Source: a virus. From it: a stretch of DNA of 64,000 nucleotides. The translations under genes and the position numbers were made by a program. The stretch covers positions 32,472-96,471 of IMG/VR virus record IMGVR_UViG_3300042892_001857; one strand, 5' to 3'. Shown here in pieces: positions 1 to 64,000 of the stretch; within the stretch, counting starts at the first letter, position 1, and every line of letters begins with the position of its first letter. The notes under the pieces are model-generated. The model searched no databases. It was not told where the DNA came from and saw nothing but the letters and a program-made list of their open reading frames with translations.

Positions 1-1146
1 TTTTTCCGACCAATCATAATGTTCTTGAACAAACTCATCGTGAGTCCTTGAAGTCCATTTAACCGGTTCCATTTCGTCCAATAAACGATAAAATCTAAAG
101 TGGTCTTCAATCACATTATTATTAACTAATCCTTTTTGAAATAATTTATATATTTCAAAGAAATTAGAGAATTCTTTTTTGGTTAACAATCCTTTTCCAA
201 TATTATTATGAAATCCGGGTTGAGACTTCTCCAGTAACAATTGAACAAACTCGTCCGGTTGATTTAAAATAAACTTATCTCCAAATATTGAACAAGCATT
301 GGTTAAATTATTTACACCCTCAAATGATTTAACGTTATGTAATACCCTTTTAACTTTATCCCCCTTTAAATTATGAACCCTCATTAGAGCATCAATATAC
401 TTATACTCACACTTCACCAAATCTTTCTTCTTTGGTTGGGGATAAACATTCATAAGCTCAAACCAATTGTTTGGGACTTTAATTCCTTGAACGTCCAAAT
501 ATCTTTTATAGATTCTTTGTTCAGGAAGTAAATCAGAGTATAGTTCAGTTCCGGGAATGGCGTTAACAAAGGTTGAGATAACCTGATTAACTATTGTTGG
601 GATATCAACTTTATCTTTATCAACTATTGAGTTGAATGACTCTCTCAAATATCGTCTCATATTATTGATAGGGTCATTATTAAAAAGGACTCTTCTAATA
701 TTTTTACGACATTTTCTCTTCAAATGGTAATTATCTAATGAACCGGTATATAACGCATTTGTTTTATAGTTAAAAGTAATGAACCTACAATTAGTTCTTA
801 ATTTAAACCATTTACCCGCAACACGTCTTGTTTTACTGTAATTGAATATCTTAAAGGAAACTTTATCATTCTCTTTAGTCACACAGATAATCACCCTATT
901 CAAATATAATGAAGTAAGTGGGTTCCCGTAATGTTCTACAAATTTTTCTTCTGTATCATAATCCTCCTTAAAAGTAAAGTCACCCCAAGGCGTATAACTT
1001 GAGTTTTTAGTTGAACTCATAGTAGTTTCAATTACCCCCCAAAAATCATCCTGAACCTCTTTTTTAAGAGGTCGAATAGGATTGGTATCCAAGTATTCCG
1101 ATACTTGATATTTCTTTACGGTATAATTAAATAATTCTTCTTTCAT
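1..1146 (-). CDS. PcfJ-like phage protein, truncated at window edge
   Basis: The minus-strand frame opens at an ATG ending at 1146 and stays open for 382 codons to base 1, so the C-terminus lies outside the window. I do not see a catalytic motif. The segment near the edge (residues about 365-380, reading THDEFVQEHYDW) resembles the end of the PcfJ-like family, which is common in phages and conjugative elements and has no settled function; this match is from memory and tentative. The protein is basic and rich in Asn, Lys and Phe like its neighbours. A Bacteroidetes-type promoter lies 19-50 bases upstream, so it probably starts its own transcript with a leader of only about 12-15 bases. It is certainly a gene given its length; its function is unknown. 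Confidence 0.7.
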   Translation of the reverse strand, partial: MKEELFNYTVKKYQVSEYLDTNPIRPLKKEVQDDFWGVIETTMSSTKNSSYTPWGDFTFKEDYDTEEKFVEHYGNPLTSLYLNRVIICVTKENDKVSFKIFNYSKTRRVAGKWFKLRTNCRFITFNYKTNALYTGSLDNYHLKRKCRKNIRRVLFNNDPINNMRRYLRESFNSIVDKDKVDIPTIVNQVISTFVNAIPGTELYSDLLPEQRIYKRYLDVQGIKVPNNWFELMNVYPQPKKKDLVKCEYKYIDALMRVHNLKGDKVKRVLHNVKSFEGVNNLTNACSIFGDKFILNQPDEFVQLLLEKSQPGFHNNIGKGLLTKKEFSNFFEIYKLFQKGLVNNNVIEDHFRFYRLLDEMEPVKWTSRTHDEFVQEHYDWSEK

Positions 1147-1164
1147 CAGGTTTATTTTGAACCA

Positions 1165-1196
1165 CAAAAGTAAGATATTAAATTTGAATATACAAA
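1165..1196 (-). promoter_or_regulatory. Bacteroidetes-type promoter (TTTG-N20-TACTTTTG)
   Basis: On the minus strand TTTG (1196-1193) is followed after 20 bases by TACTTTTG (1172-1165), matching the Bacteroidetes -33/-7 consensus TTTG...TAnnTTTG. It lies exactly between the stop codon of the upstream gene and the start of the PcfJ-like gene, where a promoter is expected. Confidence 0.65.
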
Positions 1197-1487
1197 TTAA
1201 TTAAGGGAAAAATGTCCGAATTGTGTGTGATAAATTATGGACTTAATCTTATCCATATCAACCTCATCATTTTGAGATTGTTTAAGAGCCACAACAATAG
1301 ATATAATTTGTTTTTGGGTTAAGGAAACATCCTCACCGTTATTAACATTATCCAAAGATTGTTGTTTAACTCTGTCGTAGAAGTCGTCCTTCAAAACATC
1401 CCCAATTAACTCAAGTAAGTCATTGGGGTTGTTATTAAAGAAAGTTATAAATTGATTAATGTAGATTTCAACGTCAACATTTTTCAT
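1197..1487 (-). CDS. Conserved hypothetical phage protein, 96 aa
   Basis: A 96-residue acidic protein with no recognised domain. Its N-terminal half contains FITFFNNNPNDLLELIG and its centre LTQKQIISIVVALK, a pattern I associate with small conserved proteins of tailed phages, but no function is known to me. It follows the first leucine-rich-repeat gene by 18 bases and is probably cotranscribed with it. The stop codon abuts the -33 element of the next promoter. Being downstream of two duplicated genes and having its own A/T-rich leader, it is likely real, but only codon pattern and spacing support it. Confidence 0.6.
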   Translation of the reverse strand: MKNVDVEIYINQFITFFNNNPNDLLELIGDVLKDDFYDRVKQQSLDNVNNGEDVSLTQKQIISIVVALKQSQNDEVDMDKIKSIIYHTQFGHFSLN

Positions 1488-1505
1488 AGTAGTATTTTTT
1501 TTAAA

Positions 1506-2897
1506 TTATTCTTCCATATGGTAGAAACCTTCACCCGTATTGTATTGTTCTAACGCTTTTGGCACTTGAACATTAGGACATCTACTTACATTCACAAATG
1601 TAAGGTTTGGTAAATTCATAATACATTCCGGAATTGTTTTCAATTCTTTGTTACCCGGAACAGCGATAAACACCAAGTTCTTTAATTCACAGATTGAGTT
1701 TGGAAGTTTACTAATCATATTCTCAAACAATATTGCTGTTAATGATTGGAATCTACTGATTGACTCAGGAACATCAATTGTAACACTTTCTGTTGAAGTG
1801 TTAATAATGTTCAATCTTTTAATTGTTATAGGTAATGATGTAAATAATTCATCAAATCCGTATAAAGCCACGAACTTACCTGTAGCAGAGTCCGGGTATT
1901 TAATTTCAACATTATCAGAATTTGGTTTAACAAATCCAGCCGCAAACTCAGGTTTGAATATTTCTTTAAACTCAGACCATTTACCATTCAAATACTCAAC
2001 AACCGGAATGTTACCACCGTGTTGGTTAGCAAATTTAAATTGGTTAGATGGGAAGTGGAATTGATATCTTTCTGATGGTAACCCCGTAACTTGACCAACC
2101 TTACCTTTATCATCATTAGCAATAAAGATATATAATGGACCTTGTTGTCTGTAAGTGTTTGAATAACTTGAATTTTCTGCTGCCGTACACCAGTTAGTTT
2201 CACCTCTATCAAGTCCTCCACTATAACCACCGAAATAAGATGCCGCTTTAGAACCTAAAGCACCTTTGTCAGCAATTTTAATTAGTGTGTATTCAGAACC
2301 AACTTTTAAAATTTCAGCTCCGGGAATATTAAAGTTTGTGTTAGCAGCAACACCTTCTTCTTTCTTAATTTTTTTACCACGATACATATTTAAATCAACC
2401 GTTTCATCACCCACTTTAACTTTCAAGTGAGATAAATCATTAAGTGATTTAACATTGTTAATGTCTTTTTTAGCGGCATCCTCTAAACTACCTTTAAATC
2501 TATCATATTTCACTAATAATTCAGTGAATTGAGATAAATCTTCTAAGAAAAGTCGTCTGTATTCAGTCGCCTTTGATTTATACTCATCAGTCCCAACCTC
2601 AATTGGTTCATTAGAACCTTCTCTAGTTATGTATGGTTTAACAAATAGATTCAACAACCATTGGGTATATTTACCAACTTTAATTTTGTCACTTGTCATA
2701 TCCTCAATAGACGCACCTTCCTTATCGTAGTTCTCAGGAACTCTCGTTGTTGGGTCAGCGAAAACAATTTGTTTAACAACCTCAAATGGTAGTAAACCTT
2801 TTTTTCTATCACCACTAGGTAACACATATTTTTTGTATAAAATTTGAAAACGAGCGTCTTCAGTAACTAAGTTCGATAATACTTTTGTAATCTTCAT
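1506..2897 (-). CDS. Leucine-rich-repeat protein with WCTAA motif, copy B of tandem pair
   Basis: A 463-residue protein, clearly paralogous over its whole length to the next gene (2933-4330). Three parts can be seen: an N-terminal region (1-100) with GLLPFEVVKQIVFADPTTRVP, a central region with GETNWCTAA at about 232-240 followed by GPLYIFIANDDKGKVG, and C-terminal leucine-rich repeats (about 355-450, for example LPNSICELKNLVFI). The tryptophan-cysteine-threonine motif followed by a beta-rich stretch recurs in hypothetical proteins of large phages; no biochemical role is known to me. No signal peptide or membrane segment is visible, so it is probably cytoplasmic or a minor virion protein. The gap to the paralogue is only 35 bases and carries the same leader sequence, showing that the duplication included the upstream region. 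Confidence 0.85.
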   Translation of the reverse strand: MKITKVLSNLVTEDARFQILYKKYVLPSGDRKKGLLPFEVVKQIVFADPTTRVPENYDKEGASIEDMTSDKIKVGKYTQWLLNLFVKPYITREGSNEPIEVGTDEYKSKATEYRRLFLEDLSQFTELLVKYDRFKGSLEDAAKKDINNVKSLNDLSHLKVKVGDETVDLNMYRGKKIKKEEGVAANTNFNIPGAEILKVGSEYTLIKIADKGALGSKAASYFGGYSGGLDRGETNWCTAAENSSYSNTYRQQGPLYIFIANDDKGKVGQVTGLPSERYQFHFPSNQFKFANQHGGNIPVVEYLNGKWSEFKEIFKPEFAAGFVKPNSDNVEIKYPDSATGKFVALYGFDELFTSLPITIKRLNIINTSTESVTIDVPESISRFQSLTAILFENMISKLPNSICELKNLVFIAVPGNKELKTIPECIMNLPNLTFVNVSRCPNVQVPKALEQYNTGEGFYHMEE

Positions 2898-2914
2898 TTT
2901 AATTGTTTTTTTGT

Positions 2915-2922
2915 TATAAATA
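2915..2922 (-). promoter_or_regulatory. TATTTATA leader motif upstream of LRR copy B
   Basis: On the minus strand TATTTATA is followed by an A-rich run and the ATG 17 bases later. The same arrangement precedes many other genes in the window. This copy is homologous by duplication to the one at 4345-4352 and so is not independent evidence for the motif. Confidence 0.4.
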
Positions 2923-2932
2923 TTTTCTTTAT

Positions 2933-4330
2933 CTATTCTTCCATATGGTAATAACCATTACCTTCATTATATTTTTCCAATTCTTTTGGTACTTGAACAT
3001 TAGGACATCCGTTTACATTTAAAAATGTAAAGTTTTTTAATGACAGTATACAATCCGGAACTGATTTTAATTCTTTATTATCAGGGAAAGCCAATAACGT
3101 CAAGTTCTTCAACTCACAGATGTTATCAGGAATTGAACTAATCATATTCTGAAACATCACCGCCACTAACGATTTAAACCTAACAATTGACTTAGGAAGT
3201 GCTACACTAATGTTTTCATTTGAAGTGTTAACAATATTTAATTTTTTAATCGTGTCCGGTAACGCCTCAAATAATTCTTCAAACCCATATAACGCAACAA
3301 ATCTACCTGTTTCATCAGATGGATATCTAATGTTAACGTTTTCACTATTTGGTGTAACAAACCCTTTAGCAAATTCAGGTTTCAATATTTCTTTAAATTC
3401 ACTCCATTTACCATTTAAAAATTCAACAATTGGGACATTACCCTCAGCAGAATATTGGTCACGAGATTTAAATTGACTCGGTGCTGGAAAGTGAAGTTGA
3501 TATCTTTCTGTAGGTAATCCTGTTACCTCACCTACTTTACCTTTATCGTCATTAGCCATAATAATATATAATGGACCTTTTTGTCTATATCTATGTGAGT
3601 GGTCAGAACCTGTTGCTGCCGTACACCAATTAGACTCACCTCTTGCTAATCCTCCTTCGTAACCTCCAAAATAAGAAGCCGCCTTAGAACCTAAGTCACC
3701 TTTATCAGAAATTCTAATCAAGGTATATTCTGAACCAACCTTTAATATTTCCGCACCGGGAAAATTAAAGTTTGTTTTAACGTCAGCACCTTTTTCGTTT
3801 TTAACTTTTTTACCACGATACACAGCCAAATCAACTGTTGTATCACCATACTCAACTTGTAATTGAGATAATTCGTTAATAGATTTAACATTATTAATAT
3901 CTTTCTTAGACGCATCTACTAAACTACCTTTGAATCTTTCAAATTTTGTTAGTAATTCAGTAAAGTAATGTAAATCTTCTAAAAAAAGTTTTCTATATTG
4001 ATTTGCCTTTGATTTATATTCGTCAGTATTAACTTCTATAACATCATTATTGTCATTAGTTAAATGTGGTTTAATAAACATATTTAACATCCATTGACTA
4101 TATTTCCCAACCTTAATTTGATTACTTAACATATCTTCAACGGACGCACCATTTTTGTCATAGTTAACCGGAACTCTTGTTGTTGGGTCAGCAAAAACTA
4201 TTTGCTTAACAATTTCAAAAGGAAGTAATCCTTTTTTTCTATCACCACTAGGTAGTATATATTTATTATAAAATACCTGAAAACGAGCGTCTTCAGTTAT
4301 TAAATTTGAAAGTACTTGGATAATCTTCAT
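2933..4330 (-). CDS. Leucine-rich-repeat protein with WCTAA motif, copy A of tandem pair
   Basis: A 465-residue paralogue of the adjacent 463-residue protein, with the same order of parts: FADPTTRVP near residue 50, SNWCTAATG at about 234-242, GPLYIIMANDDKGKVG, and C-terminal leucine-rich repeats (LPKSIVRFKSL, ICELKNLTLL). The copies have diverged throughout but keep the WCTA motif and the glycine-rich run before it, implying selection on both. This copy is promoter-proximal: a TTTG-N19-TATCTTTG promoter lies 74-104 bases upstream and a TATTTATA motif 14 bases before the ATG. Leucine-rich repeats usually bind proteins, so a partner-binding or host-interaction role is possible, but function is unknown. 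Confidence 0.85.
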   Translation of the reverse strand: MKIIQVLSNLITEDARFQVFYNKYILPSGDRKKGLLPFEIVKQIVFADPTTRVPVNYDKNGASVEDMLSNQIKVGKYSQWMLNMFIKPHLTNDNNDVIEVNTDEYKSKANQYRKLFLEDLHYFTELLTKFERFKGSLVDASKKDINNVKSINELSQLQVEYGDTTVDLAVYRGKKVKNEKGADVKTNFNFPGAEILKVGSEYTLIRISDKGDLGSKAASYFGGYEGGLARGESNWCTAATGSDHSHRYRQKGPLYIIMANDDKGKVGEVTGLPTERYQLHFPAPSQFKSRDQYSAEGNVPIVEFLNGKWSEFKEILKPEFAKGFVTPNSENVNIRYPSDETGRFVALYGFEELFEALPDTIKKLNIVNTSNENISVALPKSIVRFKSLVAVMFQNMISSIPDNICELKNLTLLAFPDNKELKSVPDCILSLKNFTFLNVNGCPNVQVPKELEKYNEGNGYYHMEE

Positions 4331-4344
4331 TTAATTGTTTTTAT

Positions 4345-4352
4345 TATAAATA
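4345..4352 (-). promoter_or_regulatory. TATTTATA leader motif upstream of LRR copy A
   Basis: Minus-strand TATTTATA followed by ATAAAAAC and the ATG 14 bases later. It lies inside the transcript predicted from the upstream TAnnTTTG promoter, so this gene may have two promoters, or the motif may act in the leader RNA. Confidence 0.4.
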
Positions 4353-4403
4353 TTTGTTTTTTGTAAATAATCTAACAAACGTTATTTTCTTTATTCAACG
4401 GGA

Positions 4404-4434
4404 CAAAGATAAGACATATTTTTAATTATCCAAA
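4404..4434 (-). promoter_or_regulatory. Bacteroidetes-type promoter (TTTG-N19-TATCTTTG)
   Basis: Minus-strand TTTG (4434-4431), 19 bases, then TATCTTTG (4411-4404). The -7 octamer and spacing are identical to those at 15743 and 23928. It starts directly after the stop codon of the methyltransferase gene and would drive the leucine-rich-repeat pair. Confidence 0.7.
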
Positions 4435-5283
4435 CTATTTTCGGTAATTCATAATAAGAAGTTCTTCCCCCATATTTTGAGTCTTACCTTTCTTAGCCGC
4501 AGCCGCCTTAGCAAATTCTTTCTTTTCCCACACATATTGAGTCTGAGGGAACCAAGTATGTAACTGAGGAAAATCATAGTAAGATAAAGAGAACTTCCCT
4601 TGAATACCTTTTAAACAATCTGCAAGTCTCTCGTGGTCAGCACTATCAAAGTCGTGGTTGTTATAATAGTTCTCTGTTTTCCAATATGGTGGGTCAGCAT
4701 AAACATATGTAGATGGGTTATCATACTTTTGAATAACCTCTTCAAAGTCCATATTCTCAACCTTAGTAATTTTTAAGAAATGTTCCACCCAATCAGGTTT
4801 AGATAACTTATCTCTGAATGTTAGATACTTTGATTTGTATTTCCCTTTCAAGTCAATAAACGAACTTGTTTCAGGTTTAGAGCCCGAGAATACCTGAGCC
4901 AACACATAAGCGTATTTAGCCGCAACTACATAATCGTAAGCCTGTACGCTGAAATTGGTTTCAAATATTTCAGCCTGAAACCTGATAAATTGTTCTTTAT
5001 AGATGTCCGGTGTCGGAAACTCATTTCTTTGTTGACAAGGAATTGAGTTAACAACTTCCAATAATCTCTCAGGATTCTGAAGACACTGAAATAAATTGTA
5101 GTTAAGTGGATTGAAGTCATTGTAGACAACTTCTTTTAGATTTGGGTATTTGGATAAGTCCATATTAAAGAATACCCAAAACATACCTGAAAATGGTTCC
5201 ACGTATGTTTCAATGTCTTGAGGTATAAACGGAACAATCCATTTACCTATCTTTGATTTACCCCCGATGTATGATAATGCCAT
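4435..5283 (-). CDS. dam: DNA N6-adenine methyltransferase (Dam/D12 class)
   Basis: A 282-residue protein of the D12 class I family, which transfers a methyl group from S-adenosylmethionine to adenine in a short DNA target. Visible motifs are LSYIGGKSKIGKWI near the N-terminus (3-16), EPFSGMFWVFF (29-39) for cofactor binding, NDFNPLNYNLF (55-65) and the catalytic DPPY (197-200). Length matches the family. No restriction endonuclease is adjacent, so an orphan methylase that protects phage DNA or marks it for replication or packaging is the likelier role; the target sequence cannot be read from the protein. The gene is divergent from the small plus-strand gene at 5383; no clear promoter of its own was found in the 99-base spacer beyond a weak TATACTTT. 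Confidence 0.93.
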   Translation of the reverse strand: MALSYIGGKSKIGKWIVPFIPQDIETYVEPFSGMFWVFFNMDLSKYPNLKEVVYNDFNPLNYNLFQCLQNPERLLEVVNSIPCQQRNEFPTPDIYKEQFIRFQAEIFETNFSVQAYDYVVAAKYAYVLAQVFSGSKPETSSFIDLKGKYKSKYLTFRDKLSKPDWVEHFLKITKVENMDFEEVIQKYDNPSTYVYADPPYWKTENYYNNHDFDSADHERLADCLKGIQGKFSLSYYDFPQLHTWFPQTQYVWEKKEFAKAAAAKKGKTQNMGEELLIMNYRK

Positions 5284-5330
5284 AATTTTTCTTTTTTTAA
5301 AGTATAAGAAATAAAAAGTGAAAAAGCAAG

Positions 5331-5361
5331 TTTCTCTTTTAAAAAATTTTTACTATATTTG
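5331..5361 (+). promoter_or_regulatory. Bacteroidetes-type promoter (TTTC-N19-TATATTTG)
   Basis: Plus-strand TATATTTG (5354-5361) is a perfect TAnnTTTG -7 element with TTTC (one mismatch) 19 bases upstream. Transcription would begin about 15 bases before the ATG at 5383. Confidence 0.6.
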
Positions 5362-5382
5362 TTTTAAATTAATATTATTACT

Positions 5383-5598
5383 ATGGAAACAGTTGAAGGA
5401 CAAATTATTGAAGAAAGAGACATCATAGATGTTACACCTGAACAACCTGAACAACCTGAAGAGGAATGTAAAACCTGTAAACAAAGAGGTTTAACTAAAG
5501 GGCAGTGGATTATGTTATCAGCATCATTTTACATATTGTTCTCCGCGATATACGGAACAATAAAAATAATCCAAGAATTACTTCAATATATCCCATAA
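5383..5598 (+). CDS. Small single-pass membrane protein, 71 aa
   Basis: The N-terminal half is acidic with a short QPEQPEEE repeat and a CKTCKQRG pair of cysteines (about 30-37). The C-terminal half contains one hydrophobic segment (about 45-66, MLSASFYILFSAIYGTIKII) likely to span the inner membrane. It has its own promoter and ends in an intrinsic terminator, so it forms a single-gene unit. No family is recognised; a role in modifying the host envelope, excluding other phages or lysis control is possible but unsupported. Confidence 0.75.
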   Translation: METVEGQIIEERDIIDVTPEQPEQPEEECKTCKQRGLTKGQWIMLSASFYILFSAIYGTIKIIQELLQYIP

Positions 5599-5601
5599 AA
5601 A

Positions 5602-5619
5602 AACCCCTTTATAGGGGTT
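5602..5619. terminator. Bidirectional intrinsic terminator
   Basis: A 7-bp stem (AACCCCT / AGGGGTT) with a 4-base loop. On the minus strand it is followed by a run of six T; on the plus strand by ATCTTTT. It sits between the converging 71-aa gene and dnaJ and overlaps the dnaJ stop codon. Confidence 0.8.
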
Positions 5620-6538
5620 ATCTTTTAAACTTAACAAATAGTTTTATATATAAATCACCTCTACCGTGATATCCTTTACCTTTAACTCGTAATGGTTTTG
5701 ACGTGTCAAACTCCTGTGGTAGTTTAATTGAAATGTCCCCTAAAGGATGGGGAACTTTAACACTACCTAATTTAATAGTATTTAAATCAAAATAAGCATT
5801 ATAGATTAAATCCTCCATTGATTTTTCAAAATTATTTTCCGGGATAATGTTAACTTTAATTACTAAATTACCGTACATCCCATCTCTAAAATCTCCTTTA
5901 CCTTGAACTCTTAAAAATTGACCCTCATCAATTCCGTGTGGTAATTTAATTGATATGGTTTCCTTTGAGGATGTTGTTGTGGTTCCGTGACAAGTACCAC
6001 AAGTTGTTCTATATGTAAAACCTCTACCACTACAACTACCACAATGTGTTCTAATTATTTGTGTAAATAATCCGGTTCCAATTTGTTGAGTAATCATTCC
6101 TTGTCCATTACAAGTAGAACAAGTTATTTTTTCACCACCTGTTCCATTACACCCACCACAATTATGGTTTCGCTCATATGTAATGTTTTTTTCACCTCCC
6201 AAGAAAGATTCAACAGCATTAACAACCACCTCAATTATCTTATCCGGGACAGCACGTTTTCTTTGAGTGTGCATTTGGTTAAACATCTCCTCAAACGGAT
6301 TAAATCCTCCTCCACCACCACCACCCATATTAGCAAAGGGGTTTCTTTTTTGGTTATCGTATTGACTTCGTTTATTTTCGTCGCCTATCGTATCATACGC
6401 CTCTGAAATCTTTTTAAACTTATTTTCATCACCACCTTTATCCGGGTGATGTTCTACAGCTAACTTCCTATAAGCCTTCTTTATTTCGTCCTGTGTGGCA
6501 TTTTGGTTAACACCTAATATTTGATAAAAATCTTCCAT
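5618..6538 (-). CDS. dnaJ: DnaJ (Hsp40) co-chaperone with zinc fingers
   Basis: A 306-residue type I J-protein that would stimulate the ATPase of a DnaK partner and deliver substrates. Domains in order: J domain (1-65) with the HPD catalytic triad at 31-33, a Gly/Phe region (66-85, a run of seven glycines), a zinc-binding domain (about 127-187) with four CxxCxGxG-type repeats, the last ending CHGTT, and a C-terminal substrate-binding region. It is shorter than bacterial DnaJ (about 370-380 residues), with a single reduced C-terminal domain. No dnaK is in the window, so it presumably recruits host DnaK, in virion assembly or replication. It converges on the 71-aa gene and shares a terminator with it. 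Confidence 0.95.
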   Translation of the reverse strand: MEDFYQILGVNQNATQDEIKKAYRKLAVEHHPDKGGDENKFKKISEAYDTIGDENKRSQYDNQKRNPFANMGGGGGGGFNPFEEMFNQMHTQRKRAVPDKIIEVVVNAVESFLGGEKNITYERNHNCGGCNGTGGEKITCSTCNGQGMITQQIGTGLFTQIIRTHCGSCSGRGFTYRTTCGTCHGTTTTSSKETISIKLPHGIDEGQFLRVQGKGDFRDGMYGNLVIKVNIIPENNFEKSMEDLIYNAYFDLNTIKLGSVKVPHPLGDISIKLPQEFDTSKPLRVKGKGYHGRGDLYIKLFVKFKR

Positions 6539-6576
6539 TCTTTACTTCTACTATATTTAAAGTTAAATTATTTATT

Positions 6577-7221
6577 ATGAATTATTTAATTGTTCTATTT
6601 AAAAATAAAGTAAAAAAGAAAATAATCAAGAAGTTTAAGACCTCAAATAGAGCAAATAACTTCTACGAATCTTTATTGGATAATAGTAACAACGTATTGT
6701 TTAACAAACAATATGAAAATGGATTTTCTTTTAATTATGAAATTGCCATCCTCGAAAAGGTATCGGGAACTTTTCTACCTGTATTTTTAAAAGATGAGTT
6801 AGGAAGAAATGTAAAAGTGAATTTAGATGATGAAGATTTTTCAATTAAAAAAATCACCACATACCATACTGAAGAAAATATTTTAGACACTACTTTAAAT
6901 AAAAAAATAAACTCAAAAGAGTTTATTAAATTATATTTGGACCCACCGGGACTTAAATTAGTATCAAAATTAAATAATAAAATTATTGTTCAAAATGACG
7001 ATAAATTTAATTTATTTACATTGAAGAATGATTACGACTCAAGTAGATTTATTGATGTGATATCTGAATTCTTTATAGAACAAAAAAGATATGACACTAT
7101 GTTTGTTAAAGATTATTCTAACGCTCAAAGAAAATACTTATACAATTTATTAATTGAGAATGGGTTTTCTAAGAATTACTTACAGCGTCAGACAACGACC
7201 CATCCTTCAATAAAAACATAA
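6577..7221 (+). CDS. Hypothetical protein, 214 aa
   Basis: A lysine- and asparagine-rich soluble protein with no recognised domain. It starts with MNYLIVLFKNKVKKKIIKKF and has no clear signal peptide, so the short hydrophobic start is more likely a buried strand. It is divergent from dnaJ with 38 bases between the start codons; TATATTTA (6552-6559) is a weak -7-like element without a matching -33. Its last 53 bases overlap, in the opposite strand, the 3' end of the 83-aa gene, an unusual convergent overlap of two protein-coding ends. Function unknown. Confidence 0.75.
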   Translation: MNYLIVLFKNKVKKKIIKKFKTSNRANNFYESLLDNSNNVLFNKQYENGFSFNYEIAILEKVSGTFLPVFLKDELGRNVKVNLDDEDFSIKKITTYHTEENILDTTLNKKINSKEFIKLYLDPPGLKLVSKLNNKIIVQNDDKFNLFTLKNDYDSSRFIDVISEFFIEQKRYDTMFVKDYSNAQRKYLYNLLIENGFSKNYLQRQTTTHPSIKT

Positions 7222-7420
7222 ATTCAACACCGGACATATCAATCTTAAATTGTTTGAAATCTCTATCAACATCTCTAAAGTTTTTTTGAACTTTCTTATA
7301 ATCATCGTAGTTAAGTTCCATCGCAATCGCCATAGTCCCATCCGGAAATAATGTTTGTAATCCATCTGCAACAAGCGCCAACTTTTCAATTATCCCATCA
7401 ATACTTTTATTCTCTGCCAT
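7169..7420 (-). CDS. Small hypothetical protein, 83 aa
   Basis: An 83-residue protein with a regular predicted alpha/beta composition (DGIIEKLALVADGLQTLFP, FKQFKIDMSGVEFMFLL). It is the last gene of a minus-strand run of small genes beginning at the Hc1 gene. Its start overlaps the end of the 64-aa gene by 31 bases and its end overlaps the converging 214-aa gene by 53 bases. No terminator is visible after it. No family recognised. Confidence 0.65.
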   Translation of the reverse strand: MAENKSIDGIIEKLALVADGLQTLFPDGTMAIAMELNYDDYKKVQKNFRDVDRDFKQFKIDMSGVEFMFLLKDGSLSDAVSNS

Positions 7421-7584
7421 AATGTTAATTTTTTAGGTGGTTCAGGTTGTTTTGGTACAACATCTTCTTTACGAATTTGTTTAATTTTATCAATTAAAAT
7501 TTCCTTATCTCGTTTTAAGATAAGGTCATTTTTAATTATATCACGATTCAGTAACTCCAATTCCTTTAACGCTTTCTTCCCCAT
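7390..7584 (-). CDS. Small helical protein, 64 aa
   Basis: A charged 64-residue protein: a lysine/glutamate-rich helical N-terminal part (coiled-coil-like, 3-40), a proline linker (PKQPEPPKK) and an amphipathic C-terminal tail (LWQRIKVLMG) that could lie on a membrane. It overlaps the preceding gene by 44 bases and the next by 31 bases, as expected for translationally coupled phage genes. Function unknown. Confidence 0.6.
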   Translation of the reverse strand: MGKKALKELELLNRDIIKNDLILKRDKEILIDKIKQIRKEDVVPKQPEPPKKLTLWQRIKVLMG

Positions 7585-7975
7585 CGTCTAATTTTATTTT
7601 TTTTGTCTTTGGTCTCATCTCAAAACTTAAATCTTTTAAATTTGTTAAATTTTGTCTCTCAAATATTGACTTTAATTCGTTAACTTTATTTTGGAATAAC
7701 CTATCTTTTTCTTCTAACTCAAGATTGTATTGTATAATACTTTTTAAATTACTAGAAATAATCCCCACATTTTCTTCAGATATTTCCGAAACAAATGAAA
7801 AAAATCGATGTTCTTCAATTTTACTAGTTTGTTCCATTACCTTTTCTTCATCTACATATTTTTTAGGTAACTTCCAAGATGTTGGGAAACTAACGTCAAA
7901 ACTTAAATAGTTTTCTAATTTTCTAACAGACTGTAAATAAGGTAATAGAGATGAAAATTCTTTATATAAACTCAT
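7541..7975 (-). CDS. Hypothetical protein, 144 aa
   Basis: I chose the ATG ending at 7975 (MSLYKEFSSLLPYLQ) rather than the upstream one at 8050, because the longer form would be translated through the membrane-protein gene at 7978-8166 and because an A-rich leader (AAAAAATTAATT) precedes the internal ATG. The product is mainly helical and charged, with a probable coiled-coil at about 80-120. No domain is recognised. It is two bases downstream of the 62-aa membrane protein gene, so they are cotranscribed. Confidence 0.65.
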   Translation of the reverse strand: MSLYKEFSSLLPYLQSVRKLENYLSFDVSFPTSWKLPKKYVDEEKVMEQTSKIEEHRFFSFVSEISEENVGIISSNLKSIIQYNLELEEKDRLFQNKVNELKSIFERQNLTNLKDLSFEMRPKTKKIKLDDGEESVKGIGVTES

Positions 7976-7977
7976 AA

Positions 7978-8166
7978 TTAATTTTTTATAATATATGTTA
8001 AGCAATATGTAATTGCCAATCCAAGAAAGATAAGTTCCCATTTCCCCCATACAATTGGTTTTGGTGGGTTTGAAAATAGGGAACTCATTATTCTACCAAC
8101 TGTCTTAACAACAGTTAACGTTGAAAAGATAAATACAAATAAATAAATTGTATTAATATCCGTCAT
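7978..8166 (-). CDS. Two-pass membrane protein, 62 aa
   Basis: A 62-residue protein with hydrophobic segments at about 6-24 (IYLFVFIFSTLTVVKTVG) and 42-59 (KWELIFLGLAITYCLTYII), separated by a short basic loop. Size and topology would fit a small holin, but it is not next to the endolysin, so this is a weak suggestion. Its ATG overlaps the TAA stop of the Hc1-like gene by one base (TAATG), implying coupled translation. Confidence 0.7.
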   Translation of the reverse strand: MTDINTIYLFVFIFSTLTVVKTVGRIMSSLFSNPPKPIVWGKWELIFLGLAITYCLTYIIKN

Positions 8167-8342
8167 TATTCTCCCCCTTTTCTTTCAGATAAAATCTCTT
8201 TTCTTAGACCATCTAATAATTTTTTTAAATCTTGTGCTGATTTTCTAGCTCTTGTTCCGGCGCTATTATTACCACCGAAAAATTTTGTTGTGTCTACTGA
8301 TAGTTCTTCTACCAATGACTTAATTTGTTCTAACGTTTCCAT
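8166..8342 (-). CDS. Histone H1-like protein (Hc1 family), 58 aa
   Basis: A 58-residue protein ending at 8166. The core FFGGNNSAGTRARKSAQDLK (residues 21-40) followed by LLDGLRKEI closely matches the Hc1 histone H1-like proteins of Bacteroidetes, whose hallmark is an AGTRxRK box preceded by a phenylalanine-containing helix and followed by a helix ending near LRxEI; length (about 57-60) also agrees. These small proteins bind DNA and contribute to nucleoid compaction. Here it is in a phage operon, with its stop coupled to a membrane-protein gene. It may compact phage DNA, act on the host nucleoid or influence transcription; which is inference. It lacks the long lysine-rich tail of chlamydial Hc1. 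Confidence 0.82.
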   Translation of the reverse strand: METLEQIKSLVEELSVDTTKFFGGNNSAGTRARKSAQDLKKLLDGLRKEILSERKGGE

Positions 8343-8421
8343 CTGAATAATTTTAATTTATTTATTTTTTATAATAGTAAAAGTAATTTTTTTTACCCTA
8401 TAGTAAATACTATCACCCTTT

Positions 8422-8886
8422 TTAATGTTTTAAATACTTATCCAACAATTTATAAATGGTTGTTATCATATCTAAATCTGATTTAGTAAATAGTTTTTCA
8501 TTGTTAAATAGGTCCGTAAAAAAGAACCCTATTGAGGATTTTACTTTAGTGTCTTTTTGATTGTAAAATGTCTCCCCAAAAAAAGATTCAAAATAATCAA
8601 AGTGTTCACCTTTTTTATTAAATTTAATGTTTTCTTTATCAAAATTATCTATGGTTTTATTCCAACACCACTCGAAGTGATTTTTATCATCAGATTCACT
8701 TAAAACAATTTTAGTTTCGTTAACATCATTCTCACCTAAATAAGTATTTAAAATCAGACTATTGAGTGAATGCGTGAAATCAGAATATAATTCCAATTTT
8801 TCAGAAATTATATTATTACCTCGGAACCAAACGTCAACGTCTTCCGGTAATAAAGGTTTTGATATGTAGTTAAAAAAATTCTCCAT
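8422..8886 (-). CDS. Hypothetical protein, 154 aa; start codon within a hairpin
   Basis: An acidic, aromatic-rich 154-residue protein (LPEDVDVWFRGNNIISEKLELY near the N-terminus, FEWCWNKTIDNF centrally, and a phenylalanine-rich FFFTDLFNNEKLF). No domain recognised. The start is notable: the ATG and second codon form the right arm of a 9-bp hairpin and codons 3-5 (Asn-Phe-Phe) encode the T-run, so an intrinsic terminator for the upstream transcript and the translation start share the same bases. Expression is therefore probably low or conditional. The 79 bases after it hold no gene, only A/T-rich sequence with a short ATAGTA/TACTAT inverted repeat. Confidence 0.7.
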   Translation of the reverse strand: MENFFNYISKPLLPEDVDVWFRGNNIISEKLELYSDFTHSLNSLILNTYLGENDVNETKIVLSESDDKNHFEWCWNKTIDNFDKENIKFNKKGEHFDYFESFFGETFYNQKDTKVKSSIGFFFTDLFNNEKLFTKSDLDMITTIYKLLDKYLKH

Positions 8887-8903
8887 AGAGTTCGTCTATG
8901 GAG
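8881..8903 (-). terminator. Terminator-like hairpin overlapping a start codon
   Basis: CTCCATAG and CTATGGAG (8881-8888, 8896-8903) pair around a 7-base loop whose outer A and T can add a ninth pair. On the minus strand the hairpin is followed by AATTTTTTTAAC, so it looks like a Rho-independent terminator downstream of the 438-aa gene. The ATG of the next gene (8886-8884) is inside the stem. Confidence 0.6.
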
Positions 8904-8933
8904 AAATTATAAGTTAAAATATTTGTTTGTAAA

Positions 8934-10250
8934 TTATTGTGTTTTTCGGTCGTAACTAATTAACGATTTCATTCTGTCAAACTCTTCGTTGATTTGTTTT
9001 GTTTTCTTTTCAGTAGATTCCAATTTAAGGTTAATACCTTTACCACTATCCTCACCTGTCGCATCTTTAATAGGTTGAGCAGATTTTTGATAAGCCATAT
9101 TTCTTACTTTAGCAAATTTATTAGCTTTACGTTTGGCATTAATCTTTTTGTTAACATCTGTTTCAACAGCATTACCCCATTCAGAGTTATTACCTGTTTT
9201 AGAAGAACCTTCAATGTTATTAGTTATTTGTTCTTCATTCGGTTCTATTTGGTCATAGTCTAAATTTTCCATACCAGGACTCATAAAATCATCAATAAAT
9301 TCTTGACCCGCATCTGACATAGTATAAGCCTTTTTCTTCATCTTTTCTATTTCACCATTTCCTTTAGGAAACATTTTAGGGTTCATTTCATAATCACCTT
9401 TAGAACCATCTTTAAGATAATCTTTCATTTTTTTGGTAACCGCTTTAATGTTATCATCATTTTCCTTTCCGGAACCATTGTGAGCTTTTTTATAAACCTC
9501 TAATCCTCTTGGAGAACCTCCAAAACCTTTAATGTTATTTTTTTCCGCAGGGTCTTTAACTTCTTTATTTTTTTGTTCTAACACAATTTTCTCAATTAAC
9601 CCAACCATTTCATTTTCAGTCAATCTATACGATTCTTTAACCGGATATTTTTTACCATCTACTTCAAAAGAATCTTTACCACTTTTTTTAGCGTTAGATA
9701 ACGCTCCTGAGAAAGCATTACCTTCTTCCGTTTCTTGTTCTTCCATTCCGTGTGTTGTAGAAATTTTGTTAATTCTTTTAATGGCTTTACTATTTTTTGA
9801 TTTATTTCTTAACATTTCAAAGTCTTCAGCATCAATCTTATTGTTTTTGTTTTTATCCAATTTTCTTTGACGACCTTTTAATGCCTCGGTAATATTAATA
9901 CCTTGACACATTTCTTTAGTAACAGGGTCTTCTTTACCAAAATTTTCAATATGGTATCTACAAGTTTTTTCTCTATCTTCGTCAGTGTTTTCTTCATCAC
10001 CAACAAAGTCTTCACTTTCTCCAACATAATCAAACTCATCATCTAATGTGTTATCAACATCGTAAATTCCTTCACTCATATCCTCATACATACCACCACA
10101 TTCATTACATTCACCTTCATACATTTGACCCCCACATTCGCAAACGTCACCTTTAATCTTTGAAACAAGAGTGTCCGCCTTTTCTTCTAAAGTTTCTTTT
10201 AAAATTTTAGACACTAAATTATCTAAATAAGTTGTATTTAATTTTTTCAT
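8934..10250 (-). CDS. Probable structural protein with EF-hand-like loop and Cys cluster, 438 aa
   Basis: A highly charged 438-residue protein. Visible elements: a four-cysteine cluster CECGGQMYEGECNECGG (37-53) resembling a zinc ribbon, an acidic stretch (56-95), an EF-hand/dockerin-type loop DKNKNNKIDAED (132-143) with Asp/Asn at positions 1, 3, 5, 9 and 12, and a helix YRLTENEMVGLIEKIVLEQ (about 207-225) of a kind found in structural proteins of large phages. The rest is lysine/glutamate-rich and probably disordered or coiled. A TATTTATA leader motif precedes it and a terminator-like hairpin follows, suggesting its own transcript or the end of the lysis/structural run. Scaffold, prohead or internal virion protein are possible; none is demonstrated. 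Confidence 0.75.
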   Translation of the reverse strand: MKKLNTTYLDNLVSKILKETLEEKADTLVSKIKGDVCECGGQMYEGECNECGGMYEDMSEGIYDVDNTLDDEFDYVGESEDFVGDEENTDEDREKTCRYHIENFGKEDPVTKEMCQGINITEALKGRQRKLDKNKNNKIDAEDFEMLRNKSKNSKAIKRINKISTTHGMEEQETEEGNAFSGALSNAKKSGKDSFEVDGKKYPVKESYRLTENEMVGLIEKIVLEQKNKEVKDPAEKNNIKGFGGSPRGLEVYKKAHNGSGKENDDNIKAVTKKMKDYLKDGSKGDYEMNPKMFPKGNGEIEKMKKKAYTMSDAGQEFIDDFMSPGMENLDYDQIEPNEEQITNNIEGSSKTGNNSEWGNAVETDVNKKINAKRKANKFAKVRNMAYQKSAQPIKDATGEDSGKGINLKLESTEKKTKQINEEFDRMKSLISYDRKTQ

Positions 10251-10263
10251 TTTTAGTTTTTAT

Positions 10264-10271
10264 TATAAATA
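10264..10271 (-). promoter_or_regulatory. TATTTATA leader motif upstream of the 438-aa gene
   Basis: Minus-strand TATTTATA followed by ATAAAAACTAAAA and the ATG, 13 bases away. This is the closest unrelated match to the leader of the LRR pair and an independent example of the motif. Confidence 0.45.
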
Positions 10272-10289
10272 TATTAGTTTTTAACTTTA

Positions 10290-11048
10290 TTACTTTGAAA
10301 AGGTATTTTCATACTCATAAGCGATAATTGTTTTAATAACATTCTCACTTATATTATGTCTCTCACTAATATTTTGAATAGCTTTCTTAACCTTTTCATT
10401 TTCAAATATTTTTAGAGCTTTAATATCTCCTTGATTACAATATGGAAATTTTTGACATTTCTTTTTAACTTGAACAAACTTTCCTCCGGGTATTTGTGTC
10501 TTAGACTTTCCTCTCCAATCTTTTTTACTTTGAGATTTAGCCCAAGCGGCGGTAGTTTCATAAGAACCGGAAGAACCTGAACCTGTTGATTCAGTAGCCT
10601 CAACTTTTTTAATATCACCCTCGTCACCTTCTCTTACACAATTAGGGACCATTCGTGTACCTTTCTTTTTCATACCCTTTTGTTCAAAACCTGTCCAACA
10701 TTTTTCTTGCATCTCTTGTTTAGTTTCAGAGAATAATGGAGCCTCAAACCCTCCTGCGGAACCTGAACCGGTAGATTCAGATGTTTCACTATCTTCACCC
10801 ATTATTGGTAGTCCCATTGTTAATTTACCTGTTGGTGTTTTAAGTTTACTCTTACCCACTAATTTGCCGATATCAACCTTTTTCATTGGTTTTTTAATTA
10901 TTTTATTATTATTTTCCGGGATTTCATTTTTAAATTCGTTAGCTGCAACCGCCGCATCAATACCACCACTAGTAATTGTAGACAATTTTCCCATTTCAGT
11001 TGACATAGCGCTTTTCAAATCAGTCCCAATACTTTCTTTTAGTCTCAT
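10290..11048 (-). CDS. Probable structural/assembly protein, 252 aa
   Basis: A 252-residue protein with two copies of a Gly/Ser linker: ESTGSGSAGGFEAPLFS (about 90-106) and ESTGSGSSGSYETTAAW (about 153-169). Each copy lies next to a lysine/cysteine-rich segment (CWTGFEQKGMKKKGTRMVPNC, CQKFPYCNQGDIKALKIFE). The C-terminal 40 residues form a helical unit (VKKAIQNISERHNISENVIKTIIAYE). Similar linker-containing proteins occur in T4-like phage structural regions, but I cannot assign a role. It ends 39 bases before the 438-aa gene and begins 3 bases after the 81-aa gene, in the same transcript. Confidence 0.7.
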   Translation of the reverse strand: MRLKESIGTDLKSAMSTEMGKLSTITSGGIDAAVAANEFKNEIPENNNKIIKKPMKKVDIGKLVGKSKLKTPTGKLTMGLPIMGEDSETSESTGSGSAGGFEAPLFSETKQEMQEKCWTGFEQKGMKKKGTRMVPNCVREGDEGDIKKVEATESTGSGSSGSYETTAAWAKSQSKKDWRGKSKTQIPGGKFVQVKKKCQKFPYCNQGDIKALKIFENEKVKKAIQNISERHNISENVIKTIIAYEYENTFSK

Positions 11049-11051
11049 ATG

Positions 11052-11297
11052 TTATGCGTTTTTAAGTCTTGGTTCCCAATAACTTCTATTCATCCACATA
11101 AATTGGTAGAACTCACGGAACATTCTTAATGTAATATCTTTAACATCCCCCTCAAGTTTACCTCGTTTAAGTTCTTTGGAAATAACATCTATTAGTTTAT
11201 TTTCATATTGTTGCATAGTATTACTCCCAAAGAAATCTTTAATTTCTTTACGAACTAACGTTTCAATCTCCTTTTTATCTGTTGTAGTTAGTGACAT
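11052..11297 (-). CDS. Conserved small phage protein, 81 aa
   Basis: An 81-residue helical protein. The N-terminal half is MSLTTTDKKEIETLVRKEIK, and the C-terminal end LRMFREFYQFMWMNRSYWEP is rich in aromatic residues. I recognise this end as typical of a small conserved family in large T4-like phages, without known function. It sits 1 base after the 146-aa gene and 3 bases before the 252-aa gene. Confidence 0.7.
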   Translation of the reverse strand: MSLTTTDKKEIETLVRKEIKDFFGSNTMQQYENKLIDVISKELKRGKLEGDVKDITLRMFREFYQFMWMNRSYWEPRLKNA

Positions 11298-11298
11298 A

Positions 11299-11739
11299 TT
11301 ATCTTACAATTAATAAATACGAAGTTGTTAATATACCAACAAATGTTCCCACTTTGTATAAAAAAGTTTTAACCCTCATTTGTTTTATTTCTTTTTTCAA
11401 ATCATTAGTCATATTTCTAAATTCATCAACCTGTAATCCTTGTTGACTAATAATAAATTGATTATTCTTATCTTTGGATTCTAATAAAGAAATGATAGTA
11501 TCCTTTTGAGATTCTCTAGATTCTAACTTTATAACTTTTTCTTGAGTTAATTTTAACTCTAATTCACAACCTTCACCTCTAACAATATCTTTTATCGCTA
11601 GTCTAGCTGTCGATGGTTTTAACTTAACTCTTGTTGTATCACTAATTACCTGATTTTGGGGTTGGTTGTTCGTATTTGTTTGTGAAAAACAACTCAAGCT
11701 CACTGTCAGGAATATTATCAACGTTATTAACTTTCTCAT
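11299..11739 (-). CDS. Exported, C-terminally anchored protein; candidate spanin
   Basis: A 146-residue protein with an N-terminal signal peptide (1-20, MRKLITLIIFLTVSLSCFSQ), a helical coiled-coil body (about 60-120) and a C-terminal hydrophobic segment (about 128-145, GTFVGILTTSYLLIV). Cys17 could be a lipobox-like acylation site (SLSC), although the CFSQT ending is also a normal Bacteroidetes signal-peptidase I site. Outer-membrane lipid at one end and an inner-membrane anchor at the other would match unimolecular spanins such as T1 gp11 (134 residues). The gene overlaps the 3' end of the 123-aa gene by 98 bases in another frame, as in Rz/Rz1 pairs. A spanin role is inference. Confidence 0.65.
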   Translation of the reverse strand: MRKLITLIIFLTVSLSCFSQTNTNNQPQNQVISDTTRVKLKPSTARLAIKDIVRGEGCELELKLTQEKVIKLESRESQKDTIISLLESKDKNNQFIISQQGLQVDEFRNMTNDLKKEIKQMRVKTFLYKVGTFVGILTTSYLLIVR

Positions 11740-12013
11740 TTGTTTGTTTTTTAATTACTGTTATGTTTTTATCAATGTGATGGATTTCATTACTGATAGT
11801 TGTTACATTTTCTTTTACCTCACCAATTTTAGTGTTAATTTGTTTATTAACAACTTGTGAGGAATCAATTTTTGTTTGGATATTTTCAATTTTTTTCCCA
11901 TAACCTTTAACATCCGTTTTTATTGTATTGGTTGTGAAAATATTCCACCCTACCAAACAGGCAATAATTACCAATAAAATAATACCATCTTTATTTTTAC
12001 TAATATCTTCCAT
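11642..12013 (-). CDS. N-anchored coiled-coil protein; candidate inner-membrane spanin
   Basis: A 123-residue protein with one N-terminal transmembrane segment (about 10-28, GIILLVIIACLVGWNIFTT) and a periplasmic-type coiled coil (about 30-95, regular Ile/Val heptads such as VKENVTTISNEIHHIDKNI). This is the topology of i-spanins (Rz), and it overlaps the next, signal-peptide-bearing gene by 98 bases, also typical of Rz/Rz1. It lies one gene away from the amidase endolysin, supporting a lysis role. Small coiled-coil membrane proteins of unrelated function are common, so the assignment is moderate. Confidence 0.65.
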   Translation of the reverse strand: MEDISKNKDGIILLVIIACLVGWNIFTTNTIKTDVKGYGKKIENIQTKIDSSQVVNKQINTKIGEVKENVTTISNEIHHIDKNITVIKKQTNEKVNNVDNIPDSELELFFTNKYEQPTPKSGN

Positions 12014-12630
12014 TATTCTTCAGTTTTAATTGTTTTCTTTCTTGATGATAATACAGCCGCCCATTTTGATTTGAATTTCTCGTAATAAGTTTTTAATTTA
12101 GTAATTAACGCGATGAATTCATTATCAGCGTTTAACATTTCTCCATTGATGTAAACACCATTTTCTTCACCTATCGAAAAGAAAAATTCAATATCAAATT
12201 CAATAAGTTTCCCGGACCATTCAACATTATTGGAATATACGTTTAATTTATTAAAATCAACCATATCAGAAACGTTAGAAACAAACTCATCCATTGTTTC
12301 TTGAAACGCTATCTTCTCATCTGTCGTTAACTCTAAATCTGTTTGTTCTTTTCCGTGTAAAACCAATAATCCACCGGAAATTCTATACGCTTGCTTTTTA
12401 TCATCCTCAGATTCAAGTTCTTCTTCAGTATCAGCGGTATCATAATCAATTTTGTCCTCAACAGATTTAGTCACATTAACTTTTGATGTAACATTATTAT
12501 CTGTCAAATCAACACCCTGTTCTGTCAATAACCCATATTGTCTACGGATATCTTCATTTACATTATTATCCCCCAATAATCTTCGAGAAACATTTAATAA
12601 TTGTTTAATTTCGTCGTGTGAATTATTCAT
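12013..12630 (-). CDS. Conserved phage protein, probably structural, 205 aa
   Basis: A 205-residue acidic protein whose second half (AYRISGGLLVLHGKEQTDLE, FQETMDEFVSNVSDMVDF, YSNNVEWSGKLIEFDIEFFF) has the look of a conserved T4-like phage virion or assembly protein family with no assigned function. The N-terminal 80 residues are charged and low-complexity. It overlaps the amidase gene by 8 bases and the 123-aa gene by 1 base, so the genes are translationally coupled. Confidence 0.7.
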   Translation of the reverse strand: MNNSHDEIKQLLNVSRRLLGDNNVNEDIRRQYGLLTEQGVDLTDNNVTSKVNVTKSVEDKIDYDTADTEEELESEDDKKQAYRISGGLLVLHGKEQTDLELTTDEKIAFQETMDEFVSNVSDMVDFNKLNVYSNNVEWSGKLIEFDIEFFFSIGEENGVYINGEMLNADNEFIALITKLKTYYEKFKSKWAAVLSSRKKTIKTEE

Positions 12631-13219
12631 TTTCTATTTTTTTTAAAAGTTCATTAAATTTAAATGCCGGACTAACATCGGTATAATCAACACCAAAATT
12701 ACTTTTAGTTACAATCCCACAATATTTTTCAATCCCGCTTATTTTTGTGTTATGTTCAACAATTTGTGATTTAATCTTTACACTTTCAAACAATTCCTTA
12801 CATAATAACCCAAGATTATCAACTTGAGTTTCAGTATATGGTTGCCAAAAAAAGTAATCTCTCCACTTTTTTTCAAACACGCTACCCTTATAAATATCCC
12901 CAATCCAGTTAATGTAATGGTCAGTTAGTGGTTCTTTTTGTAACCACCCTAAATTTTCTAATGATATGATAATTGAATTACGATTTATATTGGGGTCTTT
13001 GAAGTATTCCGAGTGTTCGGTGTTTCCCAATAATTGTATAATTTTACCCTCCCGGGTAATAATGTAGTTAGGAATTCTTTTAAAACCCCCGTTAAAACGA
13101 AACTTCAACGACTGAAGATAGTCGTTGATGTTTCTTGATGTGTGTGTAAGTATTATTTGGTGTTTCTTTTTTTGTTTTCCAACAGGTTTGAATTCACCAT
13201 ATTTAATTATGTCTATCAT
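12623..13219 (-). CDS. N-acetylmuramoyl-L-alanine amidase endolysin
   Basis: A 198-residue protein of the amidase-2 fold, which cuts the bond between N-acetylmuramate and the stem peptide in peptidoglycan. Visible features are the first zinc-ligand histidine in IILTHTSRN (H26), YIITREGKIIQL (52-63), RNSIIISLENLGWL (80-93), the second histidine in VEHNTKISG (H156) and a DVSPAF box (181-186) replacing the usual DPGP-F, where D181 would be the third ligand. No signal peptide or SAR segment is present, so release needs a holin. Neighbouring spanin-like and membrane genes support a lysis module. Confidence 0.85.
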   Translation of the reverse strand: MIDIIKYGEFKPVGKQKKKHQIILTHTSRNINDYLQSLKFRFNGGFKRIPNYIITREGKIIQLLGNTEHSEYFKDPNINRNSIIISLENLGWLQKEPLTDHYINWIGDIYKGSVFEKKWRDYFFWQPYTETQVDNLGLLCKELFESVKIKSQIVEHNTKISGIEKYCGIVTKSNFGVDYTDVSPAFKFNELLKKIENE

Positions 13220-13237
13220 TCCATATAGATTAATGTT

Positions 13238-13999
13238 TTATGGTTTAACGTAACTTAACCTATTTGGACGTGGTGGTTCGTGTGTGTCCATTCCCGGACT
13301 AACATATTCATCTTTTATATCAATAGATTCTGATTGATAAACTGGAATTTCAACTATTTTCTCAACCTCAACTATTTTCTCAACCTCAACTATTTTTTCA
13401 ACCTCAACAATTTTTTCAACCTCAACAATTTTTTCAACCTCAACAATTTTTTCAACTTCTACCGGAACTTCTTTAATTACCTCTTTTTCTACAATAACTT
13501 CTTTAATTATCTCTTTTACCTCTTCCTTATCAGTTTTACCATCATCGTATTTGGTGAAGAAATGTAAAGAAGTCAATGAAATAATTGGAAGTAACCCACC
13601 TTCTAAAAACGCTAACCATCTTTTCATCGTAATAACATCATTAGCTTTTGAACCTAACATTTCCCATACCGGTCCGGTTAATTCCATCCAAGATTTAAAT
13701 AATTCACCTGTTTCATCAATTTCTTTATAACAGAAAAAGATATTACCAATCATTTGGATGAATGTTATTAATCCAAACATAAACCACACACCACCTTTAA
13801 TTTTGTTGGTAGCGGCAACCAATGCTGTCATAGCACCAATCTCAATAGCTATCGATAAGTAAATTGCCCAACTTATTGGGTTGGCTAAATTATACCAAGA
13901 AACAACGTGTGATATTGATATTCCCGCAACCAATAAAATTGGGACTAAGAACATTGCTCTATTTGGGTGTTCAATAACCCAATTCCATATTTTCTTCAT
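13238..13999 (-). CDS. Polytopic membrane protein with tandem IVEVEK repeats, 253 aa
   Basis: A 253-residue protein with four hydrophobic segments in the first 160 residues (about 15-35, 42-62, 70-90 and 130-150), then a cytoplasmic tail with the hexapeptide unit IVEVEK repeated five to six times (about 183-220), preceded by the related KEVIVEKEVIKEVPVEVEK. The repeats are encoded by near-identical 18-bp DNA units. The alternating Val/Glu/Ile/Lys pattern suggests an extended zipper or beta/helical rod that multimerises. Position directly before the endolysin allows a holin or lysis-regulator role, though four segments plus a long repeat tail is unusual for a holin. The ATG overlaps the stop of the 97-aa gene by one base. 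Confidence 0.75.
   Translation of the reverse strand: MKKIWNWVIEHPNRAMFLVPILLVAGISISHVVSWYNLANPISWAIYLSIAIEIGAMTALVAATNKIKGGVWFMFGLITFIQMIGNIFFCYKEIDETGELFKSWMELTGPVWEMLGSKANDVITMKRWLAFLEGGLLPIISLTSLHFFTKYDDGKTDKEEVKEIIKEVIVEKEVIKEVPVEVEKIVEVEKIVEVEKIVEVEKIVEVEKIVEVEKIVEIPVYQSESIDIKDEYVSPGMDTHEPPRPNRLSYVKP
13351..13452 (-). repeat. 18-bp tandem repeat encoding IVEVEK
   Basis: Five full 18-bp units (13363-13452) preceded by a partial unit at 13351. The last three units are identical and the others differ at one or two positions, always in frame. Such a repeat can change copy number by slippage without breaking the gene. Confidence 0.85.
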
Positions 14000-14292
14000 T
14001 ATTTTTCTAATTTAGATATTTCTTGGTCAATCTCAGTTTGTCTATTAACATCTAATATTTTTCTATCTGACGCTTGAATAGCTCTTTTCTCTGATTTAAG
14101 ACCTTCAATCTTTATTTCTTTAATAAGTTTAACCGATAATGAATCAACACTATCGTTAACATTTTGAATTTTTGTGTTAGTTGTACAGGTTTTGAAGAAA
14201 ATGATTACCACAAGTAAAAACATTATTCTAACACCCCAAGCATCAATAAAATTTAATATTGCTTTCATAATTTTTTGTATTAGTTTTATCAT
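13999..14292 (-). CDS. Single-pass membrane protein with coiled coil, 97 aa
   Basis: A 97-residue protein with an amphipathic N-terminus, one transmembrane segment (about 22-39, VRIMFLLVVIIFFKTCTT) and a charged helical tail (about 45-95). It is topologically like the 123-aa spanin candidate, so it is a second candidate for an i-spanin-like or lysis-accessory role. First gene after the sigma-factor terminator; its stop is fused to the start of the repeat-bearing membrane protein (TAATG). Confidence 0.65.
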   Translation of the reverse strand: MIKLIQKIMKAILNFIDAWGVRIMFLLVVIIFFKTCTTNTKIQNVNDSVDSLSVKLIKEIKIEGLKSEKRAIQASDRKILDVNRQTEIDQEISKLEK

Positions 14293-14302
14293 AAAAGTAA
14301 AA

Positions 14303-14330
14303 AACCTTCTATCATAATAAATAGAAGGTT
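14303..14330 (-). terminator. Intrinsic terminator after the sigma-factor gene
   Basis: A 10-bp stem (AACCTTCTAT / ATAGAAGGTT) with an 8-base loop, followed on the minus strand by TTTTACTTTTA. It lies 10 bases after the sigma-factor stop codon and separates it from the lysis/structural genes. The loop region contains a TATTTATTA match (14315-14323) 22 bases before the next ATG. Confidence 0.8.
14315..14323 (-). promoter_or_regulatory. TATTTATTA motif upstream of the 97-aa gene
   Basis: A minus-strand TATTTATTA lying in the loop and arm of the sigma-gene terminator, 22 bases before the ATG at 14292. It resembles the leader motif of structural genes, but in an A/T-rich loop a chance match is possible. 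Confidence 0.25.
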
Positions 14331-14339
14331 GTAAAGTTT

Positions 14340-15140
14340 TTACATATAATCGTATAATATTGAACTATCATTCCTTAATTTCCGTAAGGCTTTCTCTTTA
14401 ATTTGTCTAACACGTTCTTTTGTTAGGTTAAAGTCACCACCAATGTCTTCAAGAGTTCTTGGTGTCCCGGTAAGCCCATAATAGTCTCCCACAATAACTT
14501 TTTCTCTATCATCCAAAACATTCAACAGTGAATGTAATTGTCTTTTTAATTCATCCTTGGTATCAAAAACTTCGTCAGGCATATCTGCTTGGTCGTTTCT
14601 AACAATATCAACAAGAGTGTCCCCATCTTCATTAATACTCATATCTAACCAAACCATTGATGGTAGATTTTGAAACTTGTCCTCCAACTTACCACCGTTG
14701 GATTCAATCGCTTTCTTGGCTCTATGTAAATCCTGAACCACATTAACAGGTAGTCGGATGGTTCTCGCATTATCATTTAATGACTGAAGGATTGATTGTT
14801 TAACCCACCATACCGCGTAAGATATAAATCTAAGGTTCTTAGACCAATCAAAATTTTGGATGGCTTTCATTAATCCTAAATTACCCTCAGCAATTAAGTC
14901 AGGAAAGTCTAATCCTTGATTTTGATATTGTTTTGCCACGGTAATAACAAAACGTAAGTTACCTTCCAATAGTTCTTGGTTTACCTCATCAATCTCCCTT
15001 GGGGATAAAGTACCGGATGTAATCATCTTAGATAATTCTTTCTCTCTTTCCGGTGTCATTACCTTAATTTTACGGATGTCCTTTAAATACAGGTTTATTT
15101 CTTCTTGATTAATTGGAATACCTGAGCTCTTTTCTTTCAT
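14340..15140 (-). CDS. RNA polymerase sigma-70 family factor
   Basis: A 266-residue sigma factor that would bind host core RNA polymerase and direct it to promoters. It has a region 1.2-like segment (NQEEINLYLKDIRKIKVMTP, 6-25), region 2 (NLRFVITVAKQYQNQGLDFP; DLIAEGNLGLMKAIQNFD; FISYAVWWVKQSILQSL, about 70-130), a shortened region 3 and region 4 with the helix-turn-helix TLEDIGGDFNLTKERVRQIK (about 222-242). The closest resemblance is to Bacteroidetes primary sigma factors, with a shortened N-terminus and altered region 3, so it was probably acquired from a host and specialised. It likely switches transcription to phage late promoters. It is cotranscribed with the 189-aa gene and followed by a terminator. 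Confidence 0.92.
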   Translation of the reverse strand: MKEKSSGIPINQEEINLYLKDIRKIKVMTPEREKELSKMITSGTLSPREIDEVNQELLEGNLRFVITVAKQYQNQGLDFPDLIAEGNLGLMKAIQNFDWSKNLRFISYAVWWVKQSILQSLNDNARTIRLPVNVVQDLHRAKKAIESNGGKLEDKFQNLPSMVWLDMSINEDGDTLVDIVRNDQADMPDEVFDTKDELKRQLHSLLNVLDDREKVIVGDYYGLTGTPRTLEDIGGDFNLTKERVRQIKEKALRKLRNDSSILYDYM

Positions 15141-15141
15141 A

Positions 15142-15711
15142 TTAATTTGAGTATTTGTTTAATTGTGTTAATTCTTTTTCTGTTAGCGAATTTAAACCTT
15201 TTTCTTTAATTTTATCTAACAATTGGTCTAAAGATGGATTACGTGTTTTATTTTTAATTTTTTCAATATCATCTTCCTCATCGTAATCAAAGTCAAAGTC
15301 GTCAATGTTTAACATAAAACTTTCTTTAATCTCATCTTGTATCATTTTTCGCACCTCAAATTCAGTTTTATCAGAAAGTTTAGATTTTTCTGACATAAAG
15401 TCACTAATCCCATCGTTAAAAAGGTGTTCGGATATTTTTTTAGGTAAACCATATGACAAATTGTCAGACGTATAAGGTAGTAAGACATACATAATGTCCC
15501 CTACACCTAAAATCATATCAATGTAGTCTTTCACATCCTGATGAGAATCCAATGTTGAGATTGTGAACACAGACGATTCCGGTCCAAAATAAAAATTAAG
15601 ATTTGGTGTGTCAGAAATAACACACAATTCTTCCGCGATTTGTTCTGTAAATTCTTTTGGGTTGTCGTTTTTTGCAAAGACAAATAAAATGTATTTGGTT
15701 AAACCATTCAT
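15142..15711 (-). CDS. Hypothetical protein upstream of sigma factor, 189 aa
   Basis: A 189-residue acidic protein. The N-terminal half looks like a compact alpha/beta domain (LTKYILFVFAKNDNPKEFTE, FYFGPESSVFTISTLDS, DIMYVLLPYT). An acidic linker (DDFDFDYDEEDD) follows, and a C-terminal helical tail LDQLLDKIKEKGLNSLTEKE resembles a short motif that ends many Bacteroidetes proteins. It has a clear promoter 32-62 bases upstream and ends 1 base before the sigma-factor gene, so it leads the sigma operon and could be an accessory or anti-sigma-like partner; that idea rests on position only. Confidence 0.75.
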   Translation of the reverse strand: MNGLTKYILFVFAKNDNPKEFTEQIAEELCVISDTPNLNFYFGPESSVFTISTLDSHQDVKDYIDMILGVGDIMYVLLPYTSDNLSYGLPKKISEHLFNDGISDFMSEKSKLSDKTEFEVRKMIQDEIKESFMLNIDDFDFDYDEEDDIEKIKNKTRNPSLDQLLDKIKEKGLNSLTEKELTQLNKYSN

Positions 15712-15742
15712 ACTTTATACGTTTAAGTTATGTATTATGTTA

Positions 15743-15773
15743 CAAAGATAATAATAAAATTATGTTTCCCAAA
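15743..15773 (-). promoter_or_regulatory. Bacteroidetes-type promoter (TTTG-N19-TATCTTTG) for the sigma operon
   Basis: Minus-strand TTTG (15773-15770), 19 bases, TATCTTTG (15750-15743), then an ATG 32 bases further at 15711. Octamer and spacing are identical to the promoters at 4404 and 23928. The -33 element is inside the terminator stem of the preceding SbcC gene. Confidence 0.75.
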
Positions 15774-15790
15774 CTTTTATTGGGAAACAT
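15762..15790 (-). terminator. Intrinsic terminator overlapping the end of the SbcC gene
   Basis: A perfect 10-bp stem (ATGTTTCCCA / TGGGAAACAT) with a 9-base loop that holds the stop codon of the SbcC-like gene. On the minus strand it is followed by AATTTTATTATTATC. It overlaps the -33 box of the next promoter, so one 50-base segment ends one operon and starts the next. Confidence 0.7.
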
Positions 15791-18143
15791 AACTAATATT
15801 TTCTTCTTTTCTAATTCTCACTACATTATCCGCCCAATTTGTTACTAATGGGTTGTGTGTGATTACAAATATTTTCTCAAAATATTCTTTAATCTTATTA
15901 AAGAATTCTGACACCATCTCCAAGTTGTCGTTGGACATCTTTCCGAACACCTCATCAAATACAACAACATTTGCTCTTGGTAATGAACATATCTTACTCA
16001 ACACGGCTCTCAACGCTAGTGAAGCGATACTTCTCTCATACCCGGAACCGGATGCCATCGGTTTCTCAACCTGAGTGTTGTTGTCTATCATAAGGAAGTC
16101 AACCTCATTCTTATCATTAATCTTAACCTCTAATCTAAAGTGACAACTATCTTCCAATAGTCTTTGAAGTTCGCTATTAATAAGTGGCATCATCGTCTTC
16201 ATTATAAGTTTGGTCACACCATTCTTACCAAAGATTTCCAAATAGATTTTGTAGACTCTTTCTCTCTCCGCCTCTTCCGCAATCTTTCTAATTGTTTCCA
16301 AGTTAGAAGTTATCTTGGTAGTCAGGTTAGTCATTGTAAACTTATTGTTTGAGATACTAGTTTCAATAGTTTTCTTCTCACCCTCAAGTTCATCAATTCT
16401 AATCCCCGCTTTAATTAACAATCCATCTGTCTTGTTGTTTTCAATAATCTTATCCTGAACTTCAGAGTATCTTTCCAATTTGGTTTTTAACGCATCAATC
16501 ATCAATTGGAAACGTTCTACACTTAATTCATATTTCTCTTTGATAAGTTTGTTTTTCTCATACTCATCAAACTCTTTTTTAAGATTAACAAAACTTAACT
16601 CTTTGATGGTTAAATCCTGCATTAACCCCTCTAATTCGACTTTGTGCGTGATAAAACCGGCAAGTCCACCAATTTTTGCGTTGGTAATTGCCGCATTCAT
16701 TAGTTCAATACCACAATGTTCACATTTGATTCCACCATCAACCGAACTCTTAAGTTCTTCAATATTTTTAATCTTGGCGTTGTTCTCCGCTTGTTTGGTA
16801 ATCAAGTCCTTAATCTCTTGTTTTACCTCATCGTGTTTATCCTCGTGATAAAATTTGGATGGTTCAACAACCTTAACCCCATCTCTGTCAGAAATGGCTT
16901 TGGATTTCTGTAGGTCCAACCCATTAATTTCCTCTTGGACTTTATCCGGTGATACCAATGTTAAATCTCTATCAATATTGTGTTTGGATTTTAACAATCC
17001 ATCACGATACTCCTGACCCTTAAGGATTCTTGCTTTAGCATCTTCCAATTGAGTATCTAACGTAAGATTACTCTCCGTTAGAGTATCAATCGTTTCTTGA
17101 CTAGTTTGGTTATCTGTTTTAAGTTCTTCAGAGTTATAGATGTTTGATAACATTCCTTTGGAGAAGTCACTATAAATTTCTTTGGCAGCTTCTTCCTTTC
17201 GTTTAAGAAAATCCAACCCCATAAACCTTGAAAGAACTTGACCCCTCGCCGTAGGTTTGGCATCTATTAGTTCTTCCAAGTTGGTGGCAGTTGTTAGGAT
17301 GGTCATTAAGAAGTCCTCTTTGGTCCCGATAGATGTTTTGATAAACGCCTCGGTCTCTCTTCGTTGTTCTCCGGTGAAGTTCTGCAAACTACCATCAGAC
17401 AATCTTTTATAGAAGTCCAACTCGGTCTTAACCGTCCATTCATTTTTCTTTGATAACTTTCTCTCAATATTTCTCAATATGATATACTCCTCACCATCGA
17501 TTGTAATCTCACCTTTTACGGCGACTTTGTTTCTCTCTGTAAACCTGTTGAATATTTCCTCCGCCTTTGATGTCTTGGTTGTCTCATTAAAGAATAAGAA
17601 CATAAGTAAATCAACAGTAAGAACTGTCTTACCCCCAAAGTTAGGTGGGTTTGACTCCACAACCGTAATCCCATCACACTTCTCAAAATCTATCTTCTGA
17701 TTCTCACCATAGGATAAAAAGTTTGAGAACTCAATGTTTTTGATATACCATCTCTTAAACGGAGTGGCATCGGTTTGGTCCTGTAACAATTTGTTATCCA
17801 CAATACTATTAAGTTGGTAGATATCATCGTAGTGTTCCATATTCCCTTTTGACTCCAAGAATGAACGAACTAACTCTAATTGATAGTTCTCATCCAAAAT
17901 GTTAAATGATATGTCTACGGTATGTGTGGTGTCGTCAGCAACCTTTGTCTTCGTGATTACGTTGACGTTGGTTGTGTTATACTTCTTTTGAAAGTAATGA
18001 CGAACACTCTTTATTTTTTCTTGTGTAAAATTCTCAGCATAATCCTCCCATACAACCTGTAGGTAAGGATTATCCAAGTTTACAATATCTAAATCTTCCA
18101 TTATTGTGTAATTAAATTGTGGTGGGGGATTAAATAAATCCAT
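15777..18143 (-). CDS. SbcC/Rad50-like recombination endonuclease subunit (T4 gp46-like)
   Basis: A 788-residue SMC-type ATPase that would pair with the SbcD/gp47-like nuclease to resect DNA ends for recombination-dependent replication. An N-terminal ATPase half with a Walker A-like NPPNFGGKT (about 165-173) is followed by coiled coil, a zinc hook KCEHCG (about 473-478), second coiled coil, then the signature-like ASGSGYERSIASLALR and Walker B VVVFDEVFG near the C-terminus. The first glycine of the Walker A consensus is replaced by proline and the signature is SGSGYER rather than LSGGE, variations seen in divergent phage homologues. The first 130 residues form an extra N-terminal region. Operon order with SbcD, separated by seven small genes, matches a T4-like plan. 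Confidence 0.9.
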   Translation of the reverse strand: MDLFNPPPQFNYTIMEDLDIVNLDNPYLQVVWEDYAENFTQEKIKSVRHYFQKKYNTTNVNVITKTKVADDTTHTVDISFNILDENYQLELVRSFLESKGNMEHYDDIYQLNSIVDNKLLQDQTDATPFKRWYIKNIEFSNFLSYGENQKIDFEKCDGITVVESNPPNFGGKTVLTVDLLMFLFFNETTKTSKAEEIFNRFTERNKVAVKGEITIDGEEYIILRNIERKLSKKNEWTVKTELDFYKRLSDGSLQNFTGEQRRETEAFIKTSIGTKEDFLMTILTTATNLEELIDAKPTARGQVLSRFMGLDFLKRKEEAAKEIYSDFSKGMLSNIYNSEELKTDNQTSQETIDTLTESNLTLDTQLEDAKARILKGQEYRDGLLKSKHNIDRDLTLVSPDKVQEEINGLDLQKSKAISDRDGVKVVEPSKFYHEDKHDEVKQEIKDLITKQAENNAKIKNIEELKSSVDGGIKCEHCGIELMNAAITNAKIGGLAGFITHKVELEGLMQDLTIKELSFVNLKKEFDEYEKNKLIKEKYELSVERFQLMIDALKTKLERYSEVQDKIIENNKTDGLLIKAGIRIDELEGEKKTIETSISNNKFTMTNLTTKITSNLETIRKIAEEAERERVYKIYLEIFGKNGVTKLIMKTMMPLINSELQRLLEDSCHFRLEVKINDKNEVDFLMIDNNTQVEKPMASGSGYERSIASLALRAVLSKICSLPRANVVVFDEVFGKMSNDNLEMVSEFFNKIKEYFEKIFVITHNPLVTNWADNVVRIRKEENISYVSQ

Positions 18144-18144
18144 T

Positions 18145-18321
18145 TTATTTTTTGTCTAAATCATTCCCGAATAAATCGTGATAAAATGTTGGTGTTCTCA
18201 TAATTACCGGTTCAGCATTGGGCTCAATGTCTTTATATTTATCAAAGATTTCTTTTCGTTTCTTGTTTAAGACCCTCATTTGATTAATCACCTCAATATA
18301 TTCTTCATTTAACTTCTCCAT
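18145..18321 (-). CDS. Small hypothetical protein, 58 aa
   Basis: A 58-residue reading frame between the P-loop protein and the SbcC gene, with 5- and 1-base gaps. Its sequence begins MEKLNEEYIEVINQMRVLNK, is lysine-rich and helical, and ends in a short PTFYHDLFGNDL segment. The tight fit between two certain genes and the purposeful ending argue that it is real. No family recognised; a small binding partner of the SbcC subunit is conceivable from position alone. Confidence 0.65.
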   Translation of the reverse strand: MEKLNEEYIEVINQMRVLNKKRKEIFDKYKDIEPNAEPVIMRTPTFYHDLFGNDLDKK

Positions 18322-18326
18322 TTGTT

Positions 18327-18839
18327 TTAGTTCAGTTCTTCTACGTCTTCTTGAATGACTTCACCACCGTCTCTTCTTTCTTGAGCCTCCAATACAGTAT
18401 CTAAATTCCAACCATCATACGCAGTAAGTTTCTCACAACCTCTACCCATCCAATAGAACTCAGACATCCACTCTTCCCATTTGGAATCAACCAACTTAAT
18501 AAAGTTCTCGTCATTACCTCTATCTCGGTATCGTTGGATAAATTCCTCTTTTCTATTGTCATCCGGATAAACTAAATAAAAGAAAAGACAATTATCTAAT
18601 AATGCGTCTCTAACTTCTTTATGTGATGACACAAAAATGTATTTATATTTACCTATACAATTTTTAATATGGGTAATGTAGTTCTGTGGAAACTCAGGAT
18701 TTCTTACCTTTTCTCCATTCTCATTAACAACCCAACTGAAATTACTTGAATCCGAATCCAATGTAGTCCCTGTGTTGTTTTTATGATACGTTGTTTTTCC
18801 AACACCAGGAAACGCAGATACTATCTTAGTTCTCAACAT
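18327..18839 (-). CDS. P-loop NTPase, nucleotide-kinase-like
   Basis: A 170-residue protein with a Walker A motif SAFPGVGKTT (8-17) at the N-terminus, a short TLDSDSSNFSW segment (26-36) where kinases place the acceptor-binding aspartate, a VSSHKEVRDALL strand-helix, and an RYRDRGND lid-like arginine cluster (about 103-110). This is the plan of small nucleotide or polynucleotide kinases. Whether the substrate is a nucleotide or something else cannot be told. It overlaps the preceding 85-aa gene by 14 bases. Nucleotide metabolism would fit the phage-encoded ribonucleotide reductase. Confidence 0.75.
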   Translation of the reverse strand: MLRTKIVSAFPGVGKTTYHKNNTGTTLDSDSSNFSWVVNENGEKVRNPEFPQNYITHIKNCIGKYKYIFVSSHKEVRDALLDNCLFFYLVYPDDNRKEEFIQRYRDRGNDENFIKLVDSKWEEWMSEFYWMGRGCEKLTAYDGWNLDTVLEAQERRDGGEVIQEDVEELN

Positions 18840-19083
18840 CAGGAGTTATTACTTCAGCATCTGTTACATTAACCTCATTAACGTCACCAAGAACCTCAGT
18901 ATTTAATTCAGTTGTTTCACCATTTTCATTTTGGTATTGAGCTTTCAACTCTTCCATTTGTTTCTCAAACATTTCAGTATACTCTGCTTGAGCTTTCTTT
19001 CTTAATCCATTAAGGTTTTGATTTCTTAATGTAACTCTTTTTTTGTGAGCTTTTGCTCCACCACGTAATTTTGACTTTGGCAT
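18826..19083 (-). CDS. Small protein with basic N-terminus and acidic tail, 85 aa
   Basis: An 85-residue protein starting MPKSKLRGGAKAHKKRVTLR, which is strongly basic and may bind nucleic acid. A helical middle (AEYTEMFEKQMEELKAQYQ) and an acidic threonine/valine-rich end follow. No family recognised. It overlaps the P-loop gene by 14 bases and starts 12 bases after the 210-aa gene. Confidence 0.65.
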   Translation of the reverse strand: MPKSKLRGGAKAHKKRVTLRNQNLNGLRKKAQAEYTEMFEKQMEELKAQYQNENGETTELNTEVLGDVNEVNVTDAEVITPDVEN

Positions 19084-19095
19084 AATTGTTTTTAT

Positions 19096-19728
19096 TTAAT
19101 TGTTATTTCTAATTTCATTTATTTGTTCTTCAGTAATATCCGGAGCATTTCTTAATTGTTCTAACATTTCATTAGTCATACCAAAACCCTGACGAATAGT
19201 ATTCATAACATTCATTTCATCATTAATTTCTATTCGGATTTCATCTAAAGTCATTCCCGGTTCATTCTCAATTTTTTCTTTAATCTCATTAGTCAATCTG
19301 TCAATAATGTCTTGACCCAAATTTTTATCTCTATCCGATGTTGGCTTACCATTAACATTTGTTTCATCTTCATCATCCTCATTTTTATAATAATCCAACC
19401 AATCCGGTCTCTCTTCAATTTTAATACTTTCAACCTTCTCAATCATTTTTTGAACTTCAGTTTTAGAACCTATTAACATTTTAGACATCTGAACTTTTCG
19501 TTCAATATTTCTAAACCTATTATAATAATCTTGAGTGTTAGCTTTATGAAAATTTATATCTGTATCATTATCTTCCAAATAATTTATAATACTTATAATT
19601 TCATCACTATCATCAGTAATACCCATATCATTTATTAACTGAAAAAAGTCATCACACTTAATAATCTTTCTTGTCTCTGTTTTATTTTGTAAAAACTTAA
19701 TAACAAAATCACCTAATTTAGTTTCCAT
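19096..19728 (-). CDS. Hypothetical acidic protein, 210 aa
   Basis: A 210-residue acidic, helical protein without cysteine-rich motifs beyond one C25. The end has several short helices (MTLDEIRIEINDEMNVMN, ITEEQINEIRNN). No domain recognised. It lies in the middle of the SbcD-SbcC operon, 3 bases after the membrane protein gene. Confidence 0.7.
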   Translation of the reverse strand: METKLGDFVIKFLQNKTETRKIIKCDDFFQLINDMGITDDSDEIISIINYLEDNDTDINFHKANTQDYYNRFRNIERKVQMSKMLIGSKTEVQKMIEKVESIKIEERPDWLDYYKNEDDEDETNVNGKPTSDRDKNLGQDIIDRLTNEIKEKIENEPGMTLDEIRIEINDEMNVMNTIRQGFGMTNEMLEQLRNAPDITEEQINEIRNNN

Positions 19729-19731
19729 ATT

Positions 19732-20082
19732 TTAATTTTTTGATGGTTTATTTTCTTCAAACCATTCAATTATTGCATTGATTGCCCATACCGCTCCAGA
19801 TGATAGAATTCCATCAAAGAACCAACTAATCCATATTGGTGTACCAAACAATACAAATGTTGGTGAAAATACGGTTAATGATAAAAACCAACCTCCGTGA
19901 AAACTAAAACACATCGGACAAGTTATTATACCCGAGATAAAGTTAGCAATACCATTAAATGGTAATAATTTATTATTTCCCCATTTTTGGAAGAAATCTC
20001 TGAATCCCTGAAAGATTGACCCGTAAACCATAATATTCATAAGCCCGTAGCTTAAGATGAACCAAGTTAAAATGTTAATCAT
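19732..20082 (-). CDS. Phage membrane protein with CPMC motif, 116 aa
   Basis: A 116-residue protein with about three hydrophobic segments (2-22, 45-75, 78-105) and a conserved-looking ITCPMCFSFHGGWFLSL around 53-69. The CPxC motif in a membrane context recalls small phage inner-membrane proteins of the DUF1360 type, but that is a recollection and not a test. One base separates it from the coiled-coil gene upstream. Function unknown. Confidence 0.7.
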   Translation of the reverse strand: MINILTWFILSYGLMNIMVYGSIFQGFRDFFQKWGNNKLLPFNGIANFISGIITCPMCFSFHGGWFLSLTVFSPTFVLFGTPIWISWFFDGILSSGAVWAINAIIEWFEENKPSKN

Positions 20083-20083
20083 A

Positions 20084-20692
20084 TTACATCATTTCGTTTA
20101 AGTTAGAACCTTTCATAAAAATAGCCCCTTGACTAACTTTAACAGATTCCAATTGTTTATTTATTTTTTCAAGGTCTTCAATCCTTGTGTTCTTTAAAGA
20201 TAGTTCTTTTCTAAGTTTCTGTAAAGTTTCTTGAAGAAGTAATGTCTTATCATTTGATTTTTCTATCTCAACAATCTTCTCGACTTCAATTATTCTCTCA
20301 ATAATTATTGGTTCAGGTTTGTCACAAATGTTGTCTAAATTTGTGACAGGGATTTCCACCCTCACTTCTTTGATAACTTCTTTATCAACATATTTAATAA
20401 CCTCAACTTCTCGGATTATTTCTTTAATTACCTCAATCTCTTTGATAACTTCAACCGGAACTTCAACCCGTATTTCACGGATTACTTCAATTTCTACCTG
20501 TTTTTCACCAACAATACCCGTTTTTCCCAAATCATCACCAAGTAACCCATATTTCGTAATGTTAAACCCTTCGGTATAACATTTGGTTATGAACTTGTCC
20601 ACATCCTCAATATTATTTAATTTACAATACTCGTTGACGCTACTTAATTGACTAGCCGTTAGTTTTATTTGTGACACGTTCTTTGTTTTCAT
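20084..20692 (-). CDS. Val/Glu/Ile/Lys repeat coiled-coil protein, 202 aa
   Basis: A 202-residue protein. The N-terminus (LSSVNEYCKLNNIEDVDKFI) forms a small helical unit followed by TKYGLLGD. The middle (70-150) is an alternating repeat such as REIRVEVPVEVIKEIEVIKE, and the end (155-200) is a classical coiled coil. The repeat strongly resembles the IVEVEK tail of the membrane protein at 13238-13999, suggesting the two zippers may interact or share ancestry. Soluble, with no membrane segment. It overlaps the 85-aa gene upstream by 41 bases. Confidence 0.7.
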   Translation of the reverse strand: MKTKNVSQIKLTASQLSSVNEYCKLNNIEDVDKFITKCYTEGFNITKYGLLGDDLGKTGIVGEKQVEIEVIREIRVEVPVEVIKEIEVIKEIIREVEVIKYVDKEVIKEVRVEIPVTNLDNICDKPEPIIIERIIEVEKIVEIEKSNDKTLLLQETLQKLRKELSLKNTRIEDLEKINKQLESVKVSQGAIFMKGSNLNEMM

Positions 20693-20909
20693 TATACGTT
20701 ATCCATTGGTCAACTTTGGAACAATCGTGACTATCAATACCACATTTCTTTAACTTCTTTTTAAGTTTTTTTAATTGTTTAATAGTCAATTTATCCACCC
20801 AAACCGTAATATGTCCGTGTTGCGGTTTTCCCAATAATCTATCTCTTTTAATCTGATTCTCCATTTCATCCCACTCTTCGTTGGTGTATTTGTCACTAAG
20901 ATTTCCCAT
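20652..20909 (-). CDS. Small basic hypothetical protein, 85 aa
   Basis: An 85-residue protein with an acidic first third (YTNEEWDEMENQIK), a strand HITVWVDKLT and a lysine-rich helix (LKKLKKKLKKCG), then DSHDCSKVDQWI. Two cysteines and two histidines are present but not in a recognised finger pattern. It overlaps the SbcD-like gene upstream by 14 bases and the following gene by 41 bases. Confidence 0.6.
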   Translation of the reverse strand: MGNLSDKYTNEEWDEMENQIKRDRLLGKPQHGHITVWVDKLTIKQLKKLKKKLKKCGIDSHDCSKVDQWITYNENKERVTNKTNG

Positions 20910-21684
20910 AATTAATTAATTTTTCAGTTCCATTAATTATATCATCAAATGATTTCATCTTAAATGATAAGAAAGGTTTTGGATTATCTAAATCAACAAA
21001 TGAATATTCATCAGATTCTAAATTGTAAATTCCAAATCCGTGTTTGGTTATTGTCTCCCCATAGTTCTGTTGGATTGTTGAACCCACCATATATGCTTTC
21101 TTTCCTCCCGGAATGTTAAAGATTTGTCTTTTGTGAATATCACCACATAATACCAAGTCACAACCATCAAACTTATCAGTTTCAAATCCGGTTTCAAACT
21201 TATATCCGATATCGGTTGTTAATCCCTGAACTGGTCCGTGGAACAATCCAATCTTTAATCTACCCGTTTTTTCAATCTCAGGCGGAATGTTATGGTCAAG
21301 TAATGAATACACCACCCAATCAACATTATCATCCTCGTATTCACCTCTATTCTTCAAATAAACGATGTTGTCGTCCTTTAACGAATCAATTACCGGTGTA
21401 AGAGCGTCCAATCTTGATGAATTACTCTCCAAAAAATCATGGTTTCCAATTATAACAATAGTTTTGGCAATCTGAGAACACTCCGTAAGAATCCAAGCAA
21501 CGAACTCAATAAGTTCAGGTGTCATTTGGTTCTTGGAATGAACTAGGTCTCCCGAAAACACGATTCTACAAGGTTTAATATCTCTAAATTGTTCCAACAT
21601 ATCATTCAAAATTAACCTATAAAGGTCGTGGTCTTTGAATAATCTTATATGTAAGTCACTGAAGTGGACTATTTTTTTAATCAT
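20896..21684 (-). CDS. SbcD/Mre11-like metallophosphoesterase (T4 gp47-like)
   Basis: A calcineurin-type nuclease of 262 residues from the ATG at 21684; an upstream in-frame ATG at 21708 would add eight residues but overlap the 73-aa gene, while the internal start has an A-rich leader. Metal-binding motifs in order: FSDLHI (D..H), VFSGDLVHS (GD), VIIGNHDF (GNHD), GLFHGP and LCGDIHKRQ (GDxH). These form the di-manganese site of the Mre11/SbcD family, which trims DNA ends with the Rad50/SbcC partner encoded about 2.7 kb downstream. It lacks the long C-terminal capping domain of bacterial SbcD, as in T4 gp47. Certain family assignment. Confidence 0.92.
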   Translation of the reverse strand: MIKKIVHFSDLHIRLFKDHDLYRLILNDMLEQFRDIKPCRIVFSGDLVHSKNQMTPELIEFVAWILTECSQIAKTIVIIGNHDFLESNSSRLDALTPVIDSLKDDNIVYLKNRGEYEDDNVDWVVYSLLDHNIPPEIEKTGRLKIGLFHGPVQGLTTDIGYKFETGFETDKFDGCDLVLCGDIHKRQIFNIPGGKKAYMVGSTIQQNYGETITKHGFGIYNLESDEYSFVDLDNPKPFLSFKMKSFDDIINGTEKLINYGKS

Positions 21685-21694
21685 ATTTTTTTTA

Positions 21695-21916
21695 TTAGTG
21701 AGTCCCATTTGTTAATGAAATTCCGTGTTTAATACCTGAAATAAAATCTTGAGTTTCATCTTCAGTCATATTCTTATATTTATATCCAACTATAATTCCA
21801 ATCTCATTACCACAGTCACTCAAGTCACCGGTATAGTTCATTCTCCCAACATTTTCTTTTAATGAGTTGGCAATCCAATTTAAATCATTTGTATCAAAAG
21901 TTCTTTCAGTAATCAT
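21695..21916 (-). CDS. Small hypothetical protein, 73 aa
   Basis: A 73-residue protein with a well-formed ending TQDFISGIKHGISLTNGTH and a glycine-containing strand GIIVGYKYKNM. The ending looks like that of a small conserved family in Bacteroidetes phages, recalled and not tested. Its ATG overlaps the stop of the zinc-ribbon gene by one base. Function unknown. Confidence 0.65.
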   Translation of the reverse strand: MITERTFDTNDLNWIANSLKENVGRMNYTGDLSDCGNEIGIIVGYKYKNMTEDETQDFISGIKHGISLTNGTH

Positions 21917-22131
21917 TACTTATCAAATAATTTAAATTCCACATTTACGTGACCACAATCATCACATCTGTATGTTGGGAACGGAACTATAGTGTCTTCC
22001 GAACTTCCTGTTAACAATTTGTTAACTTTTTTTATCATAACAACTTCTTTGAAGTAGATACTGTCACACTCCTCACATACTAATGTAGGTTGTTTTTTTA
22101 AATCAATCTTTGGTTGTAATAAATCGTCCAT
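21916..22131 (-). CDS. Small zinc-ribbon protein, 71 aa
   Basis: A 71-residue protein with two CxxC knuckles, VCEECDS (about 18-24) and RCDDCGH (about 54-60), separated by 33 residues: the geometry of a zinc ribbon. Such small ribbons bind nucleic acid or act as adaptors to polymerases. It sits between the PD-(D/E)XK nuclease and SbcD genes, so a recombination or transcription accessory role is possible. Confidence 0.75.
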   Translation of the reverse strand: MDDLLQPKIDLKKQPTLVCEECDSIYFKEVVMIKKVNKLLTGSSEDTIVPFPTYRCDDCGHVNVEFKLFDK

Positions 22132-22159
22132 ATGTTTTTCTTTTAAATTTAGTTATTTT

Positions 22160-23023
22160 TTACTTCTTTGTCAAATATTTTGTCACATCCATCTTCAAGA
22201 TTGTTTCTTGAACTTCTTTAGGAACACGGAACTCTTCATACTGACCAATTTCTTTTACAAGAACAATTACACATCCATACAATTTAATGTTTTCGTATTT
22301 GGTTCCTTGTAACATTTTAATAAGAAGTTTCCCGTAAAATGGTAATTGGGTAAAATAGTGACCCAACGCATTGTTTGGTAACTTATCAAACGGGTAATAC
22401 ATCTTTTTGGTAAAGAACGATTCTTCAAAGTTCTTCGGCTTATTACTTTTCCAGTCTGTTATCACCAAACCAAACTCAGTTTGTTCCTTATTCATAATCA
22501 ACCACACCTTATCCGGTTGTCCTGTATATTTCAACTCGGGGTCACCCAATACAATCTCCGTGTCCAATAACACAGCACCCCTCTCAACCATAAGGTCCAA
22601 GTAAGCCGTTCCCGCAGATATCATACTATCCCCCTTTAATATTTGGGTGAAGTCACATTCAAATATGGGTTGTCTTACTTCTTTGTAATCCCCAAACATC
22701 TCAATGGTTTTCTTCTCCAACATATAGTGAACTCTACTCCCCATATTGGTTGAATAGTCACCCGCCGCTTTCCACTCATCTAATAGTTGTTGTTGAACCT
22801 CAGGGTCTCCTTTGGCTTTCTTTAGTGAGATACCTTCCGTATCAAACTCCTCGTAGAAATATTTCATTACCTTACTAACAGACGGATAATCACTTCGGAT
22901 TACACCGGTTTCATCCTTCATATAATAAGTGTGGGTATCCTCAACGAATGTTAACCCAAGGTCCTCTCTTCGTTTATCTAACAACCCCCTTATTTCTTTT
23001 GCAACCTCATTTAAATCTATCAT
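22160..23023 (-). CDS. PD-(D/E)XK nuclease, RecB/Cas4-like
   Basis: A 287-residue nuclease. The catalytic motifs are readable: GSRVHYMLE (about 95-103), the glutamate in DTEIVLG (E156), TGQPDKVW (D171), ITDWKSNK (D190, K192) and a late QLPFYGKLL (QxxxY-type helix). This is the RecB-family order of a metal-dependent exonuclease acting on DNA ends. No cysteine cluster is seen, so it is not an iron-sulphur Cas4. The neighbouring primase, SbcD and SbcC genes suggest DNA end processing in recombination or host DNA breakdown. It starts right after the primase stop codon. Confidence 0.85.
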   Translation of the reverse strand: MIDLNEVAKEIRGLLDKRREDLGLTFVEDTHTYYMKDETGVIRSDYPSVSKVMKYFYEEFDTEGISLKKAKGDPEVQQQLLDEWKAAGDYSTNMGSRVHYMLEKKTIEMFGDYKEVRQPIFECDFTQILKGDSMISAGTAYLDLMVERGAVLLDTEIVLGDPELKYTGQPDKVWLIMNKEQTEFGLVITDWKSNKPKNFEESFFTKKMYYPFDKLPNNALGHYFTQLPFYGKLLIKMLQGTKYENIKLYGCVIVLVKEIGQYEEFRVPKEVQETILKMDVTKYLTKK

Positions 23024-23923
23024 CTATTTCATTGTATAAAAATGATTATCTATATCACCTCTTAAATCAGCAACATCGGCATCACCCGTTAGTTTTATTA
23101 TTTTAACCTTACCATATAGTCTACCCCCATTTAAGTTGTGGTATAGTTTTACGGCATCTTGCCACGCATCAGCATCAAGACATATAATTATATTCCCATT
23201 TGCCTTCTCATATAATGTATTAAGTAACAACTCCGACATATGTTTTCCCAACATAGCAATACTATTTGGTAGGAAGATAGCATCAAACGCTCCTTCACAA
23301 AGATAGATATCGGCATTCCAATTAATTGTACTTTCAAAGAAGATTATCTCATCTTTTGCCGCCTCCGGGTTCTTATACTTAGCACGACTATTTGGGTCCC
23401 AACTTCGGGCGATAAAATAGTTTAATTCGTCCTTACTATCATAAGAAGGAATTATTATCCTACCCGAGAACGCACCCCTATCACAGAATCCAATTCCATA
23501 TTTCTCAACAATCTTATCTGTAATACCACGTTGGGTTAAGTAATTATATGCCTGACGACGAACCGGATAAACTAAACTACTATCTTTGAATTTGGTAAAT
23601 CCATCAGGTAGTTTTAGTTTGTCAACACGTTTCTCTTTTGGTTTGTGATTTTCCGGTTGAAGTAGGTTGTAGATTTTTTTCTGTTTCTTATTACCAAAAG
23701 TATCTATAAGTTTTCCAAGAGGTCCTTTGGTATTGTTTTCATCCCCACAACTCCAACACTTGTAGACGTGTTCAAAGTAGTTCACCTCCATATTTCCCTT
23801 ATGTTGGTCTTCATCGCATATTGGACAGTCAAAAGATATCTGACCCTTTGACTCATAGTGAAGTTTCTCATCCCCTAAGATATCGTGTAATATCTCCAAT
23901 AAAATTTCCGCATCATCTGACAT
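23024..23923 (-). CDS. DNA primase with zinc finger and TOPRIM domain (T4 gp61-like)
   Basis: A 299-residue primase that would make RNA primers for the DnaB-type helicase encoded at 60270. An N-terminal zinc-binding domain has CPICDEDQH (C33, C36, H41) and KCWSCG (C56, C59). A linker follows, and a TOPRIM domain contains YLCEGAFDAI (E210) and CLDADAWQ (D250, D252). Length is close to T4 gp61 and far shorter than bacterial DnaG, lacking the helicase-binding C-terminal domain. The promoter's -7 element ends only 4 bases before the ATG, so the messenger may be leaderless. It heads the SbcD-SbcC operon. Confidence 0.9.
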   Translation of the reverse strand: MSDDAEILLEILHDILGDEKLHYESKGQISFDCPICDEDQHKGNMEVNYFEHVYKCWSCGDENNTKGPLGKLIDTFGNKKQKKIYNLLQPENHKPKEKRVDKLKLPDGFTKFKDSSLVYPVRRQAYNYLTQRGITDKIVEKYGIGFCDRGAFSGRIIIPSYDSKDELNYFIARSWDPNSRAKYKNPEAAKDEIIFFESTINWNADIYLCEGAFDAIFLPNSIAMLGKHMSELLLNTLYEKANGNIIICLDADAWQDAVKLYHNLNGGRLYGKVKIIKLTGDADVADLRGDIDNHFYTMK

Positions 23924-23927
23924 ACAG

Positions 23928-23958
23928 CAAAGATACGAATAAAATTATTATTATCAAA
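23928..23958 (-). promoter_or_regulatory. Bacteroidetes-type promoter (TTTG-N19-TATCTTTG) for the primase operon
   Basis: Minus-strand TTTG (23958-23955), 19 bases, TATCTTTG (23935-23928), then CTGT and the ATG at 23923. With the usual 3-7 base distance from the -7 element to the start site, transcription would begin at or just inside the start codon. Confidence 0.72.
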
Positions 23959-24010
23959 ACTTTATTAGTTTTTTAATCCCCCTATATTTATGATAATAAC
24001 TTTTAAGCAA

Positions 24011-24232
24011 ATGCCAACGAATATTTTAATTAACGACATATCAGGAGCAACACCGTTCAATGTCTATCTATGTGACCAAACAAACGTCACTTGCGTTTAT
24101 ATTGATACAATCCCCGCATTGTCGTTACCATACGATTTTCAGGTCCCATCAATAATGGAAAATCAACCATCATATAATTTAAAAGTTGTCGATAATAATG
24201 GTTGCGTATCAATCTCAAATATCTTAATTTAA
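24011..24232 (+). CDS. Small fibre/surface protein, 73 aa
   Basis: I start this gene at 24011 (MPTNILINDISG) because the N-terminus then aligns with that of the gene at 27516 ([11 protein letters not shown]), sharing the pattern PxxVYxCD and a beta-strand ending in GCxxxN. The upstream ATG at 23990 overlaps the leader motif TATTTATG (23985-23992). The protein is a single small beta domain, apparently the N-terminal module found at the head of several genes in this island. It opens the plus-strand fibre operon and is probably a virion-attachment or fibre-connector piece. Confidence 0.65.
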   Translation: MPTNILINDISGATPFNVYLCDQTNVTCVYIDTIPALSLPYDFQVPSIMENQPSYNLKVVDNNGCVSISNILI

Positions 24233-24233
24233 T

Positions 24234-25295
24234 ATGCCTTGTAATTCAACATACTGTATAAGCAATACCGGATTAGTAGGTGCCGACGATAATTACATTA
24301 CAGGAGGAACCTATAATGGTGACACCTATTGGTCAGGACAAACAAGTGGTTGGACCATTTATTACTCAACCGGAACAACTAGTCAATGGTGTTTATCAGA
24401 TACTTTAGGAGGACCTTGTTACTTGACAGGTAAATCACCTTGTAGTAGTCTATGTCCTGATTTATCAAGTATTTATGTTTTTAGTGGTATATGTTTAACA
24501 CCTACCCCAACACCTACACAGAATTGTGATGTGTTAGATTTTTCCGCAATGTTTAATTGTGATTTTATTCAGACACAAACACCCACACCTACCGCTAGTG
24601 TTACTCCAACTCCGACAATAACACCATCACCAACTAATTTCTGTTCAATTATTGGTATTGACGCTAGTGGATATACCTACACACCAACTCCAACACCAAC
24701 ACCTACCGTAACACCCACAATGTATTACGTAAATAATAGAAAAGCTCGATTACCTTTCTATTCATCCTTAATTGCTAGAAATTGTGACGCGTCCGGATTG
24801 GCTATCTTTACAACAATAGAAGGACAAATTATATGTCCCGGCACTCAAAAATTCCAAGATTGTTTTGATAATAAACAATATTATTACGCTAACGAAATAA
24901 CTGGTGTTCCAACGGGAACTCAATTTGAGTTATATTCGGTTTATTTAGCACTTGTATATTACAATGGTGTGAATGAATTAAAATGTGTCTCATATTATGG
25001 TTATGATTATAATCACGGAAACGATTCCATAATTCAAATTACAAACCCGGTTTCGTATGGTCTTTCAACAGAAGGTGATTGTATATACTGTCAACCAGAT
25101 ACTGTGCCAACACCTACACCAACACGAACTCCAACAATGACACCTACCCAAACAATGACAATGACACCAACACAAACGCCAACACAAACACACACACCAA
25201 CACCAACTAATACTCCAACATCAACATTACCAATTGTTTGTTTAGATAGTGGTATGTCAGGGTATTCATTTTCAAATACTGTGTGTCTTAGTTAA
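24234..25295 (+). CDS. Tail fibre/adhesin with PT-repeat linkers, 353 aa
   Basis: A 353-residue cysteine- and threonine-rich protein made of small beta-type modules joined by Pro-Thr linkers (about 87-96, 115-135, 145-160 and 290-333; for example TPTPTPTPT). The modules carry even numbers of cysteines, suggesting disulphides or metal sites in an extracellular virion protein. The start, MPCNSTYC, is nearly the same as the start of the 1,190-aa protein (MPCNLTYN) on the other strand, at DNA level too. No enzymatic motif. Likely a receptor-binding or decoration fibre with flexible spacers. It begins one base after the preceding stop codon. Confidence 0.75.
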   Translation: MPCNSTYCISNTGLVGADDNYITGGTYNGDTYWSGQTSGWTIYYSTGTTSQWCLSDTLGGPCYLTGKSPCSSLCPDLSSIYVFSGICLTPTPTPTQNCDVLDFSAMFNCDFIQTQTPTPTASVTPTPTITPSPTNFCSIIGIDASGYTYTPTPTPTPTVTPTMYYVNNRKARLPFYSSLIARNCDASGLAIFTTIEGQIICPGTQKFQDCFDNKQYYYANEITGVPTGTQFELYSVYLALVYYNGVNELKCVSYYGYDYNHGNDSIIQITNPVSYGLSTEGDCIYCQPDTVPTPTPTRTPTMTPTQTMTMTPTQTPTQTHTPTPTNTPTSTLPIVCLDSGMSGYSFSNTVCLS

Positions 25296-25300
25296 TAGTA

Positions 25301-25324
25301 ATAAAATAAAATAAAATAAAATAA
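25301..25324 (+). repeat. ATAAA pentamer repeat in a leader
   Basis: Four perfect ATAAA units plus ATAA directly before the ATG at 25326. A-rich leaders help translation in Bacteroidetes, so a slippage-prone pentamer here could tune expression of the 728-aa fibre. Confidence 0.7.
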
Positions 25325-25325
25325 T

Positions 25326-27512
25326 ATGTCATTTTCAGCATCGACTTGTTTATCATATACAGGAACAACAACTTTAACGGAACCAATATCAATTTACACT
25401 TTTAGTGATGTGTTTATTACCGCAGTTACATTAAACCAAATAACAAATTGTCCGTTAGTTTTAACAGGAATACCTGATGGGACATCAACAATAAAGTTAA
25501 AATCAGCAAACTTTTATTGTTGTGATGTTCCTCTTACTTGTAATGACTTATGTACGACGTGTGATTTATCTTTTGATTCGTATTCAACAAGTTTAATTAG
25601 TAGAATAGTTGCAGGAAATTTAACAGGGTCTTGTCAACCAAGTATTGCTCAATATAGAATAAATTGGTTTAAAAGTCCTGATTTTACAACACCTGTATTT
25701 ACATCAGGATATGGAACAGAATTTATCCCATACAATTATACACATCCATTAACCGGTGCAACCTCACCAATGACAATCGCGGGGACTTATACACCAATTA
25801 TCGATAAAATAAAATTAAACGGGTTAAATTACTCACAAACAGGTGGAACAGGATTTATTCAAGCAAACTTAGAATGTTTTAACTCCACAACCGTTGTGGT
25901 TCAAGCGTATAGATGTGATAATGGTACCGAATCCGGGGATTATACACATAGAGTTCAGTTTTCAGGAGCATCTGCGGGAGTACAACCATTAATAATGTCA
26001 TCAACTTTTGAAATTTCTGCCGCAACCACAAATTATTTTGCATGGAAATTTGCAGGTTTTACAGTTCCTGACACTCTTACATTAACATATTATGGGTCAC
26101 ACTATAGTTATAACCCAATTATTTTAGAAAAGTGGGTTGTAGGTATTAATACAGAAACCAATATTGACTTATTAACTCTCCCAAAATCAGGTAAAACACC
26201 TACTTATTTTTCAAAAGTAACGTCATTAACCTCATTAACTCGAAATACAGGTGATTATATAAAATTAGAAGTAACCCCAAATCCAAATAACAATCAAACA
26301 AATTGGGATTTTTATTTTACGTGTAAAAATACTTTTAACTGTAACATATGTGCATACGATTATTTAAACACCCCATATAAAATAAAAGCATCATCTATCA
26401 CAGGAACCACAGGTTCTTGTTCATCAATCAGTATTTCTTTTAACGTATCTGGATGTACAACAAATTCAATAGAAACTAATGATATTACACGATATCAAGC
26501 ATCAGGTTTATATAGTGTTAATAATACACAATATTATAATATATCAACAGACAATACCACACAACTACTACAAAATACTACGAGTCCATTGAAGTGGGTC
26601 TCAAATAGTTGTGGGGGAGGGTATCAAAAATACATAGAGCCACCTACTTGTTTATCACCCGCAAATACAAATACAATATCATTTCAAAAATCTAACACTG
26701 GTCCATTTGGTCAAGGGTTTGTTCAAATGAGTTTTAATAATTTAAGTGATTTTTCCGCATACTATTCATCATTTCTAAGTATTTTACCATATTCAGGAAC
26801 ACCATCAACACCTTCCCTTACAACTTATTATAGATGGTATGAATTATCAATACCGGAAAGAAGTGGTAGTCAAGTATGTGGGGATGGAACTAATATATTA
26901 AGATATCAATTTCATTATTCTAGTGTATTAACAACCGGTTTTACCTCAGGAAACTATACTATAACGATAACAATGCCAACAATAACAAATGGTATGCCAC
27001 CATATAATATTTGTGATGATAATTGTCAATCATATCACAATGGTGCAATCAATGATATTAATAATAGTTCGACCGGAACAACAAATGTTACAGCATTTAC
27101 TTCAAATACCGGTTCTAGATACTTAGACCCTTTTGGGCGTGTATTCGTCTATTACCAAAACGCACCCGTAGTTGCTTCAGCATCAACCGCTTATGGATAT
27201 TTTATGTATAGTGATTGGTTAAACACAACAATGCCGTTTTCAGGTAATACATTACCTTATACACCAATCCCCACATTATCAGCATCAACGTGTAATAATT
27301 ATACATCAGCAGGGACAAATGTTAGTTGGGGTGCCAGACAAATGTTCATGTATTATTATGACATAAAATTAACAGACCCTCTTAATGTCGAATCATATCA
27401 AATTTTGGCAAGACCAATTATTAATGGAGTGTATAGTTTGACATACGATACAGTTGCAACGGTAATTAATGGTGTTCTCCAATTACCTACAAACCCATTA
27501 TACACATATTAA
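25326..27512 (+). CDS. Large cysteine-rich tail adhesin, 728 aa (paralogue of 29701-31956)
   Basis: A 728-residue beta-rich secreted-type virion protein with no PT linker. It is paralogous to the 751-aa protein over most of its length: shared blocks are CNDLCTTCDLSFDSYS / CQTCNLGLSNYS, NLTGSCQ / FLTGSCQ, GTYTPIIDKI / GIYTPIIQKV, WDFYFTCKNTFNCNIC / WDLLITCLDNFNCNSC and a similar end with FSGNTLPYTPIPTLSAS. Cysteine pairs CxxC recur. No catalytic motif or coiled coil is seen. It is probably a distal fibre or surface-binding protein; duplication suggests alternative receptors or a heteromeric fibre. Confidence 0.75.
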   Translation: MSFSASTCLSYTGTTTLTEPISIYTFSDVFITAVTLNQITNCPLVLTGIPDGTSTIKLKSANFYCCDVPLTCNDLCTTCDLSFDSYSTSLISRIVAGNLTGSCQPSIAQYRINWFKSPDFTTPVFTSGYGTEFIPYNYTHPLTGATSPMTIAGTYTPIIDKIKLNGLNYSQTGGTGFIQANLECFNSTTVVVQAYRCDNGTESGDYTHRVQFSGASAGVQPLIMSSTFEISAATTNYFAWKFAGFTVPDTLTLTYYGSHYSYNPIILEKWVVGINTETNIDLLTLPKSGKTPTYFSKVTSLTSLTRNTGDYIKLEVTPNPNNNQTNWDFYFTCKNTFNCNICAYDYLNTPYKIKASSITGTTGSCSSISISFNVSGCTTNSIETNDITRYQASGLYSVNNTQYYNISTDNTTQLLQNTTSPLKWVSNSCGGGYQKYIEPPTCLSPANTNTISFQKSNTGPFGQGFVQMSFNNLSDFSAYYSSFLSILPYSGTPSTPSLTTYYRWYELSIPERSGSQVCGDGTNILRYQFHYSSVLTTGFTSGNYTITITMPTITNGMPPYNICDDNCQSYHNGAINDINNSSTGTTNVTAFTSNTGSRYLDPFGRVFVYYQNAPVVASASTAYGYFMYSDWLNTTMPFSGNTLPYTPIPTLSASTCNNYTSAGTNVSWGARQMFMYYYDIKLTDPLNVESYQILARPIINGVYSLTYDTVATVINGVLQLPTNPLYTY

Positions 27513-27515
27513 TTT

Positions 27516-28088
27516 ATGACATCAATAATCCTAAATAGTATCACAGGGTTAACTTACCCATACGATGTTTACGTATGTGATGTCTATGGGAATAATTGTG
27601 GATATATTGTTCAAATTAACACACCTGTACCAGCATCTGTAGAAATTGTATTACCAATTCCATTTGATATGGCACCCGCTGTCGGTATTAAAATTATAAC
27701 CTCGGATGGGTGTGAACGATTTAATATTATTAATTGTAACTCTTTATACCCAACGCCAACCCCAACAATGACTCAAACCCCAACAAACACTCTTACTCCA
27801 ACACCGACACCAACTATAACTCCAACAAACACTCTTACTCCAACACCGACACCAACTATAACTCCAACCCACACACAAACCCCAACAAACACTCTTACTC
27901 CAACACCGACACCAACTATAACTCCAACCCACACACAAACCCCAACAAACACTCTTACTCCAACACCGACACCAACTATAACTCCAACCCACACACAAAC
28001 ACCTACACCGACTCCAATATATTATTTAGAACAAGCCAACGGGTTTTACATTTTACAAGCCAATGGGTCAAAAATTATTATAACATAA
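27516..28088 (+). CDS. PT-repeat fibre protein with perfect 60-bp repeats, 190 aa
   Basis: A 190-residue protein: an N-terminal beta module (1-80) related to the one at 24011, a Pro/Thr linker (about 82-168) made of the unit [20 protein letters not shown], and a short end [20 protein letters not shown] that looks like a folded knob. The linker is encoded by perfect 60-bp DNA repeats. The layout (anchor, extendable arm, small tip) suits a length-variable fibre. PT linkers are common in extracellular proteins and may be glycosylated. Confidence 0.75.
27781..28000 (+). repeat. Tandem 60-bp repeat encoding the PT linker
   Basis: One 42-bp unit (27781-27822) followed by two identical 60-bp units (27823-27882, 27883-27942) and a third matching through 28000. 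The absence of silent differences between units shows recent expansion; 42 and 60 are both multiples of 3, so changes in copy number keep the frame. Confidence 0.92.
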
Positions 28089-28090
28089 AC

Positions 28091-28098
28091 TATTTATA
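28091..28098 (+). promoter_or_regulatory. TATTTATA leader motif before the 212-aa gene
   Basis: Plus-strand TATTTATA followed by AATAAAAAGAT and the ATG at 28110. It is an independent occurrence on the opposite strand from most other copies, with the same orientation relative to the gene. Confidence 0.45.
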
Positions 28099-28109
28099 AA
28101 TAAAAAGAT

Positions 28110-28748
28110 ATGCCAGATTTACCAATATCAGGATTACCCGAATTAACCGCTACAACCTCAAATGCAGAATATGCTGTTGAACTTTCGGGAACAACATATA
28201 AAATAAAACAATCAACATTAACACCGTTTCCGTTGGCATATGGTTTATTTGCCCAAACAGGTGATAGCGCTACGGTATCCGCAACCACTGTCGAGACTAG
28301 TGTAATAGGACCGGGTGTTGGGACTTTGTCTGTTCCTGCAAATAGTTTCAGAGTTGGTGATTCGTTTCAAGCATCATTCGATGGCGTTTTGTCTTGCATT
28401 AACACCGCAACAATCCACGTTCACGTTAGAACAACTGGTGGGACATTACTCATTGATACAGGAGTAATAGATTTGGATACCTCAACCTCAAAGCCTTGGT
28501 TATTAACACTATATTTCACGATAAGACAAATCGGGGGAACCACCGTTGCTTCAATATCATCCGGTGGACTATTCTCCTACCTTAAAGATTCTGGACTTAC
28601 CTATGAAGGATATCCATTAAGTGAGATTAATAATACGACATTTGACACCACAATAATCAACACATTATCGGTGAATGTCCAATGGAATACCACTAATGCG
28701 GGAAATCAAATATTTTCAAGAAATTTTACACTTACTAAAATTTATTAA
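28110..28748 (+). CDS. Probable fibre/receptor-binding protein, 212 aa
   Basis: A 212-residue protein. The start ISGLPELTATTSNAEYAVEL with TTYKIKQSTL is a pattern commonly seen at the head of phage fibre or capsid-decoration proteins. The rest is beta-rich with no cysteine pairs (one Cys), unlike its neighbours, and ends in a strand FSRNFTLTKIY, as expected for a jelly-roll-like tip. Its last 4 bases overlap the end of the opposing 60-aa gene. Confidence 0.7.
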   Translation: MPDLPISGLPELTATTSNAEYAVELSGTTYKIKQSTLTPFPLAYGLFAQTGDSATVSATTVETSVIGPGVGTLSVPANSFRVGDSFQASFDGVLSCINTATIHVHVRTTGGTLLIDTGVIDLDTSTSKPWLLTLYFTIRQIGGTTVASISSGGLFSYLKDSGLTYEGYPLSEINNTTFDTTIINTLSVNVQWNTTNAGNQIFSRNFTLTKIY

Positions 28749-28927
28749 TCAATAGGTTTATTTTCTCTCTTACCTAAATTTTCATATATCCTTAGAAGTT
28801 TTAAGGATTCGTAGTAATTTTTTTCTAATCTATCAAGTTCCTTCTCAGGAACACCTTTGTCACAAGCCGTTTCGTAGACATTTTTAGCCTCAGTAACAAC
28901 ATTTGATATTGTGTCTATAAGTTTCAT
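28745..28927 (-). CDS. Small helical protein embedded in the fibre island, 60 aa
   Basis: A 60-residue protein starting at the ATG ending at 28927 (MKLIDTISNVVTEAKNVYET); an ATG at 28942 would add five residues but lies across a TATTTATA leader motif. It is charged and helical, unlike the flanking beta-rich fibre proteins, and is the only minus-strand gene between 24011 and 36309. A promoter-like TTTG-N19-GACATTTG is found 38-68 bases upstream. It converges on the 212-aa gene with a 4-base overlap. A regulator or an inserted mobile small gene is possible; function unknown. Confidence 0.65.
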   Translation of the reverse strand: MKLIDTISNVVTEAKNVYETACDKGVPEKELDRLEKNYYESLKLLRIYENLGKRENKPID

Positions 28928-28964
28928 ATCTATAAATATCAACTACCTCACCATTTATTAACAA

Positions 28965-28995
28965 CAAATGTCAATTATATTTTAATAAAATCAAA
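28965..28995 (-). promoter_or_regulatory. Promoter-like TTTG-N19-GACATTTG
   Basis: Minus-strand TTTG (28995-28992), 19 bases, GACATTTG (28972-28965): one mismatch to TAnnTTTG. It would drive the isolated minus-strand 60-aa gene, with about 35 bases of leader. Confidence 0.4.
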
Positions 28996-29003
28996 CTTTA
29001 GAT

Positions 29004-29011
29004 TATTTATA
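29004..29011 (+). promoter_or_regulatory. TATTTATA leader motif before the 220-aa gene
   Basis: Plus-strand TATTTATA followed by GTAAAATAAAAC and the ATG at 29031 (19 bases). It restarts plus-strand expression after the embedded minus-strand gene. Confidence 0.42.
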
Positions 29012-29030
29012 GTAAAATAAAACTTGTATA

Positions 29031-29693
29031 ATGATATATTACTTTACTTCTTGCTGTGATAGAACAAAGGTTTTTGGGGTTCCAAATAACTCTAACCCGT
29101 TTGTGCCTTGGAATGGTTTCACAGATACTGTTGGAACAACATACGGACTTGTTATTGGTTCATACTCAGGATGCGTAACATATAGTGGTAGTTCAAACAC
29201 CGTTATCACAAACCCGCCTATACCATTAAAAAACGTATCCTCAACTCCTCCAATATTTATTTCATATAGTTGTAATCAATGTATTATTTTATTTCCTTGT
29301 TATACACCACCCGTTGTTGTACCCCCTACAATCATAGGATATCAAAACGAATGTGGAATTGTAACAATTTTACCAATGAGTGTAGTATGTGAAAGTTCTC
29401 CACCATCAGTTTGGGGTCTCGAAGATGGCGAAGTCTCGGTATCAATATCGGGAGGAACCGCCCCATATACCGTCACTTGGTTGAATAACGGAAATGTCTC
29501 ACCAGCACTTGAAATGGTTGGAAATGGTTCATACACCGCAACTACGGTTGATTTTTATGGTGATTACACGGCAACAACAGTTTGTGAAATATTCACACCA
29601 AAAATTTGCACGTTTGGTGCTAGTATAGAAGAAACTTTTGTGGAAGAATGTCTTCCTACGGTAATGTCCGGATACACATTTGATATAACTTAA
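29031..29693 (+). CDS. Cysteine-rich surface protein with SprB-like unit, 220 aa
   Basis: A 220-residue protein. The N-terminal part holds CC and CNQC cysteine groups. A later unit, GEVSVSISGGTAPYTVTWLN (about 141-160) followed by GSYTATTVDFYGDYT, matches the SprB repeat pattern (Gly-rich turn, PYTVTWxxG, then GxYxxTxxD) found in gliding adhesins of flavobacteria. A repeated YTATTV pair is also visible. It is probably part of the fibre/adhesin set and starts a transcript of its own. The end MSGYTFDIT recalls MSGYSFSNT in the 353-aa protein. Confidence 0.7.
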   Translation: MIYYFTSCCDRTKVFGVPNNSNPFVPWNGFTDTVGTTYGLVIGSYSGCVTYSGSSNTVITNPPIPLKNVSSTPPIFISYSCNQCIILFPCYTPPVVVPPTIIGYQNECGIVTILPMSVVCESSPPSVWGLEDGEVSVSISGGTAPYTVTWLNNGNVSPALEMVGNGSYTATTVDFYGDYTATTVCEIFTPKICTFGASIEETFVEECLPTVMSGYTFDIT

Positions 29694-29700
29694 AACATAT

Positions 29701-31956
29701 ATGCCAACAACATTTTCAGCAGCAACCTGTCTAACATCAAGTTTCGTTTCACCGGGACCATTTAACATCTATTTAACCGATGATTATAGTTCAACACCCT
29801 TTAGTTCTGTAACAAAAAATCAACTTACAATTGGATGTCCATTTATTTTTAGTAATATTCCTACCGGAACAACCACCCTTTACTTAAAAGATGTTAACTT
29901 ACTTTATTGTTTTACAATACCTGTTAGAGATAACAACATATGTCAAACTTGTAATTTAGGATTATCTAACTATTCTGCAACAACAATAACAAGATTGTCT
30001 TGTGGTTTTTTAACAGGGTCTTGTCAAAATATTACGGACTATGTTATTCATTGGTATGGTCCAAACGATACAACAACATTACAAAAAAGAACCGGATTTG
30101 GTTCAGTTTTTTCAGGACAATACGATATTCCCCACCCATTTTTGGGCATATCTTCTATACCTTTACCCGAAGGTATTTACACCCCTATTATTCAAAAAGT
30201 AATTGTAAGTGGGTTAACTTTTTCAAACACAGGTGGGACCAATAGTATATTGTTTGATGGTAATTGTCTTCCAACAACAACAATACAACCATTAACTTGT
30301 TTTAATCAAACTAACACAAAAACTGAATATTGGGCTAGCGGTTATAATCATAACATTACATTTAGTTCACAAAGTCAAGGAATACCTCAACCAGTTTCAT
30401 CAACATATGTGTTGTCTCCAACCACAAATTTTATTGCTTGGAAATTTCAAGGTAAAGCGAATCCGGATACAATTAAATTATCATTTAGAGGTAGTAGTTA
30501 TCTTAATGATATTGGATTGGAAAATTGGGTAATTGGTACAAATAGTTCCAACGCATATACTCCATCTTTAATCTCTAAATCAGCCGCAACCGCAAGTTAT
30601 TTTACAAAAATAACTTGTTTAACAGGATTAACAAGAAATCCCGGTGATGAAATAATTATTGATGTAATCCCCGCAGAAGCAAATACTGATTGGGACTTAC
30701 TTATAACGTGTTTAGATAACTTTAATTGTAATAGTTGTGCATATACTAACCCATACAAAATTATTGGTTCAACAATAACAGGAATTACAAATAATTGTAA
30801 AATAAACGTAAAGTTTACAGTGTCCGGATGTTCTTCAAATACTTTATTTAGTGAGGATTATTTTAAGTATTACGATACCACCGAACTGAATGGTGTTAGT
30901 ACATTATTTCAAGACGCTCAACGTATTTTATCACAACAACAATTTGGAGGTACATTTAACAATATTAGATACGCAGACACAAATGGTAATTTACCATATG
31001 ATAGTGCCGATTTTTATTATAATAATAAAGTTTGTACTTATGATTTTCAATATCCTCAAGGTGCCCTAACTAGTTGTAAAACAGACCCAAATGATATAAC
31101 TTACAAAAAAACATTTTTAACTGATGGTAGCAATAGAGGAGTGTTTAGCATTACCGGTTCATCAACCGTAATATCAACATTTTACGATTCTTGGATAGCC
31201 GCCATCAACCTTTCAAACTCATTAGGATATAACCCTAATAACACAAATTTGGGGTATTATAGATATTTTGGTTGGTATTTTCCAAAAACGAATCACCCAC
31301 ATGCTTGTGGTGACCAAAGTGGTACAAACGCGGCACTAATTCACCCATCATCAACGGTATTAACCGGGACAACATCAGGCGGAAATTACTTTTTTAATAT
31401 AACCGCAAATACAATCACAAGCGGATATACCATTTCTACTTGTGATATCGATTGTGTATCACGTATTAGTGGGGTATTATCGGTTGTTAACGATTCTTCA
31501 ACCGGGAATACACAATTTAATCAATACTTTTCTGCCAATACAAGTTTTGGTTGGTATGGTATCTATTATGCCCCCGTATTTGAATTTTTATATTATATCA
31601 CAGCACTCACAACCACATTTTCAGCACAAACAATAGGAGAAAAAATATTTACCAATGATTGGTCAACAAGTACATACCCATATTCAGGAACATCACCTTC
31701 AATAATACCATCATTATCCGGTTCTGTATGTAACTTTAATAATCTTGGTTCTGAAGGGTCTTTTCAAGGGGGTTTCTACAACAACACATTATTATGTCAA
31801 TATACAACATTATACCCTAATTCTGCCGATACTAGTAGTTTTGAAATATGGGCAACCCCAATTATTAATTATGTTCCAACACCGCCAGATGTATTAGCAT
31901 ACAGATATTCAGGTGGAAATGTTACATATTCATCATCAACATATATAATCGGATAA
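29701..31956 (+). CDS. Large cysteine-rich tail adhesin, 751 aa (paralogue of 25326-27512)
   Basis: A 751-residue protein aligned with the 728-aa adhesin from start to end, as shown by TFSAATCLTSS near the start, CNLGLSNYSATTITRLSCGF, GTYTPII-like GIYTPIIQK, FNCNSCAYTNPYKI and a closing segment with the same spacing. Divergence is high, so the duplication is old. No PT linker and no enzymatic motif. As with its paralogue, a distal fibre or adhesin is likely. It begins 7 bases after the 220-aa gene and 3 bases precede the next gene. Confidence 0.75.
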   Translation: MPTTFSAATCLTSSFVSPGPFNIYLTDDYSSTPFSSVTKNQLTIGCPFIFSNIPTGTTTLYLKDVNLLYCFTIPVRDNNICQTCNLGLSNYSATTITRLSCGFLTGSCQNITDYVIHWYGPNDTTTLQKRTGFGSVFSGQYDIPHPFLGISSIPLPEGIYTPIIQKVIVSGLTFSNTGGTNSILFDGNCLPTTTIQPLTCFNQTNTKTEYWASGYNHNITFSSQSQGIPQPVSSTYVLSPTTNFIAWKFQGKANPDTIKLSFRGSSYLNDIGLENWVIGTNSSNAYTPSLISKSAATASYFTKITCLTGLTRNPGDEIIIDVIPAEANTDWDLLITCLDNFNCNSCAYTNPYKIIGSTITGITNNCKINVKFTVSGCSSNTLFSEDYFKYYDTTELNGVSTLFQDAQRILSQQQFGGTFNNIRYADTNGNLPYDSADFYYNNKVCTYDFQYPQGALTSCKTDPNDITYKKTFLTDGSNRGVFSITGSSTVISTFYDSWIAAINLSNSLGYNPNNTNLGYYRYFGWYFPKTNHPHACGDQSGTNAALIHPSSTVLTGTTSGGNYFFNITANTITSGYTISTCDIDCVSRISGVLSVVNDSSTGNTQFNQYFSANTSFGWYGIYYAPVFEFLYYITALTTTFSAQTIGEKIFTNDWSTSTYPYSGTSPSIIPSLSGSVCNFNNLGSEGSFQGGFYNNTLLCQYTTLYPNSADTSSFEIWATPIINYVPTPPDVLAYRYSGGNVTYSSSTYIIG

Positions 31957-31959
31957 TTT

Positions 31960-33255
31960 ATGAGCACAGAAAAATATTACACAATAAAAATAACGGGGAC
32001 AACGTCATCACCGGGACCATACACAATTTATCTTGATAGTGTCTTTGGAACCGTTGCAACACTTTATCCTGTTGCCGCCCCAGCAACAGGTTTATCATTA
32101 CCTTTATTACAAGCGGGCGTAACAATAAAAACTAACACCACACCAAACTCAATTTTCCTTTACAATACGTATTGTGGTAACAATTTATCATTATTACCAC
32201 CGGTGAATATTACTTATAATCCATTCTGTTTATCATTTGAATCTAGTTATTTAGGAACTGTTGTACATAAAACTTTCATACCAAATGGTTTAGTTGGTGG
32301 ATACCCTTCTTGGAAGGATAATGAATTGAATTCAACAATTACAATCACTTGGGACGCAACTCTGAACCCCGCTAGATTTGTAATAAATAATTATCAACCG
32401 GGGGGAACAGGTAATGTTATCTCATCAAAATATCCAACTAACTCAACATCAAACCCACCAAGTAATTGGCAGAGTGTTGGGGGGGTTTCAGTATACTTTA
32501 CCCAAACTTTAGGTAATTGTCCCGTAATACAACAAGGTAATTTTAGAAGAAGTGTAAACCAACCTACGTGTATATGTGACGGTAGTATTATTTTTAATGT
32601 TGATTTAGATAACCCACCTTTCAGTTATTCAATTGATAATGGTGTAACCTATTCATCATCTCCAATATTTACAAACCTTTGTAGTGGAACTTATATTTTA
32701 GCAGTTCTTGATTCAATTGGGAATGTTCATTTAAGTACGGAAATAGTAAAAACTGAAATCCCATCAACAACGTATACAATATCTCTTTACACAACTAATA
32801 CAAAACCGGTTAACAATAATGTGTCGTTAGCAAATTCATATCAAACAACAGTAGTAGTGAACCCACCGTTACCTAACGGAGCAACAATAACTTTTGATTT
32901 AATACATAACAATAATTTCTATTCATCACCTAATAGTGGAACATCAATACTAACCACTTCAACATTATTATATAAAAATGGTGATGAAGTATTATTAACA
33001 AGCACTTCAAATAGTGTTAATCAATCTGTTAATACCGCCGCAGGATGTCAAACGGATTATGTTTACCAATCAAATATTAGTGATGTTTGGAGTTCATTAA
33101 CAATCTCTAATAGTGATACAATAACAATCTCTACATCATCAAGAGTTGACAAAACAACAACAGGAAAATGTGTTGTTGGATATAGTAACGATAACTACTC
33201 AATTAGTAATCCGGTTATTAGTGGATGCGATTGTTGTTCAATAATTATTAACTAA
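31960..33255 (+). CDS. Fibre protein with SprB-like unit, 431 aa
   Basis: A 431-residue beta-rich protein. The first 40 residues (YYTIKITGTTSSPGPYTIYL) resemble the heads of the adjacent adhesins (SPGPFNIYL in the 751-aa protein), so the island proteins share an N-terminal module that may dock to a common baseplate site. Around 205-255 a SprB-like unit (CDGSIIFNVDLDNPPFSYSI, then CSGTYILAVLDSIG) is present. It ends GCDCCSIIIN. Probably a virion surface protein. Confidence 0.7.
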   Translation: MSTEKYYTIKITGTTSSPGPYTIYLDSVFGTVATLYPVAAPATGLSLPLLQAGVTIKTNTTPNSIFLYNTYCGNNLSLLPPVNITYNPFCLSFESSYLGTVVHKTFIPNGLVGGYPSWKDNELNSTITITWDATLNPARFVINNYQPGGTGNVISSKYPTNSTSNPPSNWQSVGGVSVYFTQTLGNCPVIQQGNFRRSVNQPTCICDGSIIFNVDLDNPPFSYSIDNGVTYSSSPIFTNLCSGTYILAVLDSIGNVHLSTEIVKTEIPSTTYTISLYTTNTKPVNNNVSLANSYQTTVVVNPPLPNGATITFDLIHNNNFYSSPNSGTSILTTSTLLYKNGDEVLLTSTSNSVNQSVNTAAGCQTDYVYQSNISDVWSSLTISNSDTITISTSSRVDKTTTGKCVVGYSNDNYSISNPVISGCDCCSIIIN

Positions 33256-33270
33256 TAATAAAACACAGAA

Positions 33271-33278
33271 TATTTATA
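33271..33278 (+). promoter_or_regulatory. TATTTATA leader motif before the 807-aa gene
   Basis: Plus-strand TATTTATA only 4 bases before the ATG at 33283. If it were a -10 element the start site would fall inside the gene, so this example either argues for a non-promoter role or is a chance match. Confidence 0.3.
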
Positions 33279-33282
33279 CAGT

Positions 33283-35706
33283 ATGGCATATATAATTAAA
33301 AACACATCAGCGTTAATTAGTACAAGATTAACCGACACAGCTAGACAAAAACTATCTGAAGGTAATTTTAACATTTCGTATTTCCAAGTTGGAGATAGTG
33401 AAGTGTCTTATAATACACTAACCGGAACATCTTACAATCAATCTAGTAACAATATATTAGAACCTAATTTTAATTCACAAAATTCCGCTCCGGGACAAAG
33501 TAATAAACAAAATGTAAAATATCCAATTTACGTTGACCCTGATGACAGTAATACGTTTGGTATTCCATTTTCAGACCCAGCGGTTTCTCCAATATATAAT
33601 AGAGCAACAATGAGAGGTTTTTTTAGTGGAGATTCATCCACATCTAATTGGAGTGCATTAACCGATACTAACTATGTGATTGATTCTAACTACGTTGTTG
33701 ATATTTCAACATTTACCGGAGGAACAAACATTAAAATAATATACTCAGCTTGCGGTGATTCAACCATTGTTAGATTACCAGCTAAAGGTGATTTAATAAC
33801 AATTTATTTTGACGGTAATTCAAGTTCTTGTACCACTGAACCAATTTCTGTTACCCCAACACCGACACCAACACCGACACCAACACCATCATACGACGCT
33901 TGTATCATATATCCAACACCAACACCGTCATCATCTTGTTGCGTTACAACACCAACAGGTTGTACTCCAACACCAATTATTAATAGTTTTGTAAATGTTA
34001 ATAGTTGTTACAATATATTAACATACAGAATTGTCGATATTTGTTTAAATGTTGTAACATTAGATAGAGTAACACCAAACTATTCATATATTGCCTCCGG
34101 ATGTTCTTATGTTAGAACATTAGTGTATCCGCCAAATATGACTGATTTATATGACAGTATTACACCGTCACCACATTGGAACACTGATGTAATTAATTAT
34201 GAATCTGTTTGTAATACAGACGAATTTGACGTTAAAGTTTGGAATATGAATATTCCTTGGTCGGAGAATCCTGCGGGATTAATTGACACTATTTCTCAAG
34301 ATTATAAAACATTTAACTCTAAATCATACATTGGAACTAAAGAATATTTAGGATATATGTCCGATAGTGGACAAACTTTTGTTAATATGGCGGGCGATGT
34401 TGAAGATTCAGTTTATTACTACGACTCATTTTACAATAAAATAACAGTCGCACCTAAAGAACAAAAAGCTATCGCAATTATTCATTACACAAACCAATCT
34501 ATTGATTTCTTTTATGGTGAAAAATTTGCATTAGAACAACCTATTAGTGGAACAATCCCTGAAGATATTACAGGAGACGCTAGAAACTTTAAACTACATT
34601 TACCTTGGTTAATGTGGCATAAAAACCCTGAATGTTGTTTTGGTGAAACATTTTATGTTAGTCCACCTGAAGACAAGGTATTAATTAACGTTTTTGAACC
34701 TCACTATATTAAATCAACAAAAAGTAGTGATATGAATAATCCGGGTATTCGATATTATTTTTTATGGGACACTCACCAAAATAGTAGTAGTGGATTACCA
34801 AATAGAGTTGGTAAAGTATTCCCTGACCAAAAAATAATAATTATAGATGATGAAGAATTGATTGCGGCGTTATCATATAAATCAAACCGTAACTGGACTT
34901 TACCGGCAGCAACAACATCACTAATCGTTCCAAATAGTTGTAGTTCAAAAGAAGGGTCATTTAATGGTGTATTAACAAGTGCTAATCAAACTATGTATGT
35001 TAGTTATTTATTAACAAATACAACCTCAGGAGCAACTAATTCATTACATTGTAATTACTACTCAACCATATCCGGACCAAACGTTGACTGTGGAACTCCG
35101 GGTAGTCAAAACGTTGCTGTTAGATTTGGTGGAGAATTTAATTGTTTAAATCAAATAACAAATAATTCACTTTTTGGTGGTTATATTGCAAATAAATTTC
35201 AAATTATTTGTCAAATAGTTGAGGACGGTAGTAGACCTTTGTCAAACGCTTGGACAATAATTAACTTTACAAACCAATTAAGTGCGTCAACAGTAAATGG
35301 TTATATAACTCAAAGCGGATTAACAGGGAACACATTTGTTATAACTAGCGATATGCTTAACTCTACTGTCGCAACAAAATACAACTTAAATAATTACATT
35401 TCATTACCACCTAAAACACCAATAAATCTTACAACACCTACTCTTAATTTTGGTGACGAATATTATTTCTATGGTTCATTAGAAACCGACATCCAAGCAA
35501 CTATCTATGAAATGAGATATAAGATAAACCTTGGTCAAGCAGAATTTCAACGTTCATCAAACCCAACTTGGTCACAAGGTGTCTCACCATATATTTCAGA
35601 AATTGGGCTTTACGATGACAAAATGAATCTTATGATTGTATCAAAGCTACAATCACCTATTCTTAGACAGGGGATTCAACAGTTTTTAGTAAAATTTGAT
35701 TTTTAA
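33283..35706 (+). CDS. Tail fibre/baseplate-associated protein with PT linker, 807 aa
   Basis: An 807-residue protein. The N-terminus IIKNTSALISTRLTDTARQKLSEG and FNISYFQVGDSEVSY looks like an attachment domain found in fibre or baseplate-proximal proteins of large T4-like phages. A short PT linker (about 188-205, [15 protein letters not shown]) with a second TPTPSSSCC segment follows, then a long beta-rich region with few cysteines. The end (YISEIGLYDDKMNLMIVSKLQSPI) resembles phage tail proteins whose last strands report position or orientation of the fibre. It probably links fibre modules to the tail. It is 3 bases from the resolvase gene. Confidence 0.72.
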   Translation: MAYIIKNTSALISTRLTDTARQKLSEGNFNISYFQVGDSEVSYNTLTGTSYNQSSNNILEPNFNSQNSAPGQSNKQNVKYPIYVDPDDSNTFGIPFSDPAVSPIYNRATMRGFFSGDSSTSNWSALTDTNYVIDSNYVVDISTFTGGTNIKIIYSACGDSTIVRLPAKGDLITIYFDGNSSSCTTEPISVTPTPTPTPTPTPSYDACIIYPTPTPSSSCCVTTPTGCTPTPIINSFVNVNSCYNILTYRIVDICLNVVTLDRVTPNYSYIASGCSYVRTLVYPPNMTDLYDSITPSPHWNTDVINYESVCNTDEFDVKVWNMNIPWSENPAGLIDTISQDYKTFNSKSYIGTKEYLGYMSDSGQTFVNMAGDVEDSVYYYDSFYNKITVAPKEQKAIAIIHYTNQSIDFFYGEKFALEQPISGTIPEDITGDARNFKLHLPWLMWHKNPECCFGETFYVSPPEDKVLINVFEPHYIKSTKSSDMNNPGIRYYFLWDTHQNSSSGLPNRVGKVFPDQKIIIIDDEELIAALSYKSNRNWTLPAATTSLIVPNSCSSKEGSFNGVLTSANQTMYVSYLLTNTTSGATNSLHCNYYSTISGPNVDCGTPGSQNVAVRFGGEFNCLNQITNNSLFGGYIANKFQIICQIVEDGSRPLSNAWTIINFTNQLSASTVNGYITQSGLTGNTFVITSDMLNSTVATKYNLNNYISLPPKTPINLTTPTLNFGDEYYFYGSLETDIQATIYEMRYKINLGQAEFQRSSNPTWSQGVSPYISEIGLYDDKMNLMIVSKLQSPILRQGIQQFLVKFDF

Positions 35707-35709
35707 CAT

Positions 35710-36309
35710 ATGAAAAAAACATTAAAAGAAAGCCCTAAAGTTTTAGGGCTTGATGTATCAACCAAAACTATTGGTTGGGCATTATTTGACATACAAAGTA
35801 GAGAATTATTAGAACTAACCCACGTATCACCAACACCAAAACCAAAGGAAGATAATAAAATAAAAGAACTACTTCTTAAAGGTGAAATCTTTAGAACCAA
35901 ACTTTTAGAGTACAAAGATATGGGTATCACTAAAGTTATTATTGAGGAACCTCTATTAAACTCAAATAACGTCTATACAGTCCAAACTTTATTAAGGTTT
36001 AACACATTAGTCACAAAAGAAATTTACGACGTTTTAGGGGTAGTTCCTGACTTCATATCAACATATAACTCTCGTAAGTTCGCCTTCCCCGAATTAGTTA
36101 AAGAAAATGATAAAGGTAAGTTTGTTTTATTTGGTGGTCTACCAAAAGACATTGATAAAAAACAAATCATATGGGAATTAATAGCCAAAAAAGAACCCCA
36201 AATCACTTGGCAATACACAAGAAACAACACTCTTAAAAAAGAGAACTTCGACCAAACAGACGCTTATTGTTGTGTCTTAGGTCATATGAATCAAGAAAAT
36301 TTATGGTAA
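35710..36309 (+). CDS. RuvC-like Holliday junction resolvase
   Basis: A 199-residue RNase H-fold nuclease. The first acidic residue is in VLGLDVSTKTIGWALF (D15), the second in VIIEEPLLNSNN (E79/E80) and the last pair in FDQTDAYCCVLGH (D181, D184), matching the catalytic DEDD set of RuvC-type resolvases. The cut is made at four-way junctions. It sits at the end of the fibre operon, 3 bases after the 807-aa gene, and is followed at once by a strong terminator. In T4 the junction resolvase (endonuclease VII, a different family) is made late and clears branches before packaging; the same role is inferred here. Confidence 0.85.
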   Translation: MKKTLKESPKVLGLDVSTKTIGWALFDIQSRELLELTHVSPTPKPKEDNKIKELLLKGEIFRTKLLEYKDMGITKVIIEEPLLNSNNVYTVQTLLRFNTLVTKEIYDVLGVVPDFISTYNSRKFAFPELVKENDKGKFVLFGGLPKDIDKKQIIWELIAKKEPQITWQYTRNNTLKKENFDQTDAYCCVLGHMNQENLW

Positions 36310-36310
36310 T

Positions 36311-36340
36311 AAAAAAACCCCCAATTAAGGGGGTTTTTTT
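36311..36340. terminator. Strong bidirectional terminator between converging tail operons
   Basis: A run of seven A, CCCCC, a 6-base loop, GGGGG and seven T. It works on both strands and lies between the end of the resolvase gene (36309) and the end of the 1,190-aa gene (36346). Confidence 0.92.
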
Positions 36341-36345
36341 ATTTA

Positions 36346-39300
36346 TTAACAGAATGGGTATATACAACCTGCAGTAAATGTTGAGTAGTTACTATCAATA
36401 ACATTACCATTTAATAATGTTGCCGATATTCTTATTCTATAATTATGAACCGGATTTGAAGGTGGACAAGGTCCATTCCATCCATTAAAATTATCACCTG
36501 AACCATAATCTGTTGGTTGAACATTACCACTATTCCAATTACCATTTATAGGTATGTTTAATTGGGTCGGGTCAATATCCGTCACCCACCAATGGATGAA
36601 ATATCCATCAGGACTACTACCTGAAGCATCTATATCTTCACAAAGTATTTCATAACTCACAACATTTGAAACATCGAACGAATTTAAAATCCAATTCATC
36701 TCAGGAGAGTCATTAAATTGGTAACAAAACGATGAATAATACGCTGTTGGAATAACATTTCCTTCAGTATATGTGTTACTGTATAATGTTATTGATGGTT
36801 CTCCCTTTTTACAAGTTGAAAAGATATCAATGTTGTATTGAGTGGTTGATTTTTTATCACACCTAACCGTATACACAAAACCAATTTCACTATTACTACT
36901 TGTTTGAGAAAATACTGATGCTCCATTATACGTAACATTTAAAGTAACCACACTATTAGTTACATTTGGTGTTAATACAATTTTTACAACGTCACCCTCA
37001 TTTGTACCTAAAGTACTAATAAATACATTAGCGTCAAAGGTTGAATCAAATGAATAGATTAAAATATCATTAATATATATATTACCACTTGCGTTAGACC
37101 TAGCACAATCACTCCAATTTCTTAATTTAGTAGGACAGTTTGATTTAACAGGAACAATAACAGTATCTAACAGTTTAACACATTCTTCACAAGGTTTAAC
37201 CCCATCACTACCTGTATATATTGTTGGCGACACATCGTCAAACCAATTATAATCATAAGTTGTTCCACCCCAATTGTTCTCTAATTGAGCTAAATCACTA
37301 GAAATCTCTTTCAATTCCCAACAAAGTTTATTTGTAAAGTCCAAAATAACACCACCAACAACGTTACCCGGAACCGCAGGAACCGGTTGAATAACTACAG
37401 TAGTTTTATTCGGTCTTTCTCCGCATATTAAATAAGCGTAATACGTTTTCTTAGAAGACGGTGTTGGAGTCATTGTCATTGTTTGAGTTGGGGTTTGAGT
37501 TTGAGTTGGAGTATTTGTCGGAGTTTTAGTTGGAGTCTGAGTAGGAGTTTTAGTTTGAGTAGGGGTTTGAGTATTTGTAGGCGTAACTGTAGCCGTATTT
37601 GTTGGTGTTGGTGTTGGAGTTGGAGGTATAGACCCAATTGTTGGTGTTTGACTTGGAGTATGAGTTGGTGTTTGTGTTTGAGTTGGCGTATTTGTCGGAG
37701 TTTTAGTTGGTGTTTGAGTTTGGGTAGGCGTAACTGTCGTAGTATTTGTAGGAGTAGGTGTTGGTGTAAGACAACCAAATTCACATTCAATATCGTAATC
37801 AATTCTCATTTTAATTAAAACATTAGAATTATGTAACGATTCCGGTTCACAATTTGTTGAGATTGTTATTTCATTTGTTAATGGATTAATATCAACATTT
37901 CCCGGACCAATTTGAGGGCACGATTCAATCAATGATGCGATTGTTGAGTACCATAAATTATCTGAAGGGTAATCCTGCAATGTAGACCCTGTATAGAATG
38001 TTGCGGAATTAACACAGTCACCAATGACTGTTGACGCTGAGAATATTGTTTGAGTTAAAAGACAATTTTCATTCCCTATAATTAATTCGGCATATCCCTC
38101 ATTTAAATATTGTCTAGGACCTGAGTAAATTTTCATAGGTTTGTTTAATTCACCTAAACAAACATTAGAATAACCTACTTGGTTTTCGTAGACTTTATCT
38201 CCCCTAATACCCATTCTTTTCGCTTTTGAACACCCTGAACTATCTACAATTCTAACCTCATAATCACCCGGAGGTAAATCAGTTATTTCCATAACAGTAG
38301 TTCCAACAGTATCTCCATCAAAATATAATGTAAACGGTGGTGTCCCGTTTGTTATATAAGATGTTAACGAACCATTACTATTAATAGAGTCAGTACTTAA
38401 TAAATGAAAATCAATAGTATTTGAACCATCAATGGTAAACGGAGATGATTGATTACATAACAATGCGTCTGTCACATTTGCAATATAATTACCTGAAAAT
38501 AAATTAGTAAAAGTGTATGACGTAAATGAAGTTGATATAGATTTACCATTAATTGTATACAAATAAGGTGGAGTTCCACCTGAAGTTATTTCCAATTTAA
38601 CCGACCCATCTTTTCCGTTACAAGTTGTTCCGGTTGTGGTAACTGTTAAATCATACACAACATCATTATTAATGACGTAAGTCCCCATAAATACACATAA
38701 AGCAGAACCTGAATCAGATACTGTTAATGAATATGTTCCTGACGATAAAAAATCAAAAATCCAAGTACCACTATCTGATGGTGTTTGACTGTCTGAATTA
38801 CCGTCAGAATCTGTTAAAGTAAATGTATAAGGAGCAACCCCACCAAAAACTTGAATAGGACCTATTGCTCCTGATGAATCATTACACTTTGAGTTTCTTG
38901 TATTAACAGAAACTGTAGATATCCCCATAGGAACTTGTAGAGTAACTGTTGCTGTAAACGTACATAACCCGGCATCAGTAACTTGAATTGTAAATCCTCC
39001 AGCACCCAATCCACTAAAGACAACAGTTCTGTCAAAAGTAATATTTGTTACACCATTTGACCCTAAGTAATAAAATGGTGGTGTACCGCCGGTTATAGTT
39101 ATACTAACTTCACCATCACTACTAAAACAAGTCGGTTGTGTTAAATAAGCAACACCAAAACCAACGGGTTCTATTTTACCAACAAACCCACTTTTACTTA
39201 TACTACATCCTGTATTATCTGTAACTGTCACAGAGTATGTCCCTGTCGATAAATTAGAAATAGAATCCCCAACACTACCGTCAGACCATAAATACGTATA

Positions 39301-39918
39301 TGGTGGGTTACCTGTTAATCCTGAAATAAACATTTTTCCGGAATTAACTGCACATCCCGCATCGTTTACAATGTAGAAACCATAATCAATTGTTGTTGAA
39401 TTTTTAATAATACAAGTCTCAGACTTCCCGGTACAACCACCTCCGTCATCAGCAATCACATAATAAGTTCCATAAGGTATTGTTGTGAATTCAAATGTGT
39501 TTGAATATGATGCCCCTGAGGATACAAACCCTGTTGTATTATTATATAAACTAAAAGTTGATATATCATACGCATTAATTGTTGACGCAATTAGAGAACC
39601 ATTATTGAACCCACATAATGTGTTGGTTGCTGATGTTATTGTAACACAGGTTCCACTAGATATAATAATATTTACCGGTAATATTGTATTGGTTGGAGCA
39701 CAACTATCAATAATGTTGAATGAATACGTTCCTGCGGATAAACTTGTTGCGTTATATGTTGTCGCGCTTGGACCTAATGAAATAGTTGTTGCCGATGGTG
39801 ATAACCATTGGATGGTATAATCAGGAGCTTCACCAATAATATCAATGGTGAACGAACCTGAATTAGTATTAGCACAATCTCCTGTTATACTAGCGTTATA
39901 TGTTAAATTACAAGGCAT
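36346..39918 (-). CDS. SprB-repeat and PT-linker tail adhesin, 1190 aa
   Basis: A 1,190-residue modular protein. Residues 1-570 contain about seven SprB-type repeats, recognisable by a cysteine, a Gly-rich GxPPYxYxW core and a closing [13 protein letters not shown] (for example [20 protein letters not shown]). A threonine/proline linker runs about 716-820 ([20 protein letters not shown] and similar), then a C-terminal region with cysteine pairs. SprB repeats are the hallmark of the flavobacterial gliding adhesin. The phage has probably borrowed the fold for its fibre, to bind glycans or to display variable loops. Most other SprB-type units of the window are in the plus-strand island, so the two strands share modules. 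Confidence 0.8.
37458..37770 (-). repeat. PT-rich low-complexity coding repeat
   Basis: About 310 bases encode Thr-Pro-Thr units with a loose 6- to 24-bp periodicity, interrupted once by IGSIPP. The units differ at silent sites, unlike the 60-bp repeats at 27781, so this linker is older. Long open frames on the other strands here are by-products of this composition. Confidence 0.8.
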
Positions 39919-39921
39919 TTT

Positions 39922-42900
39922 TTATTGTGGACAAGTTATATTAAAGTTTATTCCTACATTTATACTTATAGTTGTATTTAGTGGAGAAACAGAACAATTT
40001 ATGTTCCATATCTTAACTTTTGTTGGTGGTGAACCTATTTCATCATTAACTGAACGTTCATAACGATAATCATACCCCATTAATATTAAAGTAGAAAGAC
40101 TATTATTTAACGCTGTTTCCCATGCAGATACACAAGGCATCGCATCACTACAAAGGTAACCAACCGGGTTTGAGTATCCTACCCCATCAAAGAACACATC
40201 TTGAATAATATTAGTTCCATTTATACTTATGTCAACAAACCATTCACTAACAATTGTTCCGTCTCTATAACACGACCCAACATCTATTCCATTATCGGTT
40301 TCCCACTGATTAATAACATCACTAAAAACACCACTAAAACTATCAAATTCCATTACATTTTCCGGATATCGATTACATAAGGTATACCAAACATCACAAT
40401 TAAGTTGATAAACACTACCCGTGAATTTACAAGGTTTACAAATAATTGGTACCAACGCACACCCTCTTTGTCTTCTCCAAACAAATTTTTGTCTATGAAA
40501 AATAGAATTCTCTAATTTAACACCCGTATTCCAAATTGTAGTTGCCGGAATCATTTGTTCAACTAATCTAATCCAATAATCACCCATACCTTCAACATAC
40601 TCAATCATTGTTTTGTATGTGAAGTTATCATTTGGAATTCCAGCTAAAGATTCTGATTGTAAATAATTCCAATATATTGATGATAACGTTGGATATCCAC
40701 TTGTTCCACCATCTGTTGCAAATTGTCTATTTCTAACATTAATTGTGTTTTTCCAAAATGTTTGAGCAAACTCAAAAAAGGTTTCTTTCCTTGGTTGGGG
40801 ATTAATAAGGGTTGAGTCAACACCACCGTTATGTGGATAAGACGATACCGGATTAGGGTTACATCTTGTTGGTGCAACATAACCCAAACCTTGATTATTA
40901 ATTGGGAAGTTGTATTGTCTTGACATATACCAAACATCGTAAGATAATCCTTGAGAGGGGTTTAAGTATAAATCAATATTTTTAACATTAATAACTAAAC
41001 CTTCTGCCCCAACATTATATAATGCGTTATACCCACCATCTAAATTATTTCTATCCCCAATTTCACTATCAACCCACGTTTTATTGTTATCTACGGCTGT
41101 TCTTATGTTATAACCTAAATCAGTAAATGGGAATGATTTATATACATTCAAATATTCTTGCCCATAAGTAAATGGAGCTAATTTTGTTTGATAATTAGGA
41201 TTTGAACCTGTGAACACACTATTAGTTAAATCCGGTTGTTCTAATGACCTATGTTTTGGTGTTGATTCAAACCAACCAGCACCCATCTGATAAAAATATG
41301 TTTCAGAATTACCCGGTGACATAGGATATCCACTATCACTAATTGGATAATCTCCTTTACTTAAATCAACTTCTTGAAGAACTGATGTTGTTGTAAAACC
41401 AGAATATTGAACCCCTTGTATATTGAATGTATATCCACTCTCTAATGTCGGTAATGTTTTAGAATATGTTCCACCCGATATTTTAGCATATTGAGAGTCG
41501 AACTCTGACATATTAATTCTTTGGTCAGCTAAACAAACATACTCATTAAAATCAATTAAAGCGTCCGGAGCACCAATTAACCTCATTAAAGTTTCTATGG
41601 ATTTTCTAGTCCCTTTTGATTTAAACAAATAGGCGGAATTAAGAACTAAATTCTTATAATATTGGTAGTTTAACTCGTCAGGCGTTTGAGACTGTCCTAC
41701 ACCACTAAAAGCGGATTTATCAACATTCTTTTGACCAAATACCGAACCTAAAAAGTCCTCGTTAGTAATTGGGGACATATTTGTCGCCCAACCTAATGTT
41801 TGTGATAAATTTTTTAGTAATTGAGACGGAATATCGTTTCCGGTGTTATAATTCACCGAATTCATATAAGCTAAACCATTAATGAATTTCTTAGTTTCAT
41901 CAAAACTTCTACCGTAAATTTGTAATATTTTTTCAATTTTTTGGTCAGAGGTGTCAAATTCTTTAAGTGAATCAGTTGTTAAAAATCTTGAAACAAGATT
42001 TGTTTGATATCCATCAAAAGACAAACTAATCTCATTTAATGTTGTTAAATATATTGTAAAGGAATTGGTTAATATATCCAAATTCCAATTACCATATAAC
42101 GGCCAAGTCACTAACTTATTTTGAATATAAAAAGTTCCATCATCGTTTTCATTTGGAACTTGGAAAGTTGCTGTATAAATAGGAACAACATTTCTATTTA
42201 ATAAAAATCGTTGAACTTCATCCAAATCCTCATTAAGAACTCTATTAACCTGATAATCATTTGGTCTAATAACTAAATCATCTTGTGTCTGAGTTTGACC
42301 CGGAAAAACATCACCTTTAAGGTATATTCTAAGGGTTCCTGTAGTTGATGACGTTGTTGGCTCAATATGAGTAACATCAAATCCAACACCACCATAATAT
42401 AAGGAGTATTTGGCAAATTGATTTGTCATATTTCTTAAAGGAGAAACTTGAATCTCTCTTAGTTCTAAATTTCTAGTTGCGTTAACAGTAAAATCAATAT
42501 CAAAAGGGTTTCTAATTCTTGAAATATCTAAATCAATACTTGTTTCATTAACTATTGGATTATATGAAATGTTTGTCGCAGTAGCTCCGGTTAAATAGTT
42601 TTCATCCATAAAAGTAACCTCCAACGCTGCCGGAAATTTACTAATAATCATTTCAACCGATGTTGAAATTCTTTTAACCATTGAACCGTATGATGTAAAA
42701 TTAGTTACTTCAGTTAAATCAAAATTAGGATAAACTTTAAAATTGTTTTCAAATATCACCTTTGATTGAACAACACTATTAACCCCCATACTATCTAAGT
42801 TAATAGGGTTTGAGAATGCTCCTGTTGTAAAAGTTCTATTTGATTTTTCCTTAACTCCTCTAGTGAACTCAAAATTTCCTTGCGTCAATCCACCCCCCGC

Positions 42901-42987
42901 AACAAGTTGGAATCCAACTAAATTATCGGAGAATGTACCTGCACCGGATGCTGTCTGTGGTGGACACGTAAATTTTTCTATTGCCAT
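39922..42987 (-). CDS. Large tail/baseplate protein, 1021 aa
   Basis: A 1,021-residue virion protein. The centre has SKGTRKSIETLMRLIGAPDA followed by LIDFNEYV (about 454-480), a motif I associate with large tail proteins encoded near gp6 and gp25 in T4-like phages. Near the end (WRRQRGCALVPIICKPCKF) there is a cysteine cluster. No enzymatic domain or membrane segment is seen. It probably forms part of the baseplate or attaches the 1,190-aa adhesin, whose gene starts 3 bases downstream. Assignment is from context and motif. Confidence 0.75.
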   Translation of the reverse strand: MAIEKFTCPPQTASGAGTFSDNLVGFQLVAGGGLTQGNFEFTRGVKEKSNRTFTTGAFSNPINLDSMGVNSVVQSKVIFENNFKVYPNFDLTEVTNFTSYGSMVKRISTSVEMIISKFPAALEVTFMDENYLTGATATNISYNPIVNETSIDLDISRIRNPFDIDFTVNATRNLELREIQVSPLRNMTNQFAKYSLYYGGVGFDVTHIEPTTSSTTGTLRIYLKGDVFPGQTQTQDDLVIRPNDYQVNRVLNEDLDEVQRFLLNRNVVPIYTATFQVPNENDDGTFYIQNKLVTWPLYGNWNLDILTNSFTIYLTTLNEISLSFDGYQTNLVSRFLTTDSLKEFDTSDQKIEKILQIYGRSFDETKKFINGLAYMNSVNYNTGNDIPSQLLKNLSQTLGWATNMSPITNEDFLGSVFGQKNVDKSAFSGVGQSQTPDELNYQYYKNLVLNSAYLFKSKGTRKSIETLMRLIGAPDALIDFNEYVCLADQRINMSEFDSQYAKISGGTYSKTLPTLESGYTFNIQGVQYSGFTTTSVLQEVDLSKGDYPISDSGYPMSPGNSETYFYQMGAGWFESTPKHRSLEQPDLTNSVFTGSNPNYQTKLAPFTYGQEYLNVYKSFPFTDLGYNIRTAVDNNKTWVDSEIGDRNNLDGGYNALYNVGAEGLVINVKNIDLYLNPSQGLSYDVWYMSRQYNFPINNQGLGYVAPTRCNPNPVSSYPHNGGVDSTLINPQPRKETFFEFAQTFWKNTINVRNRQFATDGGTSGYPTLSSIYWNYLQSESLAGIPNDNFTYKTMIEYVEGMGDYWIRLVEQMIPATTIWNTGVKLENSIFHRQKFVWRRQRGCALVPIICKPCKFTGSVYQLNCDVWYTLCNRYPENVMEFDSFSGVFSDVINQWETDNGIDVGSCYRDGTIVSEWFVDISINGTNIIQDVFFDGVGYSNPVGYLCSDAMPCVSAWETALNNSLSTLILMGYDYRYERSVNDEIGSPPTKVKIWNINCSVSPLNTTISINVGINFNITCPQ

Positions 42988-43895
42988 TATTGGGTTATAT
43001 TTGTAAAGTTTTTACTAAAATCTATGTTATTCCCTCTGTCTTGTCTAACTTCATATAATAACTCGTTAAATTGGTCTCTAATCTCATATAAGTTGTATTG
43101 TTTGTATATGTTATTAGCATTATCGTATAGTGTATACACACCATCATCAATAGATTTAGTTTGATTACCATATAAAGCAATAGCCAATGTTGAGAAATCG
43201 TGTTCTCCAATTTCAATATCCAAAGTTATTGGATTAAAGAAAGTATTTGTTATAATAACATTTTGATTTGGTTGACCAATATATGGTGTGGCGTTTGGCT
43301 TATTTGTTGGTGCCGAAGATGGTGTTAATGTACAAAACAATAAATTAGTGTTATTATCTGTATATCGATATCTAATAGCCTTTTGAGATGAATTTGTTAA
43401 GTTTTGAACAACCGGTTCACAAAAGAATGATGAGGTAATAATTCTAAAGAAATTAGGTATCTTTGTCCCATCAGCATTTAGATATTCAATTCTAAAACCA
43501 ACTAACCCTTGACTAACAAATTTGTTTCTATAAGTAGATGGAACAGAATTTAAATCAAAAATTAATCCTTTAACATTAGGAAGTGCCGATAAAACACCAC
43601 AATCTAATATTGTTGTTCTTATTTGAGCAGGTCTAATAAAAATCGTATAAATCCCAATTTGATTAAATTGTTCAGCAGGTAATTTTAAATTATATAAACC
43701 ACCTAATATCTCAATACCATTATTCACACCTGTAGTATCATTATTATAATAAGGTCTTAAAATAGACTTCGCATCCAATTTTGTTAAAACAAAATTATCT
43801 GTTTCATCTCTTGATGGAGTATAATTTAAAATTATCTCAACATCTTCCGGACTTACGTCAGCCGGTCTTATTGTCCCATATGTTCCTGTAGCCAT
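42987..43895 (-). CDS. Tail/baseplate structural protein, 302 aa
   Basis: A 302-residue protein with TYGTIRPADVSPEDVEIILN at the start, a beta-rich centre and a charged helical end (YNLYEIRDQFNELLYEVRQD). It overlaps the next gene by one base and is in the continuous tail operon. The fold is not recognised. Presumed baseplate or tail component. Confidence 0.68.
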   Translation of the reverse strand: MATGTYGTIRPADVSPEDVEIILNYTPSRDETDNFVLTKLDAKSILRPYYNNDTTGVNNGIEILGGLYNLKLPAEQFNQIGIYTIFIRPAQIRTTILDCGVLSALPNVKGLIFDLNSVPSTYRNKFVSQGLVGFRIEYLNADGTKIPNFFRIITSSFFCEPVVQNLTNSSQKAIRYRYTDNNTNLLFCTLTPSSAPTNKPNATPYIGQPNQNVIITNTFFNPITLDIEIGEHDFSTLAIALYGNQTKSIDDGVYTLYDNANNIYKQYNLYEIRDQFNELLYEVRQDRGNNIDFSKNFTNITQ

Positions 43896-43896
43896 A

Positions 43897-45093
43897 TTAT
43901 ATACTATTATTTACATTAAAAAATTTATATCCGTATTTGACTAAATCACCTACGTTGTCAACCTCACCCAATCTTTCAACTCTCTCAAGTGCTGAGTTCT
44001 TCCCTCGTTCTATAAATATGTTGGATTGTACTTCTGCTTCATCAATTATATTCATTAATAAATCATTTTTTACTATTTTTTCACAAACTAACATATCAGA
44101 AGTTAAACCCGAAGATTTTACAACAAAAATTGTTGTCCCATTTGAATAATCATAGTAATCAATATCATTAATTGTATAGGCGGTATATAAACCATTTGAA
44201 CTTACTCCTGAATATTTACCAATCGTACCAGTATTACCCGTCACCCATTGATTAGGTATATATTGAGTCGTTCCATATTGTTTTAAATCACTTAACGATG
44301 ACATTGTATATCCCGTTATTAAAAATGGAATTGATGTTATTGGGTTAAATAAATTAATATCATTTAATGTTGCACCACAACTTGAATCTCCACTGAATAT
44401 ATAATCATACGATAATAACGTATTTGACCAATTACCACCCGCAGGTTTAAAATAAGCAACCCCTTTAGGATTTGTTATTGTTACACCCGTGAATGGTGTG
44501 TTAACCGTTTTTGTTATTACATTTGTCCCCCAAGGGCTCATACCTGACATAGTGATTGTATATGCCGTATTATTAGCATAATCATGGTACATTGATGTTG
44601 ATGTTACCGCACTAACTTGCCCATCACCCCAATCAATCTTGTATGTAGAAAACTCCAAATACTTTTTAAACTCAATATCCGATGTATTATAAACATAACA
44701 CCTTTTTGAGTTTGAACTATTGCCCGAAAAGATAAAATTCGTCATAGTTTCTTGTTGTAACACCATACCATCAAATACAGAATAATATCCTATGTCTGTC
44801 ACAGTTTCTGTTAATAAAATTGGGATAGTTAATCCGGTTAATAAAGAAGTACCTGATTTGGTTGTCGCCGACGAAATATTAGTAGTGTTTGTACCTCCTG
44901 ACAAGACTTCTGTCATTGACGAATAAATGTAAGATGCCCCCACTAAATCAATTTTAAAGGTTTCTGCAGGAATAATACAACACTTATTAACAATACCTGA
45001 CCCCGTTATAGTTCCAGCATTATAATTAACTTTAAAAATGTCTCCACTAATAAATTCCGGTGATATTTTAATATGATAATCTCTTTCTGTCAT
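43897..45093 (-). CDS. Tail protein with PKD-like domain, 398 aa
   Basis: A 398-residue protein. Around 148-187 the segment FSTYKIDWGDGQVSAVTSTS and following MYHDYANNTAYTITMSG matches the PKD pattern (WGDG, then His-x-Tyr and YxITxxG), an immunoglobulin-like extracellular fold used in adhesion. N-terminal strands and a C-terminal helical stretch (MNIIDEAEVQSNIFIERGKN) flank it. Cysteines are few. It likely forms a virion surface or baseplate part. It is one base from both flanking genes. Confidence 0.68.
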   Translation of the reverse strand: MTERDYHIKISPEFISGDIFKVNYNAGTITGSGIVNKCCIIPAETFKIDLVGASYIYSSMTEVLSGGTNTTNISSATTKSGTSLLTGLTIPILLTETVTDIGYYSVFDGMVLQQETMTNFIFSGNSSNSKRCYVYNTSDIEFKKYLEFSTYKIDWGDGQVSAVTSTSMYHDYANNTAYTITMSGMSPWGTNVITKTVNTPFTGVTITNPKGVAYFKPAGGNWSNTLLSYDYIFSGDSSCGATLNDINLFNPITSIPFLITGYTMSSLSDLKQYGTTQYIPNQWVTGNTGTIGKYSGVSSNGLYTAYTINDIDYYDYSNGTTIFVVKSSGLTSDMLVCEKIVKNDLLMNIIDEAEVQSNIFIERGKNSALERVERLGEVDNVGDLVKYGYKFFNVNNSI

Positions 45094-45094
45094 A

Positions 45095-45973
45095 TTATGG
45101 ATTTATATATTCATACCATTTTATTGGAACTGATGTTCCTCTTCTTACACTATTATCCCAAACTTCATATGTTTTTTCATTATAATTTAACCTTACCTCA
45201 TAATAAAAATAAATCTCAGGGTCAAACATAAATTTTGATGTAATATTACTTTGTGGTGTATTTGTCATTTTAACAAAAACACCCAATCTAGCATCAAAAA
45301 ATTTTGCTGTCATATAAAATTTACTAATGTCTAAGAATTTTTTATTTCTTAACCAATATAGAAAGAACCCTTCTTTGTCACCCACATAATCTAACTTAAA
45401 TGATGGTATTTTAATTTGAACTGAAGGTTTATACGAACTCACAACTTCTGTTACCGTAAACCCTTGTTGCACAGGTAATATCACTGTAAAATAATTAGTT
45501 TGAGTGATAGTATCTTTACTATCATAAAAATCCAATTTAAAGAAAGATTTAGTAAATGGTTTTACATAATAATATATTTCACTTATGGTAAATCCTTCCG
45601 GAACATAACTAGTCACCCAATAACTTGACGGAGCAGTTGTTACTAACGAAGATGGATTAACAGGAACCGTTGGAACTAAATTACCATTTGAATCCAACTG
45701 TAAGTCACTAAAAAAATGAAAATCGTATTTAATATCCGTTTTTGTATCACTACTATACGGTGCGTGAGCAAATCTTAATACTTCAAAATCCCCCGGAAAT
45801 CCAACAATATCCTCAACAACATTTTGTTGATATTCTTCAACGGCATCACCTTGCCCAAGAAAATCCCATTTAATTTCAATCGGTATATTGATATATTTGT
45901 CGTCACCTTTTGGTAAGGTAAATTTATAACTGTTATTATTCACAATCGTCTTTTGTTGGTTGAGCAGCTCCAT
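45095..45973 (-). CDS. Tail structural protein, 292 aa
   Basis: A 292-residue beta-rich protein without cysteines and without a recognised domain (YINIPIEIKWDFLGQGDAVE at the start; YFYYEVRLNYNEKTYEVWDN near the end). Its start overlaps the end of the 625-aa gene by 38 bases. The overlap is between intact genes in different frames, not a frameshift of one protein. Inferred tail component from position. Confidence 0.65.
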   Translation of the reverse strand: MELLNQQKTIVNNNSYKFTLPKGDDKYINIPIEIKWDFLGQGDAVEEYQQNVVEDIVGFPGDFEVLRFAHAPYSSDTKTDIKYDFHFFSDLQLDSNGNLVPTVPVNPSSLVTTAPSSYWVTSYVPEGFTISEIYYYVKPFTKSFFKLDFYDSKDTITQTNYFTVILPVQQGFTVTEVVSSYKPSVQIKIPSFKLDYVGDKEGFFLYWLRNKKFLDISKFYMTAKFFDARLGVFVKMTNTPQSNITSKFMFDPEIYFYYEVRLNYNEKTYEVWDNSVRRGTSVPIKWYEYINP

Positions 45974-47813
45974 AAAGAGTTGCGTAATTATTTAAAGTAC
46001 TTTCTATATAATTAGTTCCTTCCGGTATTATTCTAAAAATAAAATTTTCATATGGATAATGTTTTCCATTTAAAAATGGATAATCAACACCATTACCGAG
46101 ACCATCATTAAAACCATAGGTATATAAATCTCTCCAAATAAATGAATTGTATGTTGTTGAAAAATATGAGTAATCCGGAACACCCACCATATTGTTAATG
46201 CTACCTGTTTCTATATAATCAGAAAACCCTCTTATTTTCATTCGTCTATTTGGTTTGTAGTAATAACCAAATTGATTATTATTCATATCTACCAAACTCA
46301 TATCAAACACATCAGTATTAAATGTAAACTTATGATACATTTCAGAAATAACTCTTTCTTTTTGTTCATAATCATTCCACTCACAGTAATTACCATTTAT
46401 TGTGTCACCACTTTTAAGTGATTTAAGATATGTGAAATCAATATTTATTCCATTCACATTACCACCATAAGGTGTGTTATAATACCCCGTTGGATATGCG
46501 TTATTATTTGAATCCACAAAATTTGATTCTACCGTATCCACATCCCACCAAGTTTGTGGGTTATTAAACTGAGTATCCGGTGGTAAATTAAAATCAAACC
46601 CCTGTTTTAATCCCACATCATTACCATTACTATCAACACCCCCAAAAGTTAATCCAAAATACCCTTTCCAAATTGTTGTAATATATAACTCACTAATTGG
46701 TCGTTTTTGATTGTCACGCAACTCACTAACATCAATATCTTTATTAAACGATAAAGTATATGATTGAGCATTTTCTTTAATTGAAACTCTCTTTACATTA
46801 TTTGGTGTATAAACAGGACTTTCAAATTTCTTTTTAGTCCCAAATATATTTTTTTCAAACCCGGCATTAACTAAAACAGCGTCATTAACATCTGTAATTA
46901 TTTTATGTTGAATCACATAATATTTGGATGTAGTATCATTAGGGTTTTCATAATTTATAACTCTTTTAAATGTTCCTGTAGTTTGGTCATCCACAAAAAT
47001 TGAAGACCCGTATCCGATATTAAATATGTTAAAGATATACTCATTAGTTCCCGGCAAACCGTCTCCAAAAGAAAATACTTGATATGTATTAACATACCCA
47101 TTATTTAATTTTATTTTTACAAATTCAGATTCCGATAATCCGTGTTTAACGGGACATCTAAATTGAATTATAGGGTTCCCTCCCTCCATAATATCATTAC
47201 CGTCATTATCCTTACTATTAATTATAAAAGGAATCCCATCAACAGCATTCCAAACAAAAGTAGGAACATTAGACCCGGTACCATCATAAAAATTCATAAC
47301 CTTATCTATGTTCTTATATGGATAACTAACAAAATGATTCCAATTATAGGTTGAAGCACTTCTAGCGACAAAATCAACGTGAACCTGTGGTTGTCCATTT
47401 GGAATTGTTGATGGTATTGGAACCGTGTATCCCGAAACATTGTAATCACTTCTAATAAAATCAAACTCATCATATTGGGGAAATCCTTCCCAACTTACTG
47501 AGGTAGACAACGCCCCACATTGTCTTAAAGTTAACGCAGTTTCATTAATGTAATATAAATTATTTTCTAATGGTTCATAATTTGTTGAACCCGTATATGA
47601 GTTATTAAATAACACTTGAAACTTACAAACCGGTCTAAATGTTGTCGATTTTTGCCTTTCATCGTTAAATATTTGAACTAAATTAACATCAATACTCCTA
47701 TCAAATTCTTCAAGATTTTTTGTGTTTTGAACCAATGGTGTTGGTATCGATAAATTAGTGTCCGTCGACGTTTTATACCTTAACGACCCTAATACTATTC
47801 TTATATCATCCAT
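45936..47813 (-). CDS. Tail structural protein, 625 aa
   Basis: A 625-residue protein with a beta-strand-rich, aromatic composition. It starts MDDIRIVLGSLRYKTS and contains RCPVKHGLSESEFVKIKLNN, a pattern I take to be a carbohydrate- or partner-binding strand set. One base separates it from the 1,884-aa gene. No enzymatic motif. It is presumed to be a baseplate or fibre-connector protein. Confidence 0.65.
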   Translation of the reverse strand: MDDIRIVLGSLRYKTSTDTNLSIPTPLVQNTKNLEEFDRSIDVNLVQIFNDERQKSTTFRPVCKFQVLFNNSYTGSTNYEPLENNLYYINETALTLRQCGALSTSVSWEGFPQYDEFDFIRSDYNVSGYTVPIPSTIPNGQPQVHVDFVARSASTYNWNHFVSYPYKNIDKVMNFYDGTGSNVPTFVWNAVDGIPFIINSKDNDGNDIMEGGNPIIQFRCPVKHGLSESEFVKIKLNNGYVNTYQVFSFGDGLPGTNEYIFNIFNIGYGSSIFVDDQTTGTFKRVINYENPNDTTSKYYVIQHKIITDVNDAVLVNAGFEKNIFGTKKKFESPVYTPNNVKRVSIKENAQSYTLSFNKDIDVSELRDNQKRPISELYITTIWKGYFGLTFGGVDSNGNDVGLKQGFDFNLPPDTQFNNPQTWWDVDTVESNFVDSNNNAYPTGYYNTPYGGNVNGINIDFTYLKSLKSGDTINGNYCEWNDYEQKERVISEMYHKFTFNTDVFDMSLVDMNNNQFGYYYKPNRRMKIRGFSDYIETGSINNMVGVPDYSYFSTTYNSFIWRDLYTYGFNDGLGNGVDYPFLNGKHYPYENFIFRIIPEGTNYIESTLNNYATLYGAAQPTKDDCE

Positions 47814-47814
47814 C

Positions 47815-50800
47815 TTAATTTATAACGTTACTAGTGTTTATCCATTTTGTTCTAAATCTATCAAATGCCGACGCTCCTCTTCTAAGTCCAAAATAAAAGT
47901 GAAATGGCGCTCCGACAGTAATCAAATCTGTTTCAGGAGTATTTTGACTCCAATATTGTGGTTTTGCAGTTATTGAGTTATTTTGGTAAGTTGGTAAACT
48001 ATTCCCATTAGTGACTGCGTATATGTAACCTTTAAAAAAGTCATTTTGTGACTGATTAGTAGTTCTAAAATATCTAGATACCGGTAATAACCTATCCAAA
48101 GATTGATATTTTGAAGAAAAAATTGTTTGAAAATCCCAATCATTTGATTCACCACCAAAAATACTTCCCGCATGCTCACCACCACCATCAATTCTCCATT
48201 GTGATAATGGAACTTCTTGAGAATAAACTGTAAAATTATTAAATGTACAAATACTTGATGTTGTCCCTGTTGGATTTATTATTGTTCTTTTTGGTGAAAC
48301 ATAATCTCTAATTTGAGTATCCGATGAAAAGAATATTCCCAAAGAATTCTTACAATCAAAGAAAATAGGGTTTTGAATACCAGGGTCAACCAATGCTGTT
48401 CCTGTACCTGTTCCGGGACCTGTTGCGATAAATGTTGTTGTTCCCGCAACGTATCCCGGAGGTGCTCCAATCGACGTAAAATCTGTTGGGTTAGAAGCCG
48501 TTCCACCCGACAAAATTTTATATCGAATACCTGTTACAAAACCACCCGCACCTACCGTTGTTGGTGCATCAGGATAATTCGACGATTGGAATGCTGCAAC
48601 ACCTAATTCAGAATTAATTGAAATTAATTGAGAGTAATCAGCATCAATTAAATATTTCCCTTTTCTACTATTTTGAAAATACGCAAATATGTTAAACGCC
48701 CCTAACAAATTATTTAAAAAGTTATTATCCATAAATCTACTTATAATAAATAAATTAAGGATTTCATCAACGTGAGAATACGTTGAACTTGTTAACTTAT
48801 TAACCAAGTATCCGTCATACTCGTCAGACATCACCAATTCTTGTAAAAAGTCCGCTCTAGGACCCAAATCCATAATTGTTGTTGGATACTTTAGGTCAGC
48901 ACTAAATTCACCTGAATTGGAGTCATAAGGTGAACATCTATAATAAAAACTTCTAGATGGATTATGATACATAATAACACTATTACATTTCTTTCCTTGC
49001 GGAAAGTTTGGTGGATTTGATGTTGGAGAACTAAACCCACTAATCTCATTTTTAAATGGAAAAGCATATAATACTCCATTCACCCAATTATTATTAAATC
49101 TGTGAGAAAACACATTTCTACACGCACCAAGCATCACCATATTTCGAGCAATCCATTCAAACATTAATTCCCAATCTCTAAATAAAGAAATAAATATTGT
49201 TGTAATAAAGACATAACATCCACCCACAAAAATCGTTTCACCCTCATATTGGAGACAATCACCACCTCTCGGTCTTACGAATATAGTACTATTTACAGGA
49301 CTTGGAGTACAACCATAACAGTCCAAATTAACGGAACCAGCACAGGTAAAAGTGTTTATAACTCGATTTATTTTTGGAGAACCAACTAAATCTTCCCTAA
49401 CATCATCTAAAGACCCGTTACCAAAAGACCCTGTTGACCCCGCTATTGAATTTATCCCGATTACACCTGTCGAAGGTATTAAATACAACGTTAATTTACT
49501 GTTTTTTTGTAAAACACGTCCATTACAACAGTATTCCTCAACAACAGTCCCTGTCGGTAATCTATCGCCTCTCATAACAATTTGATTATTACTAGCACCA
49601 GAATAAGAACCAACCCTACCTAATGTAAAATTCATAGTATTTCCCGTACTATAGATTGGTGAATAATAATACGTTAAAACTCGAGTTGGAGGAAATCGAT
49701 AATCACCGTACTGATACCAATATGGAGTATCGGATGGGTCGAAATTAAGGGAAATTCTTAAATATTGAATGTCCATGAGCATCATTGATGCTCCCTCAAC
49801 AATCTCATTAGGAATATATCCTTCAGTCCTACCTGTCACATTATAGACACTTGGATTATCTGGAGTAGGTACCTGCATATAACAGTAACCATTAAAATCC
49901 CTTATCATCCCATAAGGAGTGTATGTATACGCTTTAGTAAAATCATTATTTAAACTTATTCGTAAACCAAATGGTGAAGAACTTGCACCATTACTTACGG
50001 TAGGTGTATTCGGATAAGCTCCATTTGATAGTGAATCATCACTTGTTTGAGTTGTCCCACGTAAAGGTTGTGCGTTTTTACAACTTGGTGCGTAAAATAG
50101 TGAACGATTATCTAAGTTAGAATAATAACTAATTAAGTTTGAATTAAACCCTGAGAATCTAGATGTCATTTGCGTCCAAGTAGACGCTGTCACTCCCTGA
50201 GTATAACCTGTAACAAATTGCCAAGTTTCTTTTTGATTAGGACAATAAGAAAATGAGTTAAAATATAAATTTTGTCCAATAGCGTACCCTGTTTCAGTAT
50301 TAATATTTCCACCTACCGTTGGTTGGATTCCACCTACCCAAGTAGCCCCTGTCACATAATTTGGTGTGCTACCAGTTGGTAATGGTGTCCAAGCAGGTAA
50401 TGGTGTTGTAACCGCCCTTTCATTACCATCGTGACTAATATTTAAAAATTTACCCTGAATCGGAATATTCATTCTATAGTAACCACTAATCTCAACATCA
50501 CTTTCATTTTGATGTCCAAAAAGTTTACCAATACCATATTTAATTGGTATTTTACTGGTATATGGGTCAACACCTCTATTTAATATCACAACAACGTTTT
50601 CATTACGGTTTCTAACATAATTCATCGAATCATACTTTTGAACTCCAAAAGGTATTGGGTCTGGATGTGTGTTACCATTAGGTCGATAATAACAATTTGG
50701 GTTAAAAATAGTACCCGTCCAATCCCGTCTTCCTCCATTAATAGTTGAGAACAATTGAAACAAAGTCGACTCATTTCTGAAGTATTTTTTATTTAATGAA

Positions 50801-53469
50801 TTAGGTAAAGTATTTACACATTGACCACTAAAATTACTGTATGTCATAGCAGTAATAACTTGGAAATATTCTATATCAATAGGGAATTTATGGGTATTTG
50901 TAGTTGTTTTTGCACTATATGGACCAGCATCATCAAATACTCTAACATCATAAGTAGTTGATAACATACTACTAATACCGTTAGGATGTGCGTAATTAAC
51001 TGTCACCGTTGTATCACCTGTATATGTTGTTCCTGTAATTGCGTTGTTATTAAATATATTTTTAATACCTCCCGTTAAATTTGGGTCTTTACTAAAAGTC
51101 GGATTTTGAAAAGCCAACATTTCTCCCGCAACTAATCTTCTAGCAGTTGATTTATCACATAATATTACAATAGTATTATCTTTATGAAATTTACCCGGAT
51201 TACGTGCTTCGTCAAAAGTAACATTAATTCTATTAACACCACCTCCCGGATTAGTTGTACCACTATTAAAATATTTCGCTTTAACATTAAATAAGTTAAT
51301 TCTATCCGCCATTGGTAATGCGTTAGTAAACCAATCATACGCAAAAGATGTACTATCACCCCCTTCACCCACAGCAATAACCTCACTTTGTAAGTAAGGT
51401 GCTCCAATAGTGGATGACCCATATTGATTATCAAATTGATACCCCGCAAAATCATTAGCAAAAATAACTTTTCTTTGACCCGGAAACCCATTTGGATTTG
51501 TCTCAGCATTAAAGGATGGTAATTTAAACGTTGCAAAGGTAGATAATGGAACACTTATTAAACCAGCATTTAATGGTGATATTGGTTTAGGGTCTGACGA
51601 TATTGTTGGACACGGTACTAATTCATTTTCTTCATCCTCATCATTACCATCCGGGTCAGGGTTTTCATTAACACTTTGTCCTTGTTCACAAGAACAAAGG
51701 TCACAATCCGGATATGTTAATATAGGAACTTTTATCCCTTTTAAGTCAAGTTTCCATAACAGCCTTAAAATATACGCCAAAAGAAGTCCTAATATTATAT
51801 ATATAACTATCATAGCCAAATACCCCGCAATCATCCCTAAAGCATATGGAACACAACCAAGAATCAATATCCCGTAGTTAATAATACTAATAGCACACCA
51901 AACAATTAATCCAGGTATAACTATAAGCCTTAATAACCACACAACAAAATATAAAATGTGCATCACCAATATTAACGCAAAGAATACCGGTGTAAGTATT
52001 ATACTGAAAAACATAAAAATTATGTATAGTATGTCAAACCTAAAATTACCATCATTTGTTGGAAATTTATTATTTTCAGTTTCACAAGATTCCTCTAAGA
52101 TATTTTTAATACCGACATACCTTTCACTTCCGCTACCCCCTCTATGATTATATATAAATTCTGATACAGTATAAACTTTATTATACTGCATTATGTAAAA
52201 CTTATCATCACAATTTATAGCGTCTTGAATCATTTGAGTATTTCCATAATCATTCCAATCAACGCTAAAAGCATACGATTCAAATTGATTGGAACTATAT
52301 TCTCTAATATTTGGTACTAAAAAATAAGCTCTTTTAGTAAGGTCTGATAATGATGGTGATTGAGACCATTTTACTTTAAATCTATATTTTGCTTTAGTTG
52401 GGATACCAACCTCAGGGTCATTTGAAAGAACTTGTTCTCCAAACTCATTGGTTACATAGTAATCCATATTCATTGGGACATCTACCAACCAAGTTCCGTT
52501 TTCATCAATAACTTTACCACCCCCCTCTAAACTAAAATTTTCAAGAATAGGTAACCCGTTAGAATCTTGTTGTATTGTTTGTCTAATCGCCAATATTTCA
52601 CCGGGACCCGTAGTTAAACTACATTGATACCCCGACCTGTTAGTTGGTTTACAATTAGACTTTAATGCGTTAGTATCTGAGTCAGAAATTATAGAACCCA
52701 TAAAAATAGATGTTGGTCGAATATCAACATTCGCCTCACTACTTAAATCAAAATCTGTTCTTGTTATACCTAAATTACAAATTTCAGGTTGTCCCCATAA
52801 TGGTTCAACCTCAATACTTCTATTTACCGATACAATTTGTGGTAATTCTCTTAAATTATTTGATGATTTAAAATTTGTTCCGGATACTTGAGCTTCTGTT
52901 GCAAGACCCATTCTAATCAAATCTTGAGGTGATAATGAAAATTCTCCAATGTCAGACAAATCAACATCTAAAACAATTAGATGAGCACCAACAGGAACCC
53001 CAAAAATCATATAATCACCACTATCGTTTGTAACCGCATTATATTTATAATACTTGTCGTAAACTTCAATTAAAGTTGGGTTAGTTAAAACATCCGTTCT
53101 AGTGAAAAATGTCCCGGTAGGAACGTGAGCACTATATGATGGTTTATAGGGTAGTAAATTATATCTATAACCATCATCATTATTATCTAACAATGATTTA
53201 TACGGATATAACTCAGAAATAATTGGGTCAGCTTGGTCTTTACTATCTAAAGGTATGAAGATAGATACTTTGGCATTTGGAACACCAAATCCATTATTAA
53301 CACTAACACGTCCAACAATAACACCATAATCAGCACATTGTCTAGTATAGATGTCTGTTTGTAATATTTTTAAGGATAATATTTCTAAATGTTCGAACTC
53401 TTGGTCAATTAATACTTTAACTGAAGTGTCAACACCGACCTTTGTTCTTATTCTATAAGATTTTGACAT
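47815..53469 (-). CDS. Giant tail protein with central membrane-spanning block, 1884 aa
   Basis: The largest gene in the window. The N-terminal 47-173 region has a carboxypeptidase-regulatory/Cna-B-like beta sandwich (VSVNNGFGVPNAKVSIFIPL and NDSGDYMIFGVPVGAHLIVL). Residues about 475-570 form a dense hydrophobic block with four to five membrane-spanning segments (ILYIIFMFFSIILTPVFFAL, MIVIYIILGLLLAYILRLLW). This is followed by a CDLCSCEQG cysteine cluster (about 587) and an acidic linker. The remaining 1,250 residues are beta-rich. A membrane block inside a baseplate-region protein is unusual; it could be carried folded in the virion and insert into the host inner membrane during DNA entry. 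This is inference; no close family is known to me. Confidence 0.8.
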   Translation of the reverse strand: MSKSYRIRTKVGVDTSVKVLIDQEFEHLEILSLKILQTDIYTRQCADYGVIVGRVSVNNGFGVPNAKVSIFIPLDSKDQADPIISELYPYKSLLDNNDDGYRYNLLPYKPSYSAHVPTGTFFTRTDVLTNPTLIEVYDKYYKYNAVTNDSGDYMIFGVPVGAHLIVLDVDLSDIGEFSLSPQDLIRMGLATEAQVSGTNFKSSNNLRELPQIVSVNRSIEVEPLWGQPEICNLGITRTDFDLSSEANVDIRPTSIFMGSIISDSDTNALKSNCKPTNRSGYQCSLTTGPGEILAIRQTIQQDSNGLPILENFSLEGGGKVIDENGTWLVDVPMNMDYYVTNEFGEQVLSNDPEVGIPTKAKYRFKVKWSQSPSLSDLTKRAYFLVPNIREYSSNQFESYAFSVDWNDYGNTQMIQDAINCDDKFYIMQYNKVYTVSEFIYNHRGGSGSERYVGIKNILEESCETENNKFPTNDGNFRFDILYIIFMFFSIILTPVFFALILVMHILYFVVWLLRLIVIPGLIVWCAISIINYGILILGCVPYALGMIAGYLAMIVIYIILGLLLAYILRLLWKLDLKGIKVPILTYPDCDLCSCEQGQSVNENPDPDGNDEDEENELVPCPTISSDPKPISPLNAGLISVPLSTFATFKLPSFNAETNPNGFPGQRKVIFANDFAGYQFDNQYGSSTIGAPYLQSEVIAVGEGGDSTSFAYDWFTNALPMADRINLFNVKAKYFNSGTTNPGGGVNRINVTFDEARNPGKFHKDNTIVILCDKSTARRLVAGEMLAFQNPTFSKDPNLTGGIKNIFNNNAITGTTYTGDTTVTVNYAHPNGISSMLSTTYDVRVFDDAGPYSAKTTTNTHKFPIDIEYFQVITAMTYSNFSGQCVNTLPNSLNKKYFRNESTLFQLFSTINGGRRDWTGTIFNPNCYYRPNGNTHPDPIPFGVQKYDSMNYVRNRNENVVVILNRGVDPYTSKIPIKYGIGKLFGHQNESDVEISGYYRMNIPIQGKFLNISHDGNERAVTTPLPAWTPLPTGSTPNYVTGATWVGGIQPTVGGNINTETGYAIGQNLYFNSFSYCPNQKETWQFVTGYTQGVTASTWTQMTSRFSGFNSNLISYYSNLDNRSLFYAPSCKNAQPLRGTTQTSDDSLSNGAYPNTPTVSNGASSSPFGLRISLNNDFTKAYTYTPYGMIRDFNGYCYMQVPTPDNPSVYNVTGRTEGYIPNEIVEGASMMLMDIQYLRISLNFDPSDTPYWYQYGDYRFPPTRVLTYYYSPIYSTGNTMNFTLGRVGSYSGASNNQIVMRGDRLPTGTVVEEYCCNGRVLQKNSKLTLYLIPSTGVIGINSIAGSTGSFGNGSLDDVREDLVGSPKINRVINTFTCAGSVNLDCYGCTPSPVNSTIFVRPRGGDCLQYEGETIFVGGCYVFITTIFISLFRDWELMFEWIARNMVMLGACRNVFSHRFNNNWVNGVLYAFPFKNEISGFSSPTSNPPNFPQGKKCNSVIMYHNPSRSFYYRCSPYDSNSGEFSADLKYPTTIMDLGPRADFLQELVMSDEYDGYLVNKLTSSTYSHVDEILNLFIISRFMDNNFLNNLLGAFNIFAYFQNSRKGKYLIDADYSQLISINSELGVAAFQSSNYPDAPTTVGAGGFVTGIRYKILSGGTASNPTDFTSIGAPPGYVAGTTTFIATGPGTGTGTALVDPGIQNPIFFDCKNSLGIFFSSDTQIRDYVSPKRTIINPTGTTSSICTFNNFTVYSQEVPLSQWRIDGGGEHAGSIFGGESNDWDFQTIFSSKYQSLDRLLPVSRYFRTTNQSQNDFFKGYIYAVTNGNSLPTYQNNSITAKPQYWSQNTPETDLITVGAPFHFYFGLRRGASAFDRFRTKWINTSNVIN

Positions 53470-53481
53470 TTTTATCTTTTT

Positions 53482-53490
53482 TAATAAATA
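53482..53490 (-). promoter_or_regulatory. TATTTATTA leader motif before the 1884-aa gene
   Basis: Minus-strand TATTTATTAAAAAAG followed by the ATG at 53469, 12 bases away. It lies in the 68-base gap after the hydrolase gene and is the only promoter candidate there. Confidence 0.4.
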
Positions 53491-53537
53491 GTTTATATAC
53501 CATTTTTAAAAGATAAAACATTTTTTTTGAAAATAAA

Positions 53538-54464
53538 TTATGGTTTAAACTTATATTGTTTAACAAAATCAATAGGGTTTGATTTTTTTTCTAAAAAATT
53601 ATTAACAATACTAATAACATATTTGTGAACAGTGTTATCAATAGATGTGTGAGTTGTATTAGGAATATCAACATTAAGGACTTTAGTTATTCGATTATCC
53701 TTAAATAAGGACACTCGTCCCCCTGAATTGGTGAAGAAAATCATATTGTCCGACCATTTAACAGACATAAAGTTTATCACATAACCAACATTATCTTTAA
53801 TTTGATAATCATAGTTATTATACAATTGGTTAGCACTATCTAAGAAAACAACTAAATCAACACCAATTTTTTCTTTATTTAAATTATCCAACACCTGAGC
53901 AACATTATACCCACCAATACTATGTCCAATAAGAACAACCTTACCTGTTGGGTTAAATAGCCTAAAATACTTTACTGTTTTAAAAACCTCTTCGGACGTT
54001 AAATTATAGTTGTTTGTTCCAATATATGTAATTACACTTGTCTCTTTAGTTTCGACCTTACTTTCAACCAAACCCAAACCATCTAAGTCCCTCGACTTAG
54101 AAATGTCAATTTGAACCTCATTAGCCCCTGACACATCCTTGAATGGTCCTAACGAACCTTCAACAACTATAACTAAATTTTTGGTATTTTTATTAAAATA
54201 ATCTTGGGGGTGTTGGATTGTTTCTAATTTTCTTCTTTCATTAAAATCGGTAATATCTGAAGTAATAAAAGAACTAACAATTATTAATAAAAAAATTTGA
54301 AATTTTGTTACTTTTTTAGTTACCCTAATTTGATTAAAAAAAATCAAAAAAATAATAAAAGAACAAATCAATCTGAAGTTAAGATATAATCCCGCAACAA
54401 AACATTGAGACCAAGTCCCATTATACCCTTTAATAAAAGTTAAAATATCTGTAATATAATCCAT
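53538..54464 (-). CDS. Membrane-anchored alpha/beta-hydrolase, 308 aa
   Basis: A 308-residue protein with two N-terminal hydrophobic segments (about 25-44, and 55-70 FQIFLLIIVSSFITS) and a C-terminal serine hydrolase domain. The nucleophile elbow VVLIGHSIGG places the catalytic serine at S182. FLDSANQ gives a candidate acid (D209) and THTSIDNTVH candidate histidines (H272, H280). The family includes lipases and esterases; the substrate cannot be told. It lies between gp6 and the 1,884-aa gene, in the baseplate operon, where such an enzyme is unexpected. It may act on host lipids at entry, at lysis or in exclusion of other phages. Confidence 0.8.
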   Translation of the reverse strand: MDYITDILTFIKGYNGTWSQCFVAGLYLNFRLICSFIIFLIFFNQIRVTKKVTKFQIFLLIIVSSFITSDITDFNERRKLETIQHPQDYFNKNTKNLVIVVEGSLGPFKDVSGANEVQIDISKSRDLDGLGLVESKVETKETSVITYIGTNNYNLTSEEVFKTVKYFRLFNPTGKVVLIGHSIGGYNVAQVLDNLNKEKIGVDLVVFLDSANQLYNNYDYQIKDNVGYVINFMSVKWSDNMIFFTNSGGRVSLFKDNRITKVLNVDIPNTTHTSIDNTVHKYVISIVNNFLEKKSNPIDFVKQYKFKP

Positions 54465-54495
54465 TTATTAAAAATAGAGAATACCGATTAAATTA

Positions 54496-56334
54496 TCAAG
54501 AGAAATTAACCGTTTTTAAATTTTTAACTCTAATGTTTATATCTTTGTTTGCATATTTTATTTGGTAAGTTTGGTTTGGTTCCGCAAAGATTGTATCATC
54601 AATTAACCCTATCTGATAAGTTGTACTGTCAATATATCGTTGAGATGTTTGAGATGATGAATACTGTCCACCAACTTTATTAAAGACTTGAATATCGGAT
54701 AATGAAATTACCCCGTTTTCACTTTGTATTAATCTTCTTAATTCAGAAATATTAACATTTTCACCCATTTGTCTATTTTCCGGATTAAAATATTCCGAAA
54801 CAATCGTAATGATTTGAGAAATAACTGTTCCTTGGTTTTGTGTATTATCTAAAACAACATCAATATTAAATCCTAAATCAATAACGTTAGCACTTTGTAT
54901 TGACACATAATCATTTATCATACGATAGTTTGATAAATAATTTGCAACATTATTCTTTAAAGTGTTTGAAATTACCTCTGTTAGTCTACCTGTTTCATCA
55001 TACGACAACATTTGGACAATAATTTTATTATTGTTTTCCGTTATTGATACTTTTGCCGGAGCTCCAAATTGTGAAGGCATTGTTCGGATTATTGAATCGT
55101 AATCATTTACGGTTACCGCTCTTTTTTGTGATGAGAAATTATATGAAACTAAATTTCTAACTTCTTCAGTTGTTGGGTAATTAGCTCCCCCAATCGCTGC
55201 GGTTACGTTTGTACATCTTAATGAATTTACTACAGTTGTGTTAATACTATCTGATGGTCCGTTCACAAAGAATGATACTGTACCTATTTGAGTAATTGAA
55301 TTTACACCAATATTACTACCTACACCACCACCAACTCTATATTGTATGAATAGTGTTGTATTTGGTTTTAAAGTACTACCTAACGCTAAGTTGTTGGAAT
55401 ACTTATATAGATTTAATTGATAACCATCTCTTGCAAACTCTCTTAACTGTTCGTCCGCAGATTGTGAACCACCCCCAAAAGTAATTTTTAAAAATCCTTC
55501 AGGTGTAAATTCACTAATAAACTTAGTACTTGTTTGAATGTATTTCCCCACTTTAATCCCCGGAGAATCCGATACTTTTGTTGGGTCTTCTACAAATACT
55601 CTATCTTCCGCCAAAGCATCCACTTCATACCATCTATTATCTAACCCTAAGAACTCCTGAACTGACGGTATATTAGTATACTGTGTACTATCTTTCAACA
55701 AAACACTAGTTATACCCAATACATTCTTGTCCGGTAAAAATAATTCATAAAAAGGTCTAACATCATTAGGTGTTATTACTTTTTTAAACACTTTTGTTGT
55801 TCCATTAACAACAGTTTCTCGTTTAGTAATTGTATAGTTTAATAATTTATTATTTGAATCAAAATTAGGTATTTTTAGTCTATTTGGAAAACCTTCACCA
55901 TTAATAGGTGATGAGAAATCAATATCATATACAGTTTCAAAGACTTGTCCGGCACCATTAACTTGTGACCCTCTTCTTAGAATACCACAATATCGTAAAT
56001 CTTCTTTATCCCCAAAAGCAGGAACTGTAATTGAAAAATCAACTAAAGCAACCGATGGTCTCATACCCGGAACTTTTAATCCATAAGTTTTTGCTATATT
56101 AAAAACTGACGACCTTTGTTGAGCATATTGAAGAACTGTCTCTTGAATACTTCTATCAATGTTAAATTGTAAGTTATCCGTTACCGCAGCGTTCAAATCT
56201 AATAATACAGAAAAAACAGACGCGTCATTGAAGTTTTGAATCGTGTCCGGATAATACGTTTTAGTGAAGTTAATTAACTCAGTTCTGATTGATTGGAAAT
56301 CCCTTGTTGTGTAGGAAATTTTCTTGTTTGCCAT
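54496..56334 (-). CDS. Baseplate wedge protein, T4 gp6-like
   Basis: A 612-residue protein of the gp6/BaseplateJ family, which forms the inner ring of the contractile tail baseplate. The N-terminal signature YTTRDFQSIRTELINFTKTY, then NFNDASVFSVLLDLNAAVTD and ETVLQYAQQRSSVFNIAKTY (residues about 8-85), is typical. The middle has beta-rich insert regions, and the end ISELRRLIQSENGVISLSDI is seen in gp6-like proteins. Length is close to T4 gp6 (660). It is 4 bases from the gp25-like gene, the usual T4-type order. Confidence 0.9.
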   Translation of the reverse strand: MANKKISYTTRDFQSIRTELINFTKTYYPDTIQNFNDASVFSVLLDLNAAVTDNLQFNIDRSIQETVLQYAQQRSSVFNIAKTYGLKVPGMRPSVALVDFSITVPAFGDKEDLRYCGILRRGSQVNGAGQVFETVYDIDFSSPINGEGFPNRLKIPNFDSNNKLLNYTITKRETVVNGTTKVFKKVITPNDVRPFYELFLPDKNVLGITSVLLKDSTQYTNIPSVQEFLGLDNRWYEVDALAEDRVFVEDPTKVSDSPGIKVGKYIQTSTKFISEFTPEGFLKITFGGGSQSADEQLREFARDGYQLNLYKYSNNLALGSTLKPNTTLFIQYRVGGGVGSNIGVNSITQIGTVSFFVNGPSDSINTTVVNSLRCTNVTAAIGGANYPTTEEVRNLVSYNFSSQKRAVTVNDYDSIIRTMPSQFGAPAKVSITENNNKIIVQMLSYDETGRLTEVISNTLKNNVANYLSNYRMINDYVSIQSANVIDLGFNIDVVLDNTQNQGTVISQIITIVSEYFNPENRQMGENVNISELRRLIQSENGVISLSDIQVFNKVGGQYSSSQTSQRYIDSTTYQIGLIDDTIFAEPNQTYQIKYANKDINIRVKNLKTVNFS

Positions 56335-56338
56335 AATT

Positions 56339-56797
56339 TTATATATTAATAATTACAAAGTCACTACTATTAAACACATCATTGTTGATGGTGTAATCAA
56401 TCTTAACTTTCGCTGTATGTTCTTTATTCGACATATTTGGTACCCGAAATATTCTCTCATCGTTATCATTTATATAACTACCTTTATCTTCACTACCCTC
56501 TGAGGCGGCTTGGACACTAATGTTAGTTATTGTTATCCCCGGTAAATAGTTTCCCGCGGATTCTCGTATTTCAGATTCTATTTCTGAAAATGTTGGACCA
56601 TCTAATGGTTCAAAAATAAACTCATATAATCTTGTCCCAAAATCCGGTAAATAATATCTACTACCTTTTCTTGTTAATAAAAGGTGTATTAAGTTAGACC
56701 TAATCTCTTGGTCATTATAATCTGATAAATCTAAGTATTTCCCATCAAAAGATTCTCTGAAAGGAAAAGTTAAACCATATGTTGTTCCATCTGCCAT
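56339..56797 (-). CDS. Baseplate wedge protein, T4 gp25-like
   Basis: A 152-residue protein of the gp25 lysozyme-like wedge family, which connects the baseplate to the sheath. The signature is LTRKGSRYYLPDFGTRLYEF followed by IFEPLDGPTFSEIESEIRES. I start at 56797 (MADGTTYGLTFPFRES) rather than at 56854, because the longer reading frame would begin inside the nrdA terminator stem. The first plus-strand-visible CAT at 56795-56797 is preceded by TATTTATAGTT in the minus strand. It is the first gene of the tail block. Confidence 0.9.
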   Translation of the reverse strand: MADGTTYGLTFPFRESFDGKYLDLSDYNDQEIRSNLIHLLLTRKGSRYYLPDFGTRLYEFIFEPLDGPTFSEIESEIRESAGNYLPGITITNISVQAASEGSEDKGSYINDNDERIFRVPNMSNKEHTAKVKIDYTINNDVFNSSDFVIINI

Positions 56798-56827
56798 AAC
56801 TATAAATATAGTGTCGTAATTATTTCT

Positions 56828-56835
56828 TATAAATA
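56828..56835 (-). promoter_or_regulatory. TATTTATA motif upstream of gp25-like gene (second copy at 56801-56808)
   Basis: The distal minus-strand TATTTATA is 30 bases before the ATG and directly after the nrdA terminator, a natural place for the tail-operon promoter. A second TATTTATA (56808-56801) ends 3 bases before the ATG and could not be a -10 element for a leader-bearing messenger. Confidence 0.42.
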
Positions 56836-56848
56836 GAGTAAAATAAAA

Positions 56849-56870
56849 AATCACGACCGAAGTCGTGATT
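56849..56870 (-). terminator. Intrinsic terminator after nrdA, C(UUCG)G loop
   Basis: A 9-bp stem (AATCACGAC / GTCGTGATT) with, on the minus strand, a TTCG loop closed by C-G, followed by TTTTTATTTTAC. It ends the replication/nucleotide operon 25 bases after nrdA. Confidence 0.9.
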
Positions 56871-56894
56871 ATTGTTATAATTATTTTAATTTAA

Positions 56895-59309
56895 TTAAGA
56901 ACCACACCCAAAACACTCAAATTCTGTGTCAGTAGGTTTTTGTGTTAAATCTACCGTTGGTTTTTCAATAGTCTTTGGTTGTTGTACTTTTGTAATATCA
57001 ACTGCCAAATGTTTTGCCCCGGTTGATATTGCTTTTGTTCTAACATAGTAACAAAGAGTTTTTAATCCTTTACCCCAAGAATGGAAGTGAGATGATGAAA
57101 TCTTTGATAATGTTGGTTCAGACATATAGATATTCATCGACTGTGATTGGTCAATAAATGGTGCTCTGTCAGCCGCCATATCAATAAGTTCTCTTTGAGA
57201 TATTTCCCAAATTGTTCTATATTTAGGAATTAAATGTTCAATTCTTTTTACCTTTTTATTGTAATTCTTATCTTCCGTGTCCAAATAATGATTAAAGTTA
57301 ATGTTTTGAACAGAACCTTCATTCATTATGATTTCATTTTTTAAATCCTCACACCAAACACCTAACTTTTCAAAATCGTTAATTAAGTATTTATTAACAA
57401 TTAAAATTTCTCCCCCAACCACACGACGATTAAATAATGCCGAGTGAGCCGGTTCTGTCATTTCAAATGAACCTGTGATTTTAGCCGAAGATGCTACCGG
57501 CATCTGAGCCGTAAATAATGAGTTACAAACCCCGTGGTTGGACACCTCTAATTTAAGTGAGTCCCAATCCCACATTCTACCTAATCCTTCGTAATCTAAT
57601 CCCCACATATCAAATTGAAATATCCCTTTTGACATTGGTGACCCTTTAAAGAATTTATATGGTTTGTATTCACCTGTTTTACATAAGTTCATACTTTCGG
57701 TGATTGCAGCAAAATAGATTGTTTCAAAAATTTCTTTGTTTAATTGTTTTGCCTCTTCAGTCGTGAAGATATAATCCATTAAGAAGAATACGTCAGCAAG
57801 ACCTTGAGTTCCAATCGCAATCGCTCTTTGTTCTAAACCACCTTTTCTACCTTGTTCAGTTGAGTAACTATTAATGTCAACAACTTTGTTAAGTGCTCTA
57901 ACAACCTTTCTAACCTCACTGTAAAGTAACTTGAAATCAAACTCACCTTTAATAATAAAGTTTTTCAATACCATAGATGATAATGTACAGATTGCTGTGG
58001 TGTTTTCATCAGTATATTGGTAAATCTCATTACATAGGTTAGATTGTTTAATCACCCCAATGTTTTGATGGTTTGTTTTTCTGTTTGCACTATCTTTAGA
58101 ACATAAGTAAGGAACTCCGGTTTCAACCTGAGATTCAATAATTTTATTCCAAATTGTCTGAGCTTTCACTTTCTTACCTAAACCAAGTTCAACCGCTTTG
58201 TTGTAGTTTGATTCATACTCATCACCGTAAGCCTCTTGTAATGGTTTAATACCCGCTTTAACAATGTCGTTAGGGCAGAATAAGTACCAATCATCATTGT
58301 TCTTAACCGCGTTCATAAAGTTGTCCGGTAACCAAATTGACGTAAACAAATCTTTTGCTCTCAACTCCTCAGCACCTGTATTCTTTTTGATTTCAAGTAA
58401 GTCCATAATGTCTTTATGCCAAGGTTCTATGTAGATGGCGGCGCTACCCGGTCTTCTACCTTGTTGATTAAAGAATCTCAGTCCTTCGTTAACAATCTTT
58501 AGGTATTTCAATAAACCACCGGCAAATCCACCTGATGAGTTAATACGACTCTCTTTACTACGAATGTTAGACATACATAATCCAATACCTGCAGCATCTG
58601 ATGAATACGTTGAAATATCATTAAAGGTGTCTAATAAACCTTGTCTTGAATCCCCGTTATTGTATTTCAACACACAGGACGCTAATTGAGGTGTTTTAGT
58701 TCCCGCATTAATCATAATTGGGGTTGCCGGAGAGATAAGTTGATTTGATAACGAATTGTAGTATTCAACCGCCTCTTCAAATGATTTAGTAACCCATAAA
58801 GCAACTCTCATATACATATGTTGCGGTCTTTCAACAACAACACCTTGTGGAGTCTTCAACAAATACATTTCCTGTAATGATTTCCACGCAAAATAATCAA
58901 AATTGTAATCATTCTCGTGATTTATTACAGAATCAATATCCCCCCAACCATATTCGTTAATAGTATCAATTAATATGTCATTAATAACTCCATCCTCGTG
59001 TAAACGTTTCATAGTATTACAGAAACTTTCGTCAGTTTCTTTATGATACGCAGAAATAGCCACCGAAGAAGCCAATCTTGAATAATCGTGATGACTACCG
59101 GTATAAGCCGCAGCAATCTCGTAAACCAATTTATCTAACTCTTTTGTGGTAATCACACCTTCAGTCGGAACAGAAGTAATCACCTTAATGAATACCTCAT
59201 CAGCATTAACGTTTAACCCTTTAGCAGCTCTTTTTACTCGACTGTATATTTTTTGGGGGTTAAACGACACCTCGTCACCCCCTCTTTTTTTTATCTTTAA
59301 TGACATCAT
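56895..59309 (-). CDS. nrdA: Ribonucleoside-diphosphate reductase, large subunit
   Basis: An 804-residue class I reductase large subunit that turns ribonucleotides into deoxyribonucleotides. The N-terminal ATP-cone (1-95, VSFNPQKIYSRVKRAAKGLN) is the allosteric activity site. Visible catalytic residues are the redox cysteine in QLASCVL (C210), NLCNEI (C about 424) and the C-terminal shuttle pair CFGCGS. The active-site loop GRRPGSAAIYIEPWH is intact. The length is close to eukaryotic-type R1. It follows nrdB by 3 bases. A phage-encoded enzyme secures dNTP for a large genome. Confidence 0.95.
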   Translation of the reverse strand: MMSLKIKKRGGDEVSFNPQKIYSRVKRAAKGLNVNADEVFIKVITSVPTEGVITTKELDKLVYEIAAAYTGSHHDYSRLASSVAISAYHKETDESFCNTMKRLHEDGVINDILIDTINEYGWGDIDSVINHENDYNFDYFAWKSLQEMYLLKTPQGVVVERPQHMYMRVALWVTKSFEEAVEYYNSLSNQLISPATPIMINAGTKTPQLASCVLKYNNGDSRQGLLDTFNDISTYSSDAAGIGLCMSNIRSKESRINSSGGFAGGLLKYLKIVNEGLRFFNQQGRRPGSAAIYIEPWHKDIMDLLEIKKNTGAEELRAKDLFTSIWLPDNFMNAVKNNDDWYLFCPNDIVKAGIKPLQEAYGDEYESNYNKAVELGLGKKVKAQTIWNKIIESQVETGVPYLCSKDSANRKTNHQNIGVIKQSNLCNEIYQYTDENTTAICTLSSMVLKNFIIKGEFDFKLLYSEVRKVVRALNKVVDINSYSTEQGRKGGLEQRAIAIGTQGLADVFFLMDYIFTTEEAKQLNKEIFETIYFAAITESMNLCKTGEYKPYKFFKGSPMSKGIFQFDMWGLDYEGLGRMWDWDSLKLEVSNHGVCNSLFTAQMPVASSAKITGSFEMTEPAHSALFNRRVVGGEILIVNKYLINDFEKLGVWCEDLKNEIIMNEGSVQNINFNHYLDTEDKNYNKKVKRIEHLIPKYRTIWEISQRELIDMAADRAPFIDQSQSMNIYMSEPTLSKISSSHFHSWGKGLKTLCYYVRTKAISTGAKHLAVDITKVQQPKTIEKPTVDLTQKPTDTEFECFGCGS

Positions 59310-59312
59310 ATT

Positions 59313-60263
59313 TTAAAAATCTTCTGTAAATGTTAATGACTCACCTAATTTCGCCTTTTGGTATTCCATAGTTCTTGACTCAAAGAAATTACCCTTTGTC
59401 TCGACAGCTATTTGTTCCATAAATTTGAATGGTTGTTCCACATTAAAATGTTTCTTACATCCAAACTTAACTAATAGTCCGTCAGTTACAAATTCAAGAT
59501 ATTGTTTCATCAAATTTGAATTCATACCTATTAAAGATACAGGTAATGACTCAGTAATAAACTCTTTTTCAATCTCTAACGCAGATAATAAAATTTCTTT
59601 AATTCTTTTCTCTGTTGGTTTGTTCTCAACGTGATTGTTAATCAAATGGATAGCAAAATCACAGTGTAAGTTTTCATCTTTAAAAATAAGACTATTAGCG
59701 TTACACAATCCTTGCATAATTCCTCTTGATTTCATCCAAAAGATAGAACAGAATGAACCGGAGAAGAATATACCTTCAACCGCCGCAAACGCCACTAATC
59801 TTTCTTGAAATGAAGAGTTTTCAATCCAATCAAGAGCCCATTTAGCTTTCTTTTGAACGGCAGGTAATCTGTCAATTGCGTGAAAACATTCATCCTTTTC
59901 TTTCTCGTCAGATACGTAAGTATCAATCAATAATGAATACATTAATGAGTGAATGTTCTCCATCATAATTTGGAATCCGTAGAAGAACTTTGCTTCAGCA
60001 TATTGAACTTCTTTTAAGAAATTCTCAGCCAAGTTTTCATTAACAATACCATCAGACGCCGCAAAGAACGCTAATACATTTTTAAGGAAGAACCTCTCAT
60101 TATCAGATAGATTTTCCCAATCTCTAATATCGTTAGATAAATCCACTTCTTCTGCCGTCCAAAACGCGGCTTGGTGTTGTTTATAAAATTCCCATATATC
60201 GTTATGTTCTATAGGGAAGATAACGAATCGGTCATTATTCGGTTCTAATATTTTTTCTTTCAT
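59313..60263 (-). CDS. nrdB: Ribonucleoside-diphosphate reductase, small subunit
   Basis: A 316-residue class I small subunit that carries the di-iron tyrosyl radical. Ligands and radical residue are visible in SDGIVNEN (D71) and [17 protein letters not shown] (E102, H105, radical Y109), and later E and H ligands in FAAVEGIFF and DENLHCDF. The sequence [12 protein letters not shown] and the following blocks are of the eukaryotic/Bacteroidetes R2 type, not the E. coli type. Ends near the helicase gene and starts 6 bases after it. Confidence 0.95.
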
Positions 60264-60269
60264 TTTAAA

Positions 60270-61652
60270 TTAATTTTGTTGTTGGTTTTTTTCTTTTCTC
60301 TTGTCTAACAAGTCTTTGATTCTTTGTCTATTTCTTTCTTCGGTTTGTTCTTCTAATCCTAAGAATGTTACTGAACTTTCAGTATCAATCTCCAACATAC
60401 CATTGTCAAATTTACAATTCTCAAAGACAACACCATCATCACCAATCCGTGATTTAGTAATTGCGATTGTTGCTAATTTCATTTCTTTTTGTTGTAAAGA
60501 TTTAGCCACGGAAATGATTACGTGTCCAACCTGTGCTTTTTTAATAGACCCACCCATTTGGTCGGTTGTAACAACATCAGACGATATTGAACTTCTATTA
60601 CCCTGAGTCGCTGTCCATCCTACCAAATCAAGTTCGTGACACATAGATTCAAAACCTCTCATCACAGACCCTTCAGATTTCCATTCATCCCCCAAGTTTT
60701 TATCCGGTACCACACAGTCAATGTAGTCCAATAATACCATATCAATTTTGATTCCTTCTGAAATCATTTTTCTGATTTGATTCTTAATCTGCATCATTGT
60801 TACAGTATCGGATGGAAGTTTTTTAAGTATCAATTCATTAGGCATTTTTTCCTTAATTTCTTGAACTTTAGTTATTACTTCATCTTTTCTAATAGACAAT
60901 TCATCCGGATGGATTTTTGTCCATAATGTAATGTGTTTACGTTGAATAATCTTTGGGTTATCCTCAAAGAATATTTGTAACACATTATATCCCAAATTAA
61001 ATGCGTGATTTGAGATTTTTGTAAGTAAAGTAGATTTACCTACACCTGTTGGTGCTAAAATAACACCGATTTCACCTTTAGCCAACCCTCCTTTTAAGAG
61101 TCTATCTATCCCCGGAATACCCATTGGTATCGGATGACGATAATCCTCGTTTAGAACATCATCTAAATTGCTGAAAACACTTTCCGTTCCCTTATCGTGT
61201 TCCCCAACCTGAAGAGCTTTACTCACCATCTCTTCTAATGTGTCGTAACTCTCAAATTCACCAGTGTCGATGATTTTTTGAGCTTTAACCATTACTTTCT
61301 GTAACTCCTGTTGTTTACAGAACTTCATCGATTTTTCTTGCACAAACTCAGCCCCTTCAAGCGTAGACTCCTTAACTTTTGTAAGGGTATCAATAATTAT
61401 TTTTGCTGCTAGAGGTTGTTGTATCTCAGATTTTGTAATTTGTTCTAATGTGTCAAAGGTTGGTGTGTGTTCGTATTTTGTATAATACTCCTTAATCATT
61501 TGGATGATTAATTTGAAATATTTATTCTCAAAATAACTTGTTTCAATCACATCTATAATTGACCGTGAAAAGTCTTTGTCGATAATGATTTGGTTTAGTA
61601 ATTGTATCTGAAAGGTGCTACCTAGATACTCGAAATTTTTGTTTGACGCCAT
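60270..61652 (-). CDS. DnaB-family replicative helicase (T4 gp41-like)
   Basis: A 460-residue RecA-fold hexameric helicase that unwinds the replication fork, in concert with the primase at 23024. The N-terminal region (1-150) is helical. The ATPase domain has GIPGIDRLLKGGLAKGEIGV, Walker A LAPTGVGKSTLL (about 197-208), Walker B MVLLDYIDCV and TATQGNRSS. The length matches T4 gp41 (475). A TATTTATTA motif is 21 bases before the ATG; the gap to the upstream gene is 30 bases. Confidence 0.9.
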   Translation of the reverse strand: MASNKNFEYLGSTFQIQLLNQIIIDKDFSRSIIDVIETSYFENKYFKLIIQMIKEYYTKYEHTPTFDTLEQITKSEIQQPLAAKIIIDTLTKVKESTLEGAEFVQEKSMKFCKQQELQKVMVKAQKIIDTGEFESYDTLEEMVSKALQVGEHDKGTESVFSNLDDVLNEDYRHPIPMGIPGIDRLLKGGLAKGEIGVILAPTGVGKSTLLTKISNHAFNLGYNVLQIFFEDNPKIIQRKHITLWTKIHPDELSIRKDEVITKVQEIKEKMPNELILKKLPSDTVTMMQIKNQIRKMISEGIKIDMVLLDYIDCVVPDKNLGDEWKSEGSVMRGFESMCHELDLVGWTATQGNRSSISSDVVTTDQMGGSIKKAQVGHVIISVAKSLQQKEMKLATIAITKSRIGDDGVVFENCKFDNGMLEIDTESSVTFLGLEEQTEERNRQRIKDLLDKRKEKNQQQN

Positions 61653-61673
61653 ATATTTTTTCTTTTAGTGTAA

Positions 61674-61682
61674 TAATAAATA
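61674..61682 (-). promoter_or_regulatory. TATTTATTA motif before the helicase gene
   Basis: Minus-strand TATTTATTATTACACTAAAAG, ATG 21 bases downstream. The only candidate element in the short gap; a chance match cannot be excluded. Confidence 0.3.
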
Positions 61683-62135
61683 CTACACACTTAGGGTAAC
61701 ATCTAGATATTTTTTTGTTAAATTTTTAGATGAAAAGATGTCAGTCAAGTTCATCAATAGGTTTTTTAGGTGTGGGCGTACATCCACAGTATATCTTATC
61801 TTTGGAGGGTATACTTTTGCGTCCACCTGTCTATGACAAATTGTCACATCATTTTGTTTGATGAAGATGTTAAAGTACTCCGGACCGTCCGTATTAGACG
61901 TTTCCAAAATAGCCGGATTGTTAATAATTTCGTACAGATTATCCGTCATATACGTTACGGTTTTCAACGACAATTGTTTTTGAATGTCGTCTTTAAATTC
62001 ACGAAGTAATTCGTAAAGTTCCAAAGAGTTTTTACCCTCATTATTGAACTCTCTCACGTTAAAAAATCTTTGCACAATGATGTTATCATTTACCATCATT
62101 AAGAATTCTAATTTTACCGATTCTTGGTCTTTCAT
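61683..62135 (-). CDS. Conserved hypothetical replication-operon protein, 150 aa
   Basis: A 150-residue protein between the 5' nuclease and helicase genes. It starts MKDQESVKLEFLMMVNDNII and contains LYELLREFKDDIQKQLSLKT, YFNIFIKQNDVTICHRQVDA and IRYTVDVRPHLKNLLMNLTD. It looks like a single alpha/beta domain. The recurrence of such a gene next to T4-like replication genes is my recollection, not a test. By position it may act at the fork or in nucleotide pools. Confidence 0.7.
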   Translation of the reverse strand: MKDQESVKLEFLMMVNDNIIVQRFFNVREFNNEGKNSLELYELLREFKDDIQKQLSLKTVTYMTDNLYEIINNPAILETSNTDGPEYFNIFIKQNDVTICHRQVDAKVYPPKIRYTVDVRPHLKNLLMNLTDIFSSKNLTKKYLDVTLSV

Positions 62136-62143
62136 AGCTTTAG

Positions 62144-63148
62144 TTAATTGTTTTTATAATTTCTTTTTTCTTTTCTTGTTAATTTCATAAAGGGTCTAAC
62201 AAAATTCACCCAAGCATCATCCCCCTTTGGTAGATACTTAAAAAACCCGTCTTCCATCATCATCTTAATAAGTCCTCTATGACCCCTACCATCAGGGTCT
62301 AAAGTTTCTTTATAATACAATTCAACAAGTTCTTTAGCATCATCAGTAATTAATGGGTTTGATAAGTTTATGATTTTTTCATTTATCACAAAAAATTCAT
62401 CACCATAAACACCACTTTTAGTTTTACCGGATAAAAGATTTTGTAATGTCTTATTATCTTTATTCTCCTTTAGTAGAGTTTCTGCCTTTTCTAAAATATC
62501 GGTGATTGAAACCGGTTTTTCAAGTAGCTCAGGAAAAAACTTTATAAGTGTTTTCTCCCCCAACCCTGAAATACCATCAATATTATCCGATTTATCTCCC
62601 GATAAAATTTTATAAGTTCTAATGTTTTGATGCGGAAATTCGTAAAAATCACATTTGATTTTACTTCCAACGTGATAAGTTTGTTTGGTTCTCGGATAAA
62701 ACACCGATACCTTATCCGAGATTAATTGGGTAAGGTCTTTATCCCCCGAATAGATGGTCTTTTGTTCGTTCTCCGAGATTTGGCAGTAGTAAGCAATCAA
62801 ATCATCTGCTTCGTTATTATCTACGTTGATTTGTCTTATATAACAGTCCTCCAAGTATTGTTTGATTCTTTCTTTCTGCTCAGTGAAAGAATCTAACTTA
62901 TACTCGTTGTCTCTGTCTCTACGTTGTTCTTTATATTGGGGATAAATAAGTTTTCGAGTCGAAGAGTTATCATCACCGTCCCACATAACAACAACCTTAT
63001 CAAAGTCTTGTTCGTCTATGAAACGTCTAATGGTATTCACAAAGTGCCATAAGGCACCTATGTGTTTTCCATTGTGATAATAATCTTTAACCCCGTGGAA
63101 TCCAATCTTTACTAAATTGTTTCCGTCAACCAAAAGTGTTTTAGTCAC
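62144..63148 (-). CDS. 5'-3' exonuclease / RNase H (FEN family)
   Basis: A 334-residue FEN-fold nuclease like T4 RNase H, which removes RNA primers and 5' flaps. Acidic metal-binding residues are read in LLVDGNNLVKIGF, VVMWDGDDNSSTRK, NNEADDLIAYYCQ, TIYSGDKDLTQL and ILSGDKSDNIDGISGLGEKT, the last being the helix-hairpin-helix DNA-binding site. The C-terminal 110 residues (helical, charged) may contact other replication proteins. It lies 22 bases from the RecA-type gene. Confidence 0.92.
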   Translation of the reverse strand: MTKTLLVDGNNLVKIGFHGVKDYYHNGKHIGALWHFVNTIRRFIDEQDFDKVVVMWDGDDNSSTRKLIYPQYKEQRRDRDNEYKLDSFTEQKERIKQYLEDCYIRQINVDNNEADDLIAYYCQISENEQKTIYSGDKDLTQLISDKVSVFYPRTKQTYHVGSKIKCDFYEFPHQNIRTYKILSGDKSDNIDGISGLGEKTLIKFFPELLEKPVSITDILEKAETLLKENKDNKTLQNLLSGKTKSGVYGDEFFVINEKIINLSNPLITDDAKELVELYYKETLDPDGRGHRGLIKMMMEDGFFKYLPKGDDAWVNFVRPFMKLTRKEKRNYKNN

Positions 63149-63170
63149 TTGTTTTTGTTTGTATTCGTTA

Positions 63171-64000
63171 CTACTCTTTTTCTTCTACCTCTTTTTCTTC
63201 TACCTCTTTCAAATCGTAATCACCATCTGTTCCGATGATATTCTTCCAATATTCAGAGTATTCTTTTTTGTATTTCTCAATAGACGCTTTTTCTTCGGTA
63301 GTTTCTTTACCTGCCAAGAATCCGTGAGGTGTTACAATAATCTTACCATCTTCATAACCCAATCCGTTGATGTGGTTTTTCATTACTGAGATTTTAGTTC
63401 TCACAGCAAATTTGATAGTTCTTTTATCTTTAGTCGCGGTAATCTTTGTTGTTCCCGCACCTTTTTCATTCCCGAAACGGAAAACTAATGAGGAGTTCAA
63501 CCAAATCGCCTCACCACCTTTAGCCTTAATTTTAGGTTGTCCAAATGGATTATCCGGAAGTTCAACCCAAGGTTGGTTAACAATAACCAAAGTATTCTCA
63601 TATTTAGAATCCGCTTTACGACTTCCCGATATTCTTTGATTGATACCCATACCAATTTTGTCAGCCAACGCCGCCGCGTTATGTTGTTTACCACCTTTAC
63701 CTTCAAAAGTCATTTTACAAGGAACTGAACCAACAGAATCCCATAAGAACAATAAACTATAATCTAATTCACCTTTCTCTTGAGCGTCAAGTAAACTATT
63801 AATGTAATCTGTAATTTGTTCTATATAACTAAAGTTATTATTGAAGATGTAGAACCCGTCCCATTCTAATTCACCCGTTTCTTCATCAACCATTTCTTCA
63901 CAATCAAAACCCATAAGTTTTGCGTGTTCAAATGACCACTTTTGTTCGGTAATAATGAATACCGGTAATATTTGTTTTTTCTGAGCATCAACAGCACATT
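63171..64000 (-). CDS. RecA/UvsX-type recombinase, N-terminal part beyond window
   Basis: The reading frame is open to the right edge, continuing upstream of the internal Met at 63914 as VFIITEQKWSFEHAKLMGFD. The visible 276 residues are the C-terminal part of a RecA-fold ATPase. Walker B is in LLFLWDSVGSVP; loop features (KQHNAAALADKIGMGINQRI, LVIVNQPWVELP) and KAKGGEAIWLNSSLVFRF follow, as in UvsX-like proteins of large phages. Walker A is outside the window. The protein would form strand-exchange filaments for recombination-dependent replication, with SbcC/D. The last residues are an EVEEKE pair encoded by a 15-bp repeat. Confidence 0.82.
   Translation of the reverse strand, partial: CAVDAQKKQILPVFIITEQKWSFEHAKLMGFDCEEMVDEETGELEWDGFYIFNNNFSYIEQITDYINSLLDAQEKGELDYSLLFLWDSVGSVPCKMTFEGKGGKQHNAAALADKIGMGINQRISGSRKADSKYENTLVIVNQPWVELPDNPFGQPKIKAKGGEAIWLNSSLVFRFGNEKGAGTTKITATKDKRTIKFAVRTKISVMKNHINGLGYEDGKIIVTPHGFLAGKETTEEKASIEKYKKEYSEYWKNIIGTDGDYDLKEVEEKEVEEKE

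Follow-up and report, generated by a model that had tools for sequence, protein, structure and literature searches.

A giant baseplate-operon protein with a conserved hydrophobic module in large uncultivated contractile-tail phages

Results and Discussion

The locus and its phage

The window, a stretch of 64,000 nucleotides of viral DNA, encodes a protein of 1,884 residues, which we call FAM and whose open reading frame begins with ATG, as had been proposed from the sequence (Table 1). Genes for gp25-like and gp6-like baseplate proteins are located upstream, and a 272-kb record containing an identical FAM (G001) additionally encodes a tail sheath protein (phrog_23, E 5.4e-54), which bears out the original prediction that FAM belongs to a contractile-tail operon.

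Table 1. Features of FAM and of the neighbouring genes in the window (residue numbers refer to FAM).
Feature	Position	Strand	Evidence
FAM	47815..53469	-	ORF, relatives, purifying selection
N-terminal domain, residues 1-450; transthyretin/carboxypeptidase-regulatory/CnaB-like beta fold inside	52120..53469	-	most conserved part; pLDDT mostly 70-93; fold matches
C462, ahead of block	52084..52086	-	invariant, 50/50 aligned sequences (window protein and 49 relatives)
Hydrophobic block, residues 478-575; modelled helices 480-538, 544-573	51745..52038	-	hydropathy, alignment (P494 48/50, H504 50/50), model
CDLCSC, C589-C594, within PxLTYPDCxxCxC	51688..51705	-	C589 and C592 50/50, C594 49/50
Acidic linker, residues 601-616	51622..51669	-	sits in the fast-evolving stretch 600-720 (dN/dS)
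Beta-rich region, ~850 residues (600-1450)	49120..51672	-	motif spacing, model; much shorter in L151-fetched relatives
Second, weaker hydrophobic helix, residues 1412-1432	49174..49236	-	hydropathy and free-energy scans
NNWVNGVLY motif, residues 1460-1468	49066..49092	-	common to most complete relatives (loose pattern)
gp6-like baseplate wedge protein (Baseplate_J)	54496..56334	-	phrog_219 E 8e-24, PF04865 E 1e-7
gp25-like baseplate wedge protein	56339..56854	-	phrog_261 E 2e-16
g625, gene after FAM	45936..47813	-	within 2.5 kb downstream of FAM in 119/122 loci not fetched through gp6
g1021, candidate gp7-type wedge protein	39922..42987	-	profile matches to Mel-JY01, immuto gp109 and LR756508 proteins

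Some further genes of the window, all on the minus strand, deserve mention. A 308-aa protein (53538-54464) combines an N-terminal hydrophobic segment with a GHSIGG stretch, which we take to resemble a nucleophile elbow, and gives weak alpha/beta-hydrolase matches that stay below the cut-offs (best E 0.0009). Its family occurs in 59 of 372 loci and, where gene order was compared, is encoded between gp6 and FAM, so we regard the gene as an optional insertion. A protein of 1,190 aa (36346-39918) contains five SprB repeats (PF13573, E 9.2e-20), a repeat of Bacteroidota surface proteins. Two adjacent genes at 1506-2897 and 2933-4330 code for proteins (463 and 465 aa) that begin almost identically, and apparently represent a tandem duplication.

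bS21 (PF01165) is encoded in G001 as well as in two of five other records examined. The available text of PMC9723584 describes bS21-encoding lake phages of up to 331 kb that were inferred to be myoviral and predicted to infect Bacteroidetes; since bS21 in G001 fits these phages, the FAM phages likely infect Bacteroidota.

Relatives of FAM and their gene order

Using FAM as a single-sequence query against viral_contigs, 166 of 178 candidate stretches were confirmed, the best 80 of which were kept and represent 76 loci, and a search with gp6 as query supplied 80 loci, part of them shared with the FAM search. A profile search confirmed at least 594 of 600 candidates; the best 80 were kept, and among these identity goes down to 32%. 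From genome contigs, three of 35 candidates were confirmed, L150, L151 and L152, which stem from bins named Wolfebacteria, Mycoplasmatota and Bacteroidota and may be stray phage contigs in bacterial bins. Queries with L151 and L150 in turn led to 171 of 174 and 226 of 228 confirmed candidates on contigs of up to 413 kb, and the best 80 were kept from each. The resulting 372 loci contain 355 ORFs with the N-terminal domain, or 200 after removal of near-duplicates, 178 of them from loci not fetched through gp6. Presence of the block was counted on N-domain matches above 60 bits; 192 of the 200 were evaluable, and eight (L183, L207, two ORFs of L286, L137, L231, L327 and L119) were dropped for being too short, cut or split. 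For conservation at the residue level we used an alignment of 50 sequences, i.e. the window protein and 49 relatives, taken from 100 full-length ones among 134 matching ORFs. The groups referred to as main, L151 and L150 are named after the query that fetched them and not after metadata.

The length following the N-terminal domain varies widely across the superfamily, with relatives of about 3,000 aa in L225, L226 and L230. On a single contig, L286 (7893-14317), the FAM and g625 genes are each broken into several ORFs. Gene order around FAM is close to invariant: of 159 loci obtained without gp6 as query, 154 have gp6 no more than 2.5 kb upstream, and g625 follows at the same distance nearly as regularly (Table 1).

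Domain layout of FAM

Purifying selection is strongest on the N-terminal domain, where comparison with four close relatives gave dN/dS values of 0.04-0.11; the same comparisons yielded 0.32-0.52 for residues 600-720 and 0.23-0.27 for residues 720-1884. A WxNGxxY-type motif, searched for with a loose pattern that allows chance matches, was detected in all 55 complete L151-group members at a median of 218 residues past the N-domain, in 67 of 68 complete main-group members at a median of 927 residues, and in 26 of 31 complete members of the L150 group. FAM relatives seem to follow a common plan of N-domain, hydrophobic module and WxNGxLY domain, and since the spacing between N-domain and motif is much shorter in the L151-fetched relatives, the ~850 residues from block to motif in the window protein are probably a lineage-specific insertion. 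The cysteine cluster and acidic linker that had been noticed behind the block are both where they were expected (Table 1).

AlphaFold2 was run on two pieces of the protein. Residues 1-660 were modelled with a mean pLDDT of 77.1 and a pTM of 0.61, residues 690-1884 with a pLDDT of 72.6, and outside the block the models are mainly beta, in agreement with the description of FAM as a largely beta-rich giant. The block itself appears as the two long helices listed in Table 1 with pLDDT values of ~75-95 in ten-residue blocks; a monomer model cannot settle whether these helices face lipid or form a buried core. For the proposed Cna-B-like start the outcome was mixed. By structure the N-domain resembles transthyretin and carboxypeptidase-regulatory domains and the CnaB domains of pilins, but the scores are only middling: Foldseek against the PDB placed 3qec first with E 1.2e-3 and returned no match at or below 1e-3, VIA-align matched 2nsm with Z 8.2 and an rmsd of 1.9 over 81 residues (model residues 31-248), most of its matches spanning ~80-105 residues with Z up to 8.2, and Pfam gave no match in the window protein and CarboxypepD_reg at E 0.046 in the relative L150. 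Cholesterol-dependent cytolysins in the Foldseek list of the N-domain model (E 0.007-0.2, rmsd above 13, probability at most 0.2) were set aside. With the C-terminal model, the best Foldseek hit in the PDB had E 0.54 and VIA-align gave one row with Z 2.5, a result that does not show a new fold.

The hydrophobic block

Kyte-Doolittle (KD) averages over 19 residues peak in FAM at windows starting at 483 (2.77), 505 (2.5), 526-529 (1.8-1.9) and 550 (2.67), with one further isolated peak at 1412-1430 (2.05). We also scanned for TM-like windows on a crude apparent-free-energy scale with weights of our own; it shows minima below 1 at 478-498, 490-510, 515-535 and 548-568 in the block and at 1412-1432 outside. 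Residues ~478-575 are the sole membrane-grade stretch of this size in the protein. The original prediction of a block at 475-570 therefore holds, but its four to five membrane spans are better described as three to four TM-like windows.

In the alignment the block is preceded by a sequence of the type CxxxNNKFPTNDxxFRFDxIYxLF and closed by PxLTYPDCxxCxC. Its first half is conserved, and its second half varies in sequence yet is always hydrophobic, as is typical of lipid-facing helices. Because block and flanks are both conserved in the 50 aligned sequences (Table 1), the block is more than a chance accumulation of hydrophobic residues, and its dN/dS of 0.11-0.15 against three close relatives also points to selection (the fourth pair gave no ratio owing to saturated dS). 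In L165, L199 and L200 it has shrunk to ~40 hydrophobic residues.

Looking for the block in other phages, as had been suggested at the outset, we compared the 270 aa around and after the N-domain end with 863 stretches elsewhere in the same proteins. A segment with KD of at least 1.6 is present in 189 of 192 evaluable relatives as opposed to 22 of the 863 controls, and KD 2.0 is reached in 174 of the 192. On the strict free-energy scale, 171 of 192 relatives have at least one TM-like window in the block region, while outside of it 187 have none and five have one. The number of windows in the block differs between the groups: the main group (n=89) has one in seven, two in 47, three in 31 and four in four members, i.e. 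two to four in 82 of 89; the L151 group (n=66) has none in 17, one in 46 and two in three; the L150 group (n=37) has none in four, one in 26 and two in seven. Among 68 ORFs of at least 300 aa in the 272-kb relative, scanned in pieces with the 20-kb FAM-bearing stretch left out and with ORFs at piece ends possibly missed, none has two such windows and three have one.

Charge gives little guidance on topology, as acidic residues prevail just ahead of the block (455-480, three K/R and six D/E) and the flank behind it is nearly neutral (570-600, three K/R and four D/E). Basic residues at the block are few in the clade of the window, namely R514 as well as R569, K573, K577 and K580.

Three of the 192 relatives lack the block, so homologues without it, named in the original prediction as an argument against it, do exist but form a small minority. 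L150 (747 aa) and L152 (728 aa) are complete as judged by their stop codons; the ORF of L295 (753 aa) runs off its contig. In L150 and L295 the N-domain is still followed, ~117 and ~70 residues further on, by a WxNGxxY-type motif with the block cleanly missing, which argues for a module rather than a core needed by the fold. The motif, too, is absent from L152, whose gene may have been shortened. All three belong to the five of 159 loci without gp6 within 2.5 kb upstream and therefore may not be true FAM counterparts. The N-domain protein of L295 (7992-10262) is encoded ~4 kb past g1021 and not behind gp6, an arrangement that reflects either a paralogue or a rearranged operon. Judged from conservation, selection and modularity at the sequence level, the block is functional and tied to the baseplate operon, and its composition suits a lipid environment.

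Search for known counterparts

FAM found nothing below E 0.29 in PHROGs, where matches at E 0.29 and 0.39 were taken as chance, nothing at E 1 in Pfam and NCBIfam, and no match among PDB sequences. A tblastn search of 50,697 phage records gave no match for FAM and likewise none for the divergent relatives L151 and L150; the neighbouring gp6-like protein, used as control, matched 34 of these records. No counterpart was found in the literature on baseplates, contractile systems and phage membrane proteins, mostly non-subscription papers. The sole BFVD match to the N-terminal model at E of at most 0.001 was A0A8S5LA66, an uncharacterized protein of the metagenomic Myoviridae sp. ctPuP5 that is related to FAM residues 1-660 (41% identity over 446 columns, Foldseek E 3.3e-48). 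Apart from this one uncharacterized relative, the view that FAM has no described counterpart agrees with the libraries and papers searched, and by these comparisons its family is an unnamed protein superfamily.

FAM was compared with gp7-type wedge proteins, with which it shares a place behind gp6 in the operon. Three FAM alignments (A1, A2 and A3) reached hhalign probabilities of only 0.1-0.4 against T4 gp7 and 0.1-0.2 against proteins of Flavobacterium phage immuto, Microcystis phage Mel-JY01 and LR756508, and phrog_964, which T4 gp7 itself matches, was not matched by FAM. By contrast, g1021 matched the proteins of Mel-JY01 (E 2.3e-13), immuto (gp109, 8.3e-5) and LR756508 (1.4e-3) by profile, with an hhalign probability of 97.2 against the three aligned, and in Mel-JY01 and immuto the related large protein stands soon after gp6. 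These three proteins and g1021 show no relation to T4 gp7 (hhalign 0.1). The g1021 protein is nevertheless a better gp7-type candidate here than FAM, a naming that relies on size, position and a KGT...G stretch reminiscent of P2 gpI, for which Pfam gave no match. On profile comparison we reject FAM as the gp7-like wedge protein, and the relation of g1021 to the immuto and Mel-JY01 protein of that region makes FAM an addition rather than that protein. No FAM-like block was found among the genes examined around gp6 in immuto (14 genes), Mel-JY01 (nine genes) and LR756508 (all ORFs of at least 200 aa); one protein each of immuto and LR756508 shows a lone hydrophobic segment.

T4 gp7 is instructive all the same, since it is large, encoded right after gp6 and carries a TM-like segment, too. 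Its GenBank record notes that the 'C-terminus is predicted integral membrane domain', and we find one window of KD 2.07 at 886-904 with a free-energy window at -0.5, although gp7 belongs to the wedge and is represented in the PDB. Seven other T4 baseplate proteins, gp5, gp6, gp8-gp11 and gp53, peak at a KD of 1.66 or less, and no free-energy window below 2.7 was seen in them or in the gp7-like proteins of immuto, Mel-JY01 and LR756508. The assertion that T4-type baseplate proteins have no such block was therefore too strong as regards gp7, but holds in so far as gp7 has a single segment near its C-terminus, whereas FAM has ~95 residues behind an N-terminal beta domain and shows no sequence relation to gp7 by hhalign.

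Nor do we consider FAM a tape measure protein, given the absence of profile matches in PHROG, Pfam and NCBIfam and a separate, itself weak, candidate of 631 aa (G001:C1:41491-43383, equivalent to L376 1491-3383, minus strand; phrog_167, E 0.0043) with hydrophobic segments at ~408, 494 and 606. Tape measures such as that of TP901-1 resemble FAM in having multi-span hydrophobic regions in a tail protein; unlike them, FAM is modelled as mostly beta outside the block. According to the available text of PMC5099701, the TP901-1 tape measure needs its first hydrophobic region but can do without the second, for which the authors' discussion puts a chaperone role of these regions ahead of membrane insertion.

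Precedents for membrane contact of contractile systems

That tail parts can contact membranes is known from CISs. The accessible part of PMC8894136 describes a thylakoid-anchored CIS in which Cis13 crosses the membrane with a C-terminal helix, its removal leaving 9 of 14 particles free-floating, and in which an extension of Cis12 touches the membrane. Like these contractile-system tail parts, FAM has a membrane-grade segment and is encoded in a tail operon; as described there, however, Cis13 forms a tail-fibre-like trimer whose only TM helix is C-terminal, and Cis12, with a putative amphipathic helix, is predicted to have no TM segment, which sets both apart from FAM. CisA, according to the text available from PMC12237407, is a membrane protein required for function and firing of the Streptomyces CIS. 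Like FAM with its TM-like block, it is encoded just downstream of baseplate genes, but it is described as crossing the membrane only once and as having an unstructured N-terminal region along with a C-terminal domain in the periplasm. The resemblance of FAM to Cis13 and Cis12, CisA and the tape measures would be one of working at most.

A possible role of the block

We favour, at a probability of roughly 0.4, the reading that FAM is a baseplate component whose hydrophobic hairpin inserts into a membrane at infection. FAM would be an extra structural protein, beyond the gp25/gp6/gp7-type wedge, in the baseplate of a large group of contractile phages, with its conserved N-terminal domain docking it on the wedge and the base of the block perhaps clamped by C462 and C589xxCxC through a metal or disulfide. 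The hairpin would stay shielded in the free particle, enter a host-envelope membrane as the baseplate opens, and there hold the tail on, or weaken the membrane, during DNA passage. From the operon place of FAM we infer its presence in the virion, and we likewise infer membrane insertion, clamp and timing. A tether appears likelier than a channel because, in the clade of the window, the basic residues are weakly consistent with hairpins that leave the two large soluble parts on the same side; we claim no pore, and as the candidate tape measure has hydrophobic segments of its own, FAM is not needed to explain passage through the inner membrane. In favour of insertion we count the segment conserved in 189 of 192 relatives, the modelled helices, the gp6/FAM/g625 synteny and the modularity of the block. 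The odd or marginal window counts of the L151 and L150 groups do not fit one fixed topology, and we also count against it the missing block of L150 and L152 and the chaperone role preferred for TP901-1 in the text available (PMC5099701). It is mainly the T4 gp7 precedent, and then the varying number of TM-like windows across the groups, that keeps our confidence from being higher.

The same gp7 segment speaks for a buried core, in which the helices pack within the baseplate, on one another or on a partner protein, and never meet lipid, as may be the case for the predicted membrane domain of gp7; that many relatives have only one marginal segment would fit, too. We nevertheless think a buried core unlikely: in the window's clade the stretch runs over ~95 residues with few polar ones and two to four TM-like windows are the rule, the seven other T4 baseplate proteins examined offer no comparable peak, and L150 and L295 dispense with the block while the neighbouring parts stay. 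Membrane contact could also take place in the producing cell, since a membrane protein made there would normally enter that cell's own inner membrane: the block would insert as FAM is made, and baseplates would be built on the membrane and released at lysis. Four spans would then leave all soluble parts on one side, as the basic residues weakly back, and the available texts on the Anabaena CISs held on the membrane by Cis13 (PMC8894136) and on the CisA-dependent Streptomyces CIS (PMC12237407) provide models of this kind. Free virions would, however, bear exposed membrane segments, relatives with a single TM-like window would differ in topology and the flank charges are weak or acidic. The assembly of phage baseplates is not, as a rule, regarded as depending on an anchor, and we hold such an assembly anchor to be rather doubtful. 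That FAM is not a virion part but acts as a large membrane protein in the infected cell, e.g. as an exclusion or takeover factor whose gene happens to be located among those for the baseplate, seems very improbable: the near-invariant position between gp6 and g625, the size and beta-rich make-up of FAM and the fact that its most conserved part is a soluble domain all argue against it.

Conclusion

How contractile phages handle host membranes is still poorly understood. A very oily helical block that looks suited to a membrane would be unusual for a phage baseplate part and could bear on docking or assembly at cell membranes. Taken as a whole, we propose tentatively, at somewhat less than even odds, that FAM represents a widespread, undescribed class of baseplate proteins with a built-in membrane module, present almost throughout a large group of uncultivated contractile phages, that inserts into the host envelope at infection. 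The concrete, testable part is the conserved membrane-grade module tied to the baseplate operon across hundreds of phage contigs; if the proposal is true, it would be the baseplate itself, and not just the tape measure or the spike, that deals with the membrane in these phages.
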